Made by a program: the position numbers and the translations under genes | Virus record (IMG/VR): IMGVR_UViG_3300025132_000046 | Coordinates: 1-56,422 of that record | From: a virus | Length of the DNA stretch: 56,422 bases | Direction: 5' to 3' (one strand) | Shown here: in pieces, positions 1 to 56,422 of the stretch | Layout: every line of letters begins with the position of its first letter | How positions within the stretch are numbered: position 1 is the stretch's first letter | Notes under the pieces: model-generated | What the model saw: only the letters and a program-made list of their open reading frames with translations | The model's database searches: none | Told to the model about the DNA's origin: nothing

Positions 1-211
1 ATAATTTATCTTGTAATTTTTGTTTAAATTTACCTTCATTCCAACTGACAGATAATTCATTTTTATGTTGTATTAATTTTGATTGATAAGTACGAAACAT
101 ATGTGTTTGCCAGTTATTTTTATTTATTTCGTTTAATATATTTTTACAAAATTTTGCATCTAAAAAATCATCATAAATTTTTACATAATCTTTTATACTA
201 CTAGGGATCAT
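1..211 (-). CDS. 2OG-Fe(II) oxygenase, N-terminal part, cut by window edge
   Basis: An open minus-strand frame starts with ATG at 211-209, overlapping the stop of the 208-801 gene (ATGA), and runs off the left edge after about 70 codons. It begins MIPSSIKDYVKIYDDFLDAK, the usual opening of the PKHD/prolyl-hydroxylase-like 2OG-Fe(II) oxygenases of marine phages. The iron-binding half is not here; a matching C-terminal half lies at 56152-56422. Simply joining the ends does not give an open frame (a stop appears at 6-8), so some 90-120 bases, judged from the usual family length, seem to be missing between the ends. Function is inferred from the family: iron- and 2-oxoglutarate-dependent hydroxylation of an unknown substrate. 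Confidence 0.7.
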   Translation of the reverse strand, partial: MIPSSIKDYVKIYDDFLDAKFCKNILNEINKNNWQTHMFRTYQSKLIQHKNELSVSWNEGKFKQKLQDKL

Positions 212-801
212 AAATGTAACCCAGTTAATTCTCTATCTTCACCTATGTAACCTTTTAAGAATGTATTAAAAGATAAACTTATTCTTTCTTTGCCAATAAC
301 TTTTTCTACCATATGCGATAGGTTAGAAGGAAAGATAACTAAATCATTTGTGCCTGTTTCAAACCACCAACTTTCACTATTGAAAGTGTTGTATTCTTTA
401 GCAGGTATTTGTATTTGTTTATACCAATCTTTATAAAAATAAATTTTGTCTTTTGTTCTATCAGCTTGTACGTAAAACACACCAGATATAAAACTATTTG
501 GATGTGCATGTCTATGGTGAAACTGGCCTTCTTTTGTATAATTGCACCATGATTGAGTTATATAAGGCTCAACATTATTTTTAGGTACATAGATATTTTG
601 AAAATATTCTTTTAAAGATTTCTCAATAAACTGTTTTAGTTTTTTCATTTCTTTGTTTTCTAAAATATTATTGTCAATTGATGTTGTATTACCTGTGTTG
701 CCTCTTGTTTTCTGTTCAACTAAAAATTTTGTTTCTTTTTTTGTTATTCCACCGTACTGAAAAAACGTAACTGCCGTAGGGAATAAAGAATTAGTTATCA
801 A
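208..801 (-). CDS. 2OG-Fe(II) oxygenase family protein (2OG-FeII_Oxy_5-like)
   Basis: The 197-residue protein has the pattern of the putative 2OG-Fe(II) oxygenases often found beside phage fibre genes: an H-x-H-x-N-S motif at residues 98-103 followed by an ISGVFYV strand, a second histidine in PSNLSHMVE (H163) and an arginine at R173 in ERISLSF. These fit iron ligation by two histidines and 2-oxoglutarate binding by the arginine. It overlaps both neighbours by four bases (ATGA), so it is translationally coupled within the fibre gene cluster. The substrate is unknown; modification of virion proteins or of host metabolites are both possible. Family assignment is fairly sure, role is not. Confidence 0.75.
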   Translation of the reverse strand: MITNSLFPTAVTFFQYGGITKKETKFLVEQKTRGNTGNTTSIDNNILENKEMKKLKQFIEKSLKEYFQNIYVPKNNVEPYITQSWCNYTKEGQFHHRHAHPNSFISGVFYVQADRTKDKIYFYKDWYKQIQIPAKEYNTFNSESWWFETGTNDLVIFPSNLSHMVEKVIGKERISLSFNTFLKGYIGEDRELTGLHL

Positions 802-1064
802 TCCAATGCCCCATTGATATGTCCTTGCATTTTTGCTATTTCTTTTTCTTGTTCAGGTTTCCAAATTGTATTTATAGAATCTTCAAACTCTCGTGCTTTC
901 TTTTGTACATCTCGAACTTCTTCCATAGAGGGGCATGGTCTGTCGTCTTCCCATCGAGTAAACGTAAAATTAGAGATTTCCCATTTAGCACCCGGACGTA
1001 ACATTTCCATAGCACTATCAATCCCAGTTAGTCTATAAATTTTATCTTTTGGTTTTATTTCCAT
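798..1064 (-). CDS. small protein between fibre and oxygenase genes, possible fibre-assembly factor
   Basis: An 88-residue acidic protein whose middle reads W-E-I-S-N-F-T-F-T-R-W-E-D, with a predicted helical C-terminal half rich in Glu and Lys. Small proteins with this kind of sequence commonly follow tail-fibre genes in phages and some act as fibre-assembly chaperones, but I do not recognise a defined family. It lies just downstream of the glycine-rich adhesin gene and is coupled to the oxygenase by a four-base overlap. Gene reality is supported by tight packing; function is guesswork from position. Confidence 0.6.
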   Translation of the reverse strand: MEIKPKDKIYRLTGIDSAMEMLRPGAKWEISNFTFTRWEDDRPCPSMEEVRDVQKKAREFEDSINTIWKPEQEKEIAKMQGHINGALD

Positions 1065-1072
1065 TTATACCT

Positions 1073-2791
1073 CTATCCGTTCATAGTTATTACGACAATT
1101 CCATCACCACCATTTCCACCTTCGGCTCCTGGGCCTGGGGAAGCATAACCACCTCCACCTCCACCACCTCCAGTATATTGAGTTCCATTAGCAGCTTTTA
1201 CATTAGTATTAGCACCACCATCTGCACCTCCTCCTTTAGAGCCACTAACAGTTGATGGGAAACTTCCTCCACTTCCTGCAGGAGAATTAACACCAGAACC
1301 ACCGCCACCACCACCTGCGTAGACAACTGCTGCGCCACTTAAAGAAGACTCAACACCTTTTCCTCCATCTCCGCCTCCAACTCCCCCCGGGTTACTAGGG
1401 TTTGTTCCATTTTGTCCTTCACTACCAGCTCCTCCACCTCCACCGGCAAAATAGTTATCTACAAAATCTCCACCATCATTTCCCTCGGCAGGAGTAAATC
1501 CTCCTGCGTTTCCACCAGCTCCGCCTGTTACATTTTGACCACCCCCACCTCCAGAGCCACCAGTAGTTGCAGCTGTGTTTGTAGGGCCGTTGTTCCCTGC
1601 ACCTCCTCCTCCACCAGTAGAAGTTATGCTAGATAATACTGAATTGTCTCCTTGATCTCCATTTACAGTGCTTGAGGTTCCTCCTAATCCACCTCCACCT
1701 ACTGTTATAGAATAATCTGTTCCAGCAGTTACACTTAATCCAGTTCCAGTTCTAAAGCCTCCTGCACCTCCACCACCACCATTGTGACCTCCACCACCAC
1801 CACCTGCAACTACTAAGTAATTTACAGAAGATACTCCGGTTGGGCATATCCATTTTGTTGTGCCTCTAAATATTAACGGGGAACTTGTAGGTACTGTGTA
1901 TTTGATAATTACAATTCCAGATCCACCACTTTTTGAAGGAGCAGTTGTAACACCTCCACCTCCTCCACCTCCAGTATTTGCTGTCCCTGCGGTAGCTGCT
2001 TGACTGTTTGAACCTTGTCCTCCACCACCAGTGCCCCCTGCGGCAGGGCTAGCTGCATTATTTGCACCGCCTCCACCTCCACCTGCGTAAGTAGTTGCTA
2101 CTCCTATGAGTGATGACACAGAGCCAGACCCACCTGCTCCACCTACCGCAGCAGGCGCACTACTAGGATTATAATCATCGCCTGCTTCTCCTGCACCGCC
2201 ACCACCACCGCAAGCAACGTATTGACCATTTTGATGCCTTCCGTCACCTCCAGAATTACCTTGTGATGATGTAGTTTCACCACTTATGGGGCTTATTGCA
2301 ATTGCACTACCACCCGTACCATCTCCAGAAGAGGGTCCCGGAGGCGCATAAACACCGCCACCACCTCCGCCAGAACCACCGTCTTGACCATTTGCACTTG
2401 AAATACTCCCAAATGAACCACCAAAACCACCACCTTTAGATGTAACTGTATTTAAAACAGAATCCTCACCTTGCATCCCACTTGTTGAACCACCTCCAAC
2501 AAAAGTTGGCGCAGTTCCCCCTGCTCCTATGGTTATGGCATAGTCTGTACCTGCACTAACTGCCATTCCTGTACCAGTACGAAAACCACCTGCACCTCCA
2601 CCACCACCAAAGTTTTGTGAACCTTGTGTTCCACCAGAACCTCCTCCTGCAACTACAAGATAATCAATTTCTGTAACGCCAACAGGGCAAGTCCAAACAG
2701 TATCACCTAAAAAACTTTCAACAACTACAACATTACTTACTCCTGCTGCAACAGAAAAGTTAGAAAATAATAATTGATGTACGCCTGTCAT
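1073..2791 (-). CDS. glycine-rich distal tail adhesin
   Basis: A 572-residue protein made of two homologous halves (about residues 25-300 and 305-572). Each half starts with a W-x-C-P-x-G-V segment and LVVAGGG, followed by runs of five to eight glycines separated by short conserved blocks such as GGFRTGTG. This is the glycine-rich domain seen in phage receptor-binding adhesins, which pack polyglycine-II helices. The tandem halves (W..CPVGVTEIDYLVVAGGG versus W.CPTGVSSVNYLVVAGGG) show an internal duplication. It is one base from the repeat-rich fibre gene upstream (shared TAATG-type junction). It probably determines host recognition at the fibre tip. The high-G/C-skewed repeats differ in composition from the rest of the genome. 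Confidence 0.75.
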   Translation of the reverse strand: MTGVHQLLFSNFSVAAGVSNVVVVESFLGDTVWTCPVGVTEIDYLVVAGGGSGGTQGSQNFGGGGGAGGFRTGTGMAVSAGTDYAITIGAGGTAPTFVGGGSTSGMQGEDSVLNTVTSKGGGFGGSFGSISSANGQDGGSGGGGGGVYAPPGPSSGDGTGGSAIAISPISGETTSSQGNSGGDGRHQNGQYVACGGGGGAGEAGDDYNPSSAPAAVGGAGGSGSVSSLIGVATTYAGGGGGGANNAASPAAGGTGGGGQGSNSQAATAGTANTGGGGGGGVTTAPSKSGGSGIVIIKYTVPTSSPLIFRGTTKWICPTGVSSVNYLVVAGGGGGGHNGGGGGAGGFRTGTGLSVTAGTDYSITVGGGGLGGTSSTVNGDQGDNSVLSSITSTGGGGGAGNNGPTNTAATTGGSGGGGGQNVTGGAGGNAGGFTPAEGNDGGDFVDNYFAGGGGGAGSEGQNGTNPSNPGGVGGGDGGKGVESSLSGAAVVYAGGGGGGSGVNSPAGSGGSFPSTVSGSKGGGADGGANTNVKAANGTQYTGGGGGGGGYASPGPGAEGGNGGDGIVVITMNG

Positions 2792-4035
2792 TATGAAATA
2801 TTTCCAGTTATAACAGCTAAATCAGCCGTGTAACTAAACAAGATACTTGCAACTCCGTTTGCATCTAAGGTATGTAAAGCAGTTGCTGCTAAGTCTCCTG
2901 CTTTAACTGCATTGATAGCAGTACAGGCTAATGTAGCCGTGCAGCCGTTTACAGAAACTATAGATATAATATCACCCACATCAAAAACACTGTCTGGAAC
3001 AGTTAAAACAACATTAGATGAATTTACTGTAATTTGATTACCTGCATCAGATATTTGCAAAGTATAATCTCCTGATTTATTTTGACTTACAGGTATGTCT
3101 CTTAAATTACCATCTTGATCTGATACTGTAGAAGAACCAGTTATAGCTCCTCCTATATTTAATGCACCTGTTGCACTAACGCTAACAGCAGCATCTATAG
3201 TTTTATTCGTTAAAGTTGCTGTTCCTACTTCAGATACTAATGTAGAATTAGCACCTTTAGGTAACAACATGGTGTTTGTTACTCCTGCTGAGTGTTCTTG
3301 TGATTTTATTGTTTGACCGTGTGAGTTACTTCTACAATTAAGTTTAAGTTCAGCATCTGTAGAACCACCACCCTTTACTTCAACAATATAAGTAGTAGCA
3401 GCTAAAGTTAAATTTCCTGCATTGTTTTTAATATCCCCTTCGACATTAAGTGTTCCATCTACAGAGACGTTGCCACCTACATTTAATGTAGAGTTTGCAG
3501 AAACACCACCTGTAATTTTAAATGTACCTCCTACAGAAGCATTACTACTTACAGCCAAAGTTCCTGTGATTGTAGCTGTTGCAAGGTTTGTTGTTCCTGC
3601 TACATCAAATGTGCCACTAGCTGAGAGATTAGCAACATCTGTATCCCCTGTTACAGCAAGTGTTCCACCCACTGAAACTGCTCCAAAAACACCTAAAGCA
3701 CTTCCTAATGAAACCTCTCCATTAGCATCTTGTATTACTGCTTTTGTGCCAGGATATGTAGTAAAAACATCTTTTGTACCTGCTCCCCAATCTACTGCAC
3801 TGTTAGAATTAGAAGATGTTATAACCGTAGTTCTAGCTAAAGTGGCAGAATTACTAAGAGTTCCTAAACCTATCTCATAATCTGTGTTATCAGTTATAAC
3901 GTAGTAACAAGTATTTGCACTACCAACACTATCATTAAAGCTACGAAATCCTGTAGTTGCTCCCGCTAAAGTAAAATTTCCAGTTCCTGTTGTAGAGGAA
4001 GTTTCTTTTACTCTATCTGCTTGTATTAAAGCCAT
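2791..4035 (-). CDS. repeat-containing tail fibre protein
   Basis: A 414-residue beta-rich protein. Residues about 110-210 are short repeats around the pattern G-T-L-x-V-x-G-x-x-x-V (for example VGGTLAVTGDTDVANLSASG), typical of trimeric phage fibre shafts. The N-terminal part (MALIQADRVKETSSTTG) matches the opening common to short-tailed marine phage fibres that attach to the tail. The C-terminal region resembles small beta domains (VLTVPDSVFDVGDIISIVSV). It sits directly upstream of the glycine-rich adhesin, so the two may make a shaft-plus-tip fibre. No enzymatic domain is visible. Confidence 0.75.
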   Translation of the reverse strand: MALIQADRVKETSSTTGTGNFTLAGATTGFRSFNDSVGSANTCYYVITDNTDYEIGLGTLSNSATLARTTVITSSNSNSAVDWGAGTKDVFTTYPGTKAVIQDANGEVSLGSALGVFGAVSVGGTLAVTGDTDVANLSASGTFDVAGTTNLATATITGTLAVSSNASVGGTFKITGGVSANSTLNVGGNVSVDGTLNVEGDIKNNAGNLTLAATTYIVEVKGGGSTDAELKLNCRSNSHGQTIKSQEHSAGVTNTMLLPKGANSTLVSEVGTATLTNKTIDAAVSVSATGALNIGGAITGSSTVSDQDGNLRDIPVSQNKSGDYTLQISDAGNQITVNSSNVVLTVPDSVFDVGDIISIVSVNGCTATLACTAINAVKAGDLAATALHTLDANGVASILFSYTADLAVITGNIS

Positions 4036-4047
4036 TTTACTCTCCCA

Positions 4048-4473
4048 TTAAGCAATTCTAATAATCGCTGTACTAGCCGCAGCACCAGGGAATATAATAC
4101 TAAAAGTTCCGTTTGAAGATGTTTTATCTGATCCAAAATCTAAAACACACACTGCTTTGTTACTTTTAGATGAATTGTAGATAAGAGCTCCTCTTGCTGT
4201 GATACTAGAACTAGTAAAATCAGTGTCAGAAAAATCAGCAAATGCAGTCGTACCACCAGTAGTTGGTGTTTGATTTGTTAAACTATTGCCACCTGAAGAA
4301 TATCCTGTTCCAGAAGCCTCGTTTGAAGTTGAAAAGGCAGTAGTAGCAGCATCTAAATTAGCAGAACTTGTAAACAGAGCTAATTTAAAAGTATCTTGAC
4401 CATTTGTAAAATTGTGTGTGCCAGTTAAAAGTTCTTGCTTAAAACTCGTACACATTGCCTGAGTAATTGCCAT
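4048..4473 (-). CDS. virion-associated structural protein
   Basis: A 141-residue protein, MAITQAMCTSFKQELLTG at the start, with a beta-rich, Ser/Thr/Gly-rich body and a C-terminal FPGAAASTAIIRIA. Proteins of this type recur next to adaptor and fibre genes in many tailed phages and are usually found as minor structural proteins. It lies between the fibre gene and a small hypothetical gene with near-zero spacing. I recognise the family pattern but no proven function. Confidence 0.65.
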   Translation of the reverse strand: MAITQAMCTSFKQELLTGTHNFTNGQDTFKLALFTSSANLDAATTAFSTSNEASGTGYSSGGNSLTNQTPTTGGTTAFADFSDTDFTSSSITARGALIYNSSKSNKAVCVLDFGSDKTSSNGTFSIIFPGAAASTAIIRIA

Positions 4474-4760
4474 TATAATCTCCTTAATAAATTTGCAGCG
4501 TTTTCTTCACCTCCTCTTATACACAATTGTATGCAAGTATCTCTTTCAGATTTTGCTGCATTTTTTAAAAATTGATAAATTAAATTTTTTAATTTATCTT
4601 GAAAAAAATAAACTTGTTCTTTTATTTCAGGAGAAGCTGTTTCTGAAACAGATATAATTTTTGAAACACAGGCTTCAGATAAGTCTTCCATAGACAAACC
4701 TCCGTCTACGCTAGTCTTTACCATAGGACTTAAAATATTTCCTGTTTTTACTTCAAACAT
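4473..4760 (-). CDS. hypothetical protein
   Basis: A 95-residue, mostly helical protein (MFEVKTGNILSPMV). It carries three cysteines in the C-terminal half (two in CIQLC) and ends in Leu-Leu-Arg-Arg-Leu. Its stop shares a base with the start of the following structural gene, so it belongs to the tail/fibre operon. I do not recognise a family. Possible roles are a minor virion protein or an assembly factor. Confidence 0.55.
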   Translation of the reverse strand: MFEVKTGNILSPMVKTSVDGGLSMEDLSEACVSKIISVSETASPEIKEQVYFFQDKLKNLIYQFLKNAAKSERDTCIQLCIRGGEENAANLLRRL

Positions 4761-4794
4761 AAAATGTTCCCCTTAAAACTAAATTTTATAGTAA

Positions 4795-5454
4795 TTAAGG
4801 ACCAGGAGAAACAGATTTTATAGGAATCCTTAAAGCTCCATCTCTATACTCATCTCTTCTACCTCTTCCTTGTTGCTCAACTCCTAATCCTTGAATTGCT
4901 TGACCATAACTTTTTTCAAAATATTGAAGCATCTCTAGAGGTCCTTTTGTATAACTATGTGCTTGAATCAAAACTGCATAGAAGAGTGCCTCAGGAGCAT
5001 TTGTGCTTATCCATGTAGTGGTGTTTGTTGATGACAATTGAAGAGGTCTTCTTATATAACCTAATTGAGTGACATAGCTTTGATCTGGTGTAGGAGCAAT
5101 GTAAAACGTATCTTCATCAAAAACAGCGTAATATTTAGGAGTTGATGTATTTGAAAAATTAGGCCAATACTCTTTCATAAAAGATTGATCTCTAAATTCT
5201 AAAAAAACTTGATCGCCATTACCATCTGTAAACATAATATAACGATGAGTCAAAATGTCTGTTGGCATAGATAGAAAACGATTTCCAGATGTCATGTTTG
5301 CTGATACTTCTTCTTTGAAAACATCTAAATCTATTTCTCTTAATATTCTGTTTTCCGCAAAGGTTATAAAAGTGTCAATTACCGCGTCCGTAAACACGTT
5401 ACTATCCACCTCAGTGTAATTTCTTAAATTAGTTAAAAGTTCACTATAATTCAT
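4795..5454 (-). CDS. head-tail adaptor-like protein 2
   Basis: A 219-residue protein starting MNYSELLTNLRNYTEVDSN and carrying a helical N-terminal domain (F-I-T-F-A-E-N-R-I-L-R-E-I-D) followed by a beta domain with YIAPTPD. This is the pattern of the gp4/gp11-like or SU10-type adaptor proteins that form a ring under the portal in podoviruses. A second protein of similar layout is at 5785-6435; the pair may be adaptor and nozzle or two stacked rings. Start is supported by overlap with the upstream gene (ATGTTATTG junction). Confidence 0.7.
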   Translation of the reverse strand: MNYSELLTNLRNYTEVDSNVFTDAVIDTFITFAENRILREIDLDVFKEEVSANMTSGNRFLSMPTDILTHRYIMFTDGNGDQVFLEFRDQSFMKEYWPNFSNTSTPKYYAVFDEDTFYIAPTPDQSYVTQLGYIRRPLQLSSTNTTTWISTNAPEALFYAVLIQAHSYTKGPLEMLQYFEKSYGQAIQGLGVEQQGRGRRDEYRDGALRIPIKSVSPGP

Positions 5455-5783
5455 GTTATTGTCACCGTAACTGTTCCTACTGATCCAGAAAGCTCTATAG
5501 TTTTTGCATCAGATTTAGGTTGCATACCGTCAGATTCAAAAGTTGTGTCTCCAGTTCCTCCAATAAAAACTTCCAAAGGCTCTTCTCTATCAGGTCTAGG
5601 CTCATGTAAAGCAATTGCATCTGAGTTAAACCTTAAAGGTTCTAATTGAGGTTCCTTTGGCTCGTAATCTTCAGGACAAACTTTAAACCCCTTCCAATTT
5701 TTTTTAAGATCTTGGTAAAAAAATCTCTGCCCACAAACGTCACATAGTCCGTATGCATACTTTCCTGAAGCATACCCAGACAT
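5451..5783 (-). CDS. zinc-ribbon-like protein between adaptor genes
   Basis: A 110-residue protein with C-D-V-C-G at residues 14-18 and K-V-C-P-E-D-Y-E at about 34-41, giving three cysteines of a possible zinc or iron site, then a low-complexity acidic linker and a C-terminal beta segment (TVTVTIT). It sits between the two adaptor-like genes with four-base overlap. Proteins of this form are common in marine phage structural operons, and I treat it as a probable virion protein of unknown role. Confidence 0.6.
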   Translation of the reverse strand: MSGYASGKYAYGLCDVCGQRFFYQDLKKNWKGFKVCPEDYEPKEPQLEPLRFNSDAIALHEPRPDREEPLEVFIGGTGDTTFESDGMQPKSDAKTIELSGSVGTVTVTIT

Positions 5784-5784
5784 T

Positions 5785-6435
5785 TTATGCTCCTACCTGT
5801 GGAACAAAACTTACACTAGCCGTATCTCTGTCCTCAGCGGCAGCTCGAGCAAACTCTTCTTCATAAAGAGTTTTTAAAACGGCTGTTCTATCGGGTGCAA
5901 ATTTTAAAGATAAATAATAAGCTAATCCTGCCGATAAACATGGAAGAAACCTAAAGTTTACGTCTAATGTGTTTGTATAGTTACCAGGATCTTGTATACG
6001 TCTTATTCTGTAGTATTTAAAAATATATGCTTTGTCAGGAGTAGGATACAAAAAAACTTTAGGAACATTTGTTCTTTCAACATAGTATTGTGCGGGTCTT
6101 GCCTCTGTGGACTTGTTTGGAAGATTTAAATACTCTGCCCTACTTATTCTGTCTATTGCGATGTCGTTTGTATCATTTATAACTGCTGTTAAAACATTTA
6201 CTATGTCAGTTCCTAAATTGTAACTAGTGGTAGAAGCTGTTAAAGATATGGTAGCTTGTTCAATTGTCCAAAGATTTAATCCTCTATTTGCCCAATCAAG
6301 AAATAGTAAATTAAGAGATCTTCTAGCAGAGTTTAACTGATAACCAGAAGTCATACGCATACCACAACGCTCGTAAGACTCTTCAATTAAATCGTCTACG
6401 TTTAAATCAAAATTAGTTGTATTTGAGGTAGCCAT
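5785..6435 (-). CDS. head-tail adaptor-like protein 1
   Basis: A 216-residue protein with LNVDDLIEESYERCGMR near the N terminus, the helical segment LNLLFLDWANRGLNLWT, and a beta domain with KVFLYPTPDKAY, then a long C-terminal helix (LKTLYEEEFARAAAEDRD). Helix-beta-helix order and the D-P/T-P-D turn match tail-tube/adaptor proteins of P22-, SU10- and phiEco32-type phages. The similar organisation of the 4795-5454 gene suggests an ancient duplication. It is likely to bind the portal ring. Confidence 0.7.
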   Translation of the reverse strand: MATSNTTNFDLNVDDLIEESYERCGMRMTSGYQLNSARRSLNLLFLDWANRGLNLWTIEQATISLTASTTSYNLGTDIVNVLTAVINDTNDIAIDRISRAEYLNLPNKSTEARPAQYYVERTNVPKVFLYPTPDKAYIFKYYRIRRIQDPGNYTNTLDVNFRFLPCLSAGLAYYLSLKFAPDRTAVLKTLYEEEFARAAAEDRDTASVSFVPQVGA

Positions 6436-6818
6436 TAAATGTTATACACCCTTCCCTTAAATTTTGGTTTGCCTGTTCTTCCACGAGGTTTCGTAGGTCT
6501 AGCTGTAGGAGGAGTCATAGGTTTCGCAGGTTTCGCAGGTTTTCTCTTTTTAGGTACTACTTTTTTTGCTTTTTCTTCTTTTATTTTTTGATCTATTCTT
6601 CTTTTCATGCGAGGACTTACCTCTCCCTCAGGCGAAGAACCTTGTGATCTTTTAAGTTTTTTTATACCTTCTACAAGACCACCTTTTTTCTTGAAGCCCA
6701 TTTTAGCAACAACTTGAGGAGCTACTTTTTTTAACTTAGCCAAACCTTTATTTCCTTTTGGTATTGGCTTTCTGTTTCCTTTTAGTTGTTTTGGCATTTG
6801 TTTTCTTGAAATCGCCAT
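6435..6818 (-). CDS. lysine-rich basic protein
   Basis: A 127-residue protein dominated by Lys, Pro and Arg (KPAKPAKPMTPPTARPTKPR near the C terminus). I place the start at the ATG at 6818-6816 because GAGGA lies about seven bases upstream; a GTG four codons earlier is possible. It overlaps the end of the 6748-7488 gene in another frame by about 70 bases. It belongs to the block of small basic proteins that runs to 10.3 kb. DNA condensation or an internal head role is plausible but unproven. Confidence 0.6.
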   Translation of the reverse strand: MAISRKQMPKQLKGNRKPIPKGNKGLAKLKKVAPQVVAKMGFKKKGGLVEGIKKLKRSQGSSPEGEVSPRMKRRIDQKIKEEKAKKVVPKKRKPAKPAKPMTPPTARPTKPRGRTGKPKFKGRVYNI

Positions 6819-7488
6819 TTTCTTCCTCACTATAGAGATTATTAAATGTTACATCAGGATCCATGTAACTGTCATCCTGTTCTGCACAATGCGTATGTTG
6901 ACTAGGGCGAAAGTCTGGAGCACCTTCTCCAGTAGCCCATAATGCAGGGGAAGTAACCCTAACCCTGTTATTCGGTAAAGCGACCATATTGCCTTCCCAT
7001 TTTCCTTCAGTTAACACAATAACATGACTCTGTTTGTGTTGGGCTGGACAATCTGCGATTTCACTTTCGGTATAGTCGATAGTGAATAAATACCGTCCAC
7101 TATAGAAATCTCCGTCAATCTTACATAACCAGGGAGATGGTTTACACCTCTGAAGTTCCAAAACTGTGTGATGGTGTGATGGACAATCCCAAGGTTGAGC
7201 AAGGTGTGTTTCCATTCTTTCAGGCCAGTCATCGAATGTGATGTCTCCGCAGAGGGCTGTGATTGGCATACGAGCCCACATTGCTCCTCCGGTGACATTC
7301 GGTTCTTCTGTTCCGTCTGTTTCACATCCGGTGAAAATGATCTGAAAACTAAGGCATCTGTCGGGCATTGTTGTGACCGCGACTGCCAGTCCGTGCAAAA
7401 ATTCACCGTGGTATTTTTGATGTCCATGTGTAAATTCTTTTCTAATCCAAACCTTAGTATATGGAATATTGCTTGTAAGATAAGCCAT
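6748..7488 (-). CDS. conserved marine phage protein rich in Trp, Cys and His, function unknown
   Basis: A 246-residue protein beginning MAYLTSNIPYTKVWIRKEF. It contains several Cys/His clusters (WDCPSHHH, ADCPAQHKQSH, HCAEQDDS) that could hold metal, many tryptophans, and a YFTG/GRYLFTIDYTESE core. I recognise it as a type of protein found again and again in marine virus contigs beside head and tail genes, always without assigned function. Its G+C content looks higher than that of its neighbours. The last 24 residues (KTNAKTTKRKQ...) are Lys-rich and overlap the next gene in another frame, so the conserved part may end near SEEENG. Confidence 0.7.
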   Translation of the reverse strand: MAYLTSNIPYTKVWIRKEFTHGHQKYHGEFLHGLAVAVTTMPDRCLSFQIIFTGCETDGTEEPNVTGGAMWARMPITALCGDITFDDWPERMETHLAQPWDCPSHHHTVLELQRCKPSPWLCKIDGDFYSGRYLFTIDYTESEIADCPAQHKQSHVIVLTEGKWEGNMVALPNNRVRVTSPALWATGEGAPDFRPSQHTHCAEQDDSYMDPDVTFNNLYSEEENGDFKKTNAKTTKRKQKANTKRK

Positions 7489-7727
7489 TAACTCATCTTT
7501 CTTTTTACTGCACCACCTTTAGCAAAACCCTTTTTCATCATGCCACCGCCCATCATCTTTTTGACAGCACCACCTTTAGCCATCATCTTTTTGACAGCAC
7601 CACCTTTAGCCATTTTAGTTTTAACAGCACCACCTTTGGCCATTTTAGCTTTTACAGCACCACCTTTAGCTTTTCCTTTAGCCATTGTAGTTCCCATAGC
7701 CATTCTTTTTCTTGGACTTACATTCAT
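7488..7727 (-). CDS. short basic protein with MAKGGAVK repeats
   Basis: A 79-residue protein composed almost only of Met, Ala, Lys, Gly and Val, with at least five copies of a M-A-K-G-G-A-V-K unit. It is strongly positively charged and low in complexity. It is the first gene after the DUF-type basic protein at 7746-8036. K-G-G repeats recur in other proteins of this genome (C termini at 8.5-9.4 kb, and KGGEV in the 47752-49578 protein). It could be an internal, DNA-binding virion peptide; this is inference from composition and place. Confidence 0.6.
   Translation of the reverse strand: MNVSPRKRMAMGTTMAKGKAKGGAVKAKMAKGGAVKTKMAKGGAVKKMMAKGGAVKKMMGGGMMKKGFAKGGAVKRKMS
7510..7690 (-). repeat. tandem coding repeats for MAKGGAVK
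   Basis: Tandem imperfect repeats of about 30-33 bases within the 7488-7727 gene. On the plus strand each copy contains GCACCACCTTTAGCCAT. Two adjacent copies are nearly identical (both followed by CATCTTTTTGACA), so the array could expand or contract by slippage or unequal recombination. Confidence 0.75.
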
Positions 7728-7745
7728 GTTTTTCTCCTTAAAAAT

Positions 7746-8036
7746 TTATGCTTTCACACTGTTAATATACTTCCTGTAAACACTAGCAGCATCTTTTTTT
7801 CCCATAACTCTAGCCCTTTGTTCCATTGCAACAGCGGCCTGTATCTTATGTGCCTTTGATTTACCACTATTTCTAATTTTGGTCACACTTTTTACTGCGT
7901 CTTCTTTCGTAGCAAACTTTAATCCTCTTATTGTACCTTTTGGATTTTCATCTGTATACAAATCCGAATGTTTCTTAGATTTAGCAGGTTGACCTTCTTT
8001 TCTAGGTATTCTAGGATTTCTTTTTCTTACGGACAT
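7746..8036 (-). CDS. conserved basic protein with SDLYTDENPKGTIRGL core
   Basis: A 96-residue basic protein. Its core, SDLYTDENPKGTIRGLKFA followed by a helix with A-H-K-I-Q-A-A-V-A-M-E-Q-R-A-R, is a pattern I know from many marine phages and some giant viruses, where it has only a domain-of-unknown-function label. It overlaps the upstream gene by 26 bases. It lies in the basic-protein cluster between head and adaptor genes. Role unknown; an association with packaged DNA is possible. Confidence 0.65.
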   Translation of the reverse strand: MSVRKRNPRIPRKEGQPAKSKKHSDLYTDENPKGTIRGLKFATKEDAVKSVTKIRNSGKSKAHKIQAAVAMEQRARVMGKKDAASVYRKYINSVKA

Positions 8037-8298
8037 TACGTTTTTTTCCTAAAATAGTTTTTACATTAGTCGGTTTGCCACCTGGATTACCAGCGGCTCT
8101 CTTTCTTTGTACTGCTGACTTTCTTTGTGCCGCAGTCATTGATTTTGCTTTTGCTCTTGGCACACATTTCGGATAACCACGTTTGCTGCTCTTGGCAGAC
8201 TTGCGTCCACAAGCTTGATATTTTCCCTTTTTTTTAGGAGCTCCAATATCTACCCAATCTCCTTTAGGTCCTTTACCAAACCATTCTTTAAGAGACAT
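8011..8298 (-). CDS. small basic protein of CGR...YPKC type
   Basis: A 95-residue protein opening MSLKEWFGKGPKGDWVDIG and containing two cysteine-bearing segments (QACGRKSAKSSKRGYPKCVP). The pattern 'SLKEWFGKGP...CGR...YPKCVP' occurs in many marine phage and giant-virus small proteins of unknown function. The C-terminal third is nearly all Lys/Arg. The pair of cysteines might bind metal. It overlaps the next gene by 26 bases, which indicates coupled translation. Confidence 0.65.
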   Translation of the reverse strand: MSLKEWFGKGPKGDWVDIGAPKKKGKYQACGRKSAKSSKRGYPKCVPRAKAKSMTAAQRKSAVQRKRAAGNPGGKPTNVKTILGKKRNVRKKKKS

Positions 8299-8495
8299 TA
8301 TGCGTAGCCCCCTCCTCTTTTCTTGTACGTTTTGACTAAATAAGCATTAGCATAAGCTGATGGATAAACATCAAATTTACGCTTTGTTTCCGCTTTTACT
8401 CGAGCATACAAAGCAGGATTCGTAGGTTTAGAACCTGATTTTTTCTTAGTGGTTTTTTTCTTACCTCTTTTTTGTCTTACGTCTGTAGTAGCCAT
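8298..8495 (-). CDS. small basic protein with KVYPSAYANAYLVKTYKKRGGGY-type C terminus
   Basis: A 65-residue protein: a Lys-rich head, then PTNPALYARVKAETKRKF and a YPSAYANAYLVKTYKKRGG tail. This compact motif is widely repeated in marine phage and phycodnavirus-like proteins of unknown function. Start and stop share single bases with the neighbours (TAATG), the sign of a tightly coupled operon. Nucleic-acid binding is suggested only by charge. Confidence 0.65.
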   Translation of the reverse strand: MATTDVRQKRGKKKTTKKKSGSKPTNPALYARVKAETKRKFDVYPSAYANAYLVKTYKKRGGGYA

Positions 8496-8920
8496 TATGA
8501 TACCGCTCCTCCTCCTCTAGTGGCAGCACCCATACCTCGTCTGCCTTTCTTTCTGGGTTTTTTACAAACTAACCCACCGTCTTTCAAACCAATATCAGTT
8601 ATATCATCAATTCCAAAGGGATGATCAAATTCATCTATTTCGGGAAAAAGTTCTTCCATTCTTTGTTTTTTCTTAGCCGCGTTTACTTTTGCTCTGTTTA
8701 TTGCCTCTTCTTTTTTCTCTTTTCTAACTTTTTTATTAACACCTACTCTTCTTTTCTTTTTAATCCCTCTGGTAAACTCTGCATAGTCAAAGTCTGTTCC
8801 TTTTCTATCTTTAACAAGTTTCATTATCTCTTTGACAGACTTACCTTCTTTTAGAAGTTGAGCAACATTACCTCCACCCAACACTTTGTAAGCTATTAAA
8901 GGAATTTTAGGAGCTCCCAT
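8495..8920 (-). CDS. basic protein with KKGRRGMGAATRGGGAV tail (copy 1)
   Basis: A 141-residue protein with a globular-looking N terminus (IPLIAYKVLGGGNVAQLL), a charged middle helix rich in Lys and Glu, and a C-terminal tag KKGRRGMGAATRGGGAVS. Nearly the same tag ends the next two proteins upstream (8920-9387 and 9412-9783), although the rest of the three proteins is dissimilar. Such a shared terminal tag suggests a common targeting or packaging signal. Family unknown. Confidence 0.65.
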   Translation of the reverse strand: MGAPKIPLIAYKVLGGGNVAQLLKEGKSVKEIMKLVKDRKGTDFDYAEFTRGIKKKRRVGVNKKVRKEKKEEAINRAKVNAAKKKQRMEELFPEIDEFDHPFGIDDITDIGLKDGGLVCKKPRKKGRRGMGAATRGGGAVS

Positions 8921-9387
8921 TACGCTACCGCTCCTCCACCTCGAGTCGCTGCTCCCATACCTCGTCTACCCTTTTTCTTAGATTTCTTTGCTACGACTTC
9001 TCCGCCTTTTGCCATTTTTCTTCTACCGGGTAAATTTGATTCCATACCTCTAAGTGCTCCGAATCCACCACCACCGCCTCCAGAACTTCTTCTTCTTTTA
9101 TCTGGATCTTCTCTAAGTTCTCTTAGTTTTTTCTGTTTTCGTTCAGATTCTTTTTCAATTTTAGTCTCTTGTCTTTTAATACTTTTACTTACTTTTTTCT
9201 CATCTTCACGTTTTTGTTTTTCTCTTTCTATAAATTTTTCAGCTTGTTCAGGAGTCATTCTAGAAGCTCTTAACCTATCTAAAGCTTCCATTAAACCTTC
9301 AGCCGCACTAACTAATGAACTATTTGGACTCATTTTACCTGTTGCCAAAGCTGCTCTTAAATTTCTTTCTCTACGCTTTTTAGCCAT
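8920..9387 (-). CDS. basic coiled-coil protein with GRRGMGAATRGGGAV tail (copy 2)
   Basis: A 155-residue protein. I choose the ATG at 9387-9385, with GGAG six bases upstream, rather than the TTG four codons earlier. The middle (about residues 50-105) is a highly charged helix that may form a coiled coil, followed by a Gly-rich linker and the tag KKGRRGMGAATRGGGAVA preceded by a KGGEV element. It is part of the three-gene set sharing this tag. Function unknown; scaffold-like or DNA-associated internal protein are options. Confidence 0.65.
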   Translation of the reverse strand: MAKKRRERNLRAALATGKMSPNSSLVSAAEGLMEALDRLRASRMTPEQAEKFIEREKQKREDEKKVSKSIKRQETKIEKESERKQKKLRELREDPDKRRRSSGGGGGGFGALRGMESNLPGRRKMAKGGEVVAKKSKKKGRRGMGAATRGGGAVA

Positions 9388-9411
9388 GGTTCTCTCCAAA
9401 ATAATATTCTA

Positions 9412-9783
9412 TCACGCTACTATACCCCCGCCTCTTTTTGCCAAACCCATACCTCTTCGACCCTTTTTCTTTTTCACCTCACCACCATTTTTCATCTTTT
9501 TATATGGGGGTCTTACTAACTTTAAAAATCCTACACCTCCAGCACCTCCGCCACCTGAACCACCACCTTTTGGTCCACCACCTTTTGGTTTATCATCTTT
9601 TGTTCCGCCTTCTTGATTAGATATTTTTTTCCTAGTTTCCATATATTTTTTAGGAAAATCTCTTTCATGTGCATCAGGATCTTCAGCCAACATTCTTTTA
9701 CGAACAGTCTCTGATAATCTGCCTCCCTTTAACTCTCTTTCTCTTTTGCGATTTTTACGTTCTCTACGCTCTTTATCATCCAT
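9412..9783 (-). CDS. basic protein with GRRGMGLAKRGGGIV tail (copy 3)
   Basis: A 123-residue protein: a very charged N-terminal helix (DDKERRERKNRKRERE), a Gly/Lys-rich linker, a short hydrophobic segment VGFLKLVRPPYKKM and a terminal KNGGEVKKKKGRRGMGLAK block. The tag is the most diverged of the three copies. Its start shares bases with the stop of the holin-like gene (TAATG). Function is unknown. Confidence 0.65.
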   Translation of the reverse strand: MDDKERRERKNRKRERELKGGRLSETVRKRMLAEDPDAHERDFPKKYMETRKKISNQEGGTKDDKPKGGGPKGGGSGGGGAGGVGFLKLVRPPYKKMKNGGEVKKKKGRRGMGLAKRGGGIVA

Positions 9784-10046
9784 TATTTACCCCAAAAAAA
9801 TTGTTGAAGCATAATTAAAAAAGCAGTCACAGCACTTCCTGCACCTGCCGCCCACATAAGTGTTTTCCATCCACCTCTAGCTTCTGATAATACCTTATCT
9901 ATGTTAGCTAAAGATTTTTTTATCTCCTCAATATCTTTTTTCATGTCTTCTACATCGGCATGAAGATGTTTTATTTCATTCGCTTGAACAGCAACTTTAC
10001 TATTTATATCTTTGCTAAAAATGCGTTGAATGTCTTCTTTTTCCAT
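9783..10046 (-). CDS. holin-like protein, coiled coil plus one C-terminal membrane segment
   Basis: An 87-residue protein using the ATG at 10046-10044, which overlaps the preceding stop (TGATG) and has GGA upstream; a GTG four codons earlier is possible. Residues about 15-60 form a heptad-like helix (DVEDMKKDIEEIKKSLANI) and the C terminus has one membrane segment (LMWAAGAGSAVTAFLIML). This architecture resembles the haemolysin XhlA/holin-like proteins common in marine phages. A more typical lysis pair is at 54.2-55.0 kb, so this one may instead be a virion or accessory lysis membrane protein. Confidence 0.65.
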   Translation of the reverse strand: MEKEDIQRIFSKDINSKVAVQANEIKHLHADVEDMKKDIEEIKKSLANIDKVLSEARGGWKTLMWAAGAGSAVTAFLIMLQQFFWGK

Positions 10047-10342
10047 CAACACTTCCACCTTCTTCTGGCTTGTCGTAAACGGCTATTTGGATTTTTAGCC
10101 GCCTTTGGAAACTTCTTCATTTGTCCGGCAGAACGAGCACAAAATGACTTACGTCTTTTTGCATCTTTAGAACCTTTTTTAACTTTGCCTGTTACGGCAG
10201 TTTTAAGTTTAGAACCAGGATTGGCTCTACGATAAGCGGCTACTCCCTTTTTAGTCATTCCCGCCCCACTTTTTGTAGGGCGAAAATTACCAGATTTCAC
10301 GGAAGTTTTAATTCCCATGCCTTTTCGTTTTTTCTCAGCCAC
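10046..10342 (-). CDS. Arg/Lys-rich conserved protein (DUF6321-like)
   Basis: A 98-residue protein started by GTG with GAGG six bases upstream. The segment GMTKKGVAAYRRANPGSKLK, then AVTGKVKKGSKDAKRRKSFC and RLRQARRRWKC at the end, is a pattern I know from many marine phage and phycodnavirus proteins, which I believe carry the DUF6321 label. Two conserved cysteines (in KSFCARS and the final residue) could bind metal. It is one of the basic-protein cluster; role unknown. Confidence 0.65.
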   Translation of the reverse strand: MAEKKRKGMGIKTSVKSGNFRPTKSGAGMTKKGVAAYRRANPGSKLKTAVTGKVKKGSKDAKRRKSFCARSAGQMKKFPKAAKNPNSRLRQARRRWKC

Positions 10343-10343
10343 T

Positions 10344-10637
10344 TTAAGCCTCGTAAAAAATAGTCAGACTTGGAATATTTCCCGCAGTGGTTGCTGTTAC
10401 TAAAACACCATCTGAAAATAATATTCCTTGATTTGGGATATTAATGGTTTCAGAAGCAGTAGCCCCATCAGAAGATGAAATCGTCAAAAGGTTTGCACCT
10501 CCAGCAGATCCATTTCTAAAAGTCATAGCAGCACTGGCTTTACTTGTAAAATATAAACCAGTTAACCTAACTCTCCCTGATATAGAAGCTGATCCGCTAG
10601 TCGTAGTAACCGCTTTCGCGTCAGAAAGATAACCCAT
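10344..10637 (-). CDS. small beta-rich structural protein
   Basis: A 97-residue beta-rich protein (MGYLSDAKAVTTTSGSASIS) with the core VRLTGLYFTSKASAAMTFRN and ending SLTIFYEA. Similar small proteins appear downstream of capsid genes in marine phages and are likely capsid decoration or minor virion proteins. Its place, 11 bases after another small structural gene, supports that. No specific function can be given. Confidence 0.6.
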   Translation of the reverse strand: MGYLSDAKAVTTTSGSASISGRVRLTGLYFTSKASAAMTFRNGSAGGANLLTISSSDGATASETINIPNQGILFSDGVLVTATTAGNIPSLTIFYEA

Positions 10638-10647
10638 GACCTACTCC

Positions 10648-11118
10648 TTATGAGTCAGTTACATTTAAATTAGCATCTTGTAAATATTTAACAGTTACAT
10701 CTGCAATTCCAAGTGTTCCTGCCACAGTGGCTATAGGTGTATATGTAGCTATTACATCTCTATCAACTGTTCCAATATTTATAGAAGCTGTGGCCATTCC
10801 AGTACTCTGAGTTAAACCAATAGCTTTAGCATTTGTGGCTCCCATTAAAGCAGTTGTTGCCCCAGAAAAACCAATTGATACCGTAGCAGCTGAGGCATTA
10901 TCAGAAGCCTCAACAATATTTAAACTAACCTCAGTTATTTTAGAGTTTGCTGGTATTGTTCCCACAGTGGTTGTGGCAGATGCTCCCGCAATATCAATCA
11001 CAGCGGCTTGAGCCATAATCACAAAACCAGTATTTGATTTATTTGTACCAGGAGTGGTTCCTGTTGTTTCTTTAATTGTTCCGGCCTTGATAGGACCTGA
11101 AAATGTTGTTGTTGCCAT
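10648..11118 (-). CDS. capsid-associated beta-rich protein
   Basis: A 156-residue protein, MATTTFSGPIKAGTIKETTG, consisting of alternating short strands with Ala/Thr/Gly richness and ending ADVTVKYLQDANLNVTDS. Its type is frequent just downstream of major capsid genes in marine phages and is probably a decoration or minor structural protein. It has GGAG seven bases before the ATG and is preceded by a leader with interleaved inverted repeats (11131-11185), so its translation may be controlled. Confidence 0.65.
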   Translation of the reverse strand: MATTTFSGPIKAGTIKETTGTTPGTNKSNTGFVIMAQAAVIDIAGASATTTVGTIPANSKITEVSLNIVEASDNASAATVSIGFSGATTALMGATNAKAIGLTQSTGMATASINIGTVDRDVIATYTPIATVAGTLGIADVTVKYLQDANLNVTDS

Positions 11119-11130
11119 TTTAATCTCCGT

Positions 11131-11185
11131 GTATTAGCACTCGTCATACAATCTCTAATACGTCTGCTAGGTCAGTATGTATGAC
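11131..11185 (-). promoter_or_regulatory. structured leader: interleaved inverted repeats (pseudoknot-capable)
   Basis: In the minus-strand transcript, four arms occur in the order GTCATACA (11185-11178), GTATTAG (11161-11155), TGTATGAC (11150-11143), CTAATAC (11137-11131). Arms 1 and 3 pair over 8 bp, arms 2 and 4 over 7 bp, so they either form a pseudoknot or two mutually exclusive hairpins. The last arm ends four bases before the GGAG of the 10648-11118 gene, where pairing could affect ribosome access. This is seen directly; any control function is inference. Confidence 0.5.
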
Positions 11186-11198
11186 TAATTTACCCTAG

Positions 11199-11351
11199 TT
11201 ATTTTTTAATAGTTTCTTTAACCCAATTATAAGGTTTTTCAGAATAATCTACCATTGCTTTTGCCATAGCAGCGTTACCATCTATGACACTTTTTGTTGA
11301 TTCAGATACTTGTTTTGTCCAAGCATCCCAAAATTTAAAAATTATATCCAT
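11199..11351 (-). CDS. 50-residue helical protein downstream of major capsid gene
   Basis: A short frame of 50 codons, MDIIFKFWDAWTKQVSES at the start and ending in two lysines. GGAG stands six bases upstream of the ATG. The peptide is amphipathic and helical, with several aromatic residues (FKFWDAW, YNWVKE), somewhat like phasin or virion-associated peptides. It lies just after the terminator that follows the capsid gene, so its expression may depend on read-through. I do not recognise a family. Confidence 0.5.
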   Translation of the reverse strand: MDIIFKFWDAWTKQVSESTKSVIDGNAAMAKAMVDYSEKPYNWVKETIKK

Positions 11352-11361
11352 CTATATCTCC

Positions 11362-11387
11362 AAAAAGGAAAGGGGGCTTTTGCCCCC
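11362..11387 (-). terminator. intrinsic terminator after the major capsid gene
   Basis: On the minus strand GGGGGC-AAAA-GCCCCC (11387-11372) forms a perfect 6-bp G/C stem with a four-base loop and is followed by TTTCCTTTTT. It starts eight bases after the capsid stop codon. It should partly end transcription here and so raise capsid output relative to downstream genes. Confidence 0.85.
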
Positions 11388-11394
11388 AACCCAG

Positions 11395-12300
11395 TTAAGC
11401 ACCTTGGCTACCAAACATTCCTCGAGGATCTGAGAAACCAAAGGAATATCTTTCACGAGCTTTGTAACGGACGTTACCTGTATCAAAATCACCTTCAAAG
11501 GCGGTCTTAATACCAACTCGTTGGAACATCTTCATTCCGTTTGGAGCATCGGTTTTAATAAAGAACGCATCAGGATCATTAAGATAATGATTTACTGTGT
11601 ACCCTTGTGGGAGCATTCCCATGTTACGAGTAGCATTGATATCATTATCTGCTGTTCCTGGTCTTAAAGTAGACTCTAAGATTCTATCAGCAGTAAACTG
11701 AAGCTCCTTAGGAATAATTAACTTCAAGCCTCTAACAGCGATTTTAAGTCCACGCTCATCTGTAAATGCAGCAATATCAATAAGAGATTGCTCAAGAGAG
11801 GTTTCATTTAAATCCGCATCAGTAGCCAACTTATTCGCTAAGTTCGCTCCACCCAATGTTGGGTGTGCTGTAGAAAGAAGAGCTACCCCATCGCCTCCGA
11901 CTGAAGTACCAAAAGCATTATTAAGAACATTTGCTGCCTTAATTTGCTTAGTGGTTGCCATACTTCTAGCAAGAGCTTTGGTGTAACGAGCAGAGAGCTT
12001 ATCATATAGATTATCTTCAATTGCCTCTTCTGTAAGAGAGAATGCTAAAGCAATTGTCTCGTGTGAATATCTAGCTGTAAAAACTTCTTGTGCAGCGTCA
12101 AAAGCAACACCAGCACCCTCTGTTTTTACAGGAGCCTCACCGAAACCTGAGAGCATTACCTCTTCCTCAAAAGCACGATCAGATGTCTCTGTATCATAAA
12201 TCTCAGCGTGTTCGTTTTCGTAGTTTGCATACTCTAGTCCAAAAAGAGCGTTAAGACCTGGCTCAAGCTCCTTGACTAGTTGTGATCTAGAAATTGCCAT
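11395..12300 (-). CDS. major capsid protein
   Basis: A 301-residue protein with the pattern of HK97-fold major capsid proteins of marine phages (Mu gpT-like group). The N-terminal region holds EEEVMLSGFGEAPVK; the middle has a conserved LLSTAHPTLGG; then DERGLKIAVRGLKLIIPKEL, RPGTADNDINATRNMGMLPQ and the C-terminal RYSFGFSDPRGMFGS. Gene order (portal, co-chaperonin, scaffold, small head proteins, capsid, terminator) agrees. No separate protease is seen, so maturation may be protease-independent or use a protein I did not recognise. The strong terminator right behind the gene fits a highly expressed product. Confidence 0.85.
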   Translation of the reverse strand: MAISRSQLVKELEPGLNALFGLEYANYENEHAEIYDTETSDRAFEEEVMLSGFGEAPVKTEGAGVAFDAAQEVFTARYSHETIALAFSLTEEAIEDNLYDKLSARYTKALARSMATTKQIKAANVLNNAFGTSVGGDGVALLSTAHPTLGGANLANKLATDADLNETSLEQSLIDIAAFTDERGLKIAVRGLKLIIPKELQFTADRILESTLRPGTADNDINATRNMGMLPQGYTVNHYLNDPDAFFIKTDAPNGMKMFQRVGIKTAFEGDFDTGNVRYKARERYSFGFSDPRGMFGSQGA

Positions 12301-12311
12301 TGTCTAACTCC

Positions 12312-12887
12312 TTATTGTCCAGCAACACCAGCACTACCGTACAAGTGTTCGTTAATTTTAACAACAACTTGGCAGAAATTACCTAAAGCGTTTCCTGGTG
12401 TATCGTAAATACCAATTAACTTTAAGTTCTTTGCTGCACCTGTGCCTATATCTGAAGAATCAAGCTCCATAGCAGAAAGTCCAGTGGTTGTGCTTCCTGA
12501 ACCAACTACAACGTCAGCGTTTTTACCAAAGTCAGCTTGAACAATATCCTCATCAGATTGAATAATAAACAACTGATTTGGATCATCAAGAACATCTGCT
12601 TGAATAGTACCTGTAGTAATATTCACAGAACCTGGGTAAAAATTCTTGAAAGTAGGTTTACCTGTCGTGGGATCGGTATAAAAAACTCCGTTAAAAACAC
12701 CAACAGCCGCAGTATGCGATGATGGGTCAAACTGGAGAATAAAACCGTCTTTTAAAGTAACAAGGTCACCCTGAAAAATAGCCCCTGATTGGTTATCAGC
12801 TATCTGGTAGCCAAACTGCTTCTGAGAACCAGTTGCAGAAAGATTACCGAGAGCACGAAGACCAAAAGGTTTATCGACATTAGCCAT
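12312..12887 (-). CDS. head decoration/minor capsid-type protein
   Basis: A 191-residue protein, MANVDKPFGLRALGNLSATG, with GYQIADNQSGAIFQGDLVTL and a beta-rich body ending in INEHLYGSAGVAGQ. This 'VDKPFGLRALG' opening is typical of a small protein encoded immediately upstream of the capsid gene in many marine podoviruses and pelagic phage contigs. It is most likely a capsid decoration or stabilising protein. It is separated from the capsid gene by only 11 bases. Confidence 0.7.
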   Translation of the reverse strand: MANVDKPFGLRALGNLSATGSQKQFGYQIADNQSGAIFQGDLVTLKDGFILQFDPSSHTAAVGVFNGVFYTDPTTGKPTFKNFYPGSVNITTGTIQADVLDDPNQLFIIQSDEDIVQADFGKNADVVVGSGSTTTGLSAMELDSSDIGTGAAKNLKLIGIYDTPGNALGNFCQVVVKINEHLYGSAGVAGQ

Positions 12888-12902
12888 GTTTTATCCTTTT
12901 AA

Positions 12903-13373
12903 TTAATTTTCTTCGGCCTGAGGGCTTCCGAAAGTTGTACGAGACTGTCGATTCGGTTTATCAATTACCATTGAGCTATGAGCATTAGCTTTCAATAAAT
13001 CATTATCAACAGCCGAAATTTGGTCTTGGGTTCTTTGTTGATAATATGCATTTCTCTCCTCTGCTACCTCTTCAGGAATCTTGGCTAACACAAGTCCCCC
13101 CACGGAACAAACTCCCGCGTGTCTTCCATCGTCCATAGTTGGAACAACAAATTCTGGATTATCTTCTGCTCTAACCAATTCATATCCTTCTCGTAACTTC
13201 GCAGCTACGTTCATTCTATCTTCCCTACCACCAGATTCAGCACGAAGCCATCTGTGCTTGTATCCTGGAGGAGCAGGTGGAGTATCTAATCTTGAAGGAC
13301 GTACCCATGCTTTTTTACGAGTTTCATTTGAGCGTGTCTCGCTACCACGACTTTTTTTATTTAAAGCAGCCAT
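12903..13373 (-). CDS. conserved head-module protein, unknown function
   Basis: A 156-residue protein, basic at the N terminus (NKKSRGSETRSNETRKKAW) with a conserved central P-P-G-Y-K-H-R-W-L-R-A-E-S and EGYELVRAED, then a helical C terminus with glutamines and alanines. The 'GYxHRWLR' pattern is common in marine phages next to the scaffold gene. Its start overlaps the scaffold stop by one base. It may be a minor head or assembly protein; no enzymatic motif is seen. Confidence 0.65.
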   Translation of the reverse strand: MAALNKKSRGSETRSNETRKKAWVRPSRLDTPPAPPGYKHRWLRAESGGREDRMNVAAKLREGYELVRAEDNPEFVVPTMDDGRHAGVCSVGGLVLAKIPEEVAEERNAYYQQRTQDQISAVDNDLLKANAHSSMVIDKPNRQSRTTFGSPQAEEN

Positions 13374-14287
13374 TACGACCTCCTAACATATTTTGCATAT
13401 TCTTCCAAAGGAACACCTAATCGTCTTGCAATACTAACTTCACTTTGAGTGAGTTTTATTGATCTCGTGCGTCCAGTTTTATTGGTTCTCGTAGCAGGTG
13501 CGACACTTGGGACGTTGCTAGTATCCGCCTGTTTTTTAAATTTGTGCGGGAACTCTTTACGAATTCTCCGATTTAATTCATCATAATACTCATCAGATGT
13601 TAAGTCAAACCCCTCAGCACTTAGTTGATTGTGAATTTCCATAGCACCAGAGGTCATAACTCTATCCTCACCAAACCATTCATTATCTTCAGCCCACTTT
13701 CGTGCCTTAGGATCAATTCTTTGTTGTTGAGGTTGTTGTTGTGTGACAGGTTGCTCAACTCGTTGTTCCTGTTGAAGCTTTCTTTGTTTTTTATCGTTCT
13801 CAAGCTTTTCTTTTTGATAAACAAGTTGAGCTAAAACTTTTTGAGCCTCTACAGCAGCATCACCATCACCGTTGGTTACTGCATTTTTTAAATTAGCTTC
13901 TACAATCGCCAACTGAGAGTCTATTCTTCCTTCGCTCTCTGTTAAGTAACTACTATCAAGAGCAGTTGCCTTTTTTCTTTCTTGCTCTAAATGACTTTGA
14001 ACATTTTGAGCATATTCTACCGCGGCTTGCTCTCTTCTTTCAGCTTCACGAAGTTTTGCCGTCATTTTATCAATGCGTTTTTTTACCTTCGCACTATATT
14101 CCTCGTGTTCTTGCGTTTGTTCTTCAGGTGAAGCTTTTTGTGGCTCTTCTGGTTGTTCTTCTTCTGCTTCAGTTACTTCAACAACGTCCGGTTCAGACTT
14201 TTTATCTTCTGGTATTTGAACTTCTGTGGCTTTATCTTCTTCTGTCAAAGGCACTTCAATTTGTGTTTCTTGTATCTGTTCTTGCAT
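13373..14287 (-). CDS. capsid scaffolding protein
   Basis: A 304-residue, mostly helical protein. The first 60 residues are very acidic (many Glu, Asp, Pro), residues about 65-200 are a long charged coiled coil with Q-rich stretches (VTQQQPQQQ), and the C-terminal 60 residues are basic with KTGRTRSIKLTQSEVSIARR and LGVPLEEYAKYVRR. Acidic-coiled-coil-basic order and place between portal and capsid genes are typical of phage scaffolds, in which the C terminus contacts the capsid protein. Confidence 0.8.
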   Translation of the reverse strand: MQEQIQETQIEVPLTEEDKATEVQIPEDKKSEPDVVEVTEAEEEQPEEPQKASPEEQTQEHEEYSAKVKKRIDKMTAKLREAERREQAAVEYAQNVQSHLEQERKKATALDSSYLTESEGRIDSQLAIVEANLKNAVTNGDGDAAVEAQKVLAQLVYQKEKLENDKKQRKLQQEQRVEQPVTQQQPQQQRIDPKARKWAEDNEWFGEDRVMTSGAMEIHNQLSAEGFDLTSDEYYDELNRRIRKEFPHKFKKQADTSNVPSVAPATRTNKTGRTRSIKLTQSEVSIARRLGVPLEEYAKYVRRS

Positions 14288-14298
14288 GGAAATCTCCT

Positions 14299-14745
14299 TT
14301 ATACCATGTGAATAACGTCTTCTGGATCCTTAATCGTAGCCAAAATTTCGTCATCATTTAAAATGCGTATCTCACCATCTTCGATGTTGATACGAGCACC
14401 TGCGTATCGAGCAAAAACTACCCAATCACCTTTTTTACACCACGCTCCATGCGGAAATTTTTCTTGATCATAGTACGCTAATGGTCCTGTTTCAAGAACA
14501 TATCCACAAACGGTAGCAACTTGCTGTTTTTCTACTGCTTTTTCCGCTAAATATAGCCCACCTTTTGTTCTTTTTGGCGGTCTAAACGGTAAAACAACTA
14601 ATCTCCAACCAGTTGGCTTAGGTATTCTTTCTAGAAGTGACTCATCTAGATTTTTTGGGTCTAATTTTGCCGTTTCTTCTGTATCAGGTAGAGTTTCTTT
14701 ACGATCCTCTGCCCACTTTTTTTGTAAAGCTGTCATTTCTGCCAT
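14299..14745 (-). CDS. GroES-like co-chaperonin
   Basis: A 148-residue protein starting at the ATG at 14745-14743, which has GGAG six bases upstream; ten extra in-frame codons upstream are ignored. After about 45 leading residues it matches the Cpn10/GroES fold: PTGWRLVVLPFRPPKRTKGG, a G-G-L-Y-L that occupies the place of the GroEL-binding GGIVL mobile loop, then CGYVLETGPLAYYD, a KKGDWVVFARYAG strand and DDEILATI at the end. Phage GroES homologues (T4 gp31, RB49 CocO, and many marine phages) serve capsid folding with host GroEL. The place between scaffold and portal genes supports that role. Confidence 0.85.
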   Translation of the reverse strand: MAEMTALQKKWAEDRKETLPDTEETAKLDPKNLDESLLERIPKPTGWRLVVLPFRPPKRTKGGLYLAEKAVEKQQVATVCGYVLETGPLAYYDQEKFPHGAWCKKGDWVVFARYAGARINIEDGEIRILNDDEILATIKDPEDVIHMV

Positions 14746-14777
14746 AATTTCTCCTGTATTGCATGATATATACAAAA

Positions 14778-14793
14778 TGTTTCACGGGAAACA
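14778..14793. promoter_or_regulatory. parS-like 16-bp palindrome
   Basis: The sequence TGTTTCACGGGAAACA differs at one base from the bacterial ParB-binding site TGTTTCACGTGAAACA. With one extra pair on each side (14777-14794) it forms a 7-bp inverted repeat around four bases. It lies in the 53-base gap between the 57-aa gene and the co-chaperonin gene. The match may be chance or a weak transcript hairpin (followed by TTTTG on the minus strand); no parA or parB is seen here. Confidence 0.45.
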
Positions 14794-14798
14794 TCTTT

Positions 14799-14972
14799 TT
14801 ACTCATGTTCGTCTAGCGTCTGCTTGATTTTTTCTTCAATAGACGTAATTTCATCTAAATTTCCTAGTAATCTTTGATAATGTTCCATATTTTTTAGGCC
14901 ACCACCAACCATTACCTCCGATATTTCTTTTTTTCTTTGTTTTATGTACTTTAATAACTGATCTACGTTCAA
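14799..14972 (-). CDS. 57-residue protein, TTG start overlapping portal stop
   Basis: This short frame begins with TTG at 14972-14970, sharing bases with the portal stop (TTGA) and placed five bases after GGAG. The 57-residue product (MNVDQLLKYIKQRKKEISEV and on to QTLDEHE) is a charged helical protein with a Gly-Gly-Gly break near residue 24. Small proteins of this kind behind the portal gene are common in related marine phages. TTG start and overlap suggest coupled low-level translation. Function unknown. Confidence 0.65.
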   Translation of the reverse strand: MNVDQLLKYIKQRKKEISEVMVGGGLKNMEHYQRLLGNLDEITSIEEKIKQTLDEHE

Positions 14973-17365
14973 TTTTCTCCTCTATTTTCTCTCATTTGCT
15001 TTCTTTCTTCTTGTGCCACTCTTTCCCTAGCAATATTTGCTTTTTCATCCGCTATATCTCTAGTTGCTTGAAGCCTTTCTTGGGCAAGTTGAGCATCCAT
15101 TTGCATATCTTGAGCTTGTAAATTTATTTTTTGAGAACTTTCTTGTGCTTTTCTTTGAGTATCTTGTGCTCTAAGTTGTAATTCTTTTTCTTTTAGTTGA
15201 ACTATTGGGTCAGGTTGACCTGCACCAGACAATTGTTGCGATGCTTGTCGTAACTGTTGCATATTTTGCATTACCATTTGAGCAACTTTTGCTTCTTTTT
15301 CTATATCCGTTACAGCATTTTTGTAATTTTCCCCAAATTGCTTGAATAATTCAGCCTCTGTCATTTCCTCTGACTTTAACCTAACGTGTTCTAAAATGTG
15401 TTTTGTTAAATTATTCGCAGCCAAAGGATTTTGCTGAACAATGGGAGACATTCCCTGAAGTAAGTGGGTTAAGATATGAGCATCGTGCTCTTGTCCAGGA
15501 AATGCCTTTAAAGATTTACCATCCAAAGCTTCTGCATTTTCTGTTGCAGGATCCTTTGGTTGAGGAGTTTGTGTGTCATCAGGTTTAAGAATCATGTCAA
15601 TATCTCTCGTACCTAAAGCTTCATACATTCTCCTGTACGCTTCATAAATGTTATGTATTTGAGGATTTGATTGAGCTAATTGTAACTGAGTTTGAGCCAT
15701 TGTAATTCTTTGTGCAGCAGAATAAATATTCGGATCTGCACTAGGAATAATATCAATTCTCTCGTCAAAATCCTCTTTTAAAATAGTTCTATCTGCACCA
15801 GGCACATCATATGGATATTCATCCGGTAAATACTTATAAAACGCATCTGCCATTAATTCAAACTCTAATTTTTGCGCATAGTGTAACCTTTTGTGAATGC
15901 CAGACATGACCATTGCACCTCTTTCTAACATTGCAATCGTTGTGCCTACTGCGGCTTGTTGATTACCATCTCCGATTTGCATATCGGAAATGCTCGATAA
16001 CCGTCTACCCATATCAATACAAAAACCTAACAACGTAAATAACGTCTGACTAGGCTCCTTGTATGGCAAAGGTAATAACGAAGATTGTAGATCACCTCCT
16101 CCCGCATCAACATCCCTAAACTCTCCTGGCTGTAGCGGTTTATCATCATCTGCAATGCGTAAACCCCTAGCCTTAAATCCAGCAGGTAAATTAGCTAATG
16201 TCCCTGCATCGAGTAATTGTCTCAATGCGGCAGTAGCCGATCTTGTTAGATTTCCAATTAAGTGAACTAAACCATAGCCCATGCAACCAGGGCCAGGTAA
16301 AAACATATAATGTACAAAGTACTGACGCGGAGTGAAGTCTTCATCCTCCTCGTCATAGTTTCTATAAATCGATAAAACTTCTCCAGAGTCTTTATCTATC
16401 GTCACAATGTACGGTAGTTTCAATCCGTCTTTGTTACCGTAACCAGGTAAATCTAAGTGAATATGCGCTTCCAACAAAGTATAACTCAAGTCACTTTCAT
16501 TACTGTCGATACCAGATACACGATCTTCAGCTTCACGAATGGAGCTGATCTCTGGAGTGCTTTCCTGTAAATCTATATCTCTATACGTTCCATCAATCTG
16601 ACGTTTTTTTAACTCATTGCCAGACATCTGAACTACCTGAATACAACGCTCATTTTCCCACGGATTACTGGAGCCATCGTATGGCATCACAAAATTATCC
16701 GGCAAAATAAACGGAGATACACATCTCTTTTTCGATTGATCGTAATACACTTTCTTAAACGCTGAACCACCATAACCGACATACCACAGCATCTGATCAA
16801 AATCAGGCGTGTATTCTTTCATCACCGTAGTAATCTGGTAATTCATAAAGTCCTTGATCCTTTGTGCTTGTTGCTCCTTTTTCTTAGTAGGAGTACCAAG
16901 AACCTGTGTTCTTACAGGACCGCCAGATGGCATCAACTCTTTCATGGCCTGAGCACAGAATTGAATAATCGCTTCTGTCATCAACGGAACATGAACACCG
17001 GATGCACCACGAAATGGTTGCGTCTTTTCTTCGTATTGAAAACCTAAAAGTTTTAACCCCTCAGAATACGTCCTTTCCCAAGCGTCACGACTAGACATAT
17101 CTGATTCATACAAATCCAAAATATTCAAAGATATTTTTGTTAACTCAGAATCTTCAATCTTTTCTGCTAAGTTCTCTTCATGCTTAGAAACTTCTTGCTG
17201 ATCATCTTCTCCAATGTTTATTGTTGCACCGCCCTCATCATCAAGGACAACACTAATTTCTTCTTCTGGAGCAATGGTGGTCTGTTCTACTTCTACAGTC
17301 ACGGAACCCTCTGGTAAAGAATCAGGGGTCAGGGCTTTTTCTATATTGTCAAATGGGTTAGCCAT
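14969..17365 (-). CDS. portal protein
   Basis: A 798-residue portal protein of the large podovirus type. The first 90 residues are acidic, followed by the conserved block SRDAWERTYSEGLKLLGFQY, RGASGVHVPLMTEAIIQF, FDQMLWYVGYGGSAFKKVYY and FILPDNFVMPYDG (clip/stem domain region), a long wing part, and a C-terminal helical, Gln-rich barrel-like region (residues about 690-798: QLRAQDTQRKAQESSQK). It forms the dodecameric DNA gate at the capsid vertex and works with the terminase. Length fits P22-like and marine podovirus portals better than the about 530-residue T7 type. It follows the transglycosylase gene directly. Confidence 0.85.
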   Translation of the reverse strand: MANPFDNIEKALTPDSLPEGSVTVEVEQTTIAPEEEISVVLDDEGGATINIGEDDQQEVSKHEENLAEKIEDSELTKISLNILDLYESDMSSRDAWERTYSEGLKLLGFQYEEKTQPFRGASGVHVPLMTEAIIQFCAQAMKELMPSGGPVRTQVLGTPTKKKEQQAQRIKDFMNYQITTVMKEYTPDFDQMLWYVGYGGSAFKKVYYDQSKKRCVSPFILPDNFVMPYDGSSNPWENERCIQVVQMSGNELKKRQIDGTYRDIDLQESTPEISSIREAEDRVSGIDSNESDLSYTLLEAHIHLDLPGYGNKDGLKLPYIVTIDKDSGEVLSIYRNYDEEDEDFTPRQYFVHYMFLPGPGCMGYGLVHLIGNLTRSATAALRQLLDAGTLANLPAGFKARGLRIADDDKPLQPGEFRDVDAGGGDLQSSLLPLPYKEPSQTLFTLLGFCIDMGRRLSSISDMQIGDGNQQAAVGTTIAMLERGAMVMSGIHKRLHYAQKLEFELMADAFYKYLPDEYPYDVPGADRTILKEDFDERIDIIPSADPNIYSAAQRITMAQTQLQLAQSNPQIHNIYEAYRRMYEALGTRDIDMILKPDDTQTPQPKDPATENAEALDGKSLKAFPGQEHDAHILTHLLQGMSPIVQQNPLAANNLTKHILEHVRLKSEEMTEAELFKQFGENYKNAVTDIEKEAKVAQMVMQNMQQLRQASQQLSGAGQPDPIVQLKEKELQLRAQDTQRKAQESSQKINLQAQDMQMDAQLAQERLQATRDIADEKANIARERVAQEERKQMRENRGEN

Positions 17366-18196
17366 TTATCTTCCTTGTTGAAATTTTTTAACACCTTCCA
17401 TAGAAGGAACCTTGTTCCTTGGTTTTTGCTCCTTGACCATAACATCTAAAGGAGTCTCATCCTGAGCAGACTCTTTAAGGAACTTAGTCAAAGGGTCAAT
17501 TTTACCTTTCTTGGGCATTGCACCAAGGCTCATATCAGATAAAAAATTTTTCTCTGCTTCTGTTTGATTCTCCGACAAAAAAGTAATTGCAGCAGCTATG
17601 TCATAACTAGATGGTTGTTGAACAGGATCCATGAAGGGTTGTTGCACAATCGTCATGTCTGTATTTAAGATTTCTTCTTTTGAAGGTTTGCTCACACCAG
17701 GAGTTGCTGGCGGTCTAGGAAAGGGAACACCAAATTTTTCATTTAGATAGGCATACGTTTTTGCCCCGCCTTGCTTATAAAACTTTGTAGAAGAAGGTAG
17801 AGAAGTAAATTGTCTGCCAAGATTTTCTATTGCTCTAGTATGTCCCTGACCCCCTTGCATCACATCATCTAAAACTCCTTCTCCTTTTAACAACAAAATA
17901 AAAGCCTTATCTTGTGCTTCAGGAGAGAAATCTGTGATTTCAGCTTGTGGGTTTTGATCTACTATACCTTGAAAAGTTGTGTTCAAAAATTGATACCTTC
18001 CTGCCGCATCACTTACTCCATCGGCAGTTCTAACACCAAACTTATCAGGATGCTTAGAATCATCATCAAAAGTTTCTCCGCCAGTTATGACGTTGTATCG
18101 ATTACCGGATTCTAAAGTTCCGATAATATCCATAAACTTTTGTACGTTTGGATTATCTCTAATCTGTAATAACTGTTCTGAAGTTAGTTTTTCCAT
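17366..18196 (-). CDS. lambda-type lytic transglycosylase (GH104-like)
   Basis: A 276-residue protein. Residues about 15-165 resemble the phage lambda R endolysin: catalytic glutamate in TLESGNRYNV (E29), YNVITGGETFDD, K-H-P-D, AAGRYQFLNTTF, DFSPEAQDKAFILLLKGEG, then NLGRQFTSLPSS. That domain cleaves the glycan strand without hydrolysis. The remaining 110 residues are a Pro/Gln-rich extension of unknown function. Its site between portal and terminase rather than with the holin suggests it may be carried in the virion and open the wall during DNA entry; lysis at the end of infection is the alternative. Confidence 0.75.
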   Translation of the reverse strand: MEKLTSEQLLQIRDNPNVQKFMDIIGTLESGNRYNVITGGETFDDDSKHPDKFGVRTADGVSDAAGRYQFLNTTFQGIVDQNPQAEITDFSPEAQDKAFILLLKGEGVLDDVMQGGQGHTRAIENLGRQFTSLPSSTKFYKQGGAKTYAYLNEKFGVPFPRPPATPGVSKPSKEEILNTDMTIVQQPFMDPVQQPSSYDIAAAITFLSENQTEAEKNFLSDMSLGAMPKKGKIDPLTKFLKESAQDETPLDVMVKEQKPRNKVPSMEGVKKFQQGR

Positions 18197-18199
18197 TTA

Positions 18200-19657
18200 T
18201 CAATAATACGAAAATTGTGGAGGACCCACTTCGTCCTCAATATAATCAGAGGGTAAATCGATGAAGTTACCCTGTCGAAACCGCATAACTGCTTGAACCG
18301 CACTATCAACCAAGTCATCATGGTCACCATACGGAAATTCTGCCATTTCTTCAACAACCTCCTCTGCCCAAGGTTCATCAGGAGCCCACACCATTCCAGA
18401 TTCAAAAACGGGAGCAATCGCATTTGCTCTACTAATCTTATCTGTTCCAGAGTTTCTTCCTCCTGGTGAGTAGTTTACTACAGGAATACCAGTTCTGCGA
18501 AGTTCTTGAGACAAAGGTAAACCTGATGCCTTAGCCTCTATTAAAACACAATCTGGACTCCAGTATTTGTATAATTCATATGCGACCTTTTTTAGCTCAG
18601 GAAAATCCCATCTTCCTTTCTTTGAGTCAATTAAAATTAAAGCTTCTGTTTCTTCGTCTGGGCGAAAAACTCCCCACGTTGTGATTGCAGAAAAGTCTGC
18701 TGTCTCTTTTTTAGTATACGCAGTATCGTAACTCTGTATCACATAATCTAATGAAGGTATGGTTTGACCCTCATACACATTCCACCACTCTCTTTTGAAG
18801 ATTGCGCCTTCTTCTGCTGTTGGGTTTTGTTGCCATTGAGCATTCCATTTAGATATTGGCAAAGCCGCCTTTACCGCCAAAAGATCTTGTTCTTTCCACA
18901 TCTCAGGCCATGTAGGTTTACCGCTTGGCAACAATGCTGGAAACTCAATAACTTCCCATTTATCTGCACGGCTGTCTTTTGCCTGATCGTTTAATACCTG
19001 AGCAGTTAAGTCAACTTTAGACCATCGAGTCATAACCAAAAGAATTTTGCCTCCTGGTTGCAAACGCTGTCTAGGACCAGAGGTGTACCATTCGTATGCC
19101 TTTTCCATAGCTGTTTCAGACAATGCGTCTTGCTCCGAATGCGGATCGTCAATAACCAAAAAGTCAGCACCACGACCTGTCATTGCACCACCAACACCAG
19201 AAGCAAAGTATTCCCCTCCCTTACTTGTTTCCCATCGACCCGCGGCTTTACTATCTGCAGCCAATCGAACATCGGGGAATACCTCTCTGTACGCATCGCT
19301 ATCCATAAGGTTTCTGACCTTACGACCAAAGCGCATGGCTAACTCAGCTGTGTGTGTTGCCTGAATGATCTTGGACTCAGGATGATTGCCCATGAGCCAA
19401 GCTAAATATAGATAAGAAGTTAATTCAGACTTACCATGACGAGGTGGTATGTTAATTATGATGCGATTACATTGATCATTTACTAATCGTTCAAATTGTT
19501 TTGCCATCTCTTTGTGATGGTATCCACAAATAAACTGAGGCCAGATAAATCGCACAAAAGACAAAAAGTTTTTCTTTGCATCTTCTAAGGCAGTCAGTCT
19601 TGCTAATCTGTACTCAAGTCTAGCAATCTCTGTTTCTGGGTCTTCTTTTATCAACAT
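18200..19657 (-). CDS. terL: terminase large subunit
   Basis: A 485-residue DNA-packaging motor. The ATPase has a Walker A-like PPRHGKSE (residues 71-78) and a Walker B FLVIDD (166-171), with QATHTAELAMRFGRKVRNLM between and a motif III-like LLVMTRWS (207-213). The C-terminal RNase H-like nuclease shows QSYDTAY (D311), LIEAKASG (E374) and GDHDDLVDS (D446, D448). This is the Terminase_6/TIGR01630 type. It begins the long minus-strand late block. The small subunit is not adjacent but about 6.6 kb away at 26249-26926. Confidence 0.9.
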   Translation of the reverse strand: MLIKEDPETEIARLEYRLARLTALEDAKKNFLSFVRFIWPQFICGYHHKEMAKQFERLVNDQCNRIIINIPPRHGKSELTSYLYLAWLMGNHPESKIIQATHTAELAMRFGRKVRNLMDSDAYREVFPDVRLAADSKAAGRWETSKGGEYFASGVGGAMTGRGADFLVIDDPHSEQDALSETAMEKAYEWYTSGPRQRLQPGGKILLVMTRWSKVDLTAQVLNDQAKDSRADKWEVIEFPALLPSGKPTWPEMWKEQDLLAVKAALPISKWNAQWQQNPTAEEGAIFKREWWNVYEGQTIPSLDYVIQSYDTAYTKKETADFSAITTWGVFRPDEETEALILIDSKKGRWDFPELKKVAYELYKYWSPDCVLIEAKASGLPLSQELRRTGIPVVNYSPGGRNSGTDKISRANAIAPVFESGMVWAPDEPWAEEVVEEMAEFPYGDHDDLVDSAVQAVMRFRQGNFIDLPSDYIEDEVGPPQFSYY

Positions 19658-19783
19658 TTCGATACGTTTTGAATTTTGTGAAAATTTTATAGCAAAAAGG
19701 CTTTTTAGACAAGGTGGGGGGTCATAGGTTTTCCATACGTCTTCCTTTGCCTAAATCTTGTGTAAAGGTGTGTTAGTAGAACT

Positions 19784-19798
19784 GGGCGGGTGGGTGGG
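19784..19798 (+). other. G-quadruplex motif 1
   Basis: GGGCGGGTGGGTGGG, four G3 tracts with single-base loops, which is the most stable class of parallel quadruplex. TGTCAA follows 17 bases later, the same arrangement as motifs 2 and 3 near 21.6-21.75 kb. Confidence 0.75.
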
Positions 19799-19867
19799 TC
19801 ACGCGCCAGGATCCATGTCAAATATTTTTTGCCTATACAGCCAGGGACTCCGATAGAAAAAAACAAT

Positions 19868-19896
19868 TAGACCTGAGTATATATCTGGTATATACT
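19868..19896 (+). promoter_or_regulatory. promoter with overlapping operator for the accessory operon
   Basis: TAGACC (19868-19873), 17 bases, then TATACT (19891-19896) form a sigma70-like promoter 30 bases before the first gene. A perfect inverted repeat AGTATATA-TCTGG-TATATACT (19876-19896) covers the spacer and -10 element, as expected for a repressor or activator site. TATACTGTA is shared with the region before the SNF2 helicase (38162-38170). Confidence 0.6.
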
Positions 19897-19925
19897 GTAT
19901 TTGTAATTAACAGAAAGGAGAAAGT

Positions 19926-20147
19926 ATGCTAGACGAAGCCACAGCAAAAGCAATAGCTGAGTGCGTTGCTAGAATCAATCCAAAGATGATGCAAGGTGAG
20001 GGCGCAATATTCACTCAAAGCGGTTTAGAGTCATTATTGCAAATCAACCACGCGTTTGCATTGCAAATGATTCGACACCTATGCCAGAACCTTCATGTAT
20101 ATGAGGATATGGTTCAAGACCTAAAGAAAATAAAGGAGGGGGCGTAA
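19926..20147 (+). CDS. hypothetical protein, first gene of accessory operon
   Basis: A 73-residue helical protein, MLDEATAKAIAECVARINPK, ending in DMVQDLKKIKEGA. A strong AAAGGAGAAAGT ribosome site precedes the ATG, and the operon promoter lies 30 bases upstream, so it should be the earliest and best expressed product. I do not recognise the family. As the first early protein it could take over host functions or counter defence, but nothing in the sequence proves this. Confidence 0.65.
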   Translation: MLDEATAKAIAECVARINPKMMQGEGAIFTQSGLESLLQINHAFALQMIRHLCQNLHVYEDMVQDLKKIKEGA

Positions 20148-20169
20148 GCCCTCTCCGAAAGGAGGAAGT

Positions 20170-20439
20170 ATGTTAAGAGGAATGACAATAAGAACACTTA
20201 AAAAAGCGTTGATTAGTGAATCCAATTCTGAAACGATTGCCGATAATCTACAAAAAGCAAGTCGGGCATTGGAGCAAGTGCATTGGCATATCTGCACCAG
20301 AGATTCAACTAACATGAGAATCCTTGCTAAAGATCCTTCAACTAGACCTGTTCTAGCATTACTAGTCCATTGGGCAAAAATAGAAGGTCTGGGATATGAA
20401 GCAATCCAAGATGCATTACATAAGGAGAAAGGAAGATGA
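20170..20439 (+). CDS. hypothetical protein
   Basis: An 89-residue mainly helical protein (MLRGMTIRTLKKALISESNS) with a His/Trp/Cys patch, QVHWHICTRDS, in the middle. It has an AAAGGAGGAAGT ribosome site. Its stop lies within the ribosome-binding cassette of the next gene. No family recognised. Confidence 0.6.
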   Translation: MLRGMTIRTLKKALISESNSETIADNLQKASRALEQVHWHICTRDSTNMRILAKDPSTRPVLALLVHWAKIEGLGYEAIQDALHKEKGR

Positions 20440-20453
20440 AGAAAGGAGAAAGT

Positions 20454-20657
20454 ATGAGTAAAGTTCCAAAGTGTTGTTTATGTGGTGTGTCATGTGATGA
20501 AGTAGCAAAGAATAAAGATTGGGTTGAAGGTAATAATCCTTGGCCTCTTTCTAATAAGCCAGATGATCGCGCGTGTGATATCTGTAATGATTTCTTTGTA
20601 GTTCCTAAAAGGTTTGAGGCAATGTTTGAAGCCATTAAAAGAAAGGAGAAAGTATGA
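20454..20657 (+). CDS. small zinc-finger-like protein
   Basis: A 67-residue protein with CCLCGVSC and CDIC pairs (residues 7-14 and about 42-45), enough for one zinc site, and the segment PWPLSNKPDDRACDICN, which I know from small phage proteins that resemble the C-terminal zinc half of phage HNH-like or host-takeover factors. The ATG at 20454 follows AAAGGAGAAAGT; an upstream ATG at 20436 lacks one. The C terminus KRKEKV is the translated ribosome site of the next gene, with which it overlaps (GTATGA). Confidence 0.65.
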   Translation: MSKVPKCCLCGVSCDEVAKNKDWVEGNNPWPLSNKPDDRACDICNDFFVVPKRFEAMFEAIKRKEKV

Positions 20658-20839
20658 GTAAAGGAACCGATATGGTAAGCAAGAAAGAGGTAGTGTTGAT
20701 CAATTCAAAGGGCGGAGAACTGCCCTTTGATTGCCCTGTAAAATTAATGAAGTTTTTAGATCATGAATTTCTGATCACTCATCGTCTTTCTCTTAATGAA
20801 TGGAAGTGGGAAGTAAGAAAAAGAAAGGAGAAAGTATGA
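20654..20839 (+). CDS. truncated paralogue of the 23695-24096 protein
   Basis: A 61-residue protein whose residues 12-55 (VVLINSKGGELPFDCPVKL and then FLDHEF, EWKWE) closely match residues 4-45 of the 133-residue protein encoded at 23695-24096. The rest is missing and replaced by RKRKEKV, the translated ribosome-binding cassette of the next gene. This looks like a partial duplication captured at a cassette boundary. Whether the short copy is functional is unclear; start may also be the ATG at 20672. Confidence 0.65.
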   Translation: MSKGTDMVSKKEVVLINSKGGELPFDCPVKLMKFLDHEFLITHRLSLNEWKWEVRKRKEKV

Positions 20840-20979
20840 ACCAGATCTTATTTAAGTTTACTGACCAAGAGTTAAAACTCTTGGTCAGATTGCACAGAAA
20901 GTTTGAGAAAGAACTAGGATGCAGTATTTCCAGGAAACAATTATTTATATTAATGATTAAGGAGGGTTTGAAGAAATGA
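20836..20979 (+). CDS. 47-residue protein, possible ribbon-helix-helix regulator
   Basis: A short gene with a strong AAAGGAGAAAGT site and coupled start (GTATGA). The product has a short strand-like N terminus (NQILFKFTDQELKLLVRLHR) and two helices, the second ending SRKQLFILMIKEGLKK, the size and order of a ribbon-helix-helix DNA-binding domain. The gene end (20953-20979) is repeated at 21289-21315. Its place inside the early operon would fit a transcriptional regulator; the call is tentative. Confidence 0.5.
   Translation: MNQILFKFTDQELKLLVRLHRKFEKELGCSISRKQLFILMIKEGLKK
20953..20979 (+). repeat. 27-bp gene-end/ribosome-site repeat, copy A
   Basis: ATGATTAAGGAGGG followed by TTTGAAGAAATGA, encoding MIKEGLKK-stop and at the same time the ribosome site and ATGA start of the next gene. 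The copy at 21289-21315 differs at two bases and is noncoding apart from this remnant. Confidence 0.8.
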
Positions 20980-21287
20980 ATAGCAGATTAAACCTTGAGG
21001 TCTATGACAAAATGGCAGATTCTAAAAACTGGGCAATGTTTACAGAAACAGGGAACAAAAGAGTTCAAGAGGTTTTTGAACAGTCTTTAAAAAAAGATAG
21101 AGGTTCTTCTGCAAAGCCATACTTTACATTTGCATCGCAAGCAATAGATAAGCTTAGTAAGAACAAAAACTTTCAAGAAGCGATGGATTCTGAAGTACGG
21201 AGAACTCTTTATAATCGCATTGAATATGTTTTAGAGAAATCCAACATACTTGAATTTGGCGAATATTGGGATGACCATGTTTGGTAA
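20976..21287 (+). CDS. hypothetical protein
   Basis: A 103-residue protein (MNSRLNLEVYDKMADSKNWA), predicted mostly helical, acidic at the C terminus (EFGEYWDDHVW). It starts at the ATGA overlap with the 47-residue gene, with AAGGAGGG about eight bases upstream. I do not recognise a family. Confidence 0.6.
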   Translation: MNSRLNLEVYDKMADSKNWAMFTETGNKRVQEVFEQSLKKDRGSSAKPYFTFASQAIDKLSKNKNFQEAMDSEVRRTLYNRIEYVLEKSNILEFGEYWDDHVW

Positions 21288-21288
21288 T

Positions 21289-21315
21289 ATGATTAAGGAG
21301 GGCTTAAAGAAATGA
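21289..21315 (+). repeat. 27-bp gene-end/ribosome-site repeat, copy B
   Basis: A second copy of the 20953-20979 element (25 of 27 bases the same), ending in the ATGA at which the 21312-21596 gene starts. It looks like a remnant of a duplicated gene end kept for its ribosome site. Confidence 0.8.
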
Positions 21316-21596
21316 TAGAAACTATTACAGAGTATCAATTTGTTAATGAAATGATCAAGCATAATCATTTTACTGTTCAGGGTTCAAAAGTACTATTTCA
21401 GTTTTTAGAAGAAATTAGCCCAAATGCAGAATTTGATCCTGTTGATATTCGTTGCAGATATCACGAATATGAAAGCTTTGAAGAAATACAGGAGGAATAT
21501 AGCAATTTGGATATAAAAAGTATTTCTGAACTAAAAGATTATACGATAGTTCTTGAAATTCCTGATTCCAATAGACTAATTATCTTACAGTTTTAA
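21312..21596 (+). CDS. conserved small phage protein, acidic
   Basis: A 94-residue acidic protein, MIETITEYQFVNEMIKHNHF, with EFDPVDIRCRYHEYESFEE in the middle and a beta-rich C terminus (YTIVLEI, LIILQF). The pattern 'FDPVxIRCxYxEYESFEE' is common in small early proteins of many tailed phages, without known function. Acidic surface and early position would suit a protein that binds a host factor. It ends at a likely terminator (21613-21641). Confidence 0.65.
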   Translation: MIETITEYQFVNEMIKHNHFTVQGSKVLFQFLEEISPNAEFDPVDIRCRYHEYESFEEIQEEYSNLDIKSISELKDYTIVLEIPDSNRLIILQF

Positions 21597-21604
21597 ATGA
21601 ATCT

Positions 21605-21620
21605 GGGTTGGGTGGGTGGG
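21605..21620 (+). other. G-quadruplex motif 2
   Basis: GGGTTGGGTGGGTGGG, loops of two, one and one bases. It starts eight bases after the 21312-21596 stop codon and shares G tracts with the terminator hairpin at 21613-21641, so the two structures compete. Confidence 0.75.
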
Positions 21621-21641
21621 TTATCGCTCACCCAAATTTTT
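21613..21641 (+). terminator. probable intrinsic terminator
   Basis: TGGGTG (21613-21618) pairs with CACCCA (21629-21634) around a ten-base loop and is followed by AATTTTT. It lies just past the end of the first block of the accessory operon. Confidence 0.5.
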
Positions 21642-21728
21642 GTCAAGTCAAGTATTTTTTATCTATCCTTTATCCTTGTTTAATAGGTATTAACTAATGA
21701 ATCAAGGAACTAAGATTATAAATTGTTT

Positions 21729-21745
21729 GGGGTGGGGTGGGTGGG
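21729..21745 (+). other. G-quadruplex motif 3
   Basis: GGGGTGGGGTGGGTGGG with single-base loops. TGTCAA follows 20 bases later, as after motif 2. Confidence 0.75.
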
Positions 21746-21778
21746 TTGCCCGATTCCCTTTTATTTGTCAATGGTTTT

Positions 21779-21795
21779 GGGGTTGGGTGGGTGGG
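21779..21795 (+). other. G-quadruplex motif 4
   Basis: GGGGTTGGGTGGGTGGG, loops of two, one and one bases, followed by T5. It lies eight bases after the TGTCAA of motif 3. Confidence 0.75.
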
Positions 21796-21912
21796 TTTTT
21801 GGCGCACGTTTCAAGGATCAAGGAACAAACAAGAGGGCGCAAGTTTTTTTGCTATCCTATAAAGGATATGAGATAATAATAAAAGTAGTTTAGAAAGCAT
21901 AGAAAGGTAGAA

Positions 21913-22620
21913 ATGATAGAACAAAAAATTATATTCACAAAAAAGAAAGCAACAGAGATTATTGGAACTTTGGGGCATTCTTCTAAGATGGGAAATGATG
22001 TCAATAACTTTGGCATCTCTGTTTTAAATTGTGGCGTTGGTTCAAAACTTCACAAATGCAAAGGTTCAGTTTGTGAAAATTGTTACGCATATGAAGGCAA
22101 TTACAATTATCCTAGTGTTCAAAAATCCCATGCTAAAAGACTAGAAAACCTAGAAGTTCAGGATCGGGAAACGTGGGTTCATGGTATGGTTTTCCTAATA
22201 GATAGATCGGGAAAAAAGTTTTTCCGGTGGTTAGATTCTGGCGATTTTAACAAAAGCGCAAAGGCTAACGGAATAGAATTTTTAATTAGGATTGTAGAGG
22301 TAGCAAAGCTAACGCCAAAAGTTAAGCATTGGATACCTTCAAAAGAATATCCGCTTATTAAAGAGTATTTAGAACAATACGGAAGTTTTCCAGAAAATGT
22401 TGTAGTTCGGATTTCTGATTACATGGTAGACAAAAACAAATTTAAACCTAATGCAAATTATAAAATTTCTACTGTGATCTCAAAGGTAGAAAACTATAAT
22501 TTGATCAAAACGAATAATTCTGTTTTATGCCATGCGACTATTGACGGTTCGCACAAATGCGGAGATTGCAAAAAATGTTGGTCTAAAAAATACGATCAGA
22601 TCGTATATTTAGCGCATTAG
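21913..22620 (+). CDS. GP88 family protein
   Basis: A 235-residue protein of the phage 'gene product 88' family. Visible hallmarks are the N-terminal CGVGSKLHKCKG and SVCENCYAYEG cysteine cluster, the central FFRWLDSGDFNKS, KHWIPSKEYPLI, VVVRISDYM, and the C-terminal Cys cluster HKCGDCKKCW with IVYLAH at the end. The cysteines suggest a metal or Fe-S site as in related Gp37/Gp68-type proteins, but the reaction is unknown. It starts after a weak AAAGGTAG ribosome site following the G-quadruplex region. It is one of the few large genes of the accessory island. Confidence 0.8.
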   Translation: MIEQKIIFTKKKATEIIGTLGHSSKMGNDVNNFGISVLNCGVGSKLHKCKGSVCENCYAYEGNYNYPSVQKSHAKRLENLEVQDRETWVHGMVFLIDRSGKKFFRWLDSGDFNKSAKANGIEFLIRIVEVAKLTPKVKHWIPSKEYPLIKEYLEQYGSFPENVVVRISDYMVDKNKFKPNANYKISTVISKVENYNLIKTNNSVLCHATIDGSHKCGDCKKCWSKKYDQIVYLAH

Positions 22621-22631
22621 GAGAATTGAAA

Positions 22632-22706
22632 ATGATTTTATTATTTATTGGAATTTATTTTGCGTATTTAATTTTAATTATTCTGGAATGGATGCTAAAC
22701 AAATGA
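22632..22706 (+). CDS. 24-residue single-span membrane peptide (copy 1)
   Basis: The frame ATG 22632 to TGA 22706 encodes MILLFIGIYFAY followed by LILIILEWMLNK: almost one hydrophobic helix with an acidic residue near the end. TAGGAG lies about eight bases upstream, and its stop overlaps the start of the next gene (ATGA at 22703-22706). A related peptide is encoded at 25894-25962, with identical residues at 12 of 22 positions. Such peptides may disturb or regulate a membrane protein. Confidence 0.6.
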   Translation: MILLFIGIYFAYLILIILEWMLNK

Positions 22707-22891
22707 AAAGTAAAGGCGTTTTAGTTAAACATTTAATTGAAGAATTAGAAAAATATGATGGCGATTCGCATTGTATGGTTTGGGTTGGAGGTTCGGTAGG
22801 TTTTGCCAGTTTATATTTAGATGGTCAGGGAGACGATCCAAACGACCCTGTCGAATTTAGTTTTTTTCCAAAGGGTATAAACGATGAATAA
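22703..22891 (+). CDS. small acidic hypothetical protein
   Basis: A 62-residue protein (MKSKGVLVKHLIEELEKYDG) with the segment HCMVWVGGSVGFASLYLDGQ. It starts at the ATGA overlap with the membrane peptide; an ATG at 22688 would add five residues but would overlap the peptide gene more. The 'LVKHLIEELEKYDGD' opening is seen in small phage proteins of unknown role. It overlaps the next gene by eight bases. Confidence 0.6.
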   Translation: MKSKGVLVKHLIEELEKYDGDSHCMVWVGGSVGFASLYLDGQGDDPNDPVEFSFFPKGINDE

Positions 22892-23330
22892 TAACAATTC
22901 AATTGAGGTATACATCAAAAACATTAAAAGAGGTTTTATAGATAGGGAACATTATTGGAAAGATCTCCCTATTCCTAAAAGTTGGGATCACTATGTGAGT
23001 TATCGCAATGACGAATGCCCAAGTTTTTTAGTCAAAAATTATTGGCAAGTTTTTATAGATCATCCCGACCCTAAAAAAAGATATGGGTATGACCCTGACC
23101 ACGATTTCCTAAGAGGAAAAGAAGATATTGAAGAGGATTCTTTACAGTTTCATAATCCGTACTGGAATGTCCCACCCCGATTTATAGTAGTTCCTTACGA
23201 TTGGGGGTGGTTAGAAAATAGTGAAAATTGGGATCACCATCATATATTTTATGTGTTTAATGAAATGATTAGATTTTTAAATGATCATCGTAATATGATT
23301 GACAAATTTTTGAACCAGAGAAAGGGATAA
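22884..23330 (+). CDS. hypothetical protein rich in Trp, Tyr and Asp
   Basis: A 148-residue protein (MNNNNSIEVYIKNIKRGFID) with unusual aromatic content, including PYWNVPPRFIVVPYDWGWLE and WDHHHIFYVFNEMIRFL. No known family. The H-H-H and D-rich segments could bind metal. It has a four-base gap to the next gene and overlaps the previous one, so it is well integrated in the operon. Confidence 0.6.
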   Translation: MNNNNSIEVYIKNIKRGFIDREHYWKDLPIPKSWDHYVSYRNDECPSFLVKNYWQVFIDHPDPKKRYGYDPDHDFLRGKEDIEEDSLQFHNPYWNVPPRFIVVPYDWGWLENSENWDHHHIFYVFNEMIRFLNDHRNMIDKFLNQRKG

Positions 23331-23334
23331 TACT

Positions 23335-23682
23335 ATGGGATTTTTTAGTTGGTACACAAACGACACACGCAAAGTAATCTGGAATCGGTTTGCAAAAGGC
23401 AGGAAGGTACAAACAGTTTACTTAATCGATAACAAAGGCAACAAGTATAAAGAAGACAATTACGAAGGCTATGGAGTCTTTGGAGGTAAAGACTTTTTTG
23501 TAGTAGTTGCAGAAATGAATGGCATTGAGTCAAATGAAAACTCAGCAAGAAGTCTAGGTATAAAGCTTGTACATTCAAACAAACCTTATTTAAGTCCCAA
23601 CTTAGTAACCAATCCTGAAACCCCTTGGAAAAACAAAGCACCTGAAGACCATGAAGGTCAAGGTTTTTGGAACTGGAAATAG
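23335..23682 (+). CDS. conserved phage protein of MGFFSW family
   Basis: A 115-residue protein beginning MGFFSWYTNDTRK and containing KEDNYEGYGVFGGKDFFVVV and AEMNG, then a GIKL segment and a Pro-rich C terminus ending GQGFWNWK. I know this 'MGFFSWxTxDT...NYEGYGVFGGKD' protein from very many phages and some bacteria, always without function. It lies centrally in the accessory operon. Confidence 0.7.
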   Translation: MGFFSWYTNDTRKVIWNRFAKGRKVQTVYLIDNKGNKYKEDNYEGYGVFGGKDFFVVVAEMNGIESNENSARSLGIKLVHSNKPYLSPNLVTNPETPWKNKAPEDHEGQGFWNWK

Positions 23683-23694
23683 AGAGGAATAGAA

Positions 23695-24096
23695 ATGAAT
23701 AAAACTGTATTGTTAATTAACCCAAAAGGTGGAAAACTGCCTTTTGATTGCCCTGTAAAATTATTGCAATTTTTAGATAATGAATTCCTACAGGGTGCAT
23801 TGCCTGATGAATGGAAATGGGAAGCATGGCGAAGTGGAGATAAAAACGAAGTTCAGATTAATAAACTATTCAATGATCAAGTTTTTATAGAAGGCTATGA
23901 AGTTGAATTATTTGAAAATGAATCTCAAAGTGGTTTCTATTTTAAAATTTGGGACGGTTATGCAGAGGAATATATTGATGTAAGGTCTTCTGAATTTCTT
24001 GATTTACATACAAGTTACGTTTTTGCTGATAGAGAAACTGCTATTGAAACTGCTAAGAAATTAATTATAGAAAACAACGATAGGGAGTATGACTAA
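23695..24096 (+). CDS. hypothetical protein, full-length copy of the 20654 gene
   Basis: A 133-residue acidic protein. The N-terminal 45 residues (TVLLINPKGGKLPFDCPVKL onward) are shared with the truncated product at 20654-20839, including at the DNA level. The C-terminal part has YAEEYIDVRSSEFLDLHTSY and a helix with ETAIETAKKLI. The family is unknown to me. AGAGGAATAGAA precedes the ATG; its stop overlaps the next start (TAATGA). Confidence 0.6.
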   Translation: MNKTVLLINPKGGKLPFDCPVKLLQFLDNEFLQGALPDEWKWEAWRSGDKNEVQINKLFNDQVFIEGYEVELFENESQSGFYFKIWDGYAEEYIDVRSSEFLDLHTSYVFADRETAIETAKKLIIENNDREYD

Positions 24097-24446
24097 TGAC
24101 AGATAAAACAACTACAACATATTGGAATTGTTGCGATGAGTTGGATGAATATTTACAAAAGACATTCCCTGATTTAGCTAGGGAACATTACCTACACATC
24201 GAACACTCAGGCGGATTTTATTTTCACTATTGTTTAGCCGTTCAGGGTTGGTATATGTTGATCAACCCTAGTGATGAGGAAGTAGATGACATCAAGGGAT
24301 TGACGGATGCAGATAATCAGGAAGTGATCTGTACGTTTCGTAGTGACGATTGGGAGATTGAAAAACCATTTACTATGCCAAGCTTGAATGAAGCTATTAA
24401 GGAATGGTATAAGCTTTTGGAGAAATATGGAAAGGAGAAAGTATGA
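24096..24446 (+). CDS. hypothetical protein
   Basis: A 116-residue acidic protein (MTDKTTTTYWNCCDELDEYL) with HIEHSGGFYFHYCLAVQGWY in the middle. Its last residues, GKEKV, come from the AAAGGAGAAAGTATGA cassette that starts the next gene, as in the genes near 20.65 and 20.83 kb. No family recognised. Confidence 0.6.
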   Translation: MTDKTTTTYWNCCDELDEYLQKTFPDLAREHYLHIEHSGGFYFHYCLAVQGWYMLINPSDEEVDDIKGLTDADNQEVICTFRSDDWEIEKPFTMPSLNEAIKEWYKLLEKYGKEKV

Positions 24447-24808
24447 AACGCAAAAAATACAAATTTAAATTTTATCCTAATGCACCTAAGGAAGTTTTAA
24501 ATTGGTTAGGAGATCGAGGAATAGAAGTTGATACCACTTGCTCATGTTGCCAACAATCAATAAAAATCAAGTGTGTTGTAATTGAATGTCCGACAATTGG
24601 AAGATGGTTATTCATTGAGAACTTAGAAGAAAGATTAAATGATGGATTTGTTGATGTGGATATCTATCATATGGAAGGGATTGAAGCTGAGGTCATTGAT
24701 ATGTTTTGTTTTCACTCTAATTGGGAAGATCCAGAAGTTTTGTATGATAAAGCGGAGGATCTATTTGATAGTTATGTGCTACCTTATTTGGAGCAAGAAA
24801 CATGGTAA
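24443..24808 (+). CDS. hypothetical protein with cysteine cluster
   Basis: A 121-residue protein with KFKFYPNAPKEVLNWL at the N terminus and CSCCQQSIKIKC plus a further IEC nearby, giving a possible metal site; the C-terminal half is acidic and helical (LYDKAEDLFDSYVLPYLEQE). Ribosome site AAAGGAGAAAGT and overlapping start (GTATGA). No family recognised. Confidence 0.6.
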   Translation: MKRKKYKFKFYPNAPKEVLNWLGDRGIEVDTTCSCCQQSIKIKCVVIECPTIGRWLFIENLEERLNDGFVDVDIYHMEGIEAEVIDMFCFHSNWEDPEVLYDKAEDLFDSYVLPYLEQETW

Positions 24809-25014
24809 ATTACCTAACAGAGTATTATAAAGGATTAATAGGTTATCAAGTAGTTGGCTATAAACACAAAGATGGGTTTCCAACTCTTGTAATGGAAAAT
24901 ATGCGTAAAAATAATAATCCCAAAACTATTTCTGTAGCAGTTTCTAAAGATCCTGAAGGAAATGGTGAAGGGTTTTTATTAATAACATGTGCATCAGGGG
25001 ATGCATCCTTTTAA
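24802..25014 (+). CDS. hypothetical protein
   Basis: A 70-residue protein (MVNYLTEYYKGLIGYQVVGY), predicted as a small beta barrel-like or mixed fold with SVAVSKDPEGNGEGFLLI. It overlaps the preceding gene by seven bases, which suggests coupling. No family recognised. Confidence 0.55.
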   Translation: MVNYLTEYYKGLIGYQVVGYKHKDGFPTLVMENMRKNNNPKTISVAVSKDPEGNGEGFLLITCASGDASF

Positions 25015-25023
25015 GGAGTAGAG

Positions 25024-25278
25024 ATGCTTAAAACTAGAATTCACATTAACCAACACGTTATAAAGGCAAATCGTAAGACCGGAGAAACTAATCCGGTCAT
25101 TACAGTGAAAAATAGTCGAAGTAATACTTATGGTCATTCAGTAAAAATTGATGGTCATTGCGAGGTTGTGTATCGTCCAGATAAACCACTTAGTTGTGGT
25201 GCTCATGTCTGGATCGAGACAACAGGTGTAGTAGAAGTAGATGGAAAAATTGTAAATCAGAAATTAGAAAGGAATTAA
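25024..25278 (+). CDS. conserved small phage beta protein
   Basis: An 84-residue protein starting MLKTRIHINQHVIKANRKTG and containing YGHSVKIDGHCEVVYRPDKP and CGAHVWIETTGVVEV. I know this short 'RIHINQHVIKANxKTG... LSCGAxVWIET' protein from a wide range of phages, where it is conserved but uncharacterised. The strand-rich sequence suggests a compact beta fold. AAGGAG is seven bases before the start. Confidence 0.7.
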   Translation: MLKTRIHINQHVIKANRKTGETNPVITVKNSRSNTYGHSVKIDGHCEVVYRPDKPLSCGAHVWIETTGVVEVDGKIVNQKLERN

Positions 25279-25279
25279 T

Positions 25280-25897
25280 ATGCCAAACTTTTGTGGTAAT
25301 TTATTGACTATAAAGTCACAAAACAAAAGTCTCTTAGAGAAAATTAAGGATATTCCACATACAGGTGGAGACGAAGGTTTACTAGGGTTTTTTAGACCAA
25401 TGCCAGAAGAAATAAAATCTCGTAATCCGGGAGATCCGACTAGACCAAACAAGCAAGAATTTACACAAAAATATGGTGCTGATAATTGGTATGCTTGGTC
25501 AAACAAATACTGGGGTACAAAGTGGGATGTTGAAGAATATAGAGATTGCAGTCTCATTAGTTTAGATAATGGTGTTTGGATGTTGGATATTGAATTTGAA
25601 ACTGCATGGAATCCACCAATTGAAGCAATTGAGTTTTTCGTAAAACACGCCAGAGAAACTATTGACTCTATGTCTGAGGATGAAGTCTTATCATCAGTCA
25701 CGCTGCAATACATCGAACCTGGTGAGCAGTTCTGTGGAATTTACGACTTTTTAAATAAATCAGAAAGCTTTGAAATAGACTTTACGAAAGATGATTTTCC
25801 TAATAGTAAACTTGACTATATCTGGTTAGAGGAGGAAGTAGAAGCTGAAAAAGCTTACCAAAAAGAGATGGATGAAGAATGGAAGGAAACAACATGA
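25280..25897 (+). CDS. DUF1281/YubB ferredoxin-like family protein
   Basis: A 205-residue protein with the opening MPNFCGNLLTIKSQNKSLLE, the central ADNWYAWSNKYWGTKWDVEE and the strand-helix FETAWNPPIEAIEFFVKH, which together mark the DUF1281/Api92-like proteins with ferredoxin-like domains found in phages and plasmids. Function is unknown. The C terminus is very acidic. Its stop overlaps the start of the second membrane peptide (ATGA), and it is the last sizeable gene of the accessory operon. Confidence 0.75.
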   Translation: MPNFCGNLLTIKSQNKSLLEKIKDIPHTGGDEGLLGFFRPMPEEIKSRNPGDPTRPNKQEFTQKYGADNWYAWSNKYWGTKWDVEEYRDCSLISLDNGVWMLDIEFETAWNPPIEAIEFFVKHARETIDSMSEDEVLSSVTLQYIEPGEQFCGIYDFLNKSESFEIDFTKDDFPNSKLDYIWLEEEVEAEKAYQKEMDEEWKETT

Positions 25898-25962
25898 TTA
25901 TGTTTGCCATTGGATTAGCCATTGCCTATATCATCTTTATCATATTGGATGAAATGCTTTGA
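25894..25962 (+). CDS. 22-residue single-span membrane peptide (copy 2)
   Basis: ATG 25894 to TGA 25962 encodes MIMFAIGLAIAY then IIFIILDEML. It starts at the ATGA overlap with the DUF1281-like gene, and its 3' half overlaps the end of the minus-strand nuclease gene. It matches the 22632-22706 peptide in pattern (MI, IG, AY, I-I-L, acidic residue, ML). Two copies in one operon, each translationally coupled, argue against chance. Confidence 0.55.
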   Translation: MIMFAIGLAIAYIIFIILDEML

Positions 25963-26334
25963 ATAAGAAACTAACCAGTTCTCGAGATTAGTGCCATTTA
26001 GAGGACCTTTTAAATCTGGAATTGAGTGCAACCCATGTTCATTCAATTCCAGAATTCTTTTAGAGTGATACACATTCATATTCTTTAAATCATCGCTCGC
26101 TGCAACTATAAAACACAATAAATCTTCATGCTTTTTATGAAAAGAAACTTGATGAGGGCTGAACCTTAACTTACCTGTTTTAGTAGCAACTTTTAATTCG
26201 ACTAAAAACCATCCTCTCTTCAAACCGATCAAGCAATCTGGAACCCCCTTATTTATCCAAGTCTCCACCCTCACTATCTTCGACTGTTTCATTTGATTTT
26301 TTAGTTTTTTGTACAGACTTTTTTCCTTTGCCAT
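25915..26334 (-). CDS. VRR-NUC-like PD-(D/E)XK nuclease
   Basis: A 139-residue protein with the compact nuclease pattern: an E in VRVETWINKGVPD (E24, D33), then GWFLVELKVA (E46, K48) and FSPHQVSFHKK (Q62). This is the order of the VRR-NUC/Holliday-junction-resolvase-like fold. Such phage enzymes resolve recombination or packaging branches. The start at 26334 is backed by GAGG, and it overlaps the terminase small-subunit gene by 86 bases in another frame. Linkage to terS suggests a role in packaging or DNA debranching. Confidence 0.75.
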   Translation of the reverse strand: MAKEKSLYKKLKNQMKQSKIVRVETWINKGVPDCLIGLKRGWFLVELKVATKTGKLRFSPHQVSFHKKHEDLLCFIVAASDDLKNMNVYHSKRILELNEHGLHSIPDLKGPLNGTNLENWLVSYSKHFIQYDKDDIGNG

Positions 26335-26926
26335 TTAAATCCTCATATTTTAGTTCTTTATCTACAAGTTTTTCTTTCTCAATTGATTCAACTACTTGAG
26401 CATCCGATATATCCAAAAAAGACTTTTTCAACTCTCTCAGCTTCTGCTCAACTTCTTCTTTACTCATCGAATCAATCGTCCCGGTGCGGATCTCTTTCCT
26501 ATCGATATAAATATTACCCAAGGCCTGACCTCTTCTATATTCAGCCATAACTGCAGCAGAATACGCACCACTTTCCAAAGCCTTATCTCTTATCATTTTA
26601 AGATCTTTCATGTGACGTTCAAAAGTAGTTCCATATCTTTCTGCCAGTTCTACCTGTCTTCTCTTAATATACTCAACAACATGAGGGTATTGTCTTGGAT
26701 CAGTAAGTTGAGAAGCTTTTATTTGAGCAGATTTTGGAGGATATCCGGCTTCAATCGCGGCATCCCTCATAGTTATCTCTCCGGCTCCAGTTAGCCATAT
26801 TTCAACAAACTTTTGTTCTCTATCACTCAAAGCTCTAGGTTTTTTCTTAGCCAGAGGGACAGTTTGAATCCTAACCATAGCTTTATGGGTTGCTCGAGGG
26901 AGACTTCTTCCTGGAATCTTAGGCAT
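26249..26926 (-). CDS. terS: terminase small subunit
   Basis: A 225-residue protein. The ATG at 26926-26924 has AAGGAT seven bases upstream; a TTG two codons earlier is less likely. Residues about 30-95 match Terminase_2-type small subunits: LSDREQKFVEIWLTGAGEIT, DAAIEAGYPPKSAQIKASQL and HVVEYIKRRQVELAERYG, a DNA-binding helix-turn-helix region. The rest is helical with a Lys-rich and acidic C terminus that would contact the large subunit. It lies 6.6 kb from terL, with the plus-strand island between them. Confidence 0.8.
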   Translation of the reverse strand: MPKIPGRSLPRATHKAMVRIQTVPLAKKKPRALSDREQKFVEIWLTGAGEITMRDAAIEAGYPPKSAQIKASQLTDPRQYPHVVEYIKRRQVELAERYGTTFERHMKDLKMIRDKALESGAYSAAVMAEYRRGQALGNIYIDRKEIRTGTIDSMSKEEVEQKLRELKKSFLDISDAQVVESIEKEKLVDKELKYEDLNGKGKKSVQKTKKSNETVEDSEGGDLDK

Positions 26927-26960
26927 TTTCAAATCCTTATATAGTTAAATTCAAAAAAAA

Positions 26961-26987
26961 AAAAAAATATTTTTTAAAAAATGAATT
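26961..26987. repeat. 27-bp AT-rich direct repeat, copy 1
   Basis: A7-TA-T6-A6-TGAATT; matches 27115-27141 at 26 of 27 positions, 154 bases apart. Confidence 0.8.
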
Positions 26988-27114
26988 TCGCCTGACACAA
27001 TTTTATCATTACATATACTATAGTATTACTGTAATACTTAGTGTAATGGTATAACCTATTGTTTCTATTACATTATTACACTATTACACTAAATTACTTT
27101 ATTTTGAAGAAATA

Positions 27115-27141
27115 AAAAAAATATTTTTTAAAATATGAATT
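27115..27141. repeat. 27-bp AT-rich direct repeat, copy 2
   Basis: A7-TA-T6-AAAATA-TGAATT, the second boundary of the control region. Confidence 0.8.
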
Positions 27142-27165
27142 CTCATACATATACTCGTTCAAAAT

Positions 27166-27405
27166 TTAATGTAATGTTCCTTCCTCATCGTATAAAAAGG
27201 GTAAATCTTCCAATTCCTCTAGCTCATTGGCTAATTTACCCTTAACAGTAGGACCAAAGACAACTCCTTTGACGTTCCTTGCTTCTTGATCCGTGAGCGA
27301 AGGACCAAAGTACACTAACACTTCTCCAGTCTTCAAAAGTAGATAAATTGATTGAAATTCATCTTCTTCATTATGCTCCGTAATATTCGCCTTTTTGATT
27401 GCCAT
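27166..27405 (-). CDS. hypothetical acidic protein
   Basis: A 79-residue acidic protein (MAIKKANITEHNEEDEFQSI) with a strand YLLLKTGEVLVYFGPSLTDQ and acidic tail. It overlaps the DUF3310 gene by 35 bases. No recognised family. Placement right before the AT-rich control region could mean an early regulator, but nothing in the sequence shows it. Confidence 0.55.
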   Translation of the reverse strand: MAIKKANITEHNEEDEFQSIYLLLKTGEVLVYFGPSLTDQEARNVKGVVFGPTVKGKLANELEELEDLPFLYDEEGTLH

Positions 27406-27934
27406 TTCGCAGTTCCTTGATCTCTTGATTTGCTTTATCCAGTTTACTCAATAAACTGGTGCAAGTCTTTTCTAAATACCCAAGATCTTTAGACCGCTCG
27501 TTGAAGTCTTGTTTCATAACTTTAAACAGTTCTTCAGATATTTCTAACTGACGTTGTATAAAGTTATTTGGCGTTAAGGTTTTTTGTTTATTATCAGCAA
27601 GCTTTTCCAGATATTCTTTTGTATCTCCACCTGGATTTAACATCTCGCATATTGATGGATGATTTTCTAATTCATTAATCAACGCGTTAAGGTAGAAAAA
27701 GCATTTTTTAAGATCCATGACTCCTGATCCTTTGTAAGGTGCTCTTGATAAGTACTTCAAGCAATTCAATCGGAGATACCCCATAAATTCTACAGGGTTC
27801 GACTTGGCTTTAAGGTAATCTAAAGTCTCAATACCACCTTCCATGTAATGCTCAGGGTGATTCACCATATCGTTCTCTGTATCTGGCGGCGAGTTCTTCG
27901 TAGACTTTGACACTTCTGGCTCTTCTAATTTCAT
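27371..27934 (-). CDS. DUF3310 protein
   Basis: A 187-residue protein. Residues about 24-90 are the DUF3310 (SaV-like) signature: VNHPEHYMEGGIETLDYL, then FMGYLRLNCLKYLSRAPYKG and MDLKKCFFYLNALI. The C-terminal 90 residues form a helical, coiled-coil-like extension. DUF3310 proteins are often next to nucleotide-metabolism and replication genes in phages, with unproven role. The start has AAGGA upstream; the large overlap (83 bases) with the gene upstream is therefore real. Confidence 0.75.
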   Translation of the reverse strand: MKLEEPEVSKSTKNSPPDTENDMVNHPEHYMEGGIETLDYLKAKSNPVEFMGYLRLNCLKYLSRAPYKGSGVMDLKKCFFYLNALINELENHPSICEMLNPGGDTKEYLEKLADNKQKTLTPNNFIQRQLEISEELFKVMKQDFNERSKDLGYLEKTCTSLLSKLDKANQEIKELRNGNQKGEYYGA

Positions 27935-28274
27935 TTTGTTTCCTTATTTCTTGTTTCTCTTTTTTAGTTAAAAAAGAGGTTGGAAGGGATGGCGGTATGT
28001 AGTAAACAAAAATATGGTTTCTTCCATCTTTTCCAACGAATCGTTTTCTTCGATGAACACCCCAGTCACCATCTCGATGAATATCTCTTAAGTATTGATC
28101 TGCGGTTTTCAAATCAATGCCATCAAGTTTCGATAGCTGCTCTGCGGTCATACCATCCATTTTTGCTTTTTTTACCAACCAGACTAATCGTTCTTTATTG
28201 GCTTCTCTGTCTCGCTTTCTTCTTTCTGCTAAATTAGAATCAGAAATTAAACTCTCGTGAAAAATTCTATCCAT
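27852..28274 (-). CDS. probable helix-turn-helix DNA-binding protein
   Basis: A 140-residue basic protein. Residues about 28-72 (LVWLVKKAKMDGMTAEQLSK, then LKTADQYLRDIHRDG) look like a winged helix or helix-turn-helix with a recognition helix, followed by strands RKRFVGKDGRNHIFVYYIPP and a long Arg-rich C-terminal helix. AGGAGATA precedes the ATG. A transcriptional regulator of the neighbouring control region is plausible, but not shown. Confidence 0.6.
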   Translation of the reverse strand: MDRIFHESLISDSNLAERRKRDREANKERLVWLVKKAKMDGMTAEQLSKLDGIDLKTADQYLRDIHRDGDWGVHRRKRFVGKDGRNHIFVYYIPPSLPTSFLTKKEKQEIRKQNEIRRARSVKVYEELAARYRERYGESP

Positions 28275-28446
28275 TGTTATCTCCTAATTTTCCTTGTTTC
28301 TGTAAACGTGCAATGATTACCTTTTTAACAATATCTTTACAAAAGAAGCTGTATCCAATTTCATCAGCTTCTTTTAAAAACTCACCCAACGGAGTTTTCA
28401 TTATTTCCTTGTGAGTCTCACTAATTAACTTTTCTAGATCGTTCAT
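28267..28446 (-). CDS. 59-residue hypothetical protein
   Basis: A short gene between the DNA-binding and acetyltransferase-like genes: ATG at 28446-28444 overlaps the upstream stop (ATGA), and the frame ends with TAG at 28269-28267, overlapping the next start by eight bases. Product MNDLEKLISETHKEIMKTPL, then GYSFFCKDIVKKVIIARLQ. Helical, mildly basic. Coupled overlaps on both sides support it as real; no family recognised. Confidence 0.6.
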   Translation of the reverse strand: MNDLEKLISETHKEIMKTPLGEFLKEADEIGYSFFCKDIVKKVIIARLQKQGKLGDNNG

Positions 28447-28928
28447 AGCTCTTTTATGTAAAGTCTTTTATCACAGTTAGGTTGATCTGTTCTTCTTTTC
28501 GGATTTAATTCAATAACATTTTCGCCAAATAAATCATCCGTTCTAACTTTTTTATAATACTTCCATTGTCTACCCAAGACATCGTGCCTGAATTTCCAAT
28601 TAGAAGCTTTTAAACTAGAACCAAATTCACTTTTTAAAATGTACGTTTGAATTTGTTTATAACCCATTTCTCTAGCAATTCTAGCTGCCGCACTATATAA
28701 AAAGGAACAAGCATTTTTAGTTCCGTCAGTACAGAGTCTTGTTACTTCAATTACTTTCATATGGTCAAACGCTCTTGCGACAGGTCTTCCGGCCATACAG
28801 ACTCCAACTAGATTATCATCTTTCATTGCACCGATTTGCCATTTACAACGCAAAACAGGCTTATGATGACGATGATGCTTTTCCACAAAATCATTCGCAT
28901 CCTTTAAAGAAAGTGGAACAACTATCAT
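28443..28928 (-). CDS. XF1762-like GNAT-fold protein
   Basis: A 161-residue protein with the pattern of the XF1762-type phage and plasmid proteins: ANDFVEKHHRHHKPVLRCKW, GVCMAGRPVARAFDHMKVIE, VTRLCTDGTKNACSFLYSAA and GYKQIQTYILKSEFGSSLKA. These are thought to have a GNAT acetyltransferase fold, but no reaction is known. HHRHH and RLCTDGT are the strongest marks. It lies in an overlapping series of small genes beside the methyltransferase. Confidence 0.8.
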   Translation of the reverse strand: MIVVPLSLKDANDFVEKHHRHHKPVLRCKWQIGAMKDDNLVGVCMAGRPVARAFDHMKVIEVTRLCTDGTKNACSFLYSAAARIAREMGYKQIQTYILKSEFGSSLKASNWKFRHDVLGRQWKYYKKVRTDDLFGENVIELNPKRRTDQPNCDKRLYIKEL

Positions 28929-29056
28929 CTACCTCTTGACCTTGGTTGTTGAAAGCCCATTCTCTCAAAAGATCTTAAAACTTCTTCTGCATACCTTCTT
29001 TGATATGCCAAGGCTTTTTCATCTACGAAAGGTTTTTTCTTTTTGTCTTTTTTCAT
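28925..29056 (-). CDS. 43-residue basic peptide
   Basis: ATG at 29056-29054 with GGAAGTGAT upstream, ending with TGA in an ATGA overlap with the XF1762-like gene. The product is Lys-rich at the start (MKKDKKKKPFVDEKALAYQR) and Arg/Gly-rich at the end. Overlap with both neighbours and a ribosome site make it likely to be translated. Function unknown. Confidence 0.6.
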   Translation of the reverse strand: MKKDKKKKPFVDEKALAYQRRYAEEVLRSFERMGFQQPRSRGR

Positions 29057-29057
29057 A

Positions 29058-29240
29058 TCACTTCCTTCCATAAAGATACTTTATCTGAAACTCTTTTTCT
29101 TTTAACTTGTTTTTCAAAATTTCACCATTGTTAAAACAAATTTTAATTAGTTCTTCTTGTTGCCTGACCTTTGAGGCTAGGGCTAAGAAGTCTTCCCAGG
29201 TAACAAACTCTTGTAAATCCTCTTTCTTATCTTTCTTCAT
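29058..29240 (-). CDS. 60-residue hypothetical protein
   Basis: I use the ATG at 29240-29238, which has AAAGGA upstream and overlaps the methyltransferase end by 14 bases; seven extra upstream codons are possible. The product (MKKDKKEDLQEFVTWEDFLA) is charged and helical. No family known. Confidence 0.55.
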   Translation of the reverse strand: MKKDKKEDLQEFVTWEDFLALASKVRQQEELIKICFNNGEILKNKLKEKEFQIKYLYGRK

Positions 29241-30474
29241 TTCTTTTCCTTTCATAGTCAACTATGTTTTTACCTAAAAATTGTATTACAGGTACAGCCA
29301 TTGCATTTCCTAGAGCTTTATATCTATGGCTATCTGGGCAATCTTCTTTAGCTTTGCCCTTCCAAGGGATTTGTGTGTAATTATCAGGAAACCCTTGTAG
29401 TCTCTCACACTCTACCGGAGTCAACCGCCTGATAACAGATTGCTGCACCAGAGGTTGATTGTTACCACCAGCACCCCAAGTAGCGGTCACAGTCTGACAA
29501 GTATCTCCCATGTCCTTGACCCTTGCATCTTGGGCATGGTTTTCATACACAAACGCAGTAGGATTTTTAGCCTGTAGCGTTCCCGACTTATCTTTATGAA
29601 CCATCGGTTCTGACATATGCGCTGAAAAAGAAATGGCCTGACCATTCGCACCATCTAATGTATGCGTTTTGTTTTCAGAAATACCATGACCATTGGCGTT
29701 TGTGTTTGCAGTTCTTACTGCAAATGCTGAAACTGTATCTATGGGAACAAACTTAGGACAATTAGCGTTAACGTGTTGGTTATCAATACCACCATCTTTG
29801 AAATAACGAGCCTCTAAAGTATTACTTACTTTCGCTGGCCACCTGTTGTCTTCAGCAATGCTTTCTCCAGTTTTTCTGGTAGTTTTTTTCCTCGCTTGTC
29901 TGCTCTGCGCAAGATCCCTAAGCAAGCCCTCTCGCTCAAATAATACCTCTGTGATACCTCTGATGTCCCCTGTATTATTTCCAACAACAAAGACTCTTTT
30001 ACGTCTTTGGGCGAGTCCGAAGTATTGAGCATCAAGTACTCTCCACCCGATGCTATACCCGATTGCTTGAAGACCTTCTGTGAACGAGTGAAAGTCTCTT
30101 CCTTTATTAGAGGAAAATACTCCTGGCACGTTTTCCCAAATAAACCACTTCGGCCTAAAACGATTGAGAATGTTAACAAACGTGAGGGTGAGGTTCCCTC
30201 GAGAATCCTGCAAACCTCCTCGTAATCCGGCAACTGAGAATGATTGGCAAGGTGTTCCTCCGATAATGACATCTGGATTTGTTTCAAGTTTCCACTCCTT
30301 ATATTCAGTTATGTCACCAAAATTTGGTACGTCTGGATAATGATGCTTCAGTACAGCAGATGGGAATTCATCAATCTCTGCAAACCCTACAGGTTTCATA
30401 AGATCTTTCCATGCCACAGTAGCTGTAGAAATACCTTCACATAAACCTAAATACGTTAGTTTATCTTCTAGCAT
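29227..30474 (-). CDS. C5-cytosine DNA methyltransferase (Dcm-like)
   Basis: A 415-residue enzyme that transfers a methyl group from S-adenosylmethionine to cytosine C5. Motif I is a variant LGLCEGISTATVAWK (residues 9-23), motif IV PCQSFSVAGLRGGL with catalytic C76, motif VI ENV (114-116), motif VIII QRRKRVF (156-162), then a variable target-recognition region (about 200-330) and motif IX/X with RRLTPVECERLQGFP and GNAMAVPV. It could protect phage DNA against host restriction. AAAGGAGAAAGAAG precedes the start. A 153-codon open frame also overlaps it on the same strand (29826-30287). Confidence 0.9.
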   Translation of the reverse strand: MLEDKLTYLGLCEGISTATVAWKDLMKPVGFAEIDEFPSAVLKHHYPDVPNFGDITEYKEWKLETNPDVIIGGTPCQSFSVAGLRGGLQDSRGNLTLTFVNILNRFRPKWFIWENVPGVFSSNKGRDFHSFTEGLQAIGYSIGWRVLDAQYFGLAQRRKRVFVVGNNTGDIRGITEVLFEREGLLRDLAQSRQARKKTTRKTGESIAEDNRWPAKVSNTLEARYFKDGGIDNQHVNANCPKFVPIDTVSAFAVRTANTNANGHGISENKTHTLDGANGQAISFSAHMSEPMVHKDKSGTLQAKNPTAFVYENHAQDARVKDMGDTCQTVTATWGAGGNNQPLVQQSVIRRLTPVECERLQGFPDNYTQIPWKGKAKEDCPDSHRYKALGNAMAVPVIQFLGKNIVDYERKRNEER

Positions 30475-30489
30475 TCTTCTTTCTCCTTT

Positions 30490-30687
30490 CTAAACGATAT
30501 TCTTATACTTCTTGGTTTGATTAACAAAAGGATTCTTTTCAGCCATAAACTCTTTTGCCCAAACTTGGTCTACAATATTGCGTAACACATGACTCATTGG
30601 TATCTCGTAGAGATTCGCCAAGTCTTGCACTTTCTCCTGAGTCTCAGGCTTACAAATTACAGATTTCCATTTCGTTTTATCAACCAT
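30490..30687 (-). CDS. small ribbon-helix-helix-like protein
   Basis: A 65-residue basic protein: WKSVICKPETQEKVQDLANL and a second helix SHVLRNIVDQVWAKEF form the strand-helix-helix pattern of Arc/CopG-like regulators. There is no evident ribosome site, but TTGACT and TATAAG are present 15 bases apart just upstream on the minus strand, ending about ten bases before the ATG, so a nearly leaderless transcript is possible. It may control its own promoter or the divergent GNAT gene. Confidence 0.55.
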   Translation of the reverse strand: MVDKTKWKSVICKPETQEKVQDLANLYEIPMSHVLRNIVDQVWAKEFMAEKNPFVNQTKKYKNIV

Positions 30688-30712
30688 ATAAAAAGCTTAT
30701 AGGATAGGTAAC

Positions 30713-31147
30713 TTGAAGTCAATAAAAAGATCAACCAAAGAGCTTACAGAAAAGCACAAACGAGATTTGCGTGTAATTCAAAAGCTTTGCTTACCGGAAG
30801 ATGATCCAGTTTCTGCTAGACAAAACCCTGATGGCACTTGGTTCTTGATCCTTGACAAAAGACTCATTGCTTTTGGTTTAGTGGTTCCTTCACGACAATG
30901 GGTTGATACAGCATACCTGTCTCGATGTTGCGTTTACCCTTCTCATAGGGGTCAAGGTATCCAAAGACGTTTAATACGCTCTAGAGAGCGTTATATGCGT
31001 TCTCAGGGCTATACTTGGATGATTACTGATACTTCTACAGATAATCCGGCATCTAGTAATAGTTTGTTAAAATGTGGCTACAAAATTATTTACCCAACAA
31101 AGCCTTGGGCAAACAGTAATTCAATCTACTGGACGAAGAAGCTGTGA
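30713..31147 (+). CDS. GNAT family N-acetyltransferase
   Basis: A 144-residue protein started by TTG at 30713 after AGGATAGG. The acetyl-CoA-binding motif A is clear: YLSRCCVYPSHRGQGIQRRL, with R/Q-x-x-G-x-G/A represented by HRGQGI, followed by the helix and the NSLLKCGYK segment of motif B. It acetylates an unknown target, small molecule or protein. It is divergently placed from the ribbon-helix-helix gene and coupled to the HNH gene (GTGA overlap). Confidence 0.75.
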   Translation: MKSIKRSTKELTEKHKRDLRVIQKLCLPEDDPVSARQNPDGTWFLILDKRLIAFGLVVPSRQWVDTAYLSRCCVYPSHRGQGIQRRLIRSRERYMRSQGYTWMITDTSTDNPASSNSLLKCGYKIIYPTKPWANSNSIYWTKKL

Positions 31148-31545
31148 TAAAAGATCCTGAAAAACGTAGACAGTCTCAACGAGATCACTACTACCGTAAC
31201 AAAGATCGTTATTTGAAACGAAATCGAGAGAGAAAGAAAAAATTAAAAAAATTATGGTTAGAATTTAAATCTTCTTTGTCTTGTGAAATGTGTGGAGAAA
31301 ATCACATTTCTACTTTAGACTTTCATCACATAGAAAAGCATCCTGACAATCGTCCGGTAAATAAATTAATATCTAATTATAATTTTAAAGAGGCATATGA
31401 AGAAATAAAAAAATGCGCGGTATTATGTGCAAACTGTCATAGGAAACACCATCACAACCGAAGGGCAAAAAAGAAAGAAAAAAGAAAGAAAAGAAAAAAA
31501 GCGGAGTCCAAGCTAGGAAAAAAGGAAATCAGCAAGGACTCCTAA
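31144..31545 (+). CDS. HNH endonuclease
   Basis: A 133-residue protein with GTG start overlapping the GNAT stop (GTGA). The zinc-structured HNH fold is visible: CEMCG (residues about 47-51), LDFHHIEKH with the H-H pair, and CANCHRKHHHNRR. N and C termini are extremely basic (RNKDRYLKRNRERKKKLKK; KKKEKRKKRKK). Nicks or cuts DNA; freestanding HNH genes in phages can be homing-type. It runs towards the DNA polymerase gene and overlaps its end by four bases. Confidence 0.8.
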   Translation: MIKDPEKRRQSQRDHYYRNKDRYLKRNRERKKKLKKLWLEFKSSLSCEMCGENHISTLDFHHIEKHPDNRPVNKLISNYNFKEAYEEIKKCAVLCANCHRKHHHNRRAKKKEKRKKRKKAESKLGKKEISKDS

Positions 31546-33416
31546 CGGTCTGAAGAATCACCCCAGAATTGACCCATGTCCTGATCAACTAGGGATGGCA
31601 CTTCCAATTTTACGGCATTCACCATAATATTTGCAAGTGTCTTCGCTTCTTCAGAATTTACTATGGAAAAACATAGTTCATCATGAATTTGAAGTAAAGG
31701 CAAGTGTCCTGACCGATAACAATCAACAATTGCTTTTTTTGTTTGGTCTGCTGCAGATCCTTGAATCAATCTATTCAAACCCTTATAAGTATATGCACGT
31801 TTTAAAATGTGACCAACGTACTCACGTTTAGCCTCTTCTAAAGGTAACGCCTTATGTAATCCGAATGTACTGGGTTCCCAAAGTGGAAACCTACAACGTC
31901 TGCCCATCAGAGTTCGTATCGAACCATTTGACTCTGGGCTATCAATTCTATTTTGCACTGCGTGAACTAGTCCTTTTAAAAATGGAACTCTTCTGTGAAA
32001 TGTTCCGATCAACTCAGAGGCTTCCTCTGGGGACAAGTCTAATTCTGCGGCCATTTTATTTTTACCCATTCCGTACATCAAACCTAAACCAATTGTCTTT
32101 GCGGCTTTTCTAGGAATGTCTGCCATATCTGCTACAGTCTGGTGAAAGTCTGTTTTAGAATTTGTTCTATATTCTTCCGCGGCTTTTTCTGCGCCATTTA
32201 ATTTTAAACGTACAGCATAGTGAACAGCGAGTCTTGGTTCTTGTTGCGAAAAATCTAAACTAGCCCACTTCTGTCCTTCTTCAGGTAAAAACAATCCACG
32301 AATTTTAGGACCTATGTTTTGATTCCTTGCCGGAATTTGTTGTAAGTTTGGGTTCACCATACTAAACCTACCTGTTACAGTTCCACCATCATCAGATCGA
32401 ATCTGATTGATATGAGAATGTATACGTCCATCTTTTGATGCAAAGTCCATCAATGATGTTACAAATGTTCCTGTGGCTTTATTTAATTCTCTGGCTTTTA
32501 CTATCAACTGAGGTAACTCGTGTGGATGACTTGATAAAAAGTTTTTTGTAAAGCTTGGGGATCCTTTCGCAGTTTTAGAATATTCTAAATTCATTTTTTC
32601 AAATGCTTTTGCAATGGATGCCGCCGCCCAAATATCAATTTTTAAACCACAAATATCTTTCATCTTTTTAAGATATTCTTTTTCCTGGCTCTGCATTTCT
32701 TTTTTAGTTTGTTCTGCTTTGTCAGAATCAAAACGAATACCACGTTGTGTCATTTGTATTAAGATTGGACACAACTCAGACTCAAGGTCAAAAATATTAT
32801 TTAAATCTTGTTTTACTAATTCAATTTTAAAATAATTCCAAAGCTTCAATGTTAATGCTGCATCTTGTTCTGCATACTCTCCGACAAACATAGCCGGAAG
32901 TCTATACAACTCTGCTTTCGGATCCACTCCAAATTGAGCCGCCGCATCTTTTAAATCTGCTTCTGATTTTATTTCTTTTAAATAATCAAAACCCAAAGCA
33001 TTCAAACTATATGTAAATCTATTTTCATCTATCAAAGCCGCCGCGATCATAGCATCGATGATTTTTCCATTGACCTTAAAACCTTCTGCCTGTAACCAAC
33101 CAACATCATATGCCGCGTTAAAAAATATTTTGTCTGATTGTAAATTCAAAACATCTTGAACATATTTATAAACTTTTTTCTTATCTAAGTTTCCACCACC
33201 CTCGTGTGATACAGGTAAGTATAATTTTTTACCTTCCACAGCTAAAGCAAAGCCAACTATATTGCCATCTTTTCTAGGCCAACCTGGTCCTTGTTTCTTG
33301 ATGTTTGGATCTCTAGTCTCTAAGTCAATTGCAATTTCTTCTGCACCAGATAGATCGGGCAACATACTAGGAGCTATCCACTCAGTTCCTTTTGGTTTTA
33401 TTAAACTAAGGTTCAT
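31542..33416 (-). CDS. family A DNA polymerase
   Basis: A 624-residue replicative polymerase with proofreading. Exonuclease motifs: AIDLETRDP (D31, E33), FNAAYDVGWL (D104), YAEQDAALTL (Y181, D185). Polymerase motifs: A, ASLDFSQQEPRLA (D388); B, RKAAKTIGLGLMYGM (R436, K440, Y448); C, QIHDELCFS (H578, D579, E580). Position 444 is Leu where E. coli Pol I has Phe762. Length is near the T7/marine podovirus range and no additional domain is evident. It is followed by (and overlaps by four bases) the SF1 helicase gene in a coupled replication operon. Confidence 0.9.
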   Translation of the reverse strand: MNLSLIKPKGTEWIAPSMLPDLSGAEEIAIDLETRDPNIKKQGPGWPRKDGNIVGFALAVEGKKLYLPVSHEGGGNLDKKKVYKYVQDVLNLQSDKIFFNAAYDVGWLQAEGFKVNGKIIDAMIAAALIDENRFTYSLNALGFDYLKEIKSEADLKDAAAQFGVDPKAELYRLPAMFVGEYAEQDAALTLKLWNYFKIELVKQDLNNIFDLESELCPILIQMTQRGIRFDSDKAEQTKKEMQSQEKEYLKKMKDICGLKIDIWAAASIAKAFEKMNLEYSKTAKGSPSFTKNFLSSHPHELPQLIVKARELNKATGTFVTSLMDFASKDGRIHSHINQIRSDDGGTVTGRFSMVNPNLQQIPARNQNIGPKIRGLFLPEEGQKWASLDFSQQEPRLAVHYAVRLKLNGAEKAAEEYRTNSKTDFHQTVADMADIPRKAAKTIGLGLMYGMGKNKMAAELDLSPEEASELIGTFHRRVPFLKGLVHAVQNRIDSPESNGSIRTLMGRRCRFPLWEPSTFGLHKALPLEEAKREYVGHILKRAYTYKGLNRLIQGSAADQTKKAIVDCYRSGHLPLLQIHDELCFSIVNSEEAKTLANIMVNAVKLEVPSLVDQDMGQFWGDSSDR

Positions 33417-34912
33417 ATAGAAAAACTCCGATCATATCTTTCTGGTTGCATAATATTTAAAGATTTCTTTGCTCGAGTGACTCCCACATAATGTAATCTG
33501 TTCATAGCATCTGGGTCTTTAAAACCTAAAGAACAAAACTTCTCAGAAAGATCAGGAAAGAAAAGAACATTATCAGCTTCACCACCTTTACTACCATGAA
33601 TGGTGGACAACTTTACTTGAGGCTTACCTAATAACGATTGACCTTTTCTTATGGCAGAACGTATATAGATAGATTGATCATCAGATATCTTATCCAATGC
33701 GTTCATCCAAGAACATCTTTCTGAAAGCAAGCCGTGATTGTTTTTTAAATCATCAAACGTATAACGCACATCGGACTGCCCTTCAAATTTTTTATAGCCT
33801 TTCTTAATTAAATCTTTATTAAGATAAGAGTATATACTCTTTACGTTGTTAGCGGTTATACTTTCGTAGTTCATAAGTCTGTCCCATGAATCTACAGCAT
33901 CAACTACTTTTTCTGAAATAGAGCGTATGTGATTTCTTTCAAACAAGATACCCATACTTTTTAAATATGCGTGTATCTCATTTAAAACATAATTACTGGG
34001 TGCTAGCACTAACCAGTTGTCATTAAAATCTAAACTTCTAAAGTTCGCTATGATATCTAAACTACCTTCATCATCTCTTGGATTCCATTCTTTAGGAACT
34101 CTATACTTAATTCTGTTTACAATTTTATCTGCGTAATCGTAAATTGTTTTTGGTATACGATGTGATTGATTCAAAATTATATGTTCACCTTCATATGTCA
34201 AAAGAGATTTTACATCTGCGCCCGCCCAACCAAAAATTGCTTGATCATCATCTCCGGCTATGTAAACTTTGTTTGCTTTCTTTACTAATCGTGAAACAAC
34301 TTTCCATTGCAGCGGAGACAAGTCTTGAGCTTCATCAATAATTACTGCCTGAAAGTTTGGATAGGTATCATCGTCACATATAGAAAACTGTTCCAACAAA
34401 TCCGTGAAGTCTAGTAAGGTATGTTTTTCTAAAAACTTTCTATAAGAATTATAGATATGTAAAAAAGAATGCCAACCAATGTTCAACGATGAAGCATTGT
34501 ATTCTTTTTCTAAATCAACCATCTTTAGTCTTGCTAGGTTAATTACATTCAACACAGGATTGTCTGTTTTCAACTCCCATGATTCATCGCCAGAATTGAC
34601 ACCTACATTATCTATACCAACTTTGTCAGCGAACTCTTTCATCTGCGCAGAAGAAATCATTCTTCCGTTCGATAGACCTAATCTAGAATATGCAAGACTA
34701 TGAAGAGTTCTAAAGTTACTAAATTGTTTTTCTTTTAAGTGATCAAACCTAGTAATTGCTCTGGTTTTTGCTTCAGTAGATGCTTTCCTTGTAAAAGCAA
34801 AGTATCCAATCTCTTCTGGCGGTATACCTTCTTGTAAAAACTCTTCCACCTTATTTAATAAAAAGGTTGTTTTACCTGTACCTGGAGGACCGAATACTTT
34901 TGTAATTTTCAA
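33413..34912 (-). CDS. SF1 (UvrD/PcrA-like) helicase
   Basis: A 499-residue ATP-driven helicase. Motifs: Walker A GPPGTGKTT (8-16), Ia FTRKAS, TLHSLAY, motif II IIDEAQD (191-197), III GDDDQAIFGWAGA (220-232), IV NQSHRIP (248-254), V STIHGSKGGEADNVLFFPDL, and VI HYVGVTRAKK near the C terminus. Compared with UvrD it is short, lacking most of the 2B domain. It likely unwinds DNA ahead of PolA or in recombination. It is coupled by ATGA overlap to polymerase and primase. Confidence 0.85.
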   Translation of the reverse strand: MKITKVFGPPGTGKTTFLLNKVEEFLQEGIPPEEIGYFAFTRKASTEAKTRAITRFDHLKEKQFSNFRTLHSLAYSRLGLSNGRMISSAQMKEFADKVGIDNVGVNSGDESWELKTDNPVLNVINLARLKMVDLEKEYNASSLNIGWHSFLHIYNSYRKFLEKHTLLDFTDLLEQFSICDDDTYPNFQAVIIDEAQDLSPLQWKVVSRLVKKANKVYIAGDDDQAIFGWAGADVKSLLTYEGEHIILNQSHRIPKTIYDYADKIVNRIKYRVPKEWNPRDDEGSLDIIANFRSLDFNDNWLVLAPSNYVLNEIHAYLKSMGILFERNHIRSISEKVVDAVDSWDRLMNYESITANNVKSIYSYLNKDLIKKGYKKFEGQSDVRYTFDDLKNNHGLLSERCSWMNALDKISDDQSIYIRSAIRKGQSLLGKPQVKLSTIHGSKGGEADNVLFFPDLSEKFCSLGFKDPDAMNRLHYVGVTRAKKSLNIMQPERYDRSFSI

Positions 34913-36447
34913 AACGGTATATCGTCATCACTAACGGATGAACTAACTTTAAAGGGTTCTGTTTGTTTTTTGAAAGCAGGAATCTTCCACAATCTCACAG
35001 TTCTACTTTTTATACTTTGTGATACTGCTTCTCCATTCATACTACGAAGTCTTTGCGCAATCTTTGGAGTTGTTAAAGACATAAATCTATTTCGTGATAA
35101 AAAAGATTCTAGATCCTTCATTCTAAAATAAGTATAGTTGTCTTCTTCATTAGTCCAAGGTCTACCCATCAATATCTCTTCTCGATCTATACCACTTTGA
35201 AAGTGCGTACAAAACTCTTCTAACAGATCAGCAAACCTACCTTCATGTGAAGTATCTTCCGGTGCTTCTTGTATGGCCTGAGTTTCCACCATTTGTCTTA
35301 GCAACTTATTCAATAATGCTTCCCACTCCATTTTCTTTCTTGTCGGAGGAGCAACATTTATTTTGTTCATACAAACAATTTGAAACTTATGTTGTTGCTG
35401 TAACTCTTCAGTAGTTAATTCAATCCTATGACCTTCAACATCTAAAAACCATAGTGGCGGATCTGAATTGTATTTCACTAGAGCCGTGATACTTGGTCCA
35501 TCAATATCTGCCTCTGAAGCACCAATACCATACTTACGCATCTTACATATAGATGGTGAACAATGAGCATTGATTGGAGAATCTTTACACTTATAGTTGT
35601 AATCTTTTTTATTTAATTGTTTAACAACTGTATTGATTTCATTTAAAGGTAAAGAAGGACTCATGTACTTTTGATTTGCCTCTAACATTTTATCTTCCCA
35701 AGAGTCTGGGTGTGATTTTTTTAAGTACACACCTATGTTAAATAGGCCATTGTTTCTAGTGCCTTCTGGGAACCCTTGATTACACAGATACTGTAAACAA
35801 GGAGGACCATCAGGAATGTTCTCATTTTCTACTTCCGGTTTTGGAATTTCTTTATTGTTTCTAACAACTTTTTCTTCATAGAGTTTAAAAAATTCTTCAA
35901 GCGTTGCAGCATCACCATTCTCCTTAAAAGCATATCTGTTTGAGTTATCTCCACCAAAATACGGTAGGTTTAAAAAGTTTCCAACATCACCTCTATCAAC
36001 TAAAAGTTTTGTTTGTTTTGGAAACACTTCGCAATTCGCAAAGCCCAAATATGCCGCGAACAATTTAATGTGTTTTTGCATATCTGCAGCCGACAAGGGT
36101 TCTTTCACAAACATATAAACGTGAGCACCCCCTGACTTTGATCGAAATACGATCAAAGGTAAATTCATTTTTTTAATTTTGCCTACAAGATTTTTATGAT
36201 CTAGATTGTACTCGTCAATATCGAAAGCACCCCAGACACAAGTTTGGTCGCTCCTGATCGGTATTATGCCAAGACTAGGCTCTTTACCATCCAAGTGCTT
36301 TTGCCAAATAATGTCGGTAGGGACTTCTCTTACTACGAAGCCCTTACCGACTTGTTTCGTATCTTCTCGTTCACTCTCGATGGTGTAAGTGCCATATGCT
36401 GACTCTAACCCATTAAAAATCGTTTTAAATTTAACGATATCAGACAT
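34909..36447 (-). CDS. archaeo-eukaryotic primase-like protein (TOTE/PrimPol-type) with SSB-like tail
   Basis: A 512-residue protein. The catalytic AEP core is at residues about 40-165: FDIDEY (D76, D78), FRSKSGGAHVYMFVK (S105, H109) and GNFLNLPYF, as in TOTE conflict-system and phage PrimPol-like primases. A cysteine set KCKDSPINAHCSPSICKMRK (about 293-312) probably binds Zn or Fe-S and resembles the C-terminal module of this primase family. The very C terminus is DDDIPF, identical to the E. coli SSB C-terminal tip. It makes primers for PolA (and possibly also elongates). No DnaG-type or T7 gp4 primase is seen. Confidence 0.8.
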   Translation of the reverse strand: MSDIVKFKTIFNGLESAYGTYTIESEREDTKQVGKGFVVREVPTDIIWQKHLDGKEPSLGIIPIRSDQTCVWGAFDIDEYNLDHKNLVGKIKKMNLPLIVFRSKSGGAHVYMFVKEPLSAADMQKHIKLFAAYLGFANCEVFPKQTKLLVDRGDVGNFLNLPYFGGDNSNRYAFKENGDAATLEEFFKLYEEKVVRNNKEIPKPEVENENIPDGPPCLQYLCNQGFPEGTRNNGLFNIGVYLKKSHPDSWEDKMLEANQKYMSPSLPLNEINTVVKQLNKKDYNYKCKDSPINAHCSPSICKMRKYGIGASEADIDGPSITALVKYNSDPPLWFLDVEGHRIELTTEELQQQHKFQIVCMNKINVAPPTRKKMEWEALLNKLLRQMVETQAIQEAPEDTSHEGRFADLLEEFCTHFQSGIDREEILMGRPWTNEEDNYTYFRMKDLESFLSRNRFMSLTTPKIAQRLRSMNGEAVSQSIKSRTVRLWKIPAFKKQTEPFKVSSSVSDDDIPF

Positions 36448-36464
36448 TCAGATACTTTGGGTTA

Positions 36465-37226
36465 TTAAAATGGGATATCAGAAGTTTTTACAGGATTATC
36501 TTCTGTATGCTTGACTTCTACTTCGCCCTTTGATATAGAGTCAGCAAACTCTTTACACATCAAAAAGAGAGACTGATCCTCAATAAGACCTACCTTTCCG
36601 ATTTCCCAACCAAACCATGTACCTTTATCATTTGATTCTTTTTCTGACGCTAAAGAATAAACGTGAGAGTACGATGGGGGTTGAAACATTACTCCCTTAG
36701 AATTTGGAATACTCGTAGTCATAATCATAGAGTTCCATTTTCTACTTTTCTTCAACTGAGTTGACTTCATTACGATTAAAGCGGGTTGTCTCTCGCCTAC
36801 TAACATAACGTAGTGATGAGCACAAGCTTCGATGTAATTTCCGTTCTCCAAATAGTCTCTCCAATCTCCTGGTTTTTTCACAGTTTTAGAAAGAATATTT
36901 GAAGATGCCCCATAAGTGTTTACCGGACTTCCATTTCCGGTTCCACGAGGAGCCCACTCAATGTACTTCTTTTCATAATGACAAGGCACAACGTGTAAAC
37001 TGTCTTCATACAACTGACCAGATACAGAGTTGTACATCATGCCAGGTTGAGCACCTTCTACTGAATCTACTTCAGGACTCATTTTTGATAACAACTTCAA
37101 AAAAGGTAATGCAGTATCCTCAGTAGCGATGTTTTGTAAACCATCTCCCGCAGACTGCTCAAATAAAGAAACATCAACAGTTGCGATTGCACCATTTTGG
37201 TTTTTCTTTGGTGTTTGAAGCTTCAT
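36465..37226 (-). CDS. putative ssDNA-binding protein with D-I-P-F tail
   Basis: A 253-residue protein starting at the ATG at 37226-37224, which follows AAGGAGAAAATT. Core signs are ALPFLKLLSKMSPEVDSVEG, a G-M-M-Y-N, HVVPCHYEKKYIEWAPRGTG and MFQPPSYSHVYSLAS, a pattern I know from a phage protein family encoded with primase/polymerase genes and often called ssDNA-binding. The C terminus is acidic and ends TSDIPF, like bacterial SSB tails and like the neighbouring primase. Likely coats ssDNA and recruits partner proteins by the tail; binding itself is not shown. Confidence 0.65.
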   Translation of the reverse strand: MKLQTPKKNQNGAIATVDVSLFEQSAGDGLQNIATEDTALPFLKLLSKMSPEVDSVEGAQPGMMYNSVSGQLYEDSLHVVPCHYEKKYIEWAPRGTGNGSPVNTYGASSNILSKTVKKPGDWRDYLENGNYIEACAHHYVMLVGERQPALIVMKSTQLKKSRKWNSMIMTTSIPNSKGVMFQPPSYSHVYSLASEKESNDKGTWFGWEIGKVGLIEDQSLFLMCKEFADSISKGEVEVKHTEDNPVKTSDIPF

Positions 37227-37236
37227 AATTTTCTCC

Positions 37237-37803
37237 TTACTTTTTACTTGATTTAATATTAGCTTTCGTACCACAAAATGCACCGAAAAGTTCGGTAGGA
37301 AACACTACACCTTGTTCTACCATTTCACGAACCCACGCTCTAAGAGTTTGAGATTCGATCTTTTCGGTTTGACTAGGAATCATTCCATTTTCACGAATCA
37401 TCCCAATCAACTTTGATGCATCATCGTCTTCTCCTCTACCAAACTGAACGCTCACTAGATTCTTAATGATGTCATCGTATCCATGTTTGCGAAGCCACTC
37501 AAAGGCTTCCCCTTTTCTATCCTTAGGAATTGAAGCTGAGTAAAATGGTTTTACCTCAATCATTGAACCATCAGCCATTGTAAAGTTAGACATACCTATT
37601 TCTTGCATCGCTGCAGGTATTCTATTTTCGACAAGATTTCTATGTTCTTTTTTCTTATCATTCAAAACTGACTCAAGAGCATTAATCTCTTCTTCGGATT
37701 TCAAAACCTCTTTTGCTAATTCACTTATGTCTTTTAAATTTCCTGCATCTAAATTCAATGCTTGTGTTTCTTCCTGAATAAAATCCGCAAGATTTTTACT
37801 CAT
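37237..37803 (-). CDS. conserved replication-module protein with coiled coil
   Basis: A 188-residue protein. Residues about 28-60 form a charged helix (KEVLKSEEEINALESVLNDK), followed by a beta domain with MADGSMIEVKPFYSASIPKD and a C-terminal LRAWVREMVEQGVVFPTELF, GAFCGTKANIK. This layout is common in phage operons with ssDNA-binding proteins, without known activity. It overlaps the next gene by eight bases. A cofactor for replication or recombination is the likely role. Confidence 0.65.
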   Translation of the reverse strand: MSKNLADFIQEETQALNLDAGNLKDISELAKEVLKSEEEINALESVLNDKKKEHRNLVENRIPAAMQEIGMSNFTMADGSMIEVKPFYSASIPKDRKGEAFEWLRKHGYDDIIKNLVSVQFGRGEDDDASKLIGMIRENGMIPSQTEKIESQTLRAWVREMVEQGVVFPTELFGAFCGTKANIKSSKK

Positions 37804-38134
37804 AACTTTCTCCTTTCTGATTCAAATCAACTTTAATAGGATAGTATGTTGACTCTCGTCTATCCCACTTCAACAATGTAAATTTACCATTGTTTTTCTC
37901 TGAAGCACAAGCCGCAGTTATAGCCATTGCGGCAGGATCTCCTATCAACAATAAAAAATCTTTACTGCTGAAGTTTTCCAAACCTCTTTTTATCCTTTTA
38001 ATAGAAGGGCCAGGTGAAAACATAATCTGGTTTGTAGGAGGCAATAAAAATTTAAATTCTCCTTCTTCTCCTAAAAATTTAGAAGCGGATAAAATATTGA
38101 CGCTAGTTTCCTGTACCACATAAATATCACTCAA
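37796..38134 (-). CDS. conserved hypothetical protein in replication operon
   Basis: A 112-residue protein, MSDIYVVQETSVNILSASKF, with PPTNQIMFSPGPSIKRIKRG, SSKDFLLLIGDPAAMAITAA and a C-terminal KFTLLKWDRRESTYYPIKVD. I know this 'LSPGP...YLLLxGDPxAI...LLKWDRxExxYYPI' pattern from many marine phages, unnamed. It is the first gene of the replication operon downstream of the divergent control region at 38.15 kb. Function unknown. Confidence 0.7.
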   Translation of the reverse strand: MSDIYVVQETSVNILSASKFLGEEGEFKFLLPPTNQIMFSPGPSIKRIKRGLENFSSKDFLLLIGDPAAMAITAACASEKNNGKFTLLKWDRRESTYYPIKVDLNQKGESYE

Positions 38135-38193
38135 AATCTTTCTCCTTAATCACTTTATGTGTATACTGTAATCTATTCTAGAAAGAGATACAA
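38135..38193. promoter_or_regulatory. divergent promoter region of replication operon and SNF2 helicase
   Basis: 59 bases between divergent genes. GTATACTGTA at 38161-38170 contains a -10-like TATACT (38162-38167) that repeats the TATACTGTA of the accessory operon promoter (19891-19899). In the minus direction TTGTAT, 17 bases and TACAGT overlap the same sequence. The -35 elements are poor, so an activator could be needed. Confidence 0.45.
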
Positions 38194-39666
38194 GTGATAA
38201 AGTACAAATTTAAAAATAAACCATATGCGCATCAGGCGGCATATTTAACTAGATTCTGGAAAGACCCTGTAGCAGCGGTGTTTGCCGACATGGGTACTGG
38301 TAAGACCTTTATGATTATTAATAACATAGCTATGTTATATGATAACGGCTATGTTTCTGGAGCCTTGGTTGTTGCGCCAAAGGGAGTATACCAAAACTGG
38401 GTATCTAATGAGATACCAAAACATATGCCCGATCATGTTGACTACAAAACTGCTTTATGGAGTCCAAGTCCTAAGAAAAAAGTAAAACAAGATTTAGAAA
38501 GTATGTTTGAGTTGGATGATAAACTACATATATTAATTATGAATGTGGAAGCTTTCAGTACACAAAAAGGTGTCAGCTTCGCAGAAAAGTTTTTATTATG
38601 CCATGACGCGTTCATGGTAATCGATGAAAGCACAACCATAAAATCACCGAAAGCAAAAAGAACAAAAAGTGTTTATAAGTTAGGAAGGTTTGCAAAGTAT
38701 AGAAGAATTTGTACAGGATCTCCTGTGACAAAAAGTCCCTTAGATTTATACACACAATGCGCTTTTTTAAATGCAGACTTACTTGGTTTTTCTAGTTATT
38801 ATGCTTTCCAAGCTAGATACGCAATTCTATCTCCACAATCTGTAGGACCTAAGTCTTTCAATCAGGTAGTTGGTTATAGAAGATTGGATGAATTATCAGA
38901 AAAATTAAAACCTTTTGCTTTTCGGATAAAAAAAGAAGAGTGTCTAGATTTACCTGAAAAAATATATTCATTGCGCTATGTAGATTTAACTGATGAACAA
39001 GAAGAAGCATACAAATCTATGAAAAAAATGGCTCTTGCTATGTTAGATGATGGTTCAATCACTACAACTGCAAGTGCCTTGACTCAGATACTGCGATTAC
39101 ATCAAATATGCTGTGGACATATAAAGAGTGATGATGGAAAGTTAGTTGAAATAAAATCAAACAGAATGAGTGTTTTATTAGACTGTATAGAAGAATGTTC
39201 CGGCAAAATTATTATATGGGCTAATTACACATACGACATAGAATCTATTGTAAAAAAACTTTCTGAAAAATTTGGTGGCGGATGTGCGGCAGGTTTTTAT
39301 GGAGCAACTTCTAATGAAGATCGGGTAAAGATTGTAGAAGACTTTCAAGATCCTAAATCTGATCTTTTGTTTTTTGTTGGGCAACCCAGAACAGGTGGAT
39401 ATGGTTTAACATTAACTCAGGCTTCTAATGTTATTTATTATTCAAACAACTATGACTTAGAAGTAAGGCTACAGTCAGAGGATCGAGCACATAGAATTGG
39501 ACAAACAAAGAGTGTAAATTATATAGATTTAATTTCGCAGTTTCCTTATATATCCGGAGAGAGGGTAATCGATACGATTGATCAAAAGATAGTTGAAGCT
39601 TTAAAAGATAAAATAGACGTAGCTAGTAAAGTATTAGGAGAGGAATTAAGAAAATGGTTGATATGA
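38194..39666 (+). CDS. SNF2-like SF2 helicase/translocase
   Basis: A 490-residue protein starting with GTG at 38194. Motif I DMGTGKTFM (32-40), motif Ia VVAPKGVYQNWV, motif II MVIDESTTIK (D144, E145) in place of DEAH, motif III RRICTGSPVTKSPLDLYTQ, and C-terminal motifs V and VI GGYGLTLTQASNVIYYSNNY and SEDRAHRIGQTKSVNYIDLI typical of the Snf2 family. Phage members are believed to help replication initiation, recombination or branch migration. It overlaps the exonuclease gene by 13 bases and forms a two-gene plus-strand unit. Confidence 0.85.
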   Translation: MIKYKFKNKPYAHQAAYLTRFWKDPVAAVFADMGTGKTFMIINNIAMLYDNGYVSGALVVAPKGVYQNWVSNEIPKHMPDHVDYKTALWSPSPKKKVKQDLESMFELDDKLHILIMNVEAFSTQKGVSFAEKFLLCHDAFMVIDESTTIKSPKAKRTKSVYKLGRFAKYRRICTGSPVTKSPLDLYTQCAFLNADLLGFSSYYAFQARYAILSPQSVGPKSFNQVVGYRRLDELSEKLKPFAFRIKKEECLDLPEKIYSLRYVDLTDEQEEAYKSMKKMALAMLDDGSITTTASALTQILRLHQICCGHIKSDDGKLVEIKSNRMSVLLDCIEECSGKIIIWANYTYDIESIVKKLSEKFGGGCAAGFYGATSNEDRVKIVEDFQDPKSDLLFFVGQPRTGGYGLTLTQASNVIYYSNNYDLEVRLQSEDRAHRIGQTKSVNYIDLISQFPYISGERVIDTIDQKIVEALKDKIDVASKVLGEELRKWLI

Positions 39667-40355
39667 TTATCAAGCCTAGATATAGATATAACTACACCAC
39701 GTTAAAACGGCAAGATCTTCCTGAGGGTCGGAGATATGTAAACGAAGTAGGGGACAAGTTGCCAAGCGTGACAACCATACTTAGTCATAGCAAAGATAAG
39801 TCTGGCCTGATTGAGTGGACCAATCGTGTAGGGAAGGAAGAGGCAGAACGCATTAGAGACAATGCCGCCAAGGTTGGAACCGCTATGCATTCGTTTATTG
39901 AATCCCATGTGAAATTAAGACCTGTGCCATATGCTAAGAAATTTTACCAGATAAAAGGATATAGGATGGGTGCAGGACTCATTGAGACGTTCTTTGAGGA
40001 CTTGGATGAAGTCTGGGGTAGTGAGGTCATGGTTTATAAACACGGCTCTTACGCAGGGACTATAGACCTCTCAGGGGTATTTAGGGGAGAATCCTCTATA
40101 ATTGACTTTAAACAGTCTAATAAAATGAAGAAAAGAGAGTGGATTGACGATTATTTCATACAATTAGCCGCGTATGCGGATGCCCACAACGATCAATTTA
40201 ACACGAATATACGTCAGGGAGTTGTACTAATGGCCTCTCAGGACGGTTATTTCAAAGATTTTGTGATATGTGGTAGAGAGTTTGATTCCTATCTCGATCA
40301 ATGGAGACAGAAACTCAAGATATTTATCGCTGACGCTGCTTCAAAAGAGTCGTGA
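39654..40355 (+). CDS. RecB/Cas4-like PD-(D/E)XK exonuclease
   Basis: A 233-residue nuclease with all motifs of RecB-family exonucleases: TAMHSFIESH (H79), SEVMVY (E124), GTIDLSGVF (D138), SSIIDFKQS (D151, K153) and YFIQLAAYADAH (Q170, Y174). Such enzymes degrade DNA ends for recombination or host DNA breakdown. It pairs with the SNF2 helicase upstream, which would supply unwinding. Its last 32 bases overlap, tail to tail, the end of the 1226-residue virion protein gene on the other strand. Confidence 0.85.
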   Translation: MVDMIIKPRYRYNYTTLKRQDLPEGRRYVNEVGDKLPSVTTILSHSKDKSGLIEWTNRVGKEEAERIRDNAAKVGTAMHSFIESHVKLRPVPYAKKFYQIKGYRMGAGLIETFFEDLDEVWGSEVMVYKHGSYAGTIDLSGVFRGESSIIDFKQSNKMKKREWIDDYFIQLAAYADAHNDQFNTNIRQGVVLMASQDGYFKDFVICGREFDSYLDQWRQKLKIFIADAASKES

Positions 40356-43300
40356 TGTAATCATCAGGGAACAAAGCTTCATATCTTGCTGCGAAGTCTG
40401 GAGACGTTTGTTGTGGTGAAGGCTTTGTTACTGCACTCATAGAAGGTAACGATTGACTAATCGGAGGAAGTTTTTGACTAAGTGGAACTTCTCTTTCCTC
40501 CTCACCCACCAATGCTTCAGCAAACTCAGTAGCTTGTATTGGTGCTGCAACTTTTGTAGCCATAATTGCTCTGGGTGCGAAACCTGTCATGTCATCGAAC
40601 ACATTTTTATAATATACTCCTACATCTTTTAAAACTTCTTTTGCCTGGTTCATGCCACTAGGTGTCTTAATATCATCTAATGAGTTAATTATTTTTTCTG
40701 CTAGTTTCGGGTTAGTGGCTGCAGTATACATCGCGGCATCATACACATTCATTTGTTGTCTTCCCAATAACCTAGCACCTAATCCTACAAACATATTAAT
40801 AGGAGACATTTTGTTTGTAACAAAAGCTGCCCTTGTAGAAGATTCTAATGTTTGTAAACCAAAACCAAACAAATTCCTGAAAGTATCATCTAAGGATCGT
40901 AAGCCTGACTCTAAATCAGCTTGAATTCTTCCAGTAGATAAAATTCTACGTTCTAACTCCGCTAATTTTTCTATGTTTTCTAATTCTTTCTTAGAATAAA
41001 TTTGATCTAAGGAAGACCGTATTTGTGGGTTTGTAACAAACGCTAACATTTTTGATGGAGCATCAAAACCAGTTTTTCCATATCCAAATCGTTCTTTATA
41101 AAACTTCCAAACTAAAGCCCTTAAAGGATTTATCAACGTGTCTTTTGTAACACCTTTTTCTTTTTTAGCAAGTAATCTATCTGATTCCTTTTTCAAGATG
41201 TTCATAAACTGAGGTTCTTTTAAAGCTTTTAAAATAACGTCACTATAGTTTTGTTTTTCGTTAACATAGGGAGCTATAGCCAACTCAAACTCGCCCTGCT
41301 TTATGGCATTTGCTTTATCCTCTAGCTCTTTCTTTCTAGCTATTATTTTAGTTGCCATTCCATCTGCATTATCTAACCTAGCTTTAAGTTCTTCAGGAAG
41401 ATTTTTACGGATAGTAGGAGATATATTTTTTAAAGCATTGCTAAAAGATTGTAGATCAAACTCCCCATCTTTCATAAAAGTTTTTTCAGGGTTGTTATTT
41501 GTTATCTTACTTATAACAGCTTTTTCTAAATTAGTTATGTAACTGGAAACGTGTTTACCATTATCTTTTAAAAACAAACTATTCAAAGCTTTTAAGTTTG
41601 CAGAATCGTTTAATAAAAATTTAGCTAAACTTTCTTCTGATGTAGAAGGATCTAAAGCTTTTTTAGCTAAAACATTTTTAAAGAAAGAAAACGTATCTTG
41701 ATATTCTTTTACAAACTGACCAACATCTTTTCCTTCCTTATTAAAGCCCCTCAATATTTCCTTATTTACCGAATCAAACATTTTTTGTTGAGAAAGCAAG
41801 AATCTTCTACCAGTATTGAAATCTTTAAACTCTTTATTTACATCAGCTTGTGTGTTTGCAAGACTGTTTCGTATCTTGCCTAACAAAGTAAATGCATCTG
41901 GTAAAGATAATTTTATAGTCGGAGATAAATCTTTTTCTGAGTATTGATTCTTTTTAAGAAAGTTTTTTACCAACCCATCTATCTGATCTTGAGTTGGATA
42001 GTAAAGTATGTTCCTATCTTTTTCTTGAACTCTTTTCCCAGTTGTTATATCTCTTGGGTTGTTTATTGCCTTAAAATTTTGTTTTCTATAAAAATTATTG
42101 AAAGCATAATTAAAAACAGAGTTTAAATTTTGCTCTAAAGTATCTATACCTTTTATTTGAGTTTGTAACTCCGGTGCTATACTTTCTCCAGGTAAAAGAA
42201 CTACCTTACCTTTTTTATTTTTTGCTCTTCTAGATATAGCAGTAAAGATAGGTATTTCTACATCTTGAGGAAAACCATCTTTTGTACCATAAGTTTTTTT
42301 AGATAATGCAAATTCCCTAAAACCAGGAACGCCTAAAGAATCACCATCTTTATTTGTATTAGTTTTAAAACCTTCTTCCATTCTACGAACAAATTCTTTT
42401 TGTCTTGACTCAAAAAAGTTATCCACTAAGTTATATATTCTTGTAAGAGGCACATCTTGAAAATCTCTTTCATCTTTTTGAGTTGGTTTAAATTGGTCTT
42501 TAAACTTTAATAAAAACTTCGTGAAATCTATTGAAGGAATACCAGGTAATATTTCTCCTCTTAACTCTTCTTCTGAAAACTTAGAAGGATCTCTAGTAGG
42601 TGCATCTATACCATCTCTTGTTCTTGTAAATTGTCCTTGTTCTGCTCTTATCTGAAAGTTTTTGTCTACTTGATCTAGTTTTTGAATAATAGAGCGTTCA
42701 AAAAAAGAACCAATATCATCTAAAGCTATGAAACGATATTTATTTTCTAATTTATCTTTTTCAGCTTTACCTATATTCCCAGCTCTTTCGTTTAACTCCC
42801 TGACATTTTTTTCATTCATTAAATGAACTGCTCTCAAAAACCCCACAGCTTCTTTCTTTTCCTGAGGAGTTGCTCTGGTAAATATAGTTGCAAAGTTGTC
42901 TATTAATTTATTCTGCCTTTGTATTGCAGATTTAGTGACTTCTGGTGGAGCCTTTGACCTATATTCATTAATCATTTTGTTTAACATAGGACTATCTGCT
43001 AATTGAGCAATATCTAATTTAAAATTTAATCCTTCAAATAACTCTGGATTATCTTTTTCAAATTGTTCTAATTGCTTTGCAAATTGAAAAGCTTTACCTT
43101 CATCAAACGTATCATCTTTCAATATTTTAAAAATATTATCTAGCTCTTTAGCAGCAGTTCCTAATGACCTATTATTCGCCATATCAACAATTTGTTTTGC
43201 TAAAGGTATATTTATTACATTTTGACCCACCAATTCTGCGAGTCTTGGATCTTCTTTTAAAATATTTGAAGTGCTTTTTGTAGCACTGCCCTCTGTATCT

Positions 43301-44004
43301 TTTGCTCCCGAAAAAAGTTTTCCTGCTGCTCTAGTAGGAGAAAGTTTAATTAGAGCTTCTCCCAAAGCCAATGTGCCTATGGCTGCGGGAAAGAATATAA
43401 AAGGAGCAGTAGCTTTTGCAACTTGTTTTGCTTGACCCTCTTCCATAAACTCTTCTATAGATTGATCAACTCCGGCCAATGCACCTGTAAAAGCTAAATC
43501 TATAAATAAAGCTTCTCTAGGATTTTTTCTAATGTAATCTAAGGTGTCTTTCGCAGCACCTTTTAAAGTATCTTTTGTTATGTTTCCGGTATAGTAATTC
43601 TGTACTTTTTCTAATTTTCCTAAGGCTCCGCTTTTAGCAAAAAAATTTAGAAGACCTGTGATTGGTAAAGTAACTCCTCCAAACTCACCTATCTTTCTTG
43701 CGTATCTCTCAGGCATATTTTTAGGAGCTGTTTCTCCTTTATTAAAAATTTCTACAAGTTGACCTATTTTCACAGGATCCTCGATACCAAGAATGTTTCC
43801 AATACCCTCTACGATAGGATCTGTTAATTCAAACAAACCTGTATTAAAAGCCCAAGATAGTTGATTAACTATTCCCATAGCATCTACAGGTTCTGCTCTT
43901 TTTGGAGCATCACTTGGATTTACTTGTATTGGATCCGCAACACCTATTTGTGTATTAGTTTCTGTGTCTACTTGAACACCACTAGGAAGAGTTATAACTG
44001 GCAT
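40324..44004 (-). CDS. large internal virion protein
   Basis: A 1226-residue protein, the longest of the genome and last in the late block. It is mostly helical with long charged stretches. Hydrophobic parts occur at about residues 105-125 (GEFGGVTLPITGLLNFF) and 200-220 (FIFFPAAIGTLALGEALIKL), and a short N-terminal beta segment MPVITLPSGVQVDTETNTQ. Size, order (last of four large late proteins) and composition fit the internal core/ejection proteins of podoviruses (T7 gp15/gp16-like), which leave the capsid before the DNA. No lytic domain is seen. Confidence 0.65.
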   Translation of the reverse strand: MPVITLPSGVQVDTETNTQIGVADPIQVNPSDAPKRAEPVDAMGIVNQLSWAFNTGLFELTDPIVEGIGNILGIEDPVKIGQLVEIFNKGETAPKNMPERYARKIGEFGGVTLPITGLLNFFAKSGALGKLEKVQNYYTGNITKDTLKGAAKDTLDYIRKNPREALFIDLAFTGALAGVDQSIEEFMEEGQAKQVAKATAPFIFFPAAIGTLALGEALIKLSPTRAAGKLFSGAKDTEGSATKSTSNILKEDPRLAELVGQNVINIPLAKQIVDMANNRSLGTAAKELDNIFKILKDDTFDEGKAFQFAKQLEQFEKDNPELFEGLNFKLDIAQLADSPMLNKMINEYRSKAPPEVTKSAIQRQNKLIDNFATIFTRATPQEKKEAVGFLRAVHLMNEKNVRELNERAGNIGKAEKDKLENKYRFIALDDIGSFFERSIIQKLDQVDKNFQIRAEQGQFTRTRDGIDAPTRDPSKFSEEELRGEILPGIPSIDFTKFLLKFKDQFKPTQKDERDFQDVPLTRIYNLVDNFFESRQKEFVRRMEEGFKTNTNKDGDSLGVPGFREFALSKKTYGTKDGFPQDVEIPIFTAISRRAKNKKGKVVLLPGESIAPELQTQIKGIDTLEQNLNSVFNYAFNNFYRKQNFKAINNPRDITTGKRVQEKDRNILYYPTQDQIDGLVKNFLKKNQYSEKDLSPTIKLSLPDAFTLLGKIRNSLANTQADVNKEFKDFNTGRRFLLSQQKMFDSVNKEILRGFNKEGKDVGQFVKEYQDTFSFFKNVLAKKALDPSTSEESLAKFLLNDSANLKALNSLFLKDNGKHVSSYITNLEKAVISKITNNNPEKTFMKDGEFDLQSFSNALKNISPTIRKNLPEELKARLDNADGMATKIIARKKELEDKANAIKQGEFELAIAPYVNEKQNYSDVILKALKEPQFMNILKKESDRLLAKKEKGVTKDTLINPLRALVWKFYKERFGYGKTGFDAPSKMLAFVTNPQIRSSLDQIYSKKELENIEKLAELERRILSTGRIQADLESGLRSLDDTFRNLFGFGLQTLESSTRAAFVTNKMSPINMFVGLGARLLGRQQMNVYDAAMYTAATNPKLAEKIINSLDDIKTPSGMNQAKEVLKDVGVYYKNVFDDMTGFAPRAIMATKVAAPIQATEFAEALVGEEEREVPLSQKLPPISQSLPSMSAVTKPSPQQTSPDFAARYEALFPDDYITTLLKQRQR

Positions 44005-46707
44005 TTACTTTCCGATTAATTGTAGTAATTGAGAAGAACTCATAGATTCTACTTGTAATTTACCATTAGCATCTTGATATTGTACAAAAACTTTACTTGG
44101 AGCGTTTTGTAAAACATCTCTAACAAAATTATTATTAACTGCATCGCTCAGACTTAGAGGATCACTTTCTGTTCCTTTAGGAATTTGTTTTAGTAATGGA
44201 AGAGTTACTCCTGTAAGTTTACTGTGATTTATTAAAATATTATTAACCAGTTTTCTTCTAAACTGATTTAAATTATTTAACATAACACTAGCATCTGTTA
44301 ATATTCCTGGATTAAAATTACTCAACTCTTTTTCTATATCTTCATATTCTGCTCTTAACAACCTTCCACCAGGACGCTCTGCATATTTACTTTGTTTTAT
44401 TAAATTTTTTACTTCCTGAACATCCGCAGTATCAAGTAATCTTTCGGCTCTTACACCCGGAATATCCACATTTCCAAGGAAAGGAACAAGTAAGGTAGAA
44501 GACATTCTTGAAAAAGCTGATCCTGGTCCGAATGCATCGCTTAAACCACCATCAACAACTTGATTTAATTTATCTAGTATACGTTTTTCTTCTGTTAAAG
44601 AAGCTAAAAGATCATCTCTAGTATCTTCACCTAATACAGGTTGTCCACCAGGAACAAAAGCCGCAGTTCCATTTGCGTCATACACAGGTGAATTAAAATC
44701 AGGAATAGTTTTTAAAAATTCTTTAGTTGGTTGCGCCTGAGAACTCATTTTTACAAATCGTTTTGATACAGGTAACAAAAGCTCACCAGTTTTAGGGTAA
44801 GTATCAAGCACCCCATACGCTTGAAGATTTGATAAATCTTCTATAGTTAAAGTTTTCGGATCGTTTTCTGCCTTAGCAACAAGAGCACCAGCTTTTGCTT
44901 TGTCTGAAGGTGTTTTAAATTGAGACTTAACAAATTCACCTCTTATGAGTTTAGCAAAATCAGCTTGTGCTTTTGCACTAGCAGAATCAATTGCTTCTTC
45001 TGCACTTATTGCAGCAGTTCCGATAGCTAAATCTTCTTTTCTTTCTGCGGCTCGTGCTTTCGCTAAACCAAGAGGTAGAGTCTGCAATCCTTCTGACAAT
45101 ACATCAAGAACTTTACGATTCTTTCCTGCCGACTTTGCAACATTCGCAGCGGCCTGAGCCAAGACTAGGTAAGCATTCATTTTTCTTTCGTTATCATCCA
45201 TACCTAGAATATCTTTGTAAAGAGTAGTTCTTTCTTTTACTCGAGCCTTAAAATCTTTTGGTGTTTTTTTAATTGTATCTCCTTGCAACAAAGCTAAAAG
45301 GTCTTTTTTACCATCTTGTTTTTGATTAGATTCTGGATCAGATTCTGGATCAGGTTCTTTATCAGATTTTTGAGAATCATCTAAAATATCACCAACGTCA
45401 GTTTTTAAACCTGAAGACTTTTGAGCAAGGTTAATCGGTCCCTGCCTTCCAGCAGTTGGCACAAAACCTTGACTGCCTGTATATGGAGGAAGAGATCCTC
45501 TAGTATCCATATCTGGGATAGTATCTATAAACTCTCTTCTAGTCATTTCAGGAACTAGACTAGATGGTTTTTCATAAGCAGATGGTTCTCTATCAAAAGG
45601 TCCTTTGTCCTTGAACATATTTCTAAGAGCATTTAAACCAGGATAGTAACCAGGTATAAAACCTTCTCCAAAAGGAGGTGAACCCTCACTTCTAAATACA
45701 GGCATATTCAAAGGCATTGTTGAGCCTCGTAGTGACTCAGCTATCTCCCTTAGTTCTTTAACAGGATCTTCATCGGATCCTCCAACATTCTTTGCGAAAC
45801 TAGCACCAAGTGCTGTAAGTGCTGCGGCTGGAGCAATTTGTCCAATGAAGGAAGGTCCAGACTGACGCGGAGGTGGAGATCCTCCATCTACTACTATTTC
45901 TTCTAAAGTAGTGCCACCTGACGTACCACCTAACATACCATTACCTGTACCACTTGCTATTCCATCTCCTGAACCACTTATAGCACCCACTCCTGATATA
46001 GGTTGAGACGTAATACTCTGACCTGAAATAACAACAGGAACTGCTGGAGTAGGAACTCTACCTTGTCCAAAAGGGATATTTGCTATGCCACCTTGAGTGG
46101 TTGGAACCCTACCTGCACTCATGTCAGGGAAGCCCCCTTGTGGTGTTACGTCACCGCCTTGAGGAATGTTTGGTAGAACTCTACCTGCACTCATGTCAGG
46201 AAAACCACCCTGTGGTGTTACATCACCACCCTGAGAAATATTTGGTTGAACTCTCCCTGCTCCCATGTTAGGGAAACCTCCTTGTGGTGTTACATCACCG
46301 CCTTGAGGAATCATAGTTTTTTCAATATTTCTTCTTATGATTTCCGGATCATCAACTTGTCTATCATCACCTTGAGTATAATCCGAACTTTCTCTTGTAA
46401 AAGTAGGACTTAAACCTTTAAATGTTCCATAGTCTCCTTTTTGAGATTTACTTCTATCTATAATCCTTGGTATACCATAATAATTTTGATAGTCAGAAGT
46501 CTCTAAAGCCCCTTTATCTTTTATAGGATCTGTTATAATGATTTCAGGAAGTAGAACCCCACCTTCTTTAGTTATTCCTACAGCATCTTTATTAGCATCG
46601 AATAATATTTCTGGATTATCTTCGGATCTGTAAAGTCGCAATGCAGAACCGCCATTTCCAAATTTTTGCACAAACATTTTTCTGTTTAAAACATTTCTTT
46701 TAGCCAT
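44005..46707 (-). CDS. large virion protein with 24-residue repeats
   Basis: A 900-residue protein. I use the ATG at 46707-46705 right after the upstream stop (TAGAATG) with GGA in place; a TTG four codons earlier lacks one. Residues about 135-225 hold three tandem units of GGDVTPQGGFPDMSAGRV type, then a long Gly/Ser/Pro-rich stretch, then a helical C-terminal half (about 480-900: ERKMNAYLVLAQAAANVAKS and KARAAERKEDLAIGTAAISA). Likely an internal virion or ejection protein, by order and helical, Ala-rich composition. No enzyme motif seen. Confidence 0.6.
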   Translation of the reverse strand: MAKRNVLNRKMFVQKFGNGGSALRLYRSEDNPEILFDANKDAVGITKEGGVLLPEIIITDPIKDKGALETSDYQNYYGIPRIIDRSKSQKGDYGTFKGLSPTFTRESSDYTQGDDRQVDDPEIIRRNIEKTMIPQGGDVTPQGGFPNMGAGRVQPNISQGGDVTPQGGFPDMSAGRVLPNIPQGGDVTPQGGFPDMSAGRVPTTQGGIANIPFGQGRVPTPAVPVVISGQSITSQPISGVGAISGSGDGIASGTGNGMLGGTSGGTTLEEIVVDGGSPPPRQSGPSFIGQIAPAAALTALGASFAKNVGGSDEDPVKELREIAESLRGSTMPLNMPVFRSEGSPPFGEGFIPGYYPGLNALRNMFKDKGPFDREPSAYEKPSSLVPEMTRREFIDTIPDMDTRGSLPPYTGSQGFVPTAGRQGPINLAQKSSGLKTDVGDILDDSQKSDKEPDPESDPESNQKQDGKKDLLALLQGDTIKKTPKDFKARVKERTTLYKDILGMDDNERKMNAYLVLAQAAANVAKSAGKNRKVLDVLSEGLQTLPLGLAKARAAERKEDLAIGTAAISAEEAIDSASAKAQADFAKLIRGEFVKSQFKTPSDKAKAGALVAKAENDPKTLTIEDLSNLQAYGVLDTYPKTGELLLPVSKRFVKMSSQAQPTKEFLKTIPDFNSPVYDANGTAAFVPGGQPVLGEDTRDDLLASLTEEKRILDKLNQVVDGGLSDAFGPGSAFSRMSSTLLVPFLGNVDIPGVRAERLLDTADVQEVKNLIKQSKYAERPGGRLLRAEYEDIEKELSNFNPGILTDASVMLNNLNQFRRKLVNNILINHSKLTGVTLPLLKQIPKGTESDPLSLSDAVNNNFVRDVLQNAPSKVFVQYQDANGKLQVESMSSSQLLQLIGK
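46111..46326 (-). repeat. three tandem 72-bp coding repeats
   Basis: Units start near 46111, 46183 and 46255 and encode GGDVTPQGGFP(D/N)M plus (S/G)AGRV with short linkers. Exact 72-bp spacing keeps the reading frame, and a shorter, degenerate fourth copy (TTQGGIANIPFGQGRVPTP) follows. Confidence 0.85.
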
Positions 46708-46708
46708 T

Positions 46709-47752
46709 CTAGAATCCAAAAGTCATATTAGGAAATGCACTCTTTAAAGCAGCACCAGAAAATGCAATATTTGCCCCTGTTCCTAACAACTGAAGTAAAG
46801 GATTACTTCCTGGTGTTGTAGAAGAAGTCAATGTAGACATTCCAGTAGGAACTTTGTTAATCGCATCTTGTAAAAAGCCAAATTTTTGATATGGATACAT
46901 CATTTGATTTAATTTGGTTTGCCTATCAGCTTCAAGCTCTAATTGTCTTTGATTTCTTGCACGATCTCCTGCACTAAAGAATGCTTGATAATCAGCAAGA
47001 CCCTGACCTTGAACATTTTGAGCAGTATTTTGTAAAGACTGACCAAGACCTTGAAAGGCTTGACCAAACTGACCAAGACCACTTGCAATGTTTGCTTGTC
47101 TTGCTTGTTGATTTGCAAAATCAGATCTCGATGCATCTAAAGCTTGAGAATACCCCTTAGAATATAAGTCAGCTAGAGCTCGTGATTGAACGTCTGCTAA
47201 ATTTCTATCTAACTCAGCGCGTTGAACTCCCTCTCTTCCGCCACCAAAAGCTGCAGACGCAATGGCTTGATCTGAGGCTCTGTTTCTCGCTATGCCACCT
47301 TGTCTGTTTAATTCTTTCATGGTGGCATCGATCACTTGTTGTTGATATGGATCCATGTATCTTTGAACATCAGCAGGATCATATCTCTCTCCAGTTCTTC
47401 GTAAAGTTTGAGCACCCTCTCTAAATAAAGGTCGAGCTTGTGCTACATCATCAATTCCCATATCTAGGAACTCTTTGTAACCACCAATACCTCTACCTCT
47501 TCTAAACTCTTCTCCTAACTGCAATCTAGCTACATTATCAAAATAATCTGCCTCAGCAGCTCTTATCGCAGGAAGTGCTTCAAGTCCCTCCGTTGGCGGA
47601 ACAAACTCTCTTGTAGTTCCTCCCTTTCCGTCTGGTACATCTTTAAATCTTCCGTAATATTGATCTATAAAACTTTCTAATAGGCCAATATTCCTAGCTT
47701 GTAATTCTGGATCAGGCTGTGTCGCTTGACCTCCATACATCATATCTGCCAT
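46709..47752 (-). CDS. internal virion/ejection-type protein
   Basis: A 347-residue protein, mostly helical with high Gln, Ala and Arg. The central part YMDPYQQQVIDATMKELNRQ, GIARNRASDQAIASAAFGGG and REGVQRAELDRNLADVQSRA is a pattern found in many marine podovirus virion proteins, placed with large internal proteins. The C terminus has hydrophobic LLQLLGTGANIAFSGAALKS. I infer a role in the ejected core. Direct overlap (shared base) with the upstream gene. Confidence 0.65.
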   Translation of the reverse strand: MADMMYGGQATQPDPELQARNIGLLESFIDQYYGRFKDVPDGKGGTTREFVPPTEGLEALPAIRAAEADYFDNVARLQLGEEFRRGRGIGGYKEFLDMGIDDVAQARPLFREGAQTLRRTGERYDPADVQRYMDPYQQQVIDATMKELNRQGGIARNRASDQAIASAAFGGGREGVQRAELDRNLADVQSRALADLYSKGYSQALDASRSDFANQQARQANIASGLGQFGQAFQGLGQSLQNTAQNVQGQGLADYQAFFSAGDRARNQRQLELEADRQTKLNQMMYPYQKFGFLQDAINKVPTGMSTLTSSTTPGSNPLLQLLGTGANIAFSGAALKSAFPNMTFGF

Positions 47753-49578
47753 TAGCCCATCCTCTCTAAAGATTTCATCATTGAATACATTTTATTTGCA
47801 CCTTCTTTACGATCACCGCCTCCAGCATTTCTAACTGCTTTAGCAGTAAATACAAACTCTCCGTCAGATAACATTGCAGGAATATCATCGGATGTTCCAG
47901 TTCCTGGTCCGTTTATAGCTCCGCTTTTTCTAGGAAAGTTTTGAGCTATACCACCATCTGCATATTGTATCGCAGGTCTTGGCATTGGAATCATGTATTT
48001 AGATGGATCTTGACGAAATAAGTCATAACCTCTTCTCATATCTATGCCATATAAATCATATGGTGATGGTGCAGCAGGAGTAAAGTATCCACTAGCTCCA
48101 AGAGCACCTAAACCTAATAAAGCAGATTTACCAGGTGATTTTGCAATCGCTCCACCTATTTGACTAAGACCTTCTCCAAAATCTTTACCTCCTGGTCCTA
48201 ATTTTCTAATACCGCTACCAATTTCTCTTAAATAATCACCAAAACTAGTGCTAGGTTGTGAACCAGGCATCGCTTTTTCTGCAAAACTTGGATATTTGTC
48301 TGCAAGATTTGGCCGTGCAAGTGACAACTGTTTAGATCCAGAAGTAAAATCAGTAGGAGAAGTTCCAGTTATTCCATCACCAGTTATATCATACGAAAAA
48401 TCAGTTCCAATTCCTGCAATGTTTTGATCAACATTGGCAAGATTTATAGTATTTGGGTCACCTACTTGAGCAACATTCTCTCCAAACTTTCCCATACCTG
48501 AAATAAGTTCACCTTTCGATGTCGTTGGAGCAACTTGCCCAGCTTGTCCAATTTGCCTTGTTTCTATTGGAGCTGCCTCTTGTTGCTTGAGCAGATTTTC
48601 TTGACCTCCTAAGAAACCACTTCCCTCTTGGAATCCTGATTGATACCTTTGTAAGAAAGTACCTTGTGAAGGATCTCCCATAGCTGCAGAAACTCCAGGA
48701 GCTACTACACTTGCTATGGCAGCTGATTTTAAACCACTAGTTATAGAATTTTTTAAACCATCTCCAGCCACTAATCCTGAACCTGCGCTTCCAACAAAAG
48801 CAGTTACTGCTGCTTGAGAAGCTAATGTTTTAACACCTAAAAATTTTGCTGCCGCTGGTCCTGCAAAATATGCAAAAGCCACGGTAGTAATTAATCTACC
48901 TATTTTTGATTTAGCAAATTTTTTCACTCCCTTAACCACACCTTTTACTGCATTTTTAACACCCTTAAATAATTTCTTTATAAAAAACTCAGGCAAACCT
49001 GTGTGGGGATTGATTGTTCCTGCTCCTCCAAGGGCTTTTAACAAACGAGCCTCGTCAGGATTAATGTGAGCCAACATGGTATCTCCACCTCTACCTAAGG
49101 ATGCCATGTATTTTGCAATCGGTTTCATAGAAACTTCTCCACCTTTAGAAAAAGTTTGAACTTCCTCTGGCATAGGTTGAGAAACATTTACCTCTTCAAG
49201 GGCGAGAGCTAGAGTAGATACAAAAGATGGATCAAATTGAGGTGGTATGTCTTCCGCATCTGCCCCTAACTCTATCAAAGCTTGAACTAATTGAGGATAC
49301 ATAGAAGGGTCACTCAATACTGCTTGAATCAACTGCTTCAAGGCCATAACTAATTCCTGAGGCATCTCAGCACCTTGCAAAATTTCTTTGAAAGCACCAA
49401 CAAGCTCTGGATCTTCTGCCATAGCACTATCAAGTGTTGCATCCGAAAACTCTTTAGGAGAGACTTGCCGTCTCATTTGCTCAAAGGCTTGAACCTCCTC
49501 TGGCCTTGGTCCTTGGTTCATGTTTTGTGTTTGAGGCATTCCCATTTGAGGGTTAAGCCTCATAATCCCCTCTTCCAT
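47752..49578 (-). CDS. virion protein with membrane-like segment and DGEFV signature
   Basis: A 608-residue protein. Features: Gln/Pro-rich N terminus, FSKGGEVSMKPIAKYMASLG, a Lys-rich patch (KKLFKGVKNAVKGVVKGVKK) followed by hydrophobic LITTVAFAYFAGPAAAKFLG, Gly-rich centre, and the C-terminal YADGGI and IPAMLSDGEFVFTAKAVRNA block. This 'SDGEFVxTAKAVR' ending is common in large marine phage virion proteins. The amphipathic patch could cross or bind membranes during DNA ejection. AGAGAGGAATGTA precedes the ATG. Confidence 0.65.
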   Translation of the reverse strand: MEEGIMRLNPQMGMPQTQNMNQGPRPEEVQAFEQMRRQVSPKEFSDATLDSAMAEDPELVGAFKEILQGAEMPQELVMALKQLIQAVLSDPSMYPQLVQALIELGADAEDIPPQFDPSFVSTLALALEEVNVSQPMPEEVQTFSKGGEVSMKPIAKYMASLGRGGDTMLAHINPDEARLLKALGGAGTINPHTGLPEFFIKKLFKGVKNAVKGVVKGVKKFAKSKIGRLITTVAFAYFAGPAAAKFLGVKTLASQAAVTAFVGSAGSGLVAGDGLKNSITSGLKSAAIASVVAPGVSAAMGDPSQGTFLQRYQSGFQEGSGFLGGQENLLKQQEAAPIETRQIGQAGQVAPTTSKGELISGMGKFGENVAQVGDPNTINLANVDQNIAGIGTDFSYDITGDGITGTSPTDFTSGSKQLSLARPNLADKYPSFAEKAMPGSQPSTSFGDYLREIGSGIRKLGPGGKDFGEGLSQIGGAIAKSPGKSALLGLGALGASGYFTPAAPSPYDLYGIDMRRGYDLFRQDPSKYMIPMPRPAIQYADGGIAQNFPRKSGAINGPGTGTSDDIPAMLSDGEFVFTAKAVRNAGGGDRKEGANKMYSMMKSLERMG

Positions 49579-49660
49579 TACATTCCTCTCTTTTGTTGTC
49601 CAATAGGCTGCACGCTATGAAAGAACGTGATTACATACCTATAGATTATCCTATAAAACA

Positions 49661-50005
49661 TTAGTTTCTGTCCACTAAAAGTGCAGAAGCAACCACATCA
49701 ACATTAGGGCTACCCCCAGTTCCCTTTACTTTCAGAATATCCGATGACTGAAGAACCAAGGGACCTTTGTTTAATAATAGGTCTTCGCTAGTTTTTGGTA
49801 ATAAATCTTTTGCAGGTTCAATTGTAAGTGTACCTGATCCGCTAGGTGCTACAGACATTGTGATAGAGGCTGTGACAGCCGAATCATCATTTGACACAAT
49901 AACTGATTTTACTATAGCTGTTGTTTCATCAGCAACAGTAAGCACGTTTGTAAGTGAAGCTGATGTTAACTCAGTTTGTATGAATCTTCTGTATGTATTT
50001 GCCAT
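49661..50005 (-). CDS. small beta-rich virion protein
   Basis: A 114-residue protein (MANTYRRFIQTELTSASLTN) with two beta halves, SITMSVAPSGSGTLTIEPAK and LVLQSSDILKVKGTGGSPNV, typical of small tail- or capsid-associated proteins in marine phages. It has no enzymatic motif. It lies between the tail gene group and the internal virion genes; an 82-base noncoding gap follows. Confidence 0.6.
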   Translation of the reverse strand: MANTYRRFIQTELTSASLTNVLTVADETTAIVKSVIVSNDDSAVTASITMSVAPSGSGTLTIEPAKDLLPKTSEDLLLNKGPLVLQSSDILKVKGTGGSPNVDVVASALLVDRN

Positions 50006-50006
50006 G

Positions 50007-50426
50007 TTAGTATGTCCCTGTATTCGGCAAAGGCATCAATGATTTTCTAAATCCCATCAATGGTGATATTCCACCTAACCTCTGTGATAAAGGCTGTGCA
50101 AAACCTCTACTTGGTTGCATAGAGCCTCCACTAGGTTGTGCAAAACCTCTACCAAATTGATTGTTATAATCTAACAAAATTTGTCGTAAATTCATCAATC
50201 TAGATGTTTCAGGATTTTGATTTATATTTTGATCAATAATCCCAAGTAAAGAACCTATTCCTTGTTGTACAGAACTTGTACCCATTTCACCTGAGACAGA
50301 ATAAGGGTTAGGCATACTAGTTTCTCCTCCTAAAGGAGTGACTTGTTGAATAGGATTTCCAAAAAAATCTTCAGAACTTTTTGTTTCAGGATTATACCTT
50401 GCTAGTAAATTTGAGTATGCAATCAT
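50007..50426 (-). CDS. hypothetical virion-associated protein
   Basis: A 139-residue protein (MIAYSNLLARYNPETKSSED) with a disordered, Gly/Gln/Ser-rich body including two copies of RGFAQP(S/L) separated by GGSMQPS. One base from the next gene and 1 base from the previous. No family recognised; position implies a minor virion or assembly protein. Confidence 0.55.
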   Translation of the reverse strand: MIAYSNLLARYNPETKSSEDFFGNPIQQVTPLGGETSMPNPYSVSGEMGTSSVQQGIGSLLGIIDQNINQNPETSRLMNLRQILLDYNNQFGRGFAQPSGGSMQPSRGFAQPLSQRLGGISPLMGFRKSLMPLPNTGTY

Positions 50427-50427
50427 T

Positions 50428-50604
50428 TTATCCTCCTAAAAACCAAGTTTGAGCTTGATCTTTGTTTTCTGTTTCAGTAGGTGTATATGTAGTATTTAAT
50501 TGCAAGACAATTTGTTCCAGTGTTCGTACCAGTTGATTAAATTGCTCTGCACTATATTCATTAGGATTAGCATTTGGTAAACGTGTATTTGTAATTTTGC
50601 TCAT
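50428..50604 (-). CDS. 58-residue conserved small protein
   Basis: ATG at 50604-50602 overlaps the stop of the large tail gene (ATGA), and the frame ends with TAA at 50430-50428. Product MSKITNTRLPNANPNEYSAE, then QFNQLVRTLEQIVLQLNTTY and a C-terminal AQTWFLGG. I know this short 'EQFNQLVRxLEQIxLQLNTTYTP' protein from many marine phage contigs beside tail genes. Probably a small structural or assembly peptide. Confidence 0.7.
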   Translation of the reverse strand: MSKITNTRLPNANPNEYSAEQFNQLVRTLEQIVLQLNTTYTPTETENKDQAQTWFLGG

Positions 50605-52475
50605 CGTTTTCCATCCGGTTGAACATCCACTCTCAATGTACCATATCTCCAGGTAGAACCAGCAGAACTACTTTGTATCTTCAAAGATATTTGTCTTCCT
50701 CTTGCTCGAGTATCTATTTTATCTGTTGTTGGAGTTACAAGATAAGGATCTAAGCTACTATTTGTAGCGGTTGTTTCTGGATATGTCCTTAAAAATAAAT
50801 TTACGTTTATGTCTCCGACTTGATCTTTAAAATCAGGAACAAATCTTTTCATAAACATCATCTCATCACCATCTCCAATATCAAAGTATCCTGATTGTAA
50901 AAAACAACTCATTGCAGATCCATTCGCGTCTGTTCCAACTTCATGAGTATATACAAGACTTCTTCCCTGAGTTAAACCGTTTATTGTTGAAACAGTGTAA
51001 GTAGCAGTGCTGTTTGGAAAATACTCTATCCCTATGGGATTATTGTATGCACCAACATCTGTCCATGTTGTTCTGTGTATTGAGGAATTTATATGCCAAA
51101 CATTTTCTAAATAATTATAAGTTACTGATCTATTAATTTGATTACTACCAGAAGAACAATACCACCATGTCAACTCATTAAACTGAGAGTTTAATCCTGC
51201 AAATGTTTTTTCTTTTTGATCAAGATTAATATCGTCAAATACATAGTCTTGAACTGTGCAAGGTAGTTTTTTAACTGTTCCATCAAAAACATAAAAAGCC
51301 TCAACTCCCATCCAGAAAGCTAAACCATTCACATCTACTGCGGCATGAGAACCAGCACAACCACAATTTGTGCCTAGTTGAGTAAGACCAAAAACAAAAT
51401 CACCTCCTATAAACTGCATTCCATGTAAAGATGTATCGGTAAGAATTAATATTTGATTTCTTGATCGAATAGCCGTAACAATTTTATTACCATCTGTTAA
51501 CCTTAAATCTCCCGCAGTATTTTCACTAGTTATAGTGAACGTGCCTATGTCCTCTCTATTAGAGAATCTAACAAACATAGGATCTTGTGAAGCTGGAGAT
51601 GCTATTGTTGCCTCTGTTCCAAAAAGAACTAAATGTCTTTCATTGGTAACTAAAGCAAACCTGTTTTTTGTTGGAGCACCTGCAACCGCTGATGCTCTAT
51701 TACCAACCCCTCCAGATGTGTCCCACCTAAAAAGTTGACCATCTTGTAATTGACACAGTAAATCCTCTCCAAATGTATCAAATACCCAAATTCTAGAGCT
51801 AAGAACAATACCTGTCCCTGTTGCTGATCGAGGAGTATCCCATTCTTCTACGTTCCATTCTCCAACACCCCAACCAAAATCAGCAAAATTAACATCTTTT
51901 CCTACATTAATTTGATAAGTAGATGTAGCTGAACCTGTTGTTGTAGCAGTAGATGTTGCAGCAGATGCCGCAATAATTGTGTATGAATTTGTATCTGTAA
52001 TATCTTGTATCTCAAATTCACCTGTCAAACTAGCATTAGATATTCCACCAGGATTATCTGTTACTTCAGATAATGTAACAAAATCTCCTTCTACTGCGCC
52101 ATGACCTGAATCGTGAACAGTGACAGTAGTGCTGGCAGAAAGAGTTGTAAAAGCACTAGGTAAAGAATTATTTTCTGATCGATTAGGAGTTATGTCATAG
52201 TATCTTTCTTGATAGTTTACATATAACTTCCTGTCTGTTCCTACAGCTAAGTAAGGAGAGCCATCTAAATCTCTCCAAGCTATTGAATCACTAGCCATAC
52301 CAATTAAAAAAGTACCTGTAGAAGTTGATTGTTGAAACTCTGTCCAACCACCTACCTTTTCAGGTAAAGCATATCGAAAGCGAACATTATCACAATCAAT
52401 CCAACCTCCCTCAGCACCATATTCGGTGTTTTGTTTATCAATACCAGGTTTAAGAGAAAGTTTAAAGTAAGCCAT
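50601..52475 (-). CDS. large tail protein (nozzle/hub type)
   Basis: A 624-residue beta-rich protein beginning MAYFKLSLKPGIDKQNTEYG, with WIDCDNVRFRYALPEKVGGW, a repeated-blade look (IWVFDTFGEDLLCQLQDGQL, RFALVTNERHLVLFG, FAGLNSQFNELTWWYCSSGS, NRSVTYNYLENVWHI) and C-terminal beta segments ending WRYGTLRVDVQPDGKR. The opening and the blade-like repeats are common to podovirus tail nozzle or stabilisation proteins (P22 gp10-like). It is placed upstream of internal virion genes and downstream of an S74 fibre. A tail hub is most likely. Confidence 0.7.
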   Translation of the reverse strand: MAYFKLSLKPGIDKQNTEYGAEGGWIDCDNVRFRYALPEKVGGWTEFQQSTSTGTFLIGMASDSIAWRDLDGSPYLAVGTDRKLYVNYQERYYDITPNRSENNSLPSAFTTLSASTTVTVHDSGHGAVEGDFVTLSEVTDNPGGISNASLTGEFEIQDITDTNSYTIIAASAATSTATTTGSATSTYQINVGKDVNFADFGWGVGEWNVEEWDTPRSATGTGIVLSSRIWVFDTFGEDLLCQLQDGQLFRWDTSGGVGNRASAVAGAPTKNRFALVTNERHLVLFGTEATIASPASQDPMFVRFSNREDIGTFTITSENTAGDLRLTDGNKIVTAIRSRNQILILTDTSLHGMQFIGGDFVFGLTQLGTNCGCAGSHAAVDVNGLAFWMGVEAFYVFDGTVKKLPCTVQDYVFDDINLDQKEKTFAGLNSQFNELTWWYCSSGSNQINRSVTYNYLENVWHINSSIHRTTWTDVGAYNNPIGIEYFPNSTATYTVSTINGLTQGRSLVYTHEVGTDANGSAMSCFLQSGYFDIGDGDEMMFMKRFVPDFKDQVGDINVNLFLRTYPETTATNSSLDPYLVTPTTDKIDTRARGRQISLKIQSSSAGSTWRYGTLRVDVQPDGKR

Positions 52476-53875
52476 TACTTAGATTCTAACTCCTTTACTT
52501 TTGCTTCAAGTGTAGTAACTTTTGTAGAGAGCTCTTGTATTGCTTTTATCATTGGAGCAATAAATTCATGATATCGTAATGATTGCGTAGAATCAGAGTC
52601 ACTTGGATCTTCCAAAGTCCAACCACCAAATAAACTTTTATCAACACCTTGATTATCTAAAACTGTAGCAACTTCTTGAGATATTAAACCGTAGTGAAAT
52701 CTTGTTCCTGAGCTATATGTATATTTAGGAAAAGAAGTAGCAGTTCCTGGTGAACTTACAGTAACTGTTCCATGATTCATTTTAAATTTTCTAGGTGTTA
52801 AAGCATTAACAAAACTCAAGCCTAAATCAGTGTTTTGAATACTATTCTTTTTTCTACTGTCTGATGTGTTAATTGTTCCATTTGTAGCAAAAACACTGCC
52901 ATACCTAGCACTACCCGCTCCTATGTTCAAACCCCCGTCTGAACTAGGGATTAAATCGTCTGCCACAGTAATTTGAGAGGTAGTTAAACCAAGTTTAGCT
53001 GTTCCAGCAGCAACTAAATTAAGTTGACCACCAGACTCATTAAAACCGTAATAGTTTGAGGTCGCTCCTAAGTATATTATAGGAGTTGTTTTGTTTAACT
53101 GAAAGTTTCCTATTATAGTTTGAATATTACTATCATTTGTTTTTACACGATTTGTTACTTCTCCACTCAATGTTAAAGAACCAGCACCAGTGATAGGTCC
53201 TCCACCTAAAGTAATTCCGTCAACTGTTCCAGAACCATCAACAGAAGTCACAGTTCCACTTCCTGGAGTAACAGCTTGAGAAACCCATGCGCTACCATCC
53301 CATTGAAGAAAGTCATTTGTAGCATTACCTATCAAAGGAACTAAGTTTCCTGTTCCAGCACCTCTTAGAATAGCACCGCTTGTAACACTTCCAATTCCTG
53401 TTCCACCATTTGCCACTGTTAAAGGATTACTAAAAGTAGGAGTTCCGATTGTTAAGGTATCGTAAAAGTCAAAAGCAGAAACTACTTGAGAACCATTGAT
53501 ATAAACGATTGCAGTTTTTCCAGTATTAATATTAATTCCTGAACTTGATGATGTCTTTGCCTCTATGTTTTCATTTGTACCATTTTTTATGATGTACATT
53601 TTTTCAATAGAAGGTAAGATCAAATCAAACCCTGAATTAACAGTTCCAGTTAAACTTAAATATAAGTTTCTAAATGTTTGATTAGAACTCTCGTCATTTT
53701 CAGAGGATGTAAAAGGCACAGTCGTACTATCGCCTGAACAAGAAACTGATACAAAACCACCAATACCTTTAACAATTTGTTCTAGGTTGTCGTTAGTAAC
53801 CTCTCCCCAAGTTCCCGATTGTGTTCCTGATTGTATAATTGCAAGTTTTAAATCATTACCGTATGTTTTACTCAT
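52475..53875 (-). CDS. tail fibre with C-terminal S74 intramolecular chaperone
   Basis: A 466-residue fibre. N-terminal part MSKTYGNDLKLAIIQSGTQS and GTWGEVTNDNLEQI is the conserved attachment region of many phage fibres; then beta-rich repeats (GGTGIGSV, GTVTSVDGSGTVDGITLGGG). Residues about 336-466 form a Peptidase_S74 domain: TSDSRKKNSI with the Ser338/Lys343 pair, RFHYGLISQEV, then YHEFIAPMIKAIQELS and a heptad helix at the end. The chaperone helps trimerisation and cuts itself off. It is a second fibre besides the 1.07-4.04 kb pair. Confidence 0.85.
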   Translation of the reverse strand: MSKTYGNDLKLAIIQSGTQSGTWGEVTNDNLEQIVKGIGGFVSVSCSGDSTTVPFTSSENDESSNQTFRNLYLSLTGTVNSGFDLILPSIEKMYIIKNGTNENIEAKTSSSSGININTGKTAIVYINGSQVVSAFDFYDTLTIGTPTFSNPLTVANGGTGIGSVTSGAILRGAGTGNLVPLIGNATNDFLQWDGSAWVSQAVTPGSGTVTSVDGSGTVDGITLGGGPITGAGSLTLSGEVTNRVKTNDSNIQTIIGNFQLNKTTPIIYLGATSNYYGFNESGGQLNLVAAGTAKLGLTTSQITVADDLIPSSDGGLNIGAGSARYGSVFATNGTINTSDSRKKNSIQNTDLGLSFVNALTPRKFKMNHGTVTVSSPGTATSFPKYTYSSGTRFHYGLISQEVATVLDNQGVDKSLFGGWTLEDPSDSDSTQSLRYHEFIAPMIKAIQELSTKVTTLEAKVKELESK

Positions 53876-53884
53876 CTCAATTCC

Positions 53885-54190
53885 TTAATTAATTATGCTT
53901 GTCCAAGTTGCACTTTGTGCATCATCTACAGGACTCCATATAATTGGACTTCCTACTTCTCCCGTAGCAACTAATCCTGTTAAAGTTGCACTAGCATTCG
54001 CAAAAACAGTGACTGATATTGTGCCTAAAACCGCTGTTGCAGACACTCCAGTTAAAGTTACTGTTTCATTAGGGATGATAACTGTGCCTAAAACCCCTGT
54101 AGCAGATGCTCCTGTGACTGATACAACTGCATCAGGAGATGGAGGTACATCAGAATATGTTACTTGACTATAAGCACTAAATCCAAACAT
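53885..54190 (-). CDS. small repeat protein of tail module
   Basis: A 101-residue protein with three repeats of the pattern V-T-L-T-G-V-x-A-T-x-x-L-G (VSVTGASATGVLGTV, VTLTGVSATAVLGTI, ATLTGLVATGEVGSP) and a C-terminal WSPVDDAQSATWTSI. Such 'TLTGVSATGAVG' repeats are frequent in marine phage tail genes. Short beta repeats suggest a fibre or baseplate appendage. Ten bases to the S74 fibre gene. Confidence 0.65.
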   Translation of the reverse strand: MFGFSAYSQVTYSDVPPSPDAVVSVTGASATGVLGTVIIPNETVTLTGVSATAVLGTISVTVFANASATLTGLVATGEVGSPIIWSPVDDAQSATWTSIIN

Positions 54191-54193
54191 AAT

Positions 54194-54577
54194 TTAATAT
54201 GACCAAATCGTAGGTCTTGGCCTCTCCTCCGTGTTTTGTAAAGTGTCTAAATGGATAAAACGTCCTGAGCCTTTTTGTTGTATACCAATTCCAGTAAATC
54301 CTTTACTTAATGCTAAAGATAACAAATGAAAAGCATCTTCTCTCGATATCGCTATATCTGCGGCTTGTCCTGTAGTATGAGCTCCAGAAGTTTTTTTCTT
54401 TGCTTCAATTGGATGAGTGACATCTCTAAACCCACTTGTTATTCTCATGGGTTTACCAAAAGCTAAACGCAAATCATTGAGTTTATCTATAAAATCTGGG
54501 TTCATTTCACATTTACCAGTGTGAGAGCATTTAAACTCATGCATTGAAAAATAAGTGCTTGTGTTCCAATCCATCAT
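54194..54577 (-). CDS. endolysin, peptidase M15A (D-Ala-D-Ala carboxypeptidase-like)
   Basis: A 127-residue protein covering one M15 domain: ITSGFRD (48-52), HP, TSGAHTTGQAADIAI with zinc ligands H67 and D74, and GRFIHLDT with H109. It cleaves peptide links in peptidoglycan and so completes host lysis. C17 and C23 (FKCSHTGKC) may form an additional metal or disulphide. It is coupled to the holin gene by a four-base overlap. The genome has a second wall enzyme, the GH104-like protein at 17366-18196. Confidence 0.85.
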   Translation of the reverse strand: MMDWNTSTYFSMHEFKCSHTGKCEMNPDFIDKLNDLRLAFGKPMRITSGFRDVTHPIEAKKKTSGAHTTGQAADIAISREDAFHLLSLALSKGFTGIGIQQKGSGRFIHLDTLQNTEERPRPTIWSY

Positions 54578-55011
54578 TTTTTTATCAACCCCTTAATTTC
54601 TTCTGTTTTATCTTTACTACCCACCGAACTACCAAAATAATATGAGCATACTAAACCTACCAAAGTTGTTAGATTTCCTAATAAGAAAATTAAAATATCT
54701 TTGTTTGCAGGTGTGACCTCTAAAAACAGTATGACCCCAAACAAAGCAAAAGCAAGTCCCACGATTCCAAGTGCGAGTAGGCTGGTTATAATTTTATTTA
54801 ACCAGGGACTATGTTCACTGGTAGAGATAGCCATTTCACGCTGTCTTGCGCTATCTTTATCAGCAAACTCAGCTTCCATGCGTTTAAGACTTCCGTCTTG
54901 TTCCATTTGTTTTAGTTGTTGAAGAGCTTTCGCCTGTGCCTGTTTGTCTGGTATTAGGCGTTCTACAAGCTTTTCTCCTATTGGTAATAACCCTGATATT
55001 AAATTAAGCAC
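54574..55011 (-). CDS. holin (3TM / GTA holin family-like)
   Basis: A 145-residue protein starting MLNLISGLLPIGEKLVERLI with a charged helical part (residues 22-65) and at least two membrane segments (LNKIITSLLALGIVGLAFAL, about 71-95, and ILIFLLGNLTTLVGLVCSYY). This follows the phage and gene-transfer-agent 'holin of 3TMs' layout. Pairing with the M15 endolysin supports its role in timing lysis. It overlaps the next gene upstream by eight bases. Confidence 0.8.
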   Translation of the reverse strand: MLNLISGLLPIGEKLVERLIPDKQAQAKALQQLKQMEQDGSLKRMEAEFADKDSARQREMAISTSEHSPWLNKIITSLLALGIVGLAFALFGVILFLEVTPANKDILIFLLGNLTTLVGLVCSYYFGSSVGSKDKTEEIKGLIKK

Positions 55012-55210
55012 TTGTCTTTTCCTTTTCTACTTTGTAAAACAATTTCTCTAGTTTACAACCTTTCTCTGTTTTTGGCTCAAACCAGTTAAAACCTCTTTTA
55101 CTGTTTGCACACCAGTAATAGCATAAACTTCTCTCTACCCACTGTAACTTACAATAATACTGATCCACATTTGGAACTAATGTACCCATCCAAAAAGCTA
55201 TAGTAATCAT
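55004..55210 (-). CDS. hypothetical protein, lysis module
   Basis: A 68-residue protein with hydrophobic N terminus (MITIAFWMGTLVPN) and four cysteines (QYYCKLQW, RSLCYYWCANS, KGCKL), then Lys-rich tail. Aromatic and cysteine richness suggest a membrane-bound or exported peptide, maybe spanin-like in the lysis group, but there is no lipobox. It overlaps neighbours on both sides. Confidence 0.5.
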   Translation of the reverse strand: MITIAFWMGTLVPNVDQYYCKLQWVERSLCYYWCANSKRGFNWFEPKTEKGCKLEKLFYKVEKEKTSA

Positions 55211-55722
55211 TTACTAGATTCCAATATTGCTGTCCATAAAAAATGACATAAATAAATTAAAATTAATACAAGGGTTCCAATCGCCACACCCATTTTTGTG
55301 TGATATAAGAAAGCTTTCCGCCTTCGCATCTGATCGTATATTTCTTTTTTTCGTTTTGCTTTAATGTCTCTGCGGATCTTGATAAAGGCTCTGTAACCAT
55401 AAGGTCCGTCCATCCCAAGATGGTGCAGTTTGCCCCAGGTAAATTCATGTTTGATTGCGTCCTCCATCTCTTTAATCTTCTTTTTTGCGATAAGTTCATC
55501 AAATGCCTCTGCCGTTTCGCTTTTATCCCATGTCAATTTTTGCCATAAAGTAGGTTTCTTGTACTTCCTTTCCTGACCCATCCATTCTTGTAAATCAGAA
55601 ACATGACCGCTCCAAGTAGAAAGCTGTTTGAATATATCTTCCATATCTCTTCCAACCTGAATGGCTTTTTTGACACCATTGAAAGCTAGACTTGCCGCTG
55701 AAAGTATCGTTATTGGGTCCAT
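55207..55722 (-). CDS. membrane-anchored phage protein, possible lysis/spanin-type
   Basis: A 171-residue protein: MDPITILSAASLAFNGVKKA at the N terminus, a charged helical middle (about 55-140) and a single membrane segment near the C terminus (VAIGTLVLILIYLCHFLW). This 'MDPITILxAASxAFNGVKKAI' protein is common in cyanophages and pelagic phages. Lysis-associated function is suggested by its neighbours (holin and endolysin); a virion role is the alternative. Confidence 0.6.
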   Translation of the reverse strand: MDPITILSAASLAFNGVKKAIQVGRDMEDIFKQLSTWSGHVSDLQEWMGQERKYKKPTLWQKLTWDKSETAEAFDELIAKKKIKEMEDAIKHEFTWGKLHHLGMDGPYGYRAFIKIRRDIKAKRKKEIYDQMRRRKAFLYHTKMGVAIGTLVLILIYLCHFLWTAILESSK

Positions 55723-55732
55723 TGTTCATTCA

Positions 55733-56137
55733 TCATCCTAGTGTTTTTAACACCCATCCTTTTGTGTTATCTGCTTGATACACATCTTCATCCCAAGAAT
55801 AAAATTTACCTGCACTAATTTCTTCTTCGGTTAAAGAAGGCACAGTTATAGGTGCTTGCCATGTAGCATCTGCTGTAGACATAGACCAACTATTATGTGG
55901 TTTAGGGGGCATAAACAAATCCTGATCTACAAAGTAAGTATAACCTTTACCTGCATAGTTACCTCTAAAATTTGCATTGTAAGATGTTTGTTTCCATGTG
56001 CCACCTAATACTTTTTCGCAATGTGCCTGACCGATGTATTCTTTTTCAACACCATTCACATCTGCGGTATCTTTGTTTTCTACTACGGTTACTCTTAATA
56101 CTTCATTTGCACTATTTAATTCTGCAAAATGTGCCAT
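55733..56137 (-). CDS. conserved marine phage tail-associated protein
   Basis: A 134-residue protein opening MAHFAELNSANEVLRVTVVE, with GGTWKQTSYNANFRGNYAG, GYTYFVDQDLFMPPKPHNSW and TADATWQAPI. I know this 'MAHFAxLDxNNxVxxVxVV... GGxWxQTSYNxNFRxNYAGxG' protein from very many marine podoviruses and myoviruses next to fibre genes; it may be a tail accessory. It lies between the oxygenase and the lysis group. Confidence 0.75.
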   Translation of the reverse strand: MAHFAELNSANEVLRVTVVENKDTADVNGVEKEYIGQAHCEKVLGGTWKQTSYNANFRGNYAGKGYTYFVDQDLFMPPKPHNSWSMSTADATWQAPITVPSLTEEEISAGKFYSWDEDVYQADNTKGWVLKTLG

Positions 56138-56151
56138 CTTATGCTCCTATT

Positions 56152-56422
56152 TTAATAAACCCAAGACACATAGCTATATCTTGTTCCTTTTGTTACTGGA
56201 TTGACTTTATGGGGATACATAAAAGTAGATGGGAACAGTAAAACTGAACCTGCTGGTATTTCTATTTTTTCCGTCTCCCACATAATAAATTCACCACCTT
56301 CATAATCTTCATTAAGACATCCTACAATTGATAATGTTGGAATCCCTTTTCTTGTCCCATCAAACATTGCATATATATGATCACAGTGTTCTTTCATTTC
56401 TGTATTTTTATCATACTTATTA
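56152..56422 (-). CDS. 2OG-Fe(II) oxygenase, C-terminal part, cut by window edge
   Basis: The frame is open to the right edge. Visible are YDKNTEMKEHCDHIYAMFDG, with the H-x-D iron motif (in HCDHI), RKGIPTLSIVGCLNEDYEGG, EFIMWETEKIEIPAGSVLLF and PHKVNPVTKGTRYSYVSWVY, with the second histidine and the 2-oxoglutarate arginine. This is a PKHD-type hydroxylase. The ATG at 56397-56395 is internal. It is most likely the missing end of the gene that starts at 211, meaning the contig is an opened circle with a small gap. Confidence 0.75.
   Translation of the reverse strand, partial: NKYDKNTEMKEHCDHIYAMFDGTRKGIPTLSIVGCLNEDYEGGEFIMWETEKIEIPAGSVLLFPSTFMYPHKVNPVTKGTRYSYVSWVY

Follow-up and report, generated by a model that had tools for sequence, protein, structure and literature searches.

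Polar G-rich repeats marking the interval between the terminase genes of marine phages: a putative packaging-initiation region

Results and Discussion

Genes and repeated motifs of the locus

In the stretch of viral DNA that was analysed (56,422 nucleotides, hereafter the window) the two terminase genes lie apart from each other on the minus strand. The gene terL, encoding the large subunit (18200-19657), was recognised by PHROG_38 (E 4e-115) and by the Pfam families Terminase_6C and Terminase_6N, and is the left border of the zone described here. The right border is terS, encoding the small subunit (26249-26932), which matched PHROG_641 (E 1e-7) and a TerS profile (E 1.5e-69) built from relatives of the annotated TerS of DSL-LC04, 023Pt_psg01, HTVC027P and HTVC023P; the training set of this profile included the window ORF itself, after its first phmmer match. 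A megablast search with positions 15000-27000 gave no match among phage records. Elsewhere in the window a Mom-like DNA modification protein (28443-28928, PHROG_1384) and a DNA methyltransferase (29227-30474, PHROG_116) are encoded, and judging from these homologies the phage probably modifies its own DNA.

Four G motifs are found in this zone on the plus strand: motif 1 at 19784-19798 (GGGCGGGTGGGTGGG), motif 2 at 21605-21620, motif 3 at 21729-21745 and motif 4 at 21779-21795. By sequence all four have four G tracts able to stack, with loops of one or two bases. The initial annotation had given exactly these coordinates and this strand and had noticed no further copies, which agrees with our scan of both strands over the 56,422 bases, where they were the sole motifs with tracts of three or more G and loops of up to 7. 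Order-1 and order-3 Markov simulations yielded no motif with loops of up to 2 and at most one with loops of up to 7. The hexamer TGTCAA does follow motifs 1, 2 and 3 at 17, 20 and 20 bases, as had been claimed; the chance of finding it within 25 bases of a given site is about 0.6%, so that its presence at three of the four sites has a P of about 9e-7 if the sites are independent. The repeats are thus not a chance occurrence, and they are conserved in close relatives, as described below.

The motifs were also said to be confined to noncoding gaps. They do lie within the 4.8% of the window outside the ORF set, with the reservation that motifs 3 and 4 overlap a 59-aa ORF (21697-21876). In an alignment read by eye, a one-base gap breaks the frame of this ORF in the close relative L008 and the changes relative to another, L006, are all nonsynonymous; we therefore treat the ORF as noncoding, and a coding status of motifs 3 and 4 was rejected because of the broken frame in L008.

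Several smaller boxes accompany the motifs on the plus strand. Close to terL there is a G run, GGTGGGGGGTCAT (19713-19725), which is invariant in the close relatives L006, L007 and L008, and distant relatives carry similar G runs upstream of terL. After motif 1, TGTCAA and a box of the form AT..T6GCCTATAC (19816-19838) are followed by GGGACTCC (19844-19851), invariant in close relatives and a candidate core packaging or operator box, and by the likely promoter of the first rightward operon (19867-19896; TTAGAC and TATACT), in which 6 of 6 positions of the -35 and 5 of 6 of the -10 are invariant. Pattern search and alignment of the close relatives placed a second copy of the T-rich box, GTCAAGTATTTTTTATCTATCC, at 21647-21668, and identified the TGTCAA after motif 3 (21766-21771), which has no T6 box. 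After motif 4, positions 21840-21877 comprise a third, degenerate T-rich box and a promoter (TTGCTA-17-GATAAT) for the unit that follows; this promoter is conserved in close relatives and its unit includes a GP88-family gene (21913-22620, plus strand; Pfam PF17338, E 4.5e-21).

The statement that TGTCAA twice runs into T6 was correct in part: T6 is present, as part of a longer repeated box, GTCAARTATTTTTTNYCTATNC, found at 19817-19838 with 0 mismatches and at 21647-21668 with 1 mismatch to the searched pattern (0.04 expected), with a degenerate copy near 21840-21862. At motif 2 there are two overlapping GTCAAG units, of which the TGTCAA represents the first; the box begins at the second, 5-6 bases further on. 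TGTCAA was also considered as a minus-strand -35 (TTGACA) and rejected, no -10 being seen by eye, and the likeness to the IHF consensus was only partial. The T6 box was discarded as a widespread element, given that its matches in the collection with an upstream G motif all belonged to the same species group; a G-tract version of the search added three distant look-alikes.

Conservation in close relatives

The close relatives L006, L007 and L008 encode TerL proteins 99, 99 and 96% identical to that of the window, and all three keep G tracts and TGTCAA; a comparison with relatives had been proposed in the initial annotation. Motif 1 is invariant at 15 of 15 positions across them. The 16 bases that come next have a constant length and not one invariant position (0 of 16), and downstream of them GTC(A/C)AA, T5GCCTAT, AGGGACTCC and the TTAGAC/TATACT promoter are kept. 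Invariant boxes placed around a spacer of free sequence and constant length imply selection on separate boxes at a fixed distance. A hairpin in this spacer is not kept, the L007 sequence being unable to form one. Motif 3 is invariant at 16 of 17 positions in L006 and L008, and motif 4 at 14 of 17.

Motif 2 is part of a sequence (21605-21641) in which a hairpin at 21608-21635, with a predicted RNA fold of -18.6 kcal/mol (z -5.2), is followed by a T run. In L006 a nine-base gap deletes the four-tract motif and keeps a perfect 8-bp stem and the T run, and the three versions of the hairpin all fold stably (-18.6, -15.9 and -18.9 kcal/mol). Since the four tracts were lost in L006 while stem and T run were kept, and all versions fold stably, we conclude that an intrinsic terminator, located after the ORF at 21312-21596 and ending the first rightward operon, has motif 2 as its 5' arm. 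The sharing of bases between this motif and a terminator hairpin had been pointed out before, and the hairpin itself proved to be conserved. The likeness to intrinsic terminators, a stable G-rich hairpin with a T run at a gene end conserved in relatives, does not extend to the other motifs: motif 1 has no hairpin in L007, and at motifs 3 and 4 the complement is weak or missing and a clean T run is absent.

L006 has the cassette of motif 4, promoter and GP88 gene twice, the second copy being diverged and placed at the other contig end. The 59,927-bp contig IMGVR_UViG_3300029319_000045 (L459, L460) has two diverged copies of a cassette composed of motif 4, promoter, small gene and GP88, one per contig end, 94% and 86% identical to the window; these may be due to tandem duplication, strain variants or an assembly effect.

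A wider family of elements

When the collection was searched for GGGTGGGTGGG with TGTCAA after it, 84 stretches were obtained; many come from marine phages and keep a constant spacing (19, 20 or 22), and others look like chance matches. Searching GGGTGGGTGGGCCC alone gave a non-redundant set of at least about 150 elements, and the consensus of the matches listed is a polar element, GGGWGGGTGGGCCC-N8-C(A/G)AGC, the C(A/G)AGC partner being present in 126 of 146 elements among those matches. In this widespread form the potential for four tracts is at the level of chance (37 of 150, against 38.6 expected, among the matches listed). Beyond the species of the window the recurring feature is usually the polar element and not a four-tract quadruplex.

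Motif 1 has identical counterparts in L089, L093, L101, L102 and L150, and in these and in L128 the same GGGCGGGTGGGTGGG stands 18-19 bases before TGTCAAG. In another phage group, L095, L337 and L357 each contain four or five modules in which loop lengths shift and four tracts are kept; several of these modules also have GTCAAG and, further on, a G run. As a four-tract pattern was used to find the extra copies, they support selection for a quadruplex weakly. Across relatives, then, four tracts are kept at motif 1 and in these three phages and lost at motif 2 in L006. The motifs resemble regulatory G-quadruplexes in having four G3 tracts with loops of 1-2 bases, and in the shifting loops and constant tracts of this other phage group, but in the widespread form three tracts plus CCC are usual and the potential for four tracts is no higher than expected by chance, and the quadruplexes here are predicted ones. 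A convincing quadruplex pattern can be partly a by-product: what the family shares is position, polarity and partner boxes, and some of its members keep four tracts.

Short-query BLAST of the element in phage records found 023Pt_psg01 only. The element plus TGTCAAG had 23 matches in bacterial and archaeal genomes, from unrelated lineages and forming no family by their titles, and these were set aside as chance. In Rfam the window had no match at the gathering threshold, and six relatives had nothing near gathering scores. We found no account of the elements or boxes in Rfam or in the literature accessible without subscription, to which our search extended; word searches of the main texts of PMC9599517, on HTVC023P-type genomes, and of PMC12753301, on the HTVC027P transcriptome, also failed to find them there. 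This set of one-way G-rich repeats in many ocean phages is apparently undescribed so far.

A subgroup with about 50% GC or above (L230, L240, L251, L273, L291, L300, L315, L321 and L323) has GGTGGTGGCGGGGGTGGGTGGGCCCGC, often with a further AGGGGGGAGGGCCAT box downstream, and in its members with TerL the polarity of the element relative to terL is reversed.

Position and polarity relative to the terminase genes

Both terminase genes were present in 60 non-redundant loci, and of the 112 G elements in these, 111 fall between terL and terS. The lone exception is in L297, where the start of terL was probably over-extended. Weighted by noncoding DNA, this confinement has a binomial P of 4e-20, the elements within a locus not being independent of each other. 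On contigs with TerL, all 108 class I elements are upstream of terL, at distances of 41-4478 bp, and none occurs in 702 kb downstream. Most loci were fetched by the element itself, for which reason searches of whole records weigh more: in the window the four copies all lie within the zone, and in 023Pt_psg01 five G elements, one mismatch being allowed, all lie between terS and terL. Other matching contigs have 1 to 4 copies each. The initial annotation had assigned the motifs to an accessory operon; accessory genes are indeed present, and the zone is better described as the terL-terS interval than simply as an operon.

The elements are also polar. The G strand points away from terL in 97 of 111 elements and the other way in 14, the exceptions coming from the subgroup near 50% GC and from certain relatives (L011, L014 and L016 among them). 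For elements not beside terL, the strand arrangements of the neighbouring genes (18, 23, 16 and 24) do not predict polarity. In L095 and L337, where TerL belongs to another PHROG family, the G strand runs opposite to most of the genes beside it, and the polarity relative to terL is unchanged. Since polarity follows terL and not the local gene strand, a general RNA-based function does not predict it. The idea of RNA switches acting on the coding strand, suggested for the four motifs at the outset, is consequently not supported as a general explanation. The four-tract potential of the widespread form, too, is at chance.

Boxes of the GGGAC(C/T)CC type (GGGACCCC, GGTACCTC, GGATCCCT or GGGACTCC) form a second polar component. 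Of the 37 loci with G elements, 27 have such a box no more than 320 bp from terL, and none has one at 700-1050 bp; 40 of the 41 boxes inside the intervals share one orientation. Where paired, they are mostly 61-65 bp apart (about 64 bp), and the G element is usually located between or just after them. The window has a single box of this type, GGGACTCC, 60 bp past the start of motif 1. The pair is also found in the cultured phage HTVC027P, which has no G element.

The Pelagibacter phages HTVC027P and HTVC023P and the phage 023Pt_psg01 resemble the window in having homologous TerL (56-60%) and TerS, an interval of 3-5 kb and boxes of the GGGACCCC / GGTACCTC type beside terL. They differ among themselves in that 023Pt_psg01 carries five G elements whereas HTVC027P and HTVC023P carry none at all, and the window is distinct in using GGGCGGGTGGGTGGG plus TGTCAA and not the form with CCC plus C(A/G)AGC. 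It had been stated that related phages with the same genes and no G tracts or TGTCAA would speak against a control module. On this point the outcome is mixed: close relatives keep both, but several relatives with 56-78% identical TerL, HTVC027P and HTVC023P among them, have no four-tract motif on that strand.

A putative packaging-initiation region

The G motifs of the window are local members of a polar, repeated G-rich family that marks the terL-terS interval in a broad group of marine phages. Confinement to the interval, polarity along the genome axis and the polar boxes beside terL fit a packaging region better than transcription control. From these sequence features we are inclined to propose, with slightly less than even confidence, that the zone is a packaging-initiation (pac/cos-like) region between split terminase genes. 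The site at which the genome is cut and packaged (or copied) is probably what the elements mark, and a function as RNA switches is the less likely one.

Phage packaging-initiation sites such as cosQ-cosN-cosB of lambda and the pac sites of P1 and SPP1 consist of directional, partly repeated signals beside terminase genes. The zone in the window likewise has directional, partly repeated signals by its terminase genes, organised as a core box plus satellites; the difference is that here the signals are G-tract elements distributed along as much as 4.5 kb, between terL and terS genes that lie apart, and that their packaging role is putative. Under such a scheme the G elements, together with their C(A/G)AGC or GTCAAG partners, would be read by the terminase as directional sites, and core recognition or cleavage would take place at the GGGAC(C/T)CC box next to terL. 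Applied to the window, the scheme would assign the core to motif 1 with its TGTCAA and GGGACTCC, and would make satellites of motifs 3 and 4; motif 2 has a further function as the 5' arm of the terminator closing the first rightward operon. A bolder version, possible and on present evidence doubtful, is that of a multipartite packaging-initiation system, common to many abundant marine phages with two TerL families, in which directional G-tract elements along the interval, some of them quadruplex-competent, would set the start site and direction of the terminase.

Some observations weigh against a packaging role: HTVC027P and HTVC023P do without the G element, the elements extend to 4.5 kb from terL with genes between, and the interval contains about 65% of the noncoding DNA of the loci. 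Contig ends were also considered. By hand count 17 of 80 TerL contigs stop in the first 350 bp upstream of terL, whereas each further stretch of that length contains about 5 ends. The positions are scattered, with no single site; they may be assembly breaks or real ends, look more like the former, and were not taken as evidence of genome ends at the GGGACTCC box.

A function at the boundaries of transcription units is unlikely, although several features of the intervals would suit it. The elements would then separate small early units, each standing after one unit's terminator and ahead of the following unit's promoter, and would tune termination or initiation through a G-rich hairpin or a nontemplate-strand quadruplex, TGTCAA serving as half-site for a regulator. 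The terminator at motif 2 is conserved, and motifs 1 and 4 are each followed by a promoter; away from terL, elements are preceded by T runs in 39% of cases, have TTGAC just after them in 30% and 25% (background about 5%) and lie about 120-160 bp before the next codirectional gene; and TGTCAA is about 3.6-fold enriched on the G strand inside the intervals. Against this, polarity follows terL even beside opposite-strand genes, as in L095 and L337 with their mostly antisense flanking genes, and no element is found among or beyond the late genes.

A replication origin in the interval, with the G elements as polar origin signals (priming stabilised by an R-loop or quadruplex, or initiator iterons) and DnaA boxes in some phages, is less likely still. 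The DnaA box TTATCCACA occurs 17 times inside and 4 times outside the intervals (in 13 and 3 of the 60 loci, respectively), an enrichment that shrinks to about twofold once noncoding DNA is taken into account, and it is absent from most loci with elements and, as an exact box, from the window. The repeated C(A/G)AGC units are iteron-like and strand-biased, and L092 and L104 carry tandem units of G element and DnaA box; the zone is, however, linked to no initiator gene. Least probable of all, in our opinion, is that the elements are recombination or mobility junctions by which accessory genes of the interval are exchanged. The presence of accessory genes in the interval, the position of elements at gene boundaries and the second cassette of L006 agree with this, but it predicts neither the constant polarity on one genome axis nor the fixed-length spacer of free sequence after motif 1 and the box pairs about 64 bp apart. 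Packaging, transcription, origin and cassette roles could coexist.

The cis-acting signals of Pelagibacter-type phages are little known, even though these phages are among the most abundant viruses of the ocean. A conserved, polar element bounded by terL and terS offers a testable locator for the start of packaging or of replication, and can serve as a noncoding marker of these phages.

Other observations

Upstream of terL in L092 and L104, the tandem units combine a G element with a hairpin-like palindrome, TGTCAA and a perfect DnaA box. G tracts seem to be used in a different way, linked to translation, in contig IMGVR_UViG_3300002966_000450 (L384), where six four-tract G motifs occur in 5 kb (853-5990), each directly preceding a Shine-Dalgarno-like GGAGG and a start codon, e.g. 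GGGTGGGTGGGTGGGaattaaaaggaggtaaaaaATG. In L090, L150 and L166 an ORF of 144-149 aa is located on the late-operon side, between a structural gene and the G element, and its product resembles, by eye only, a toxin-activating lysine acyltransferase of the HlyC type.
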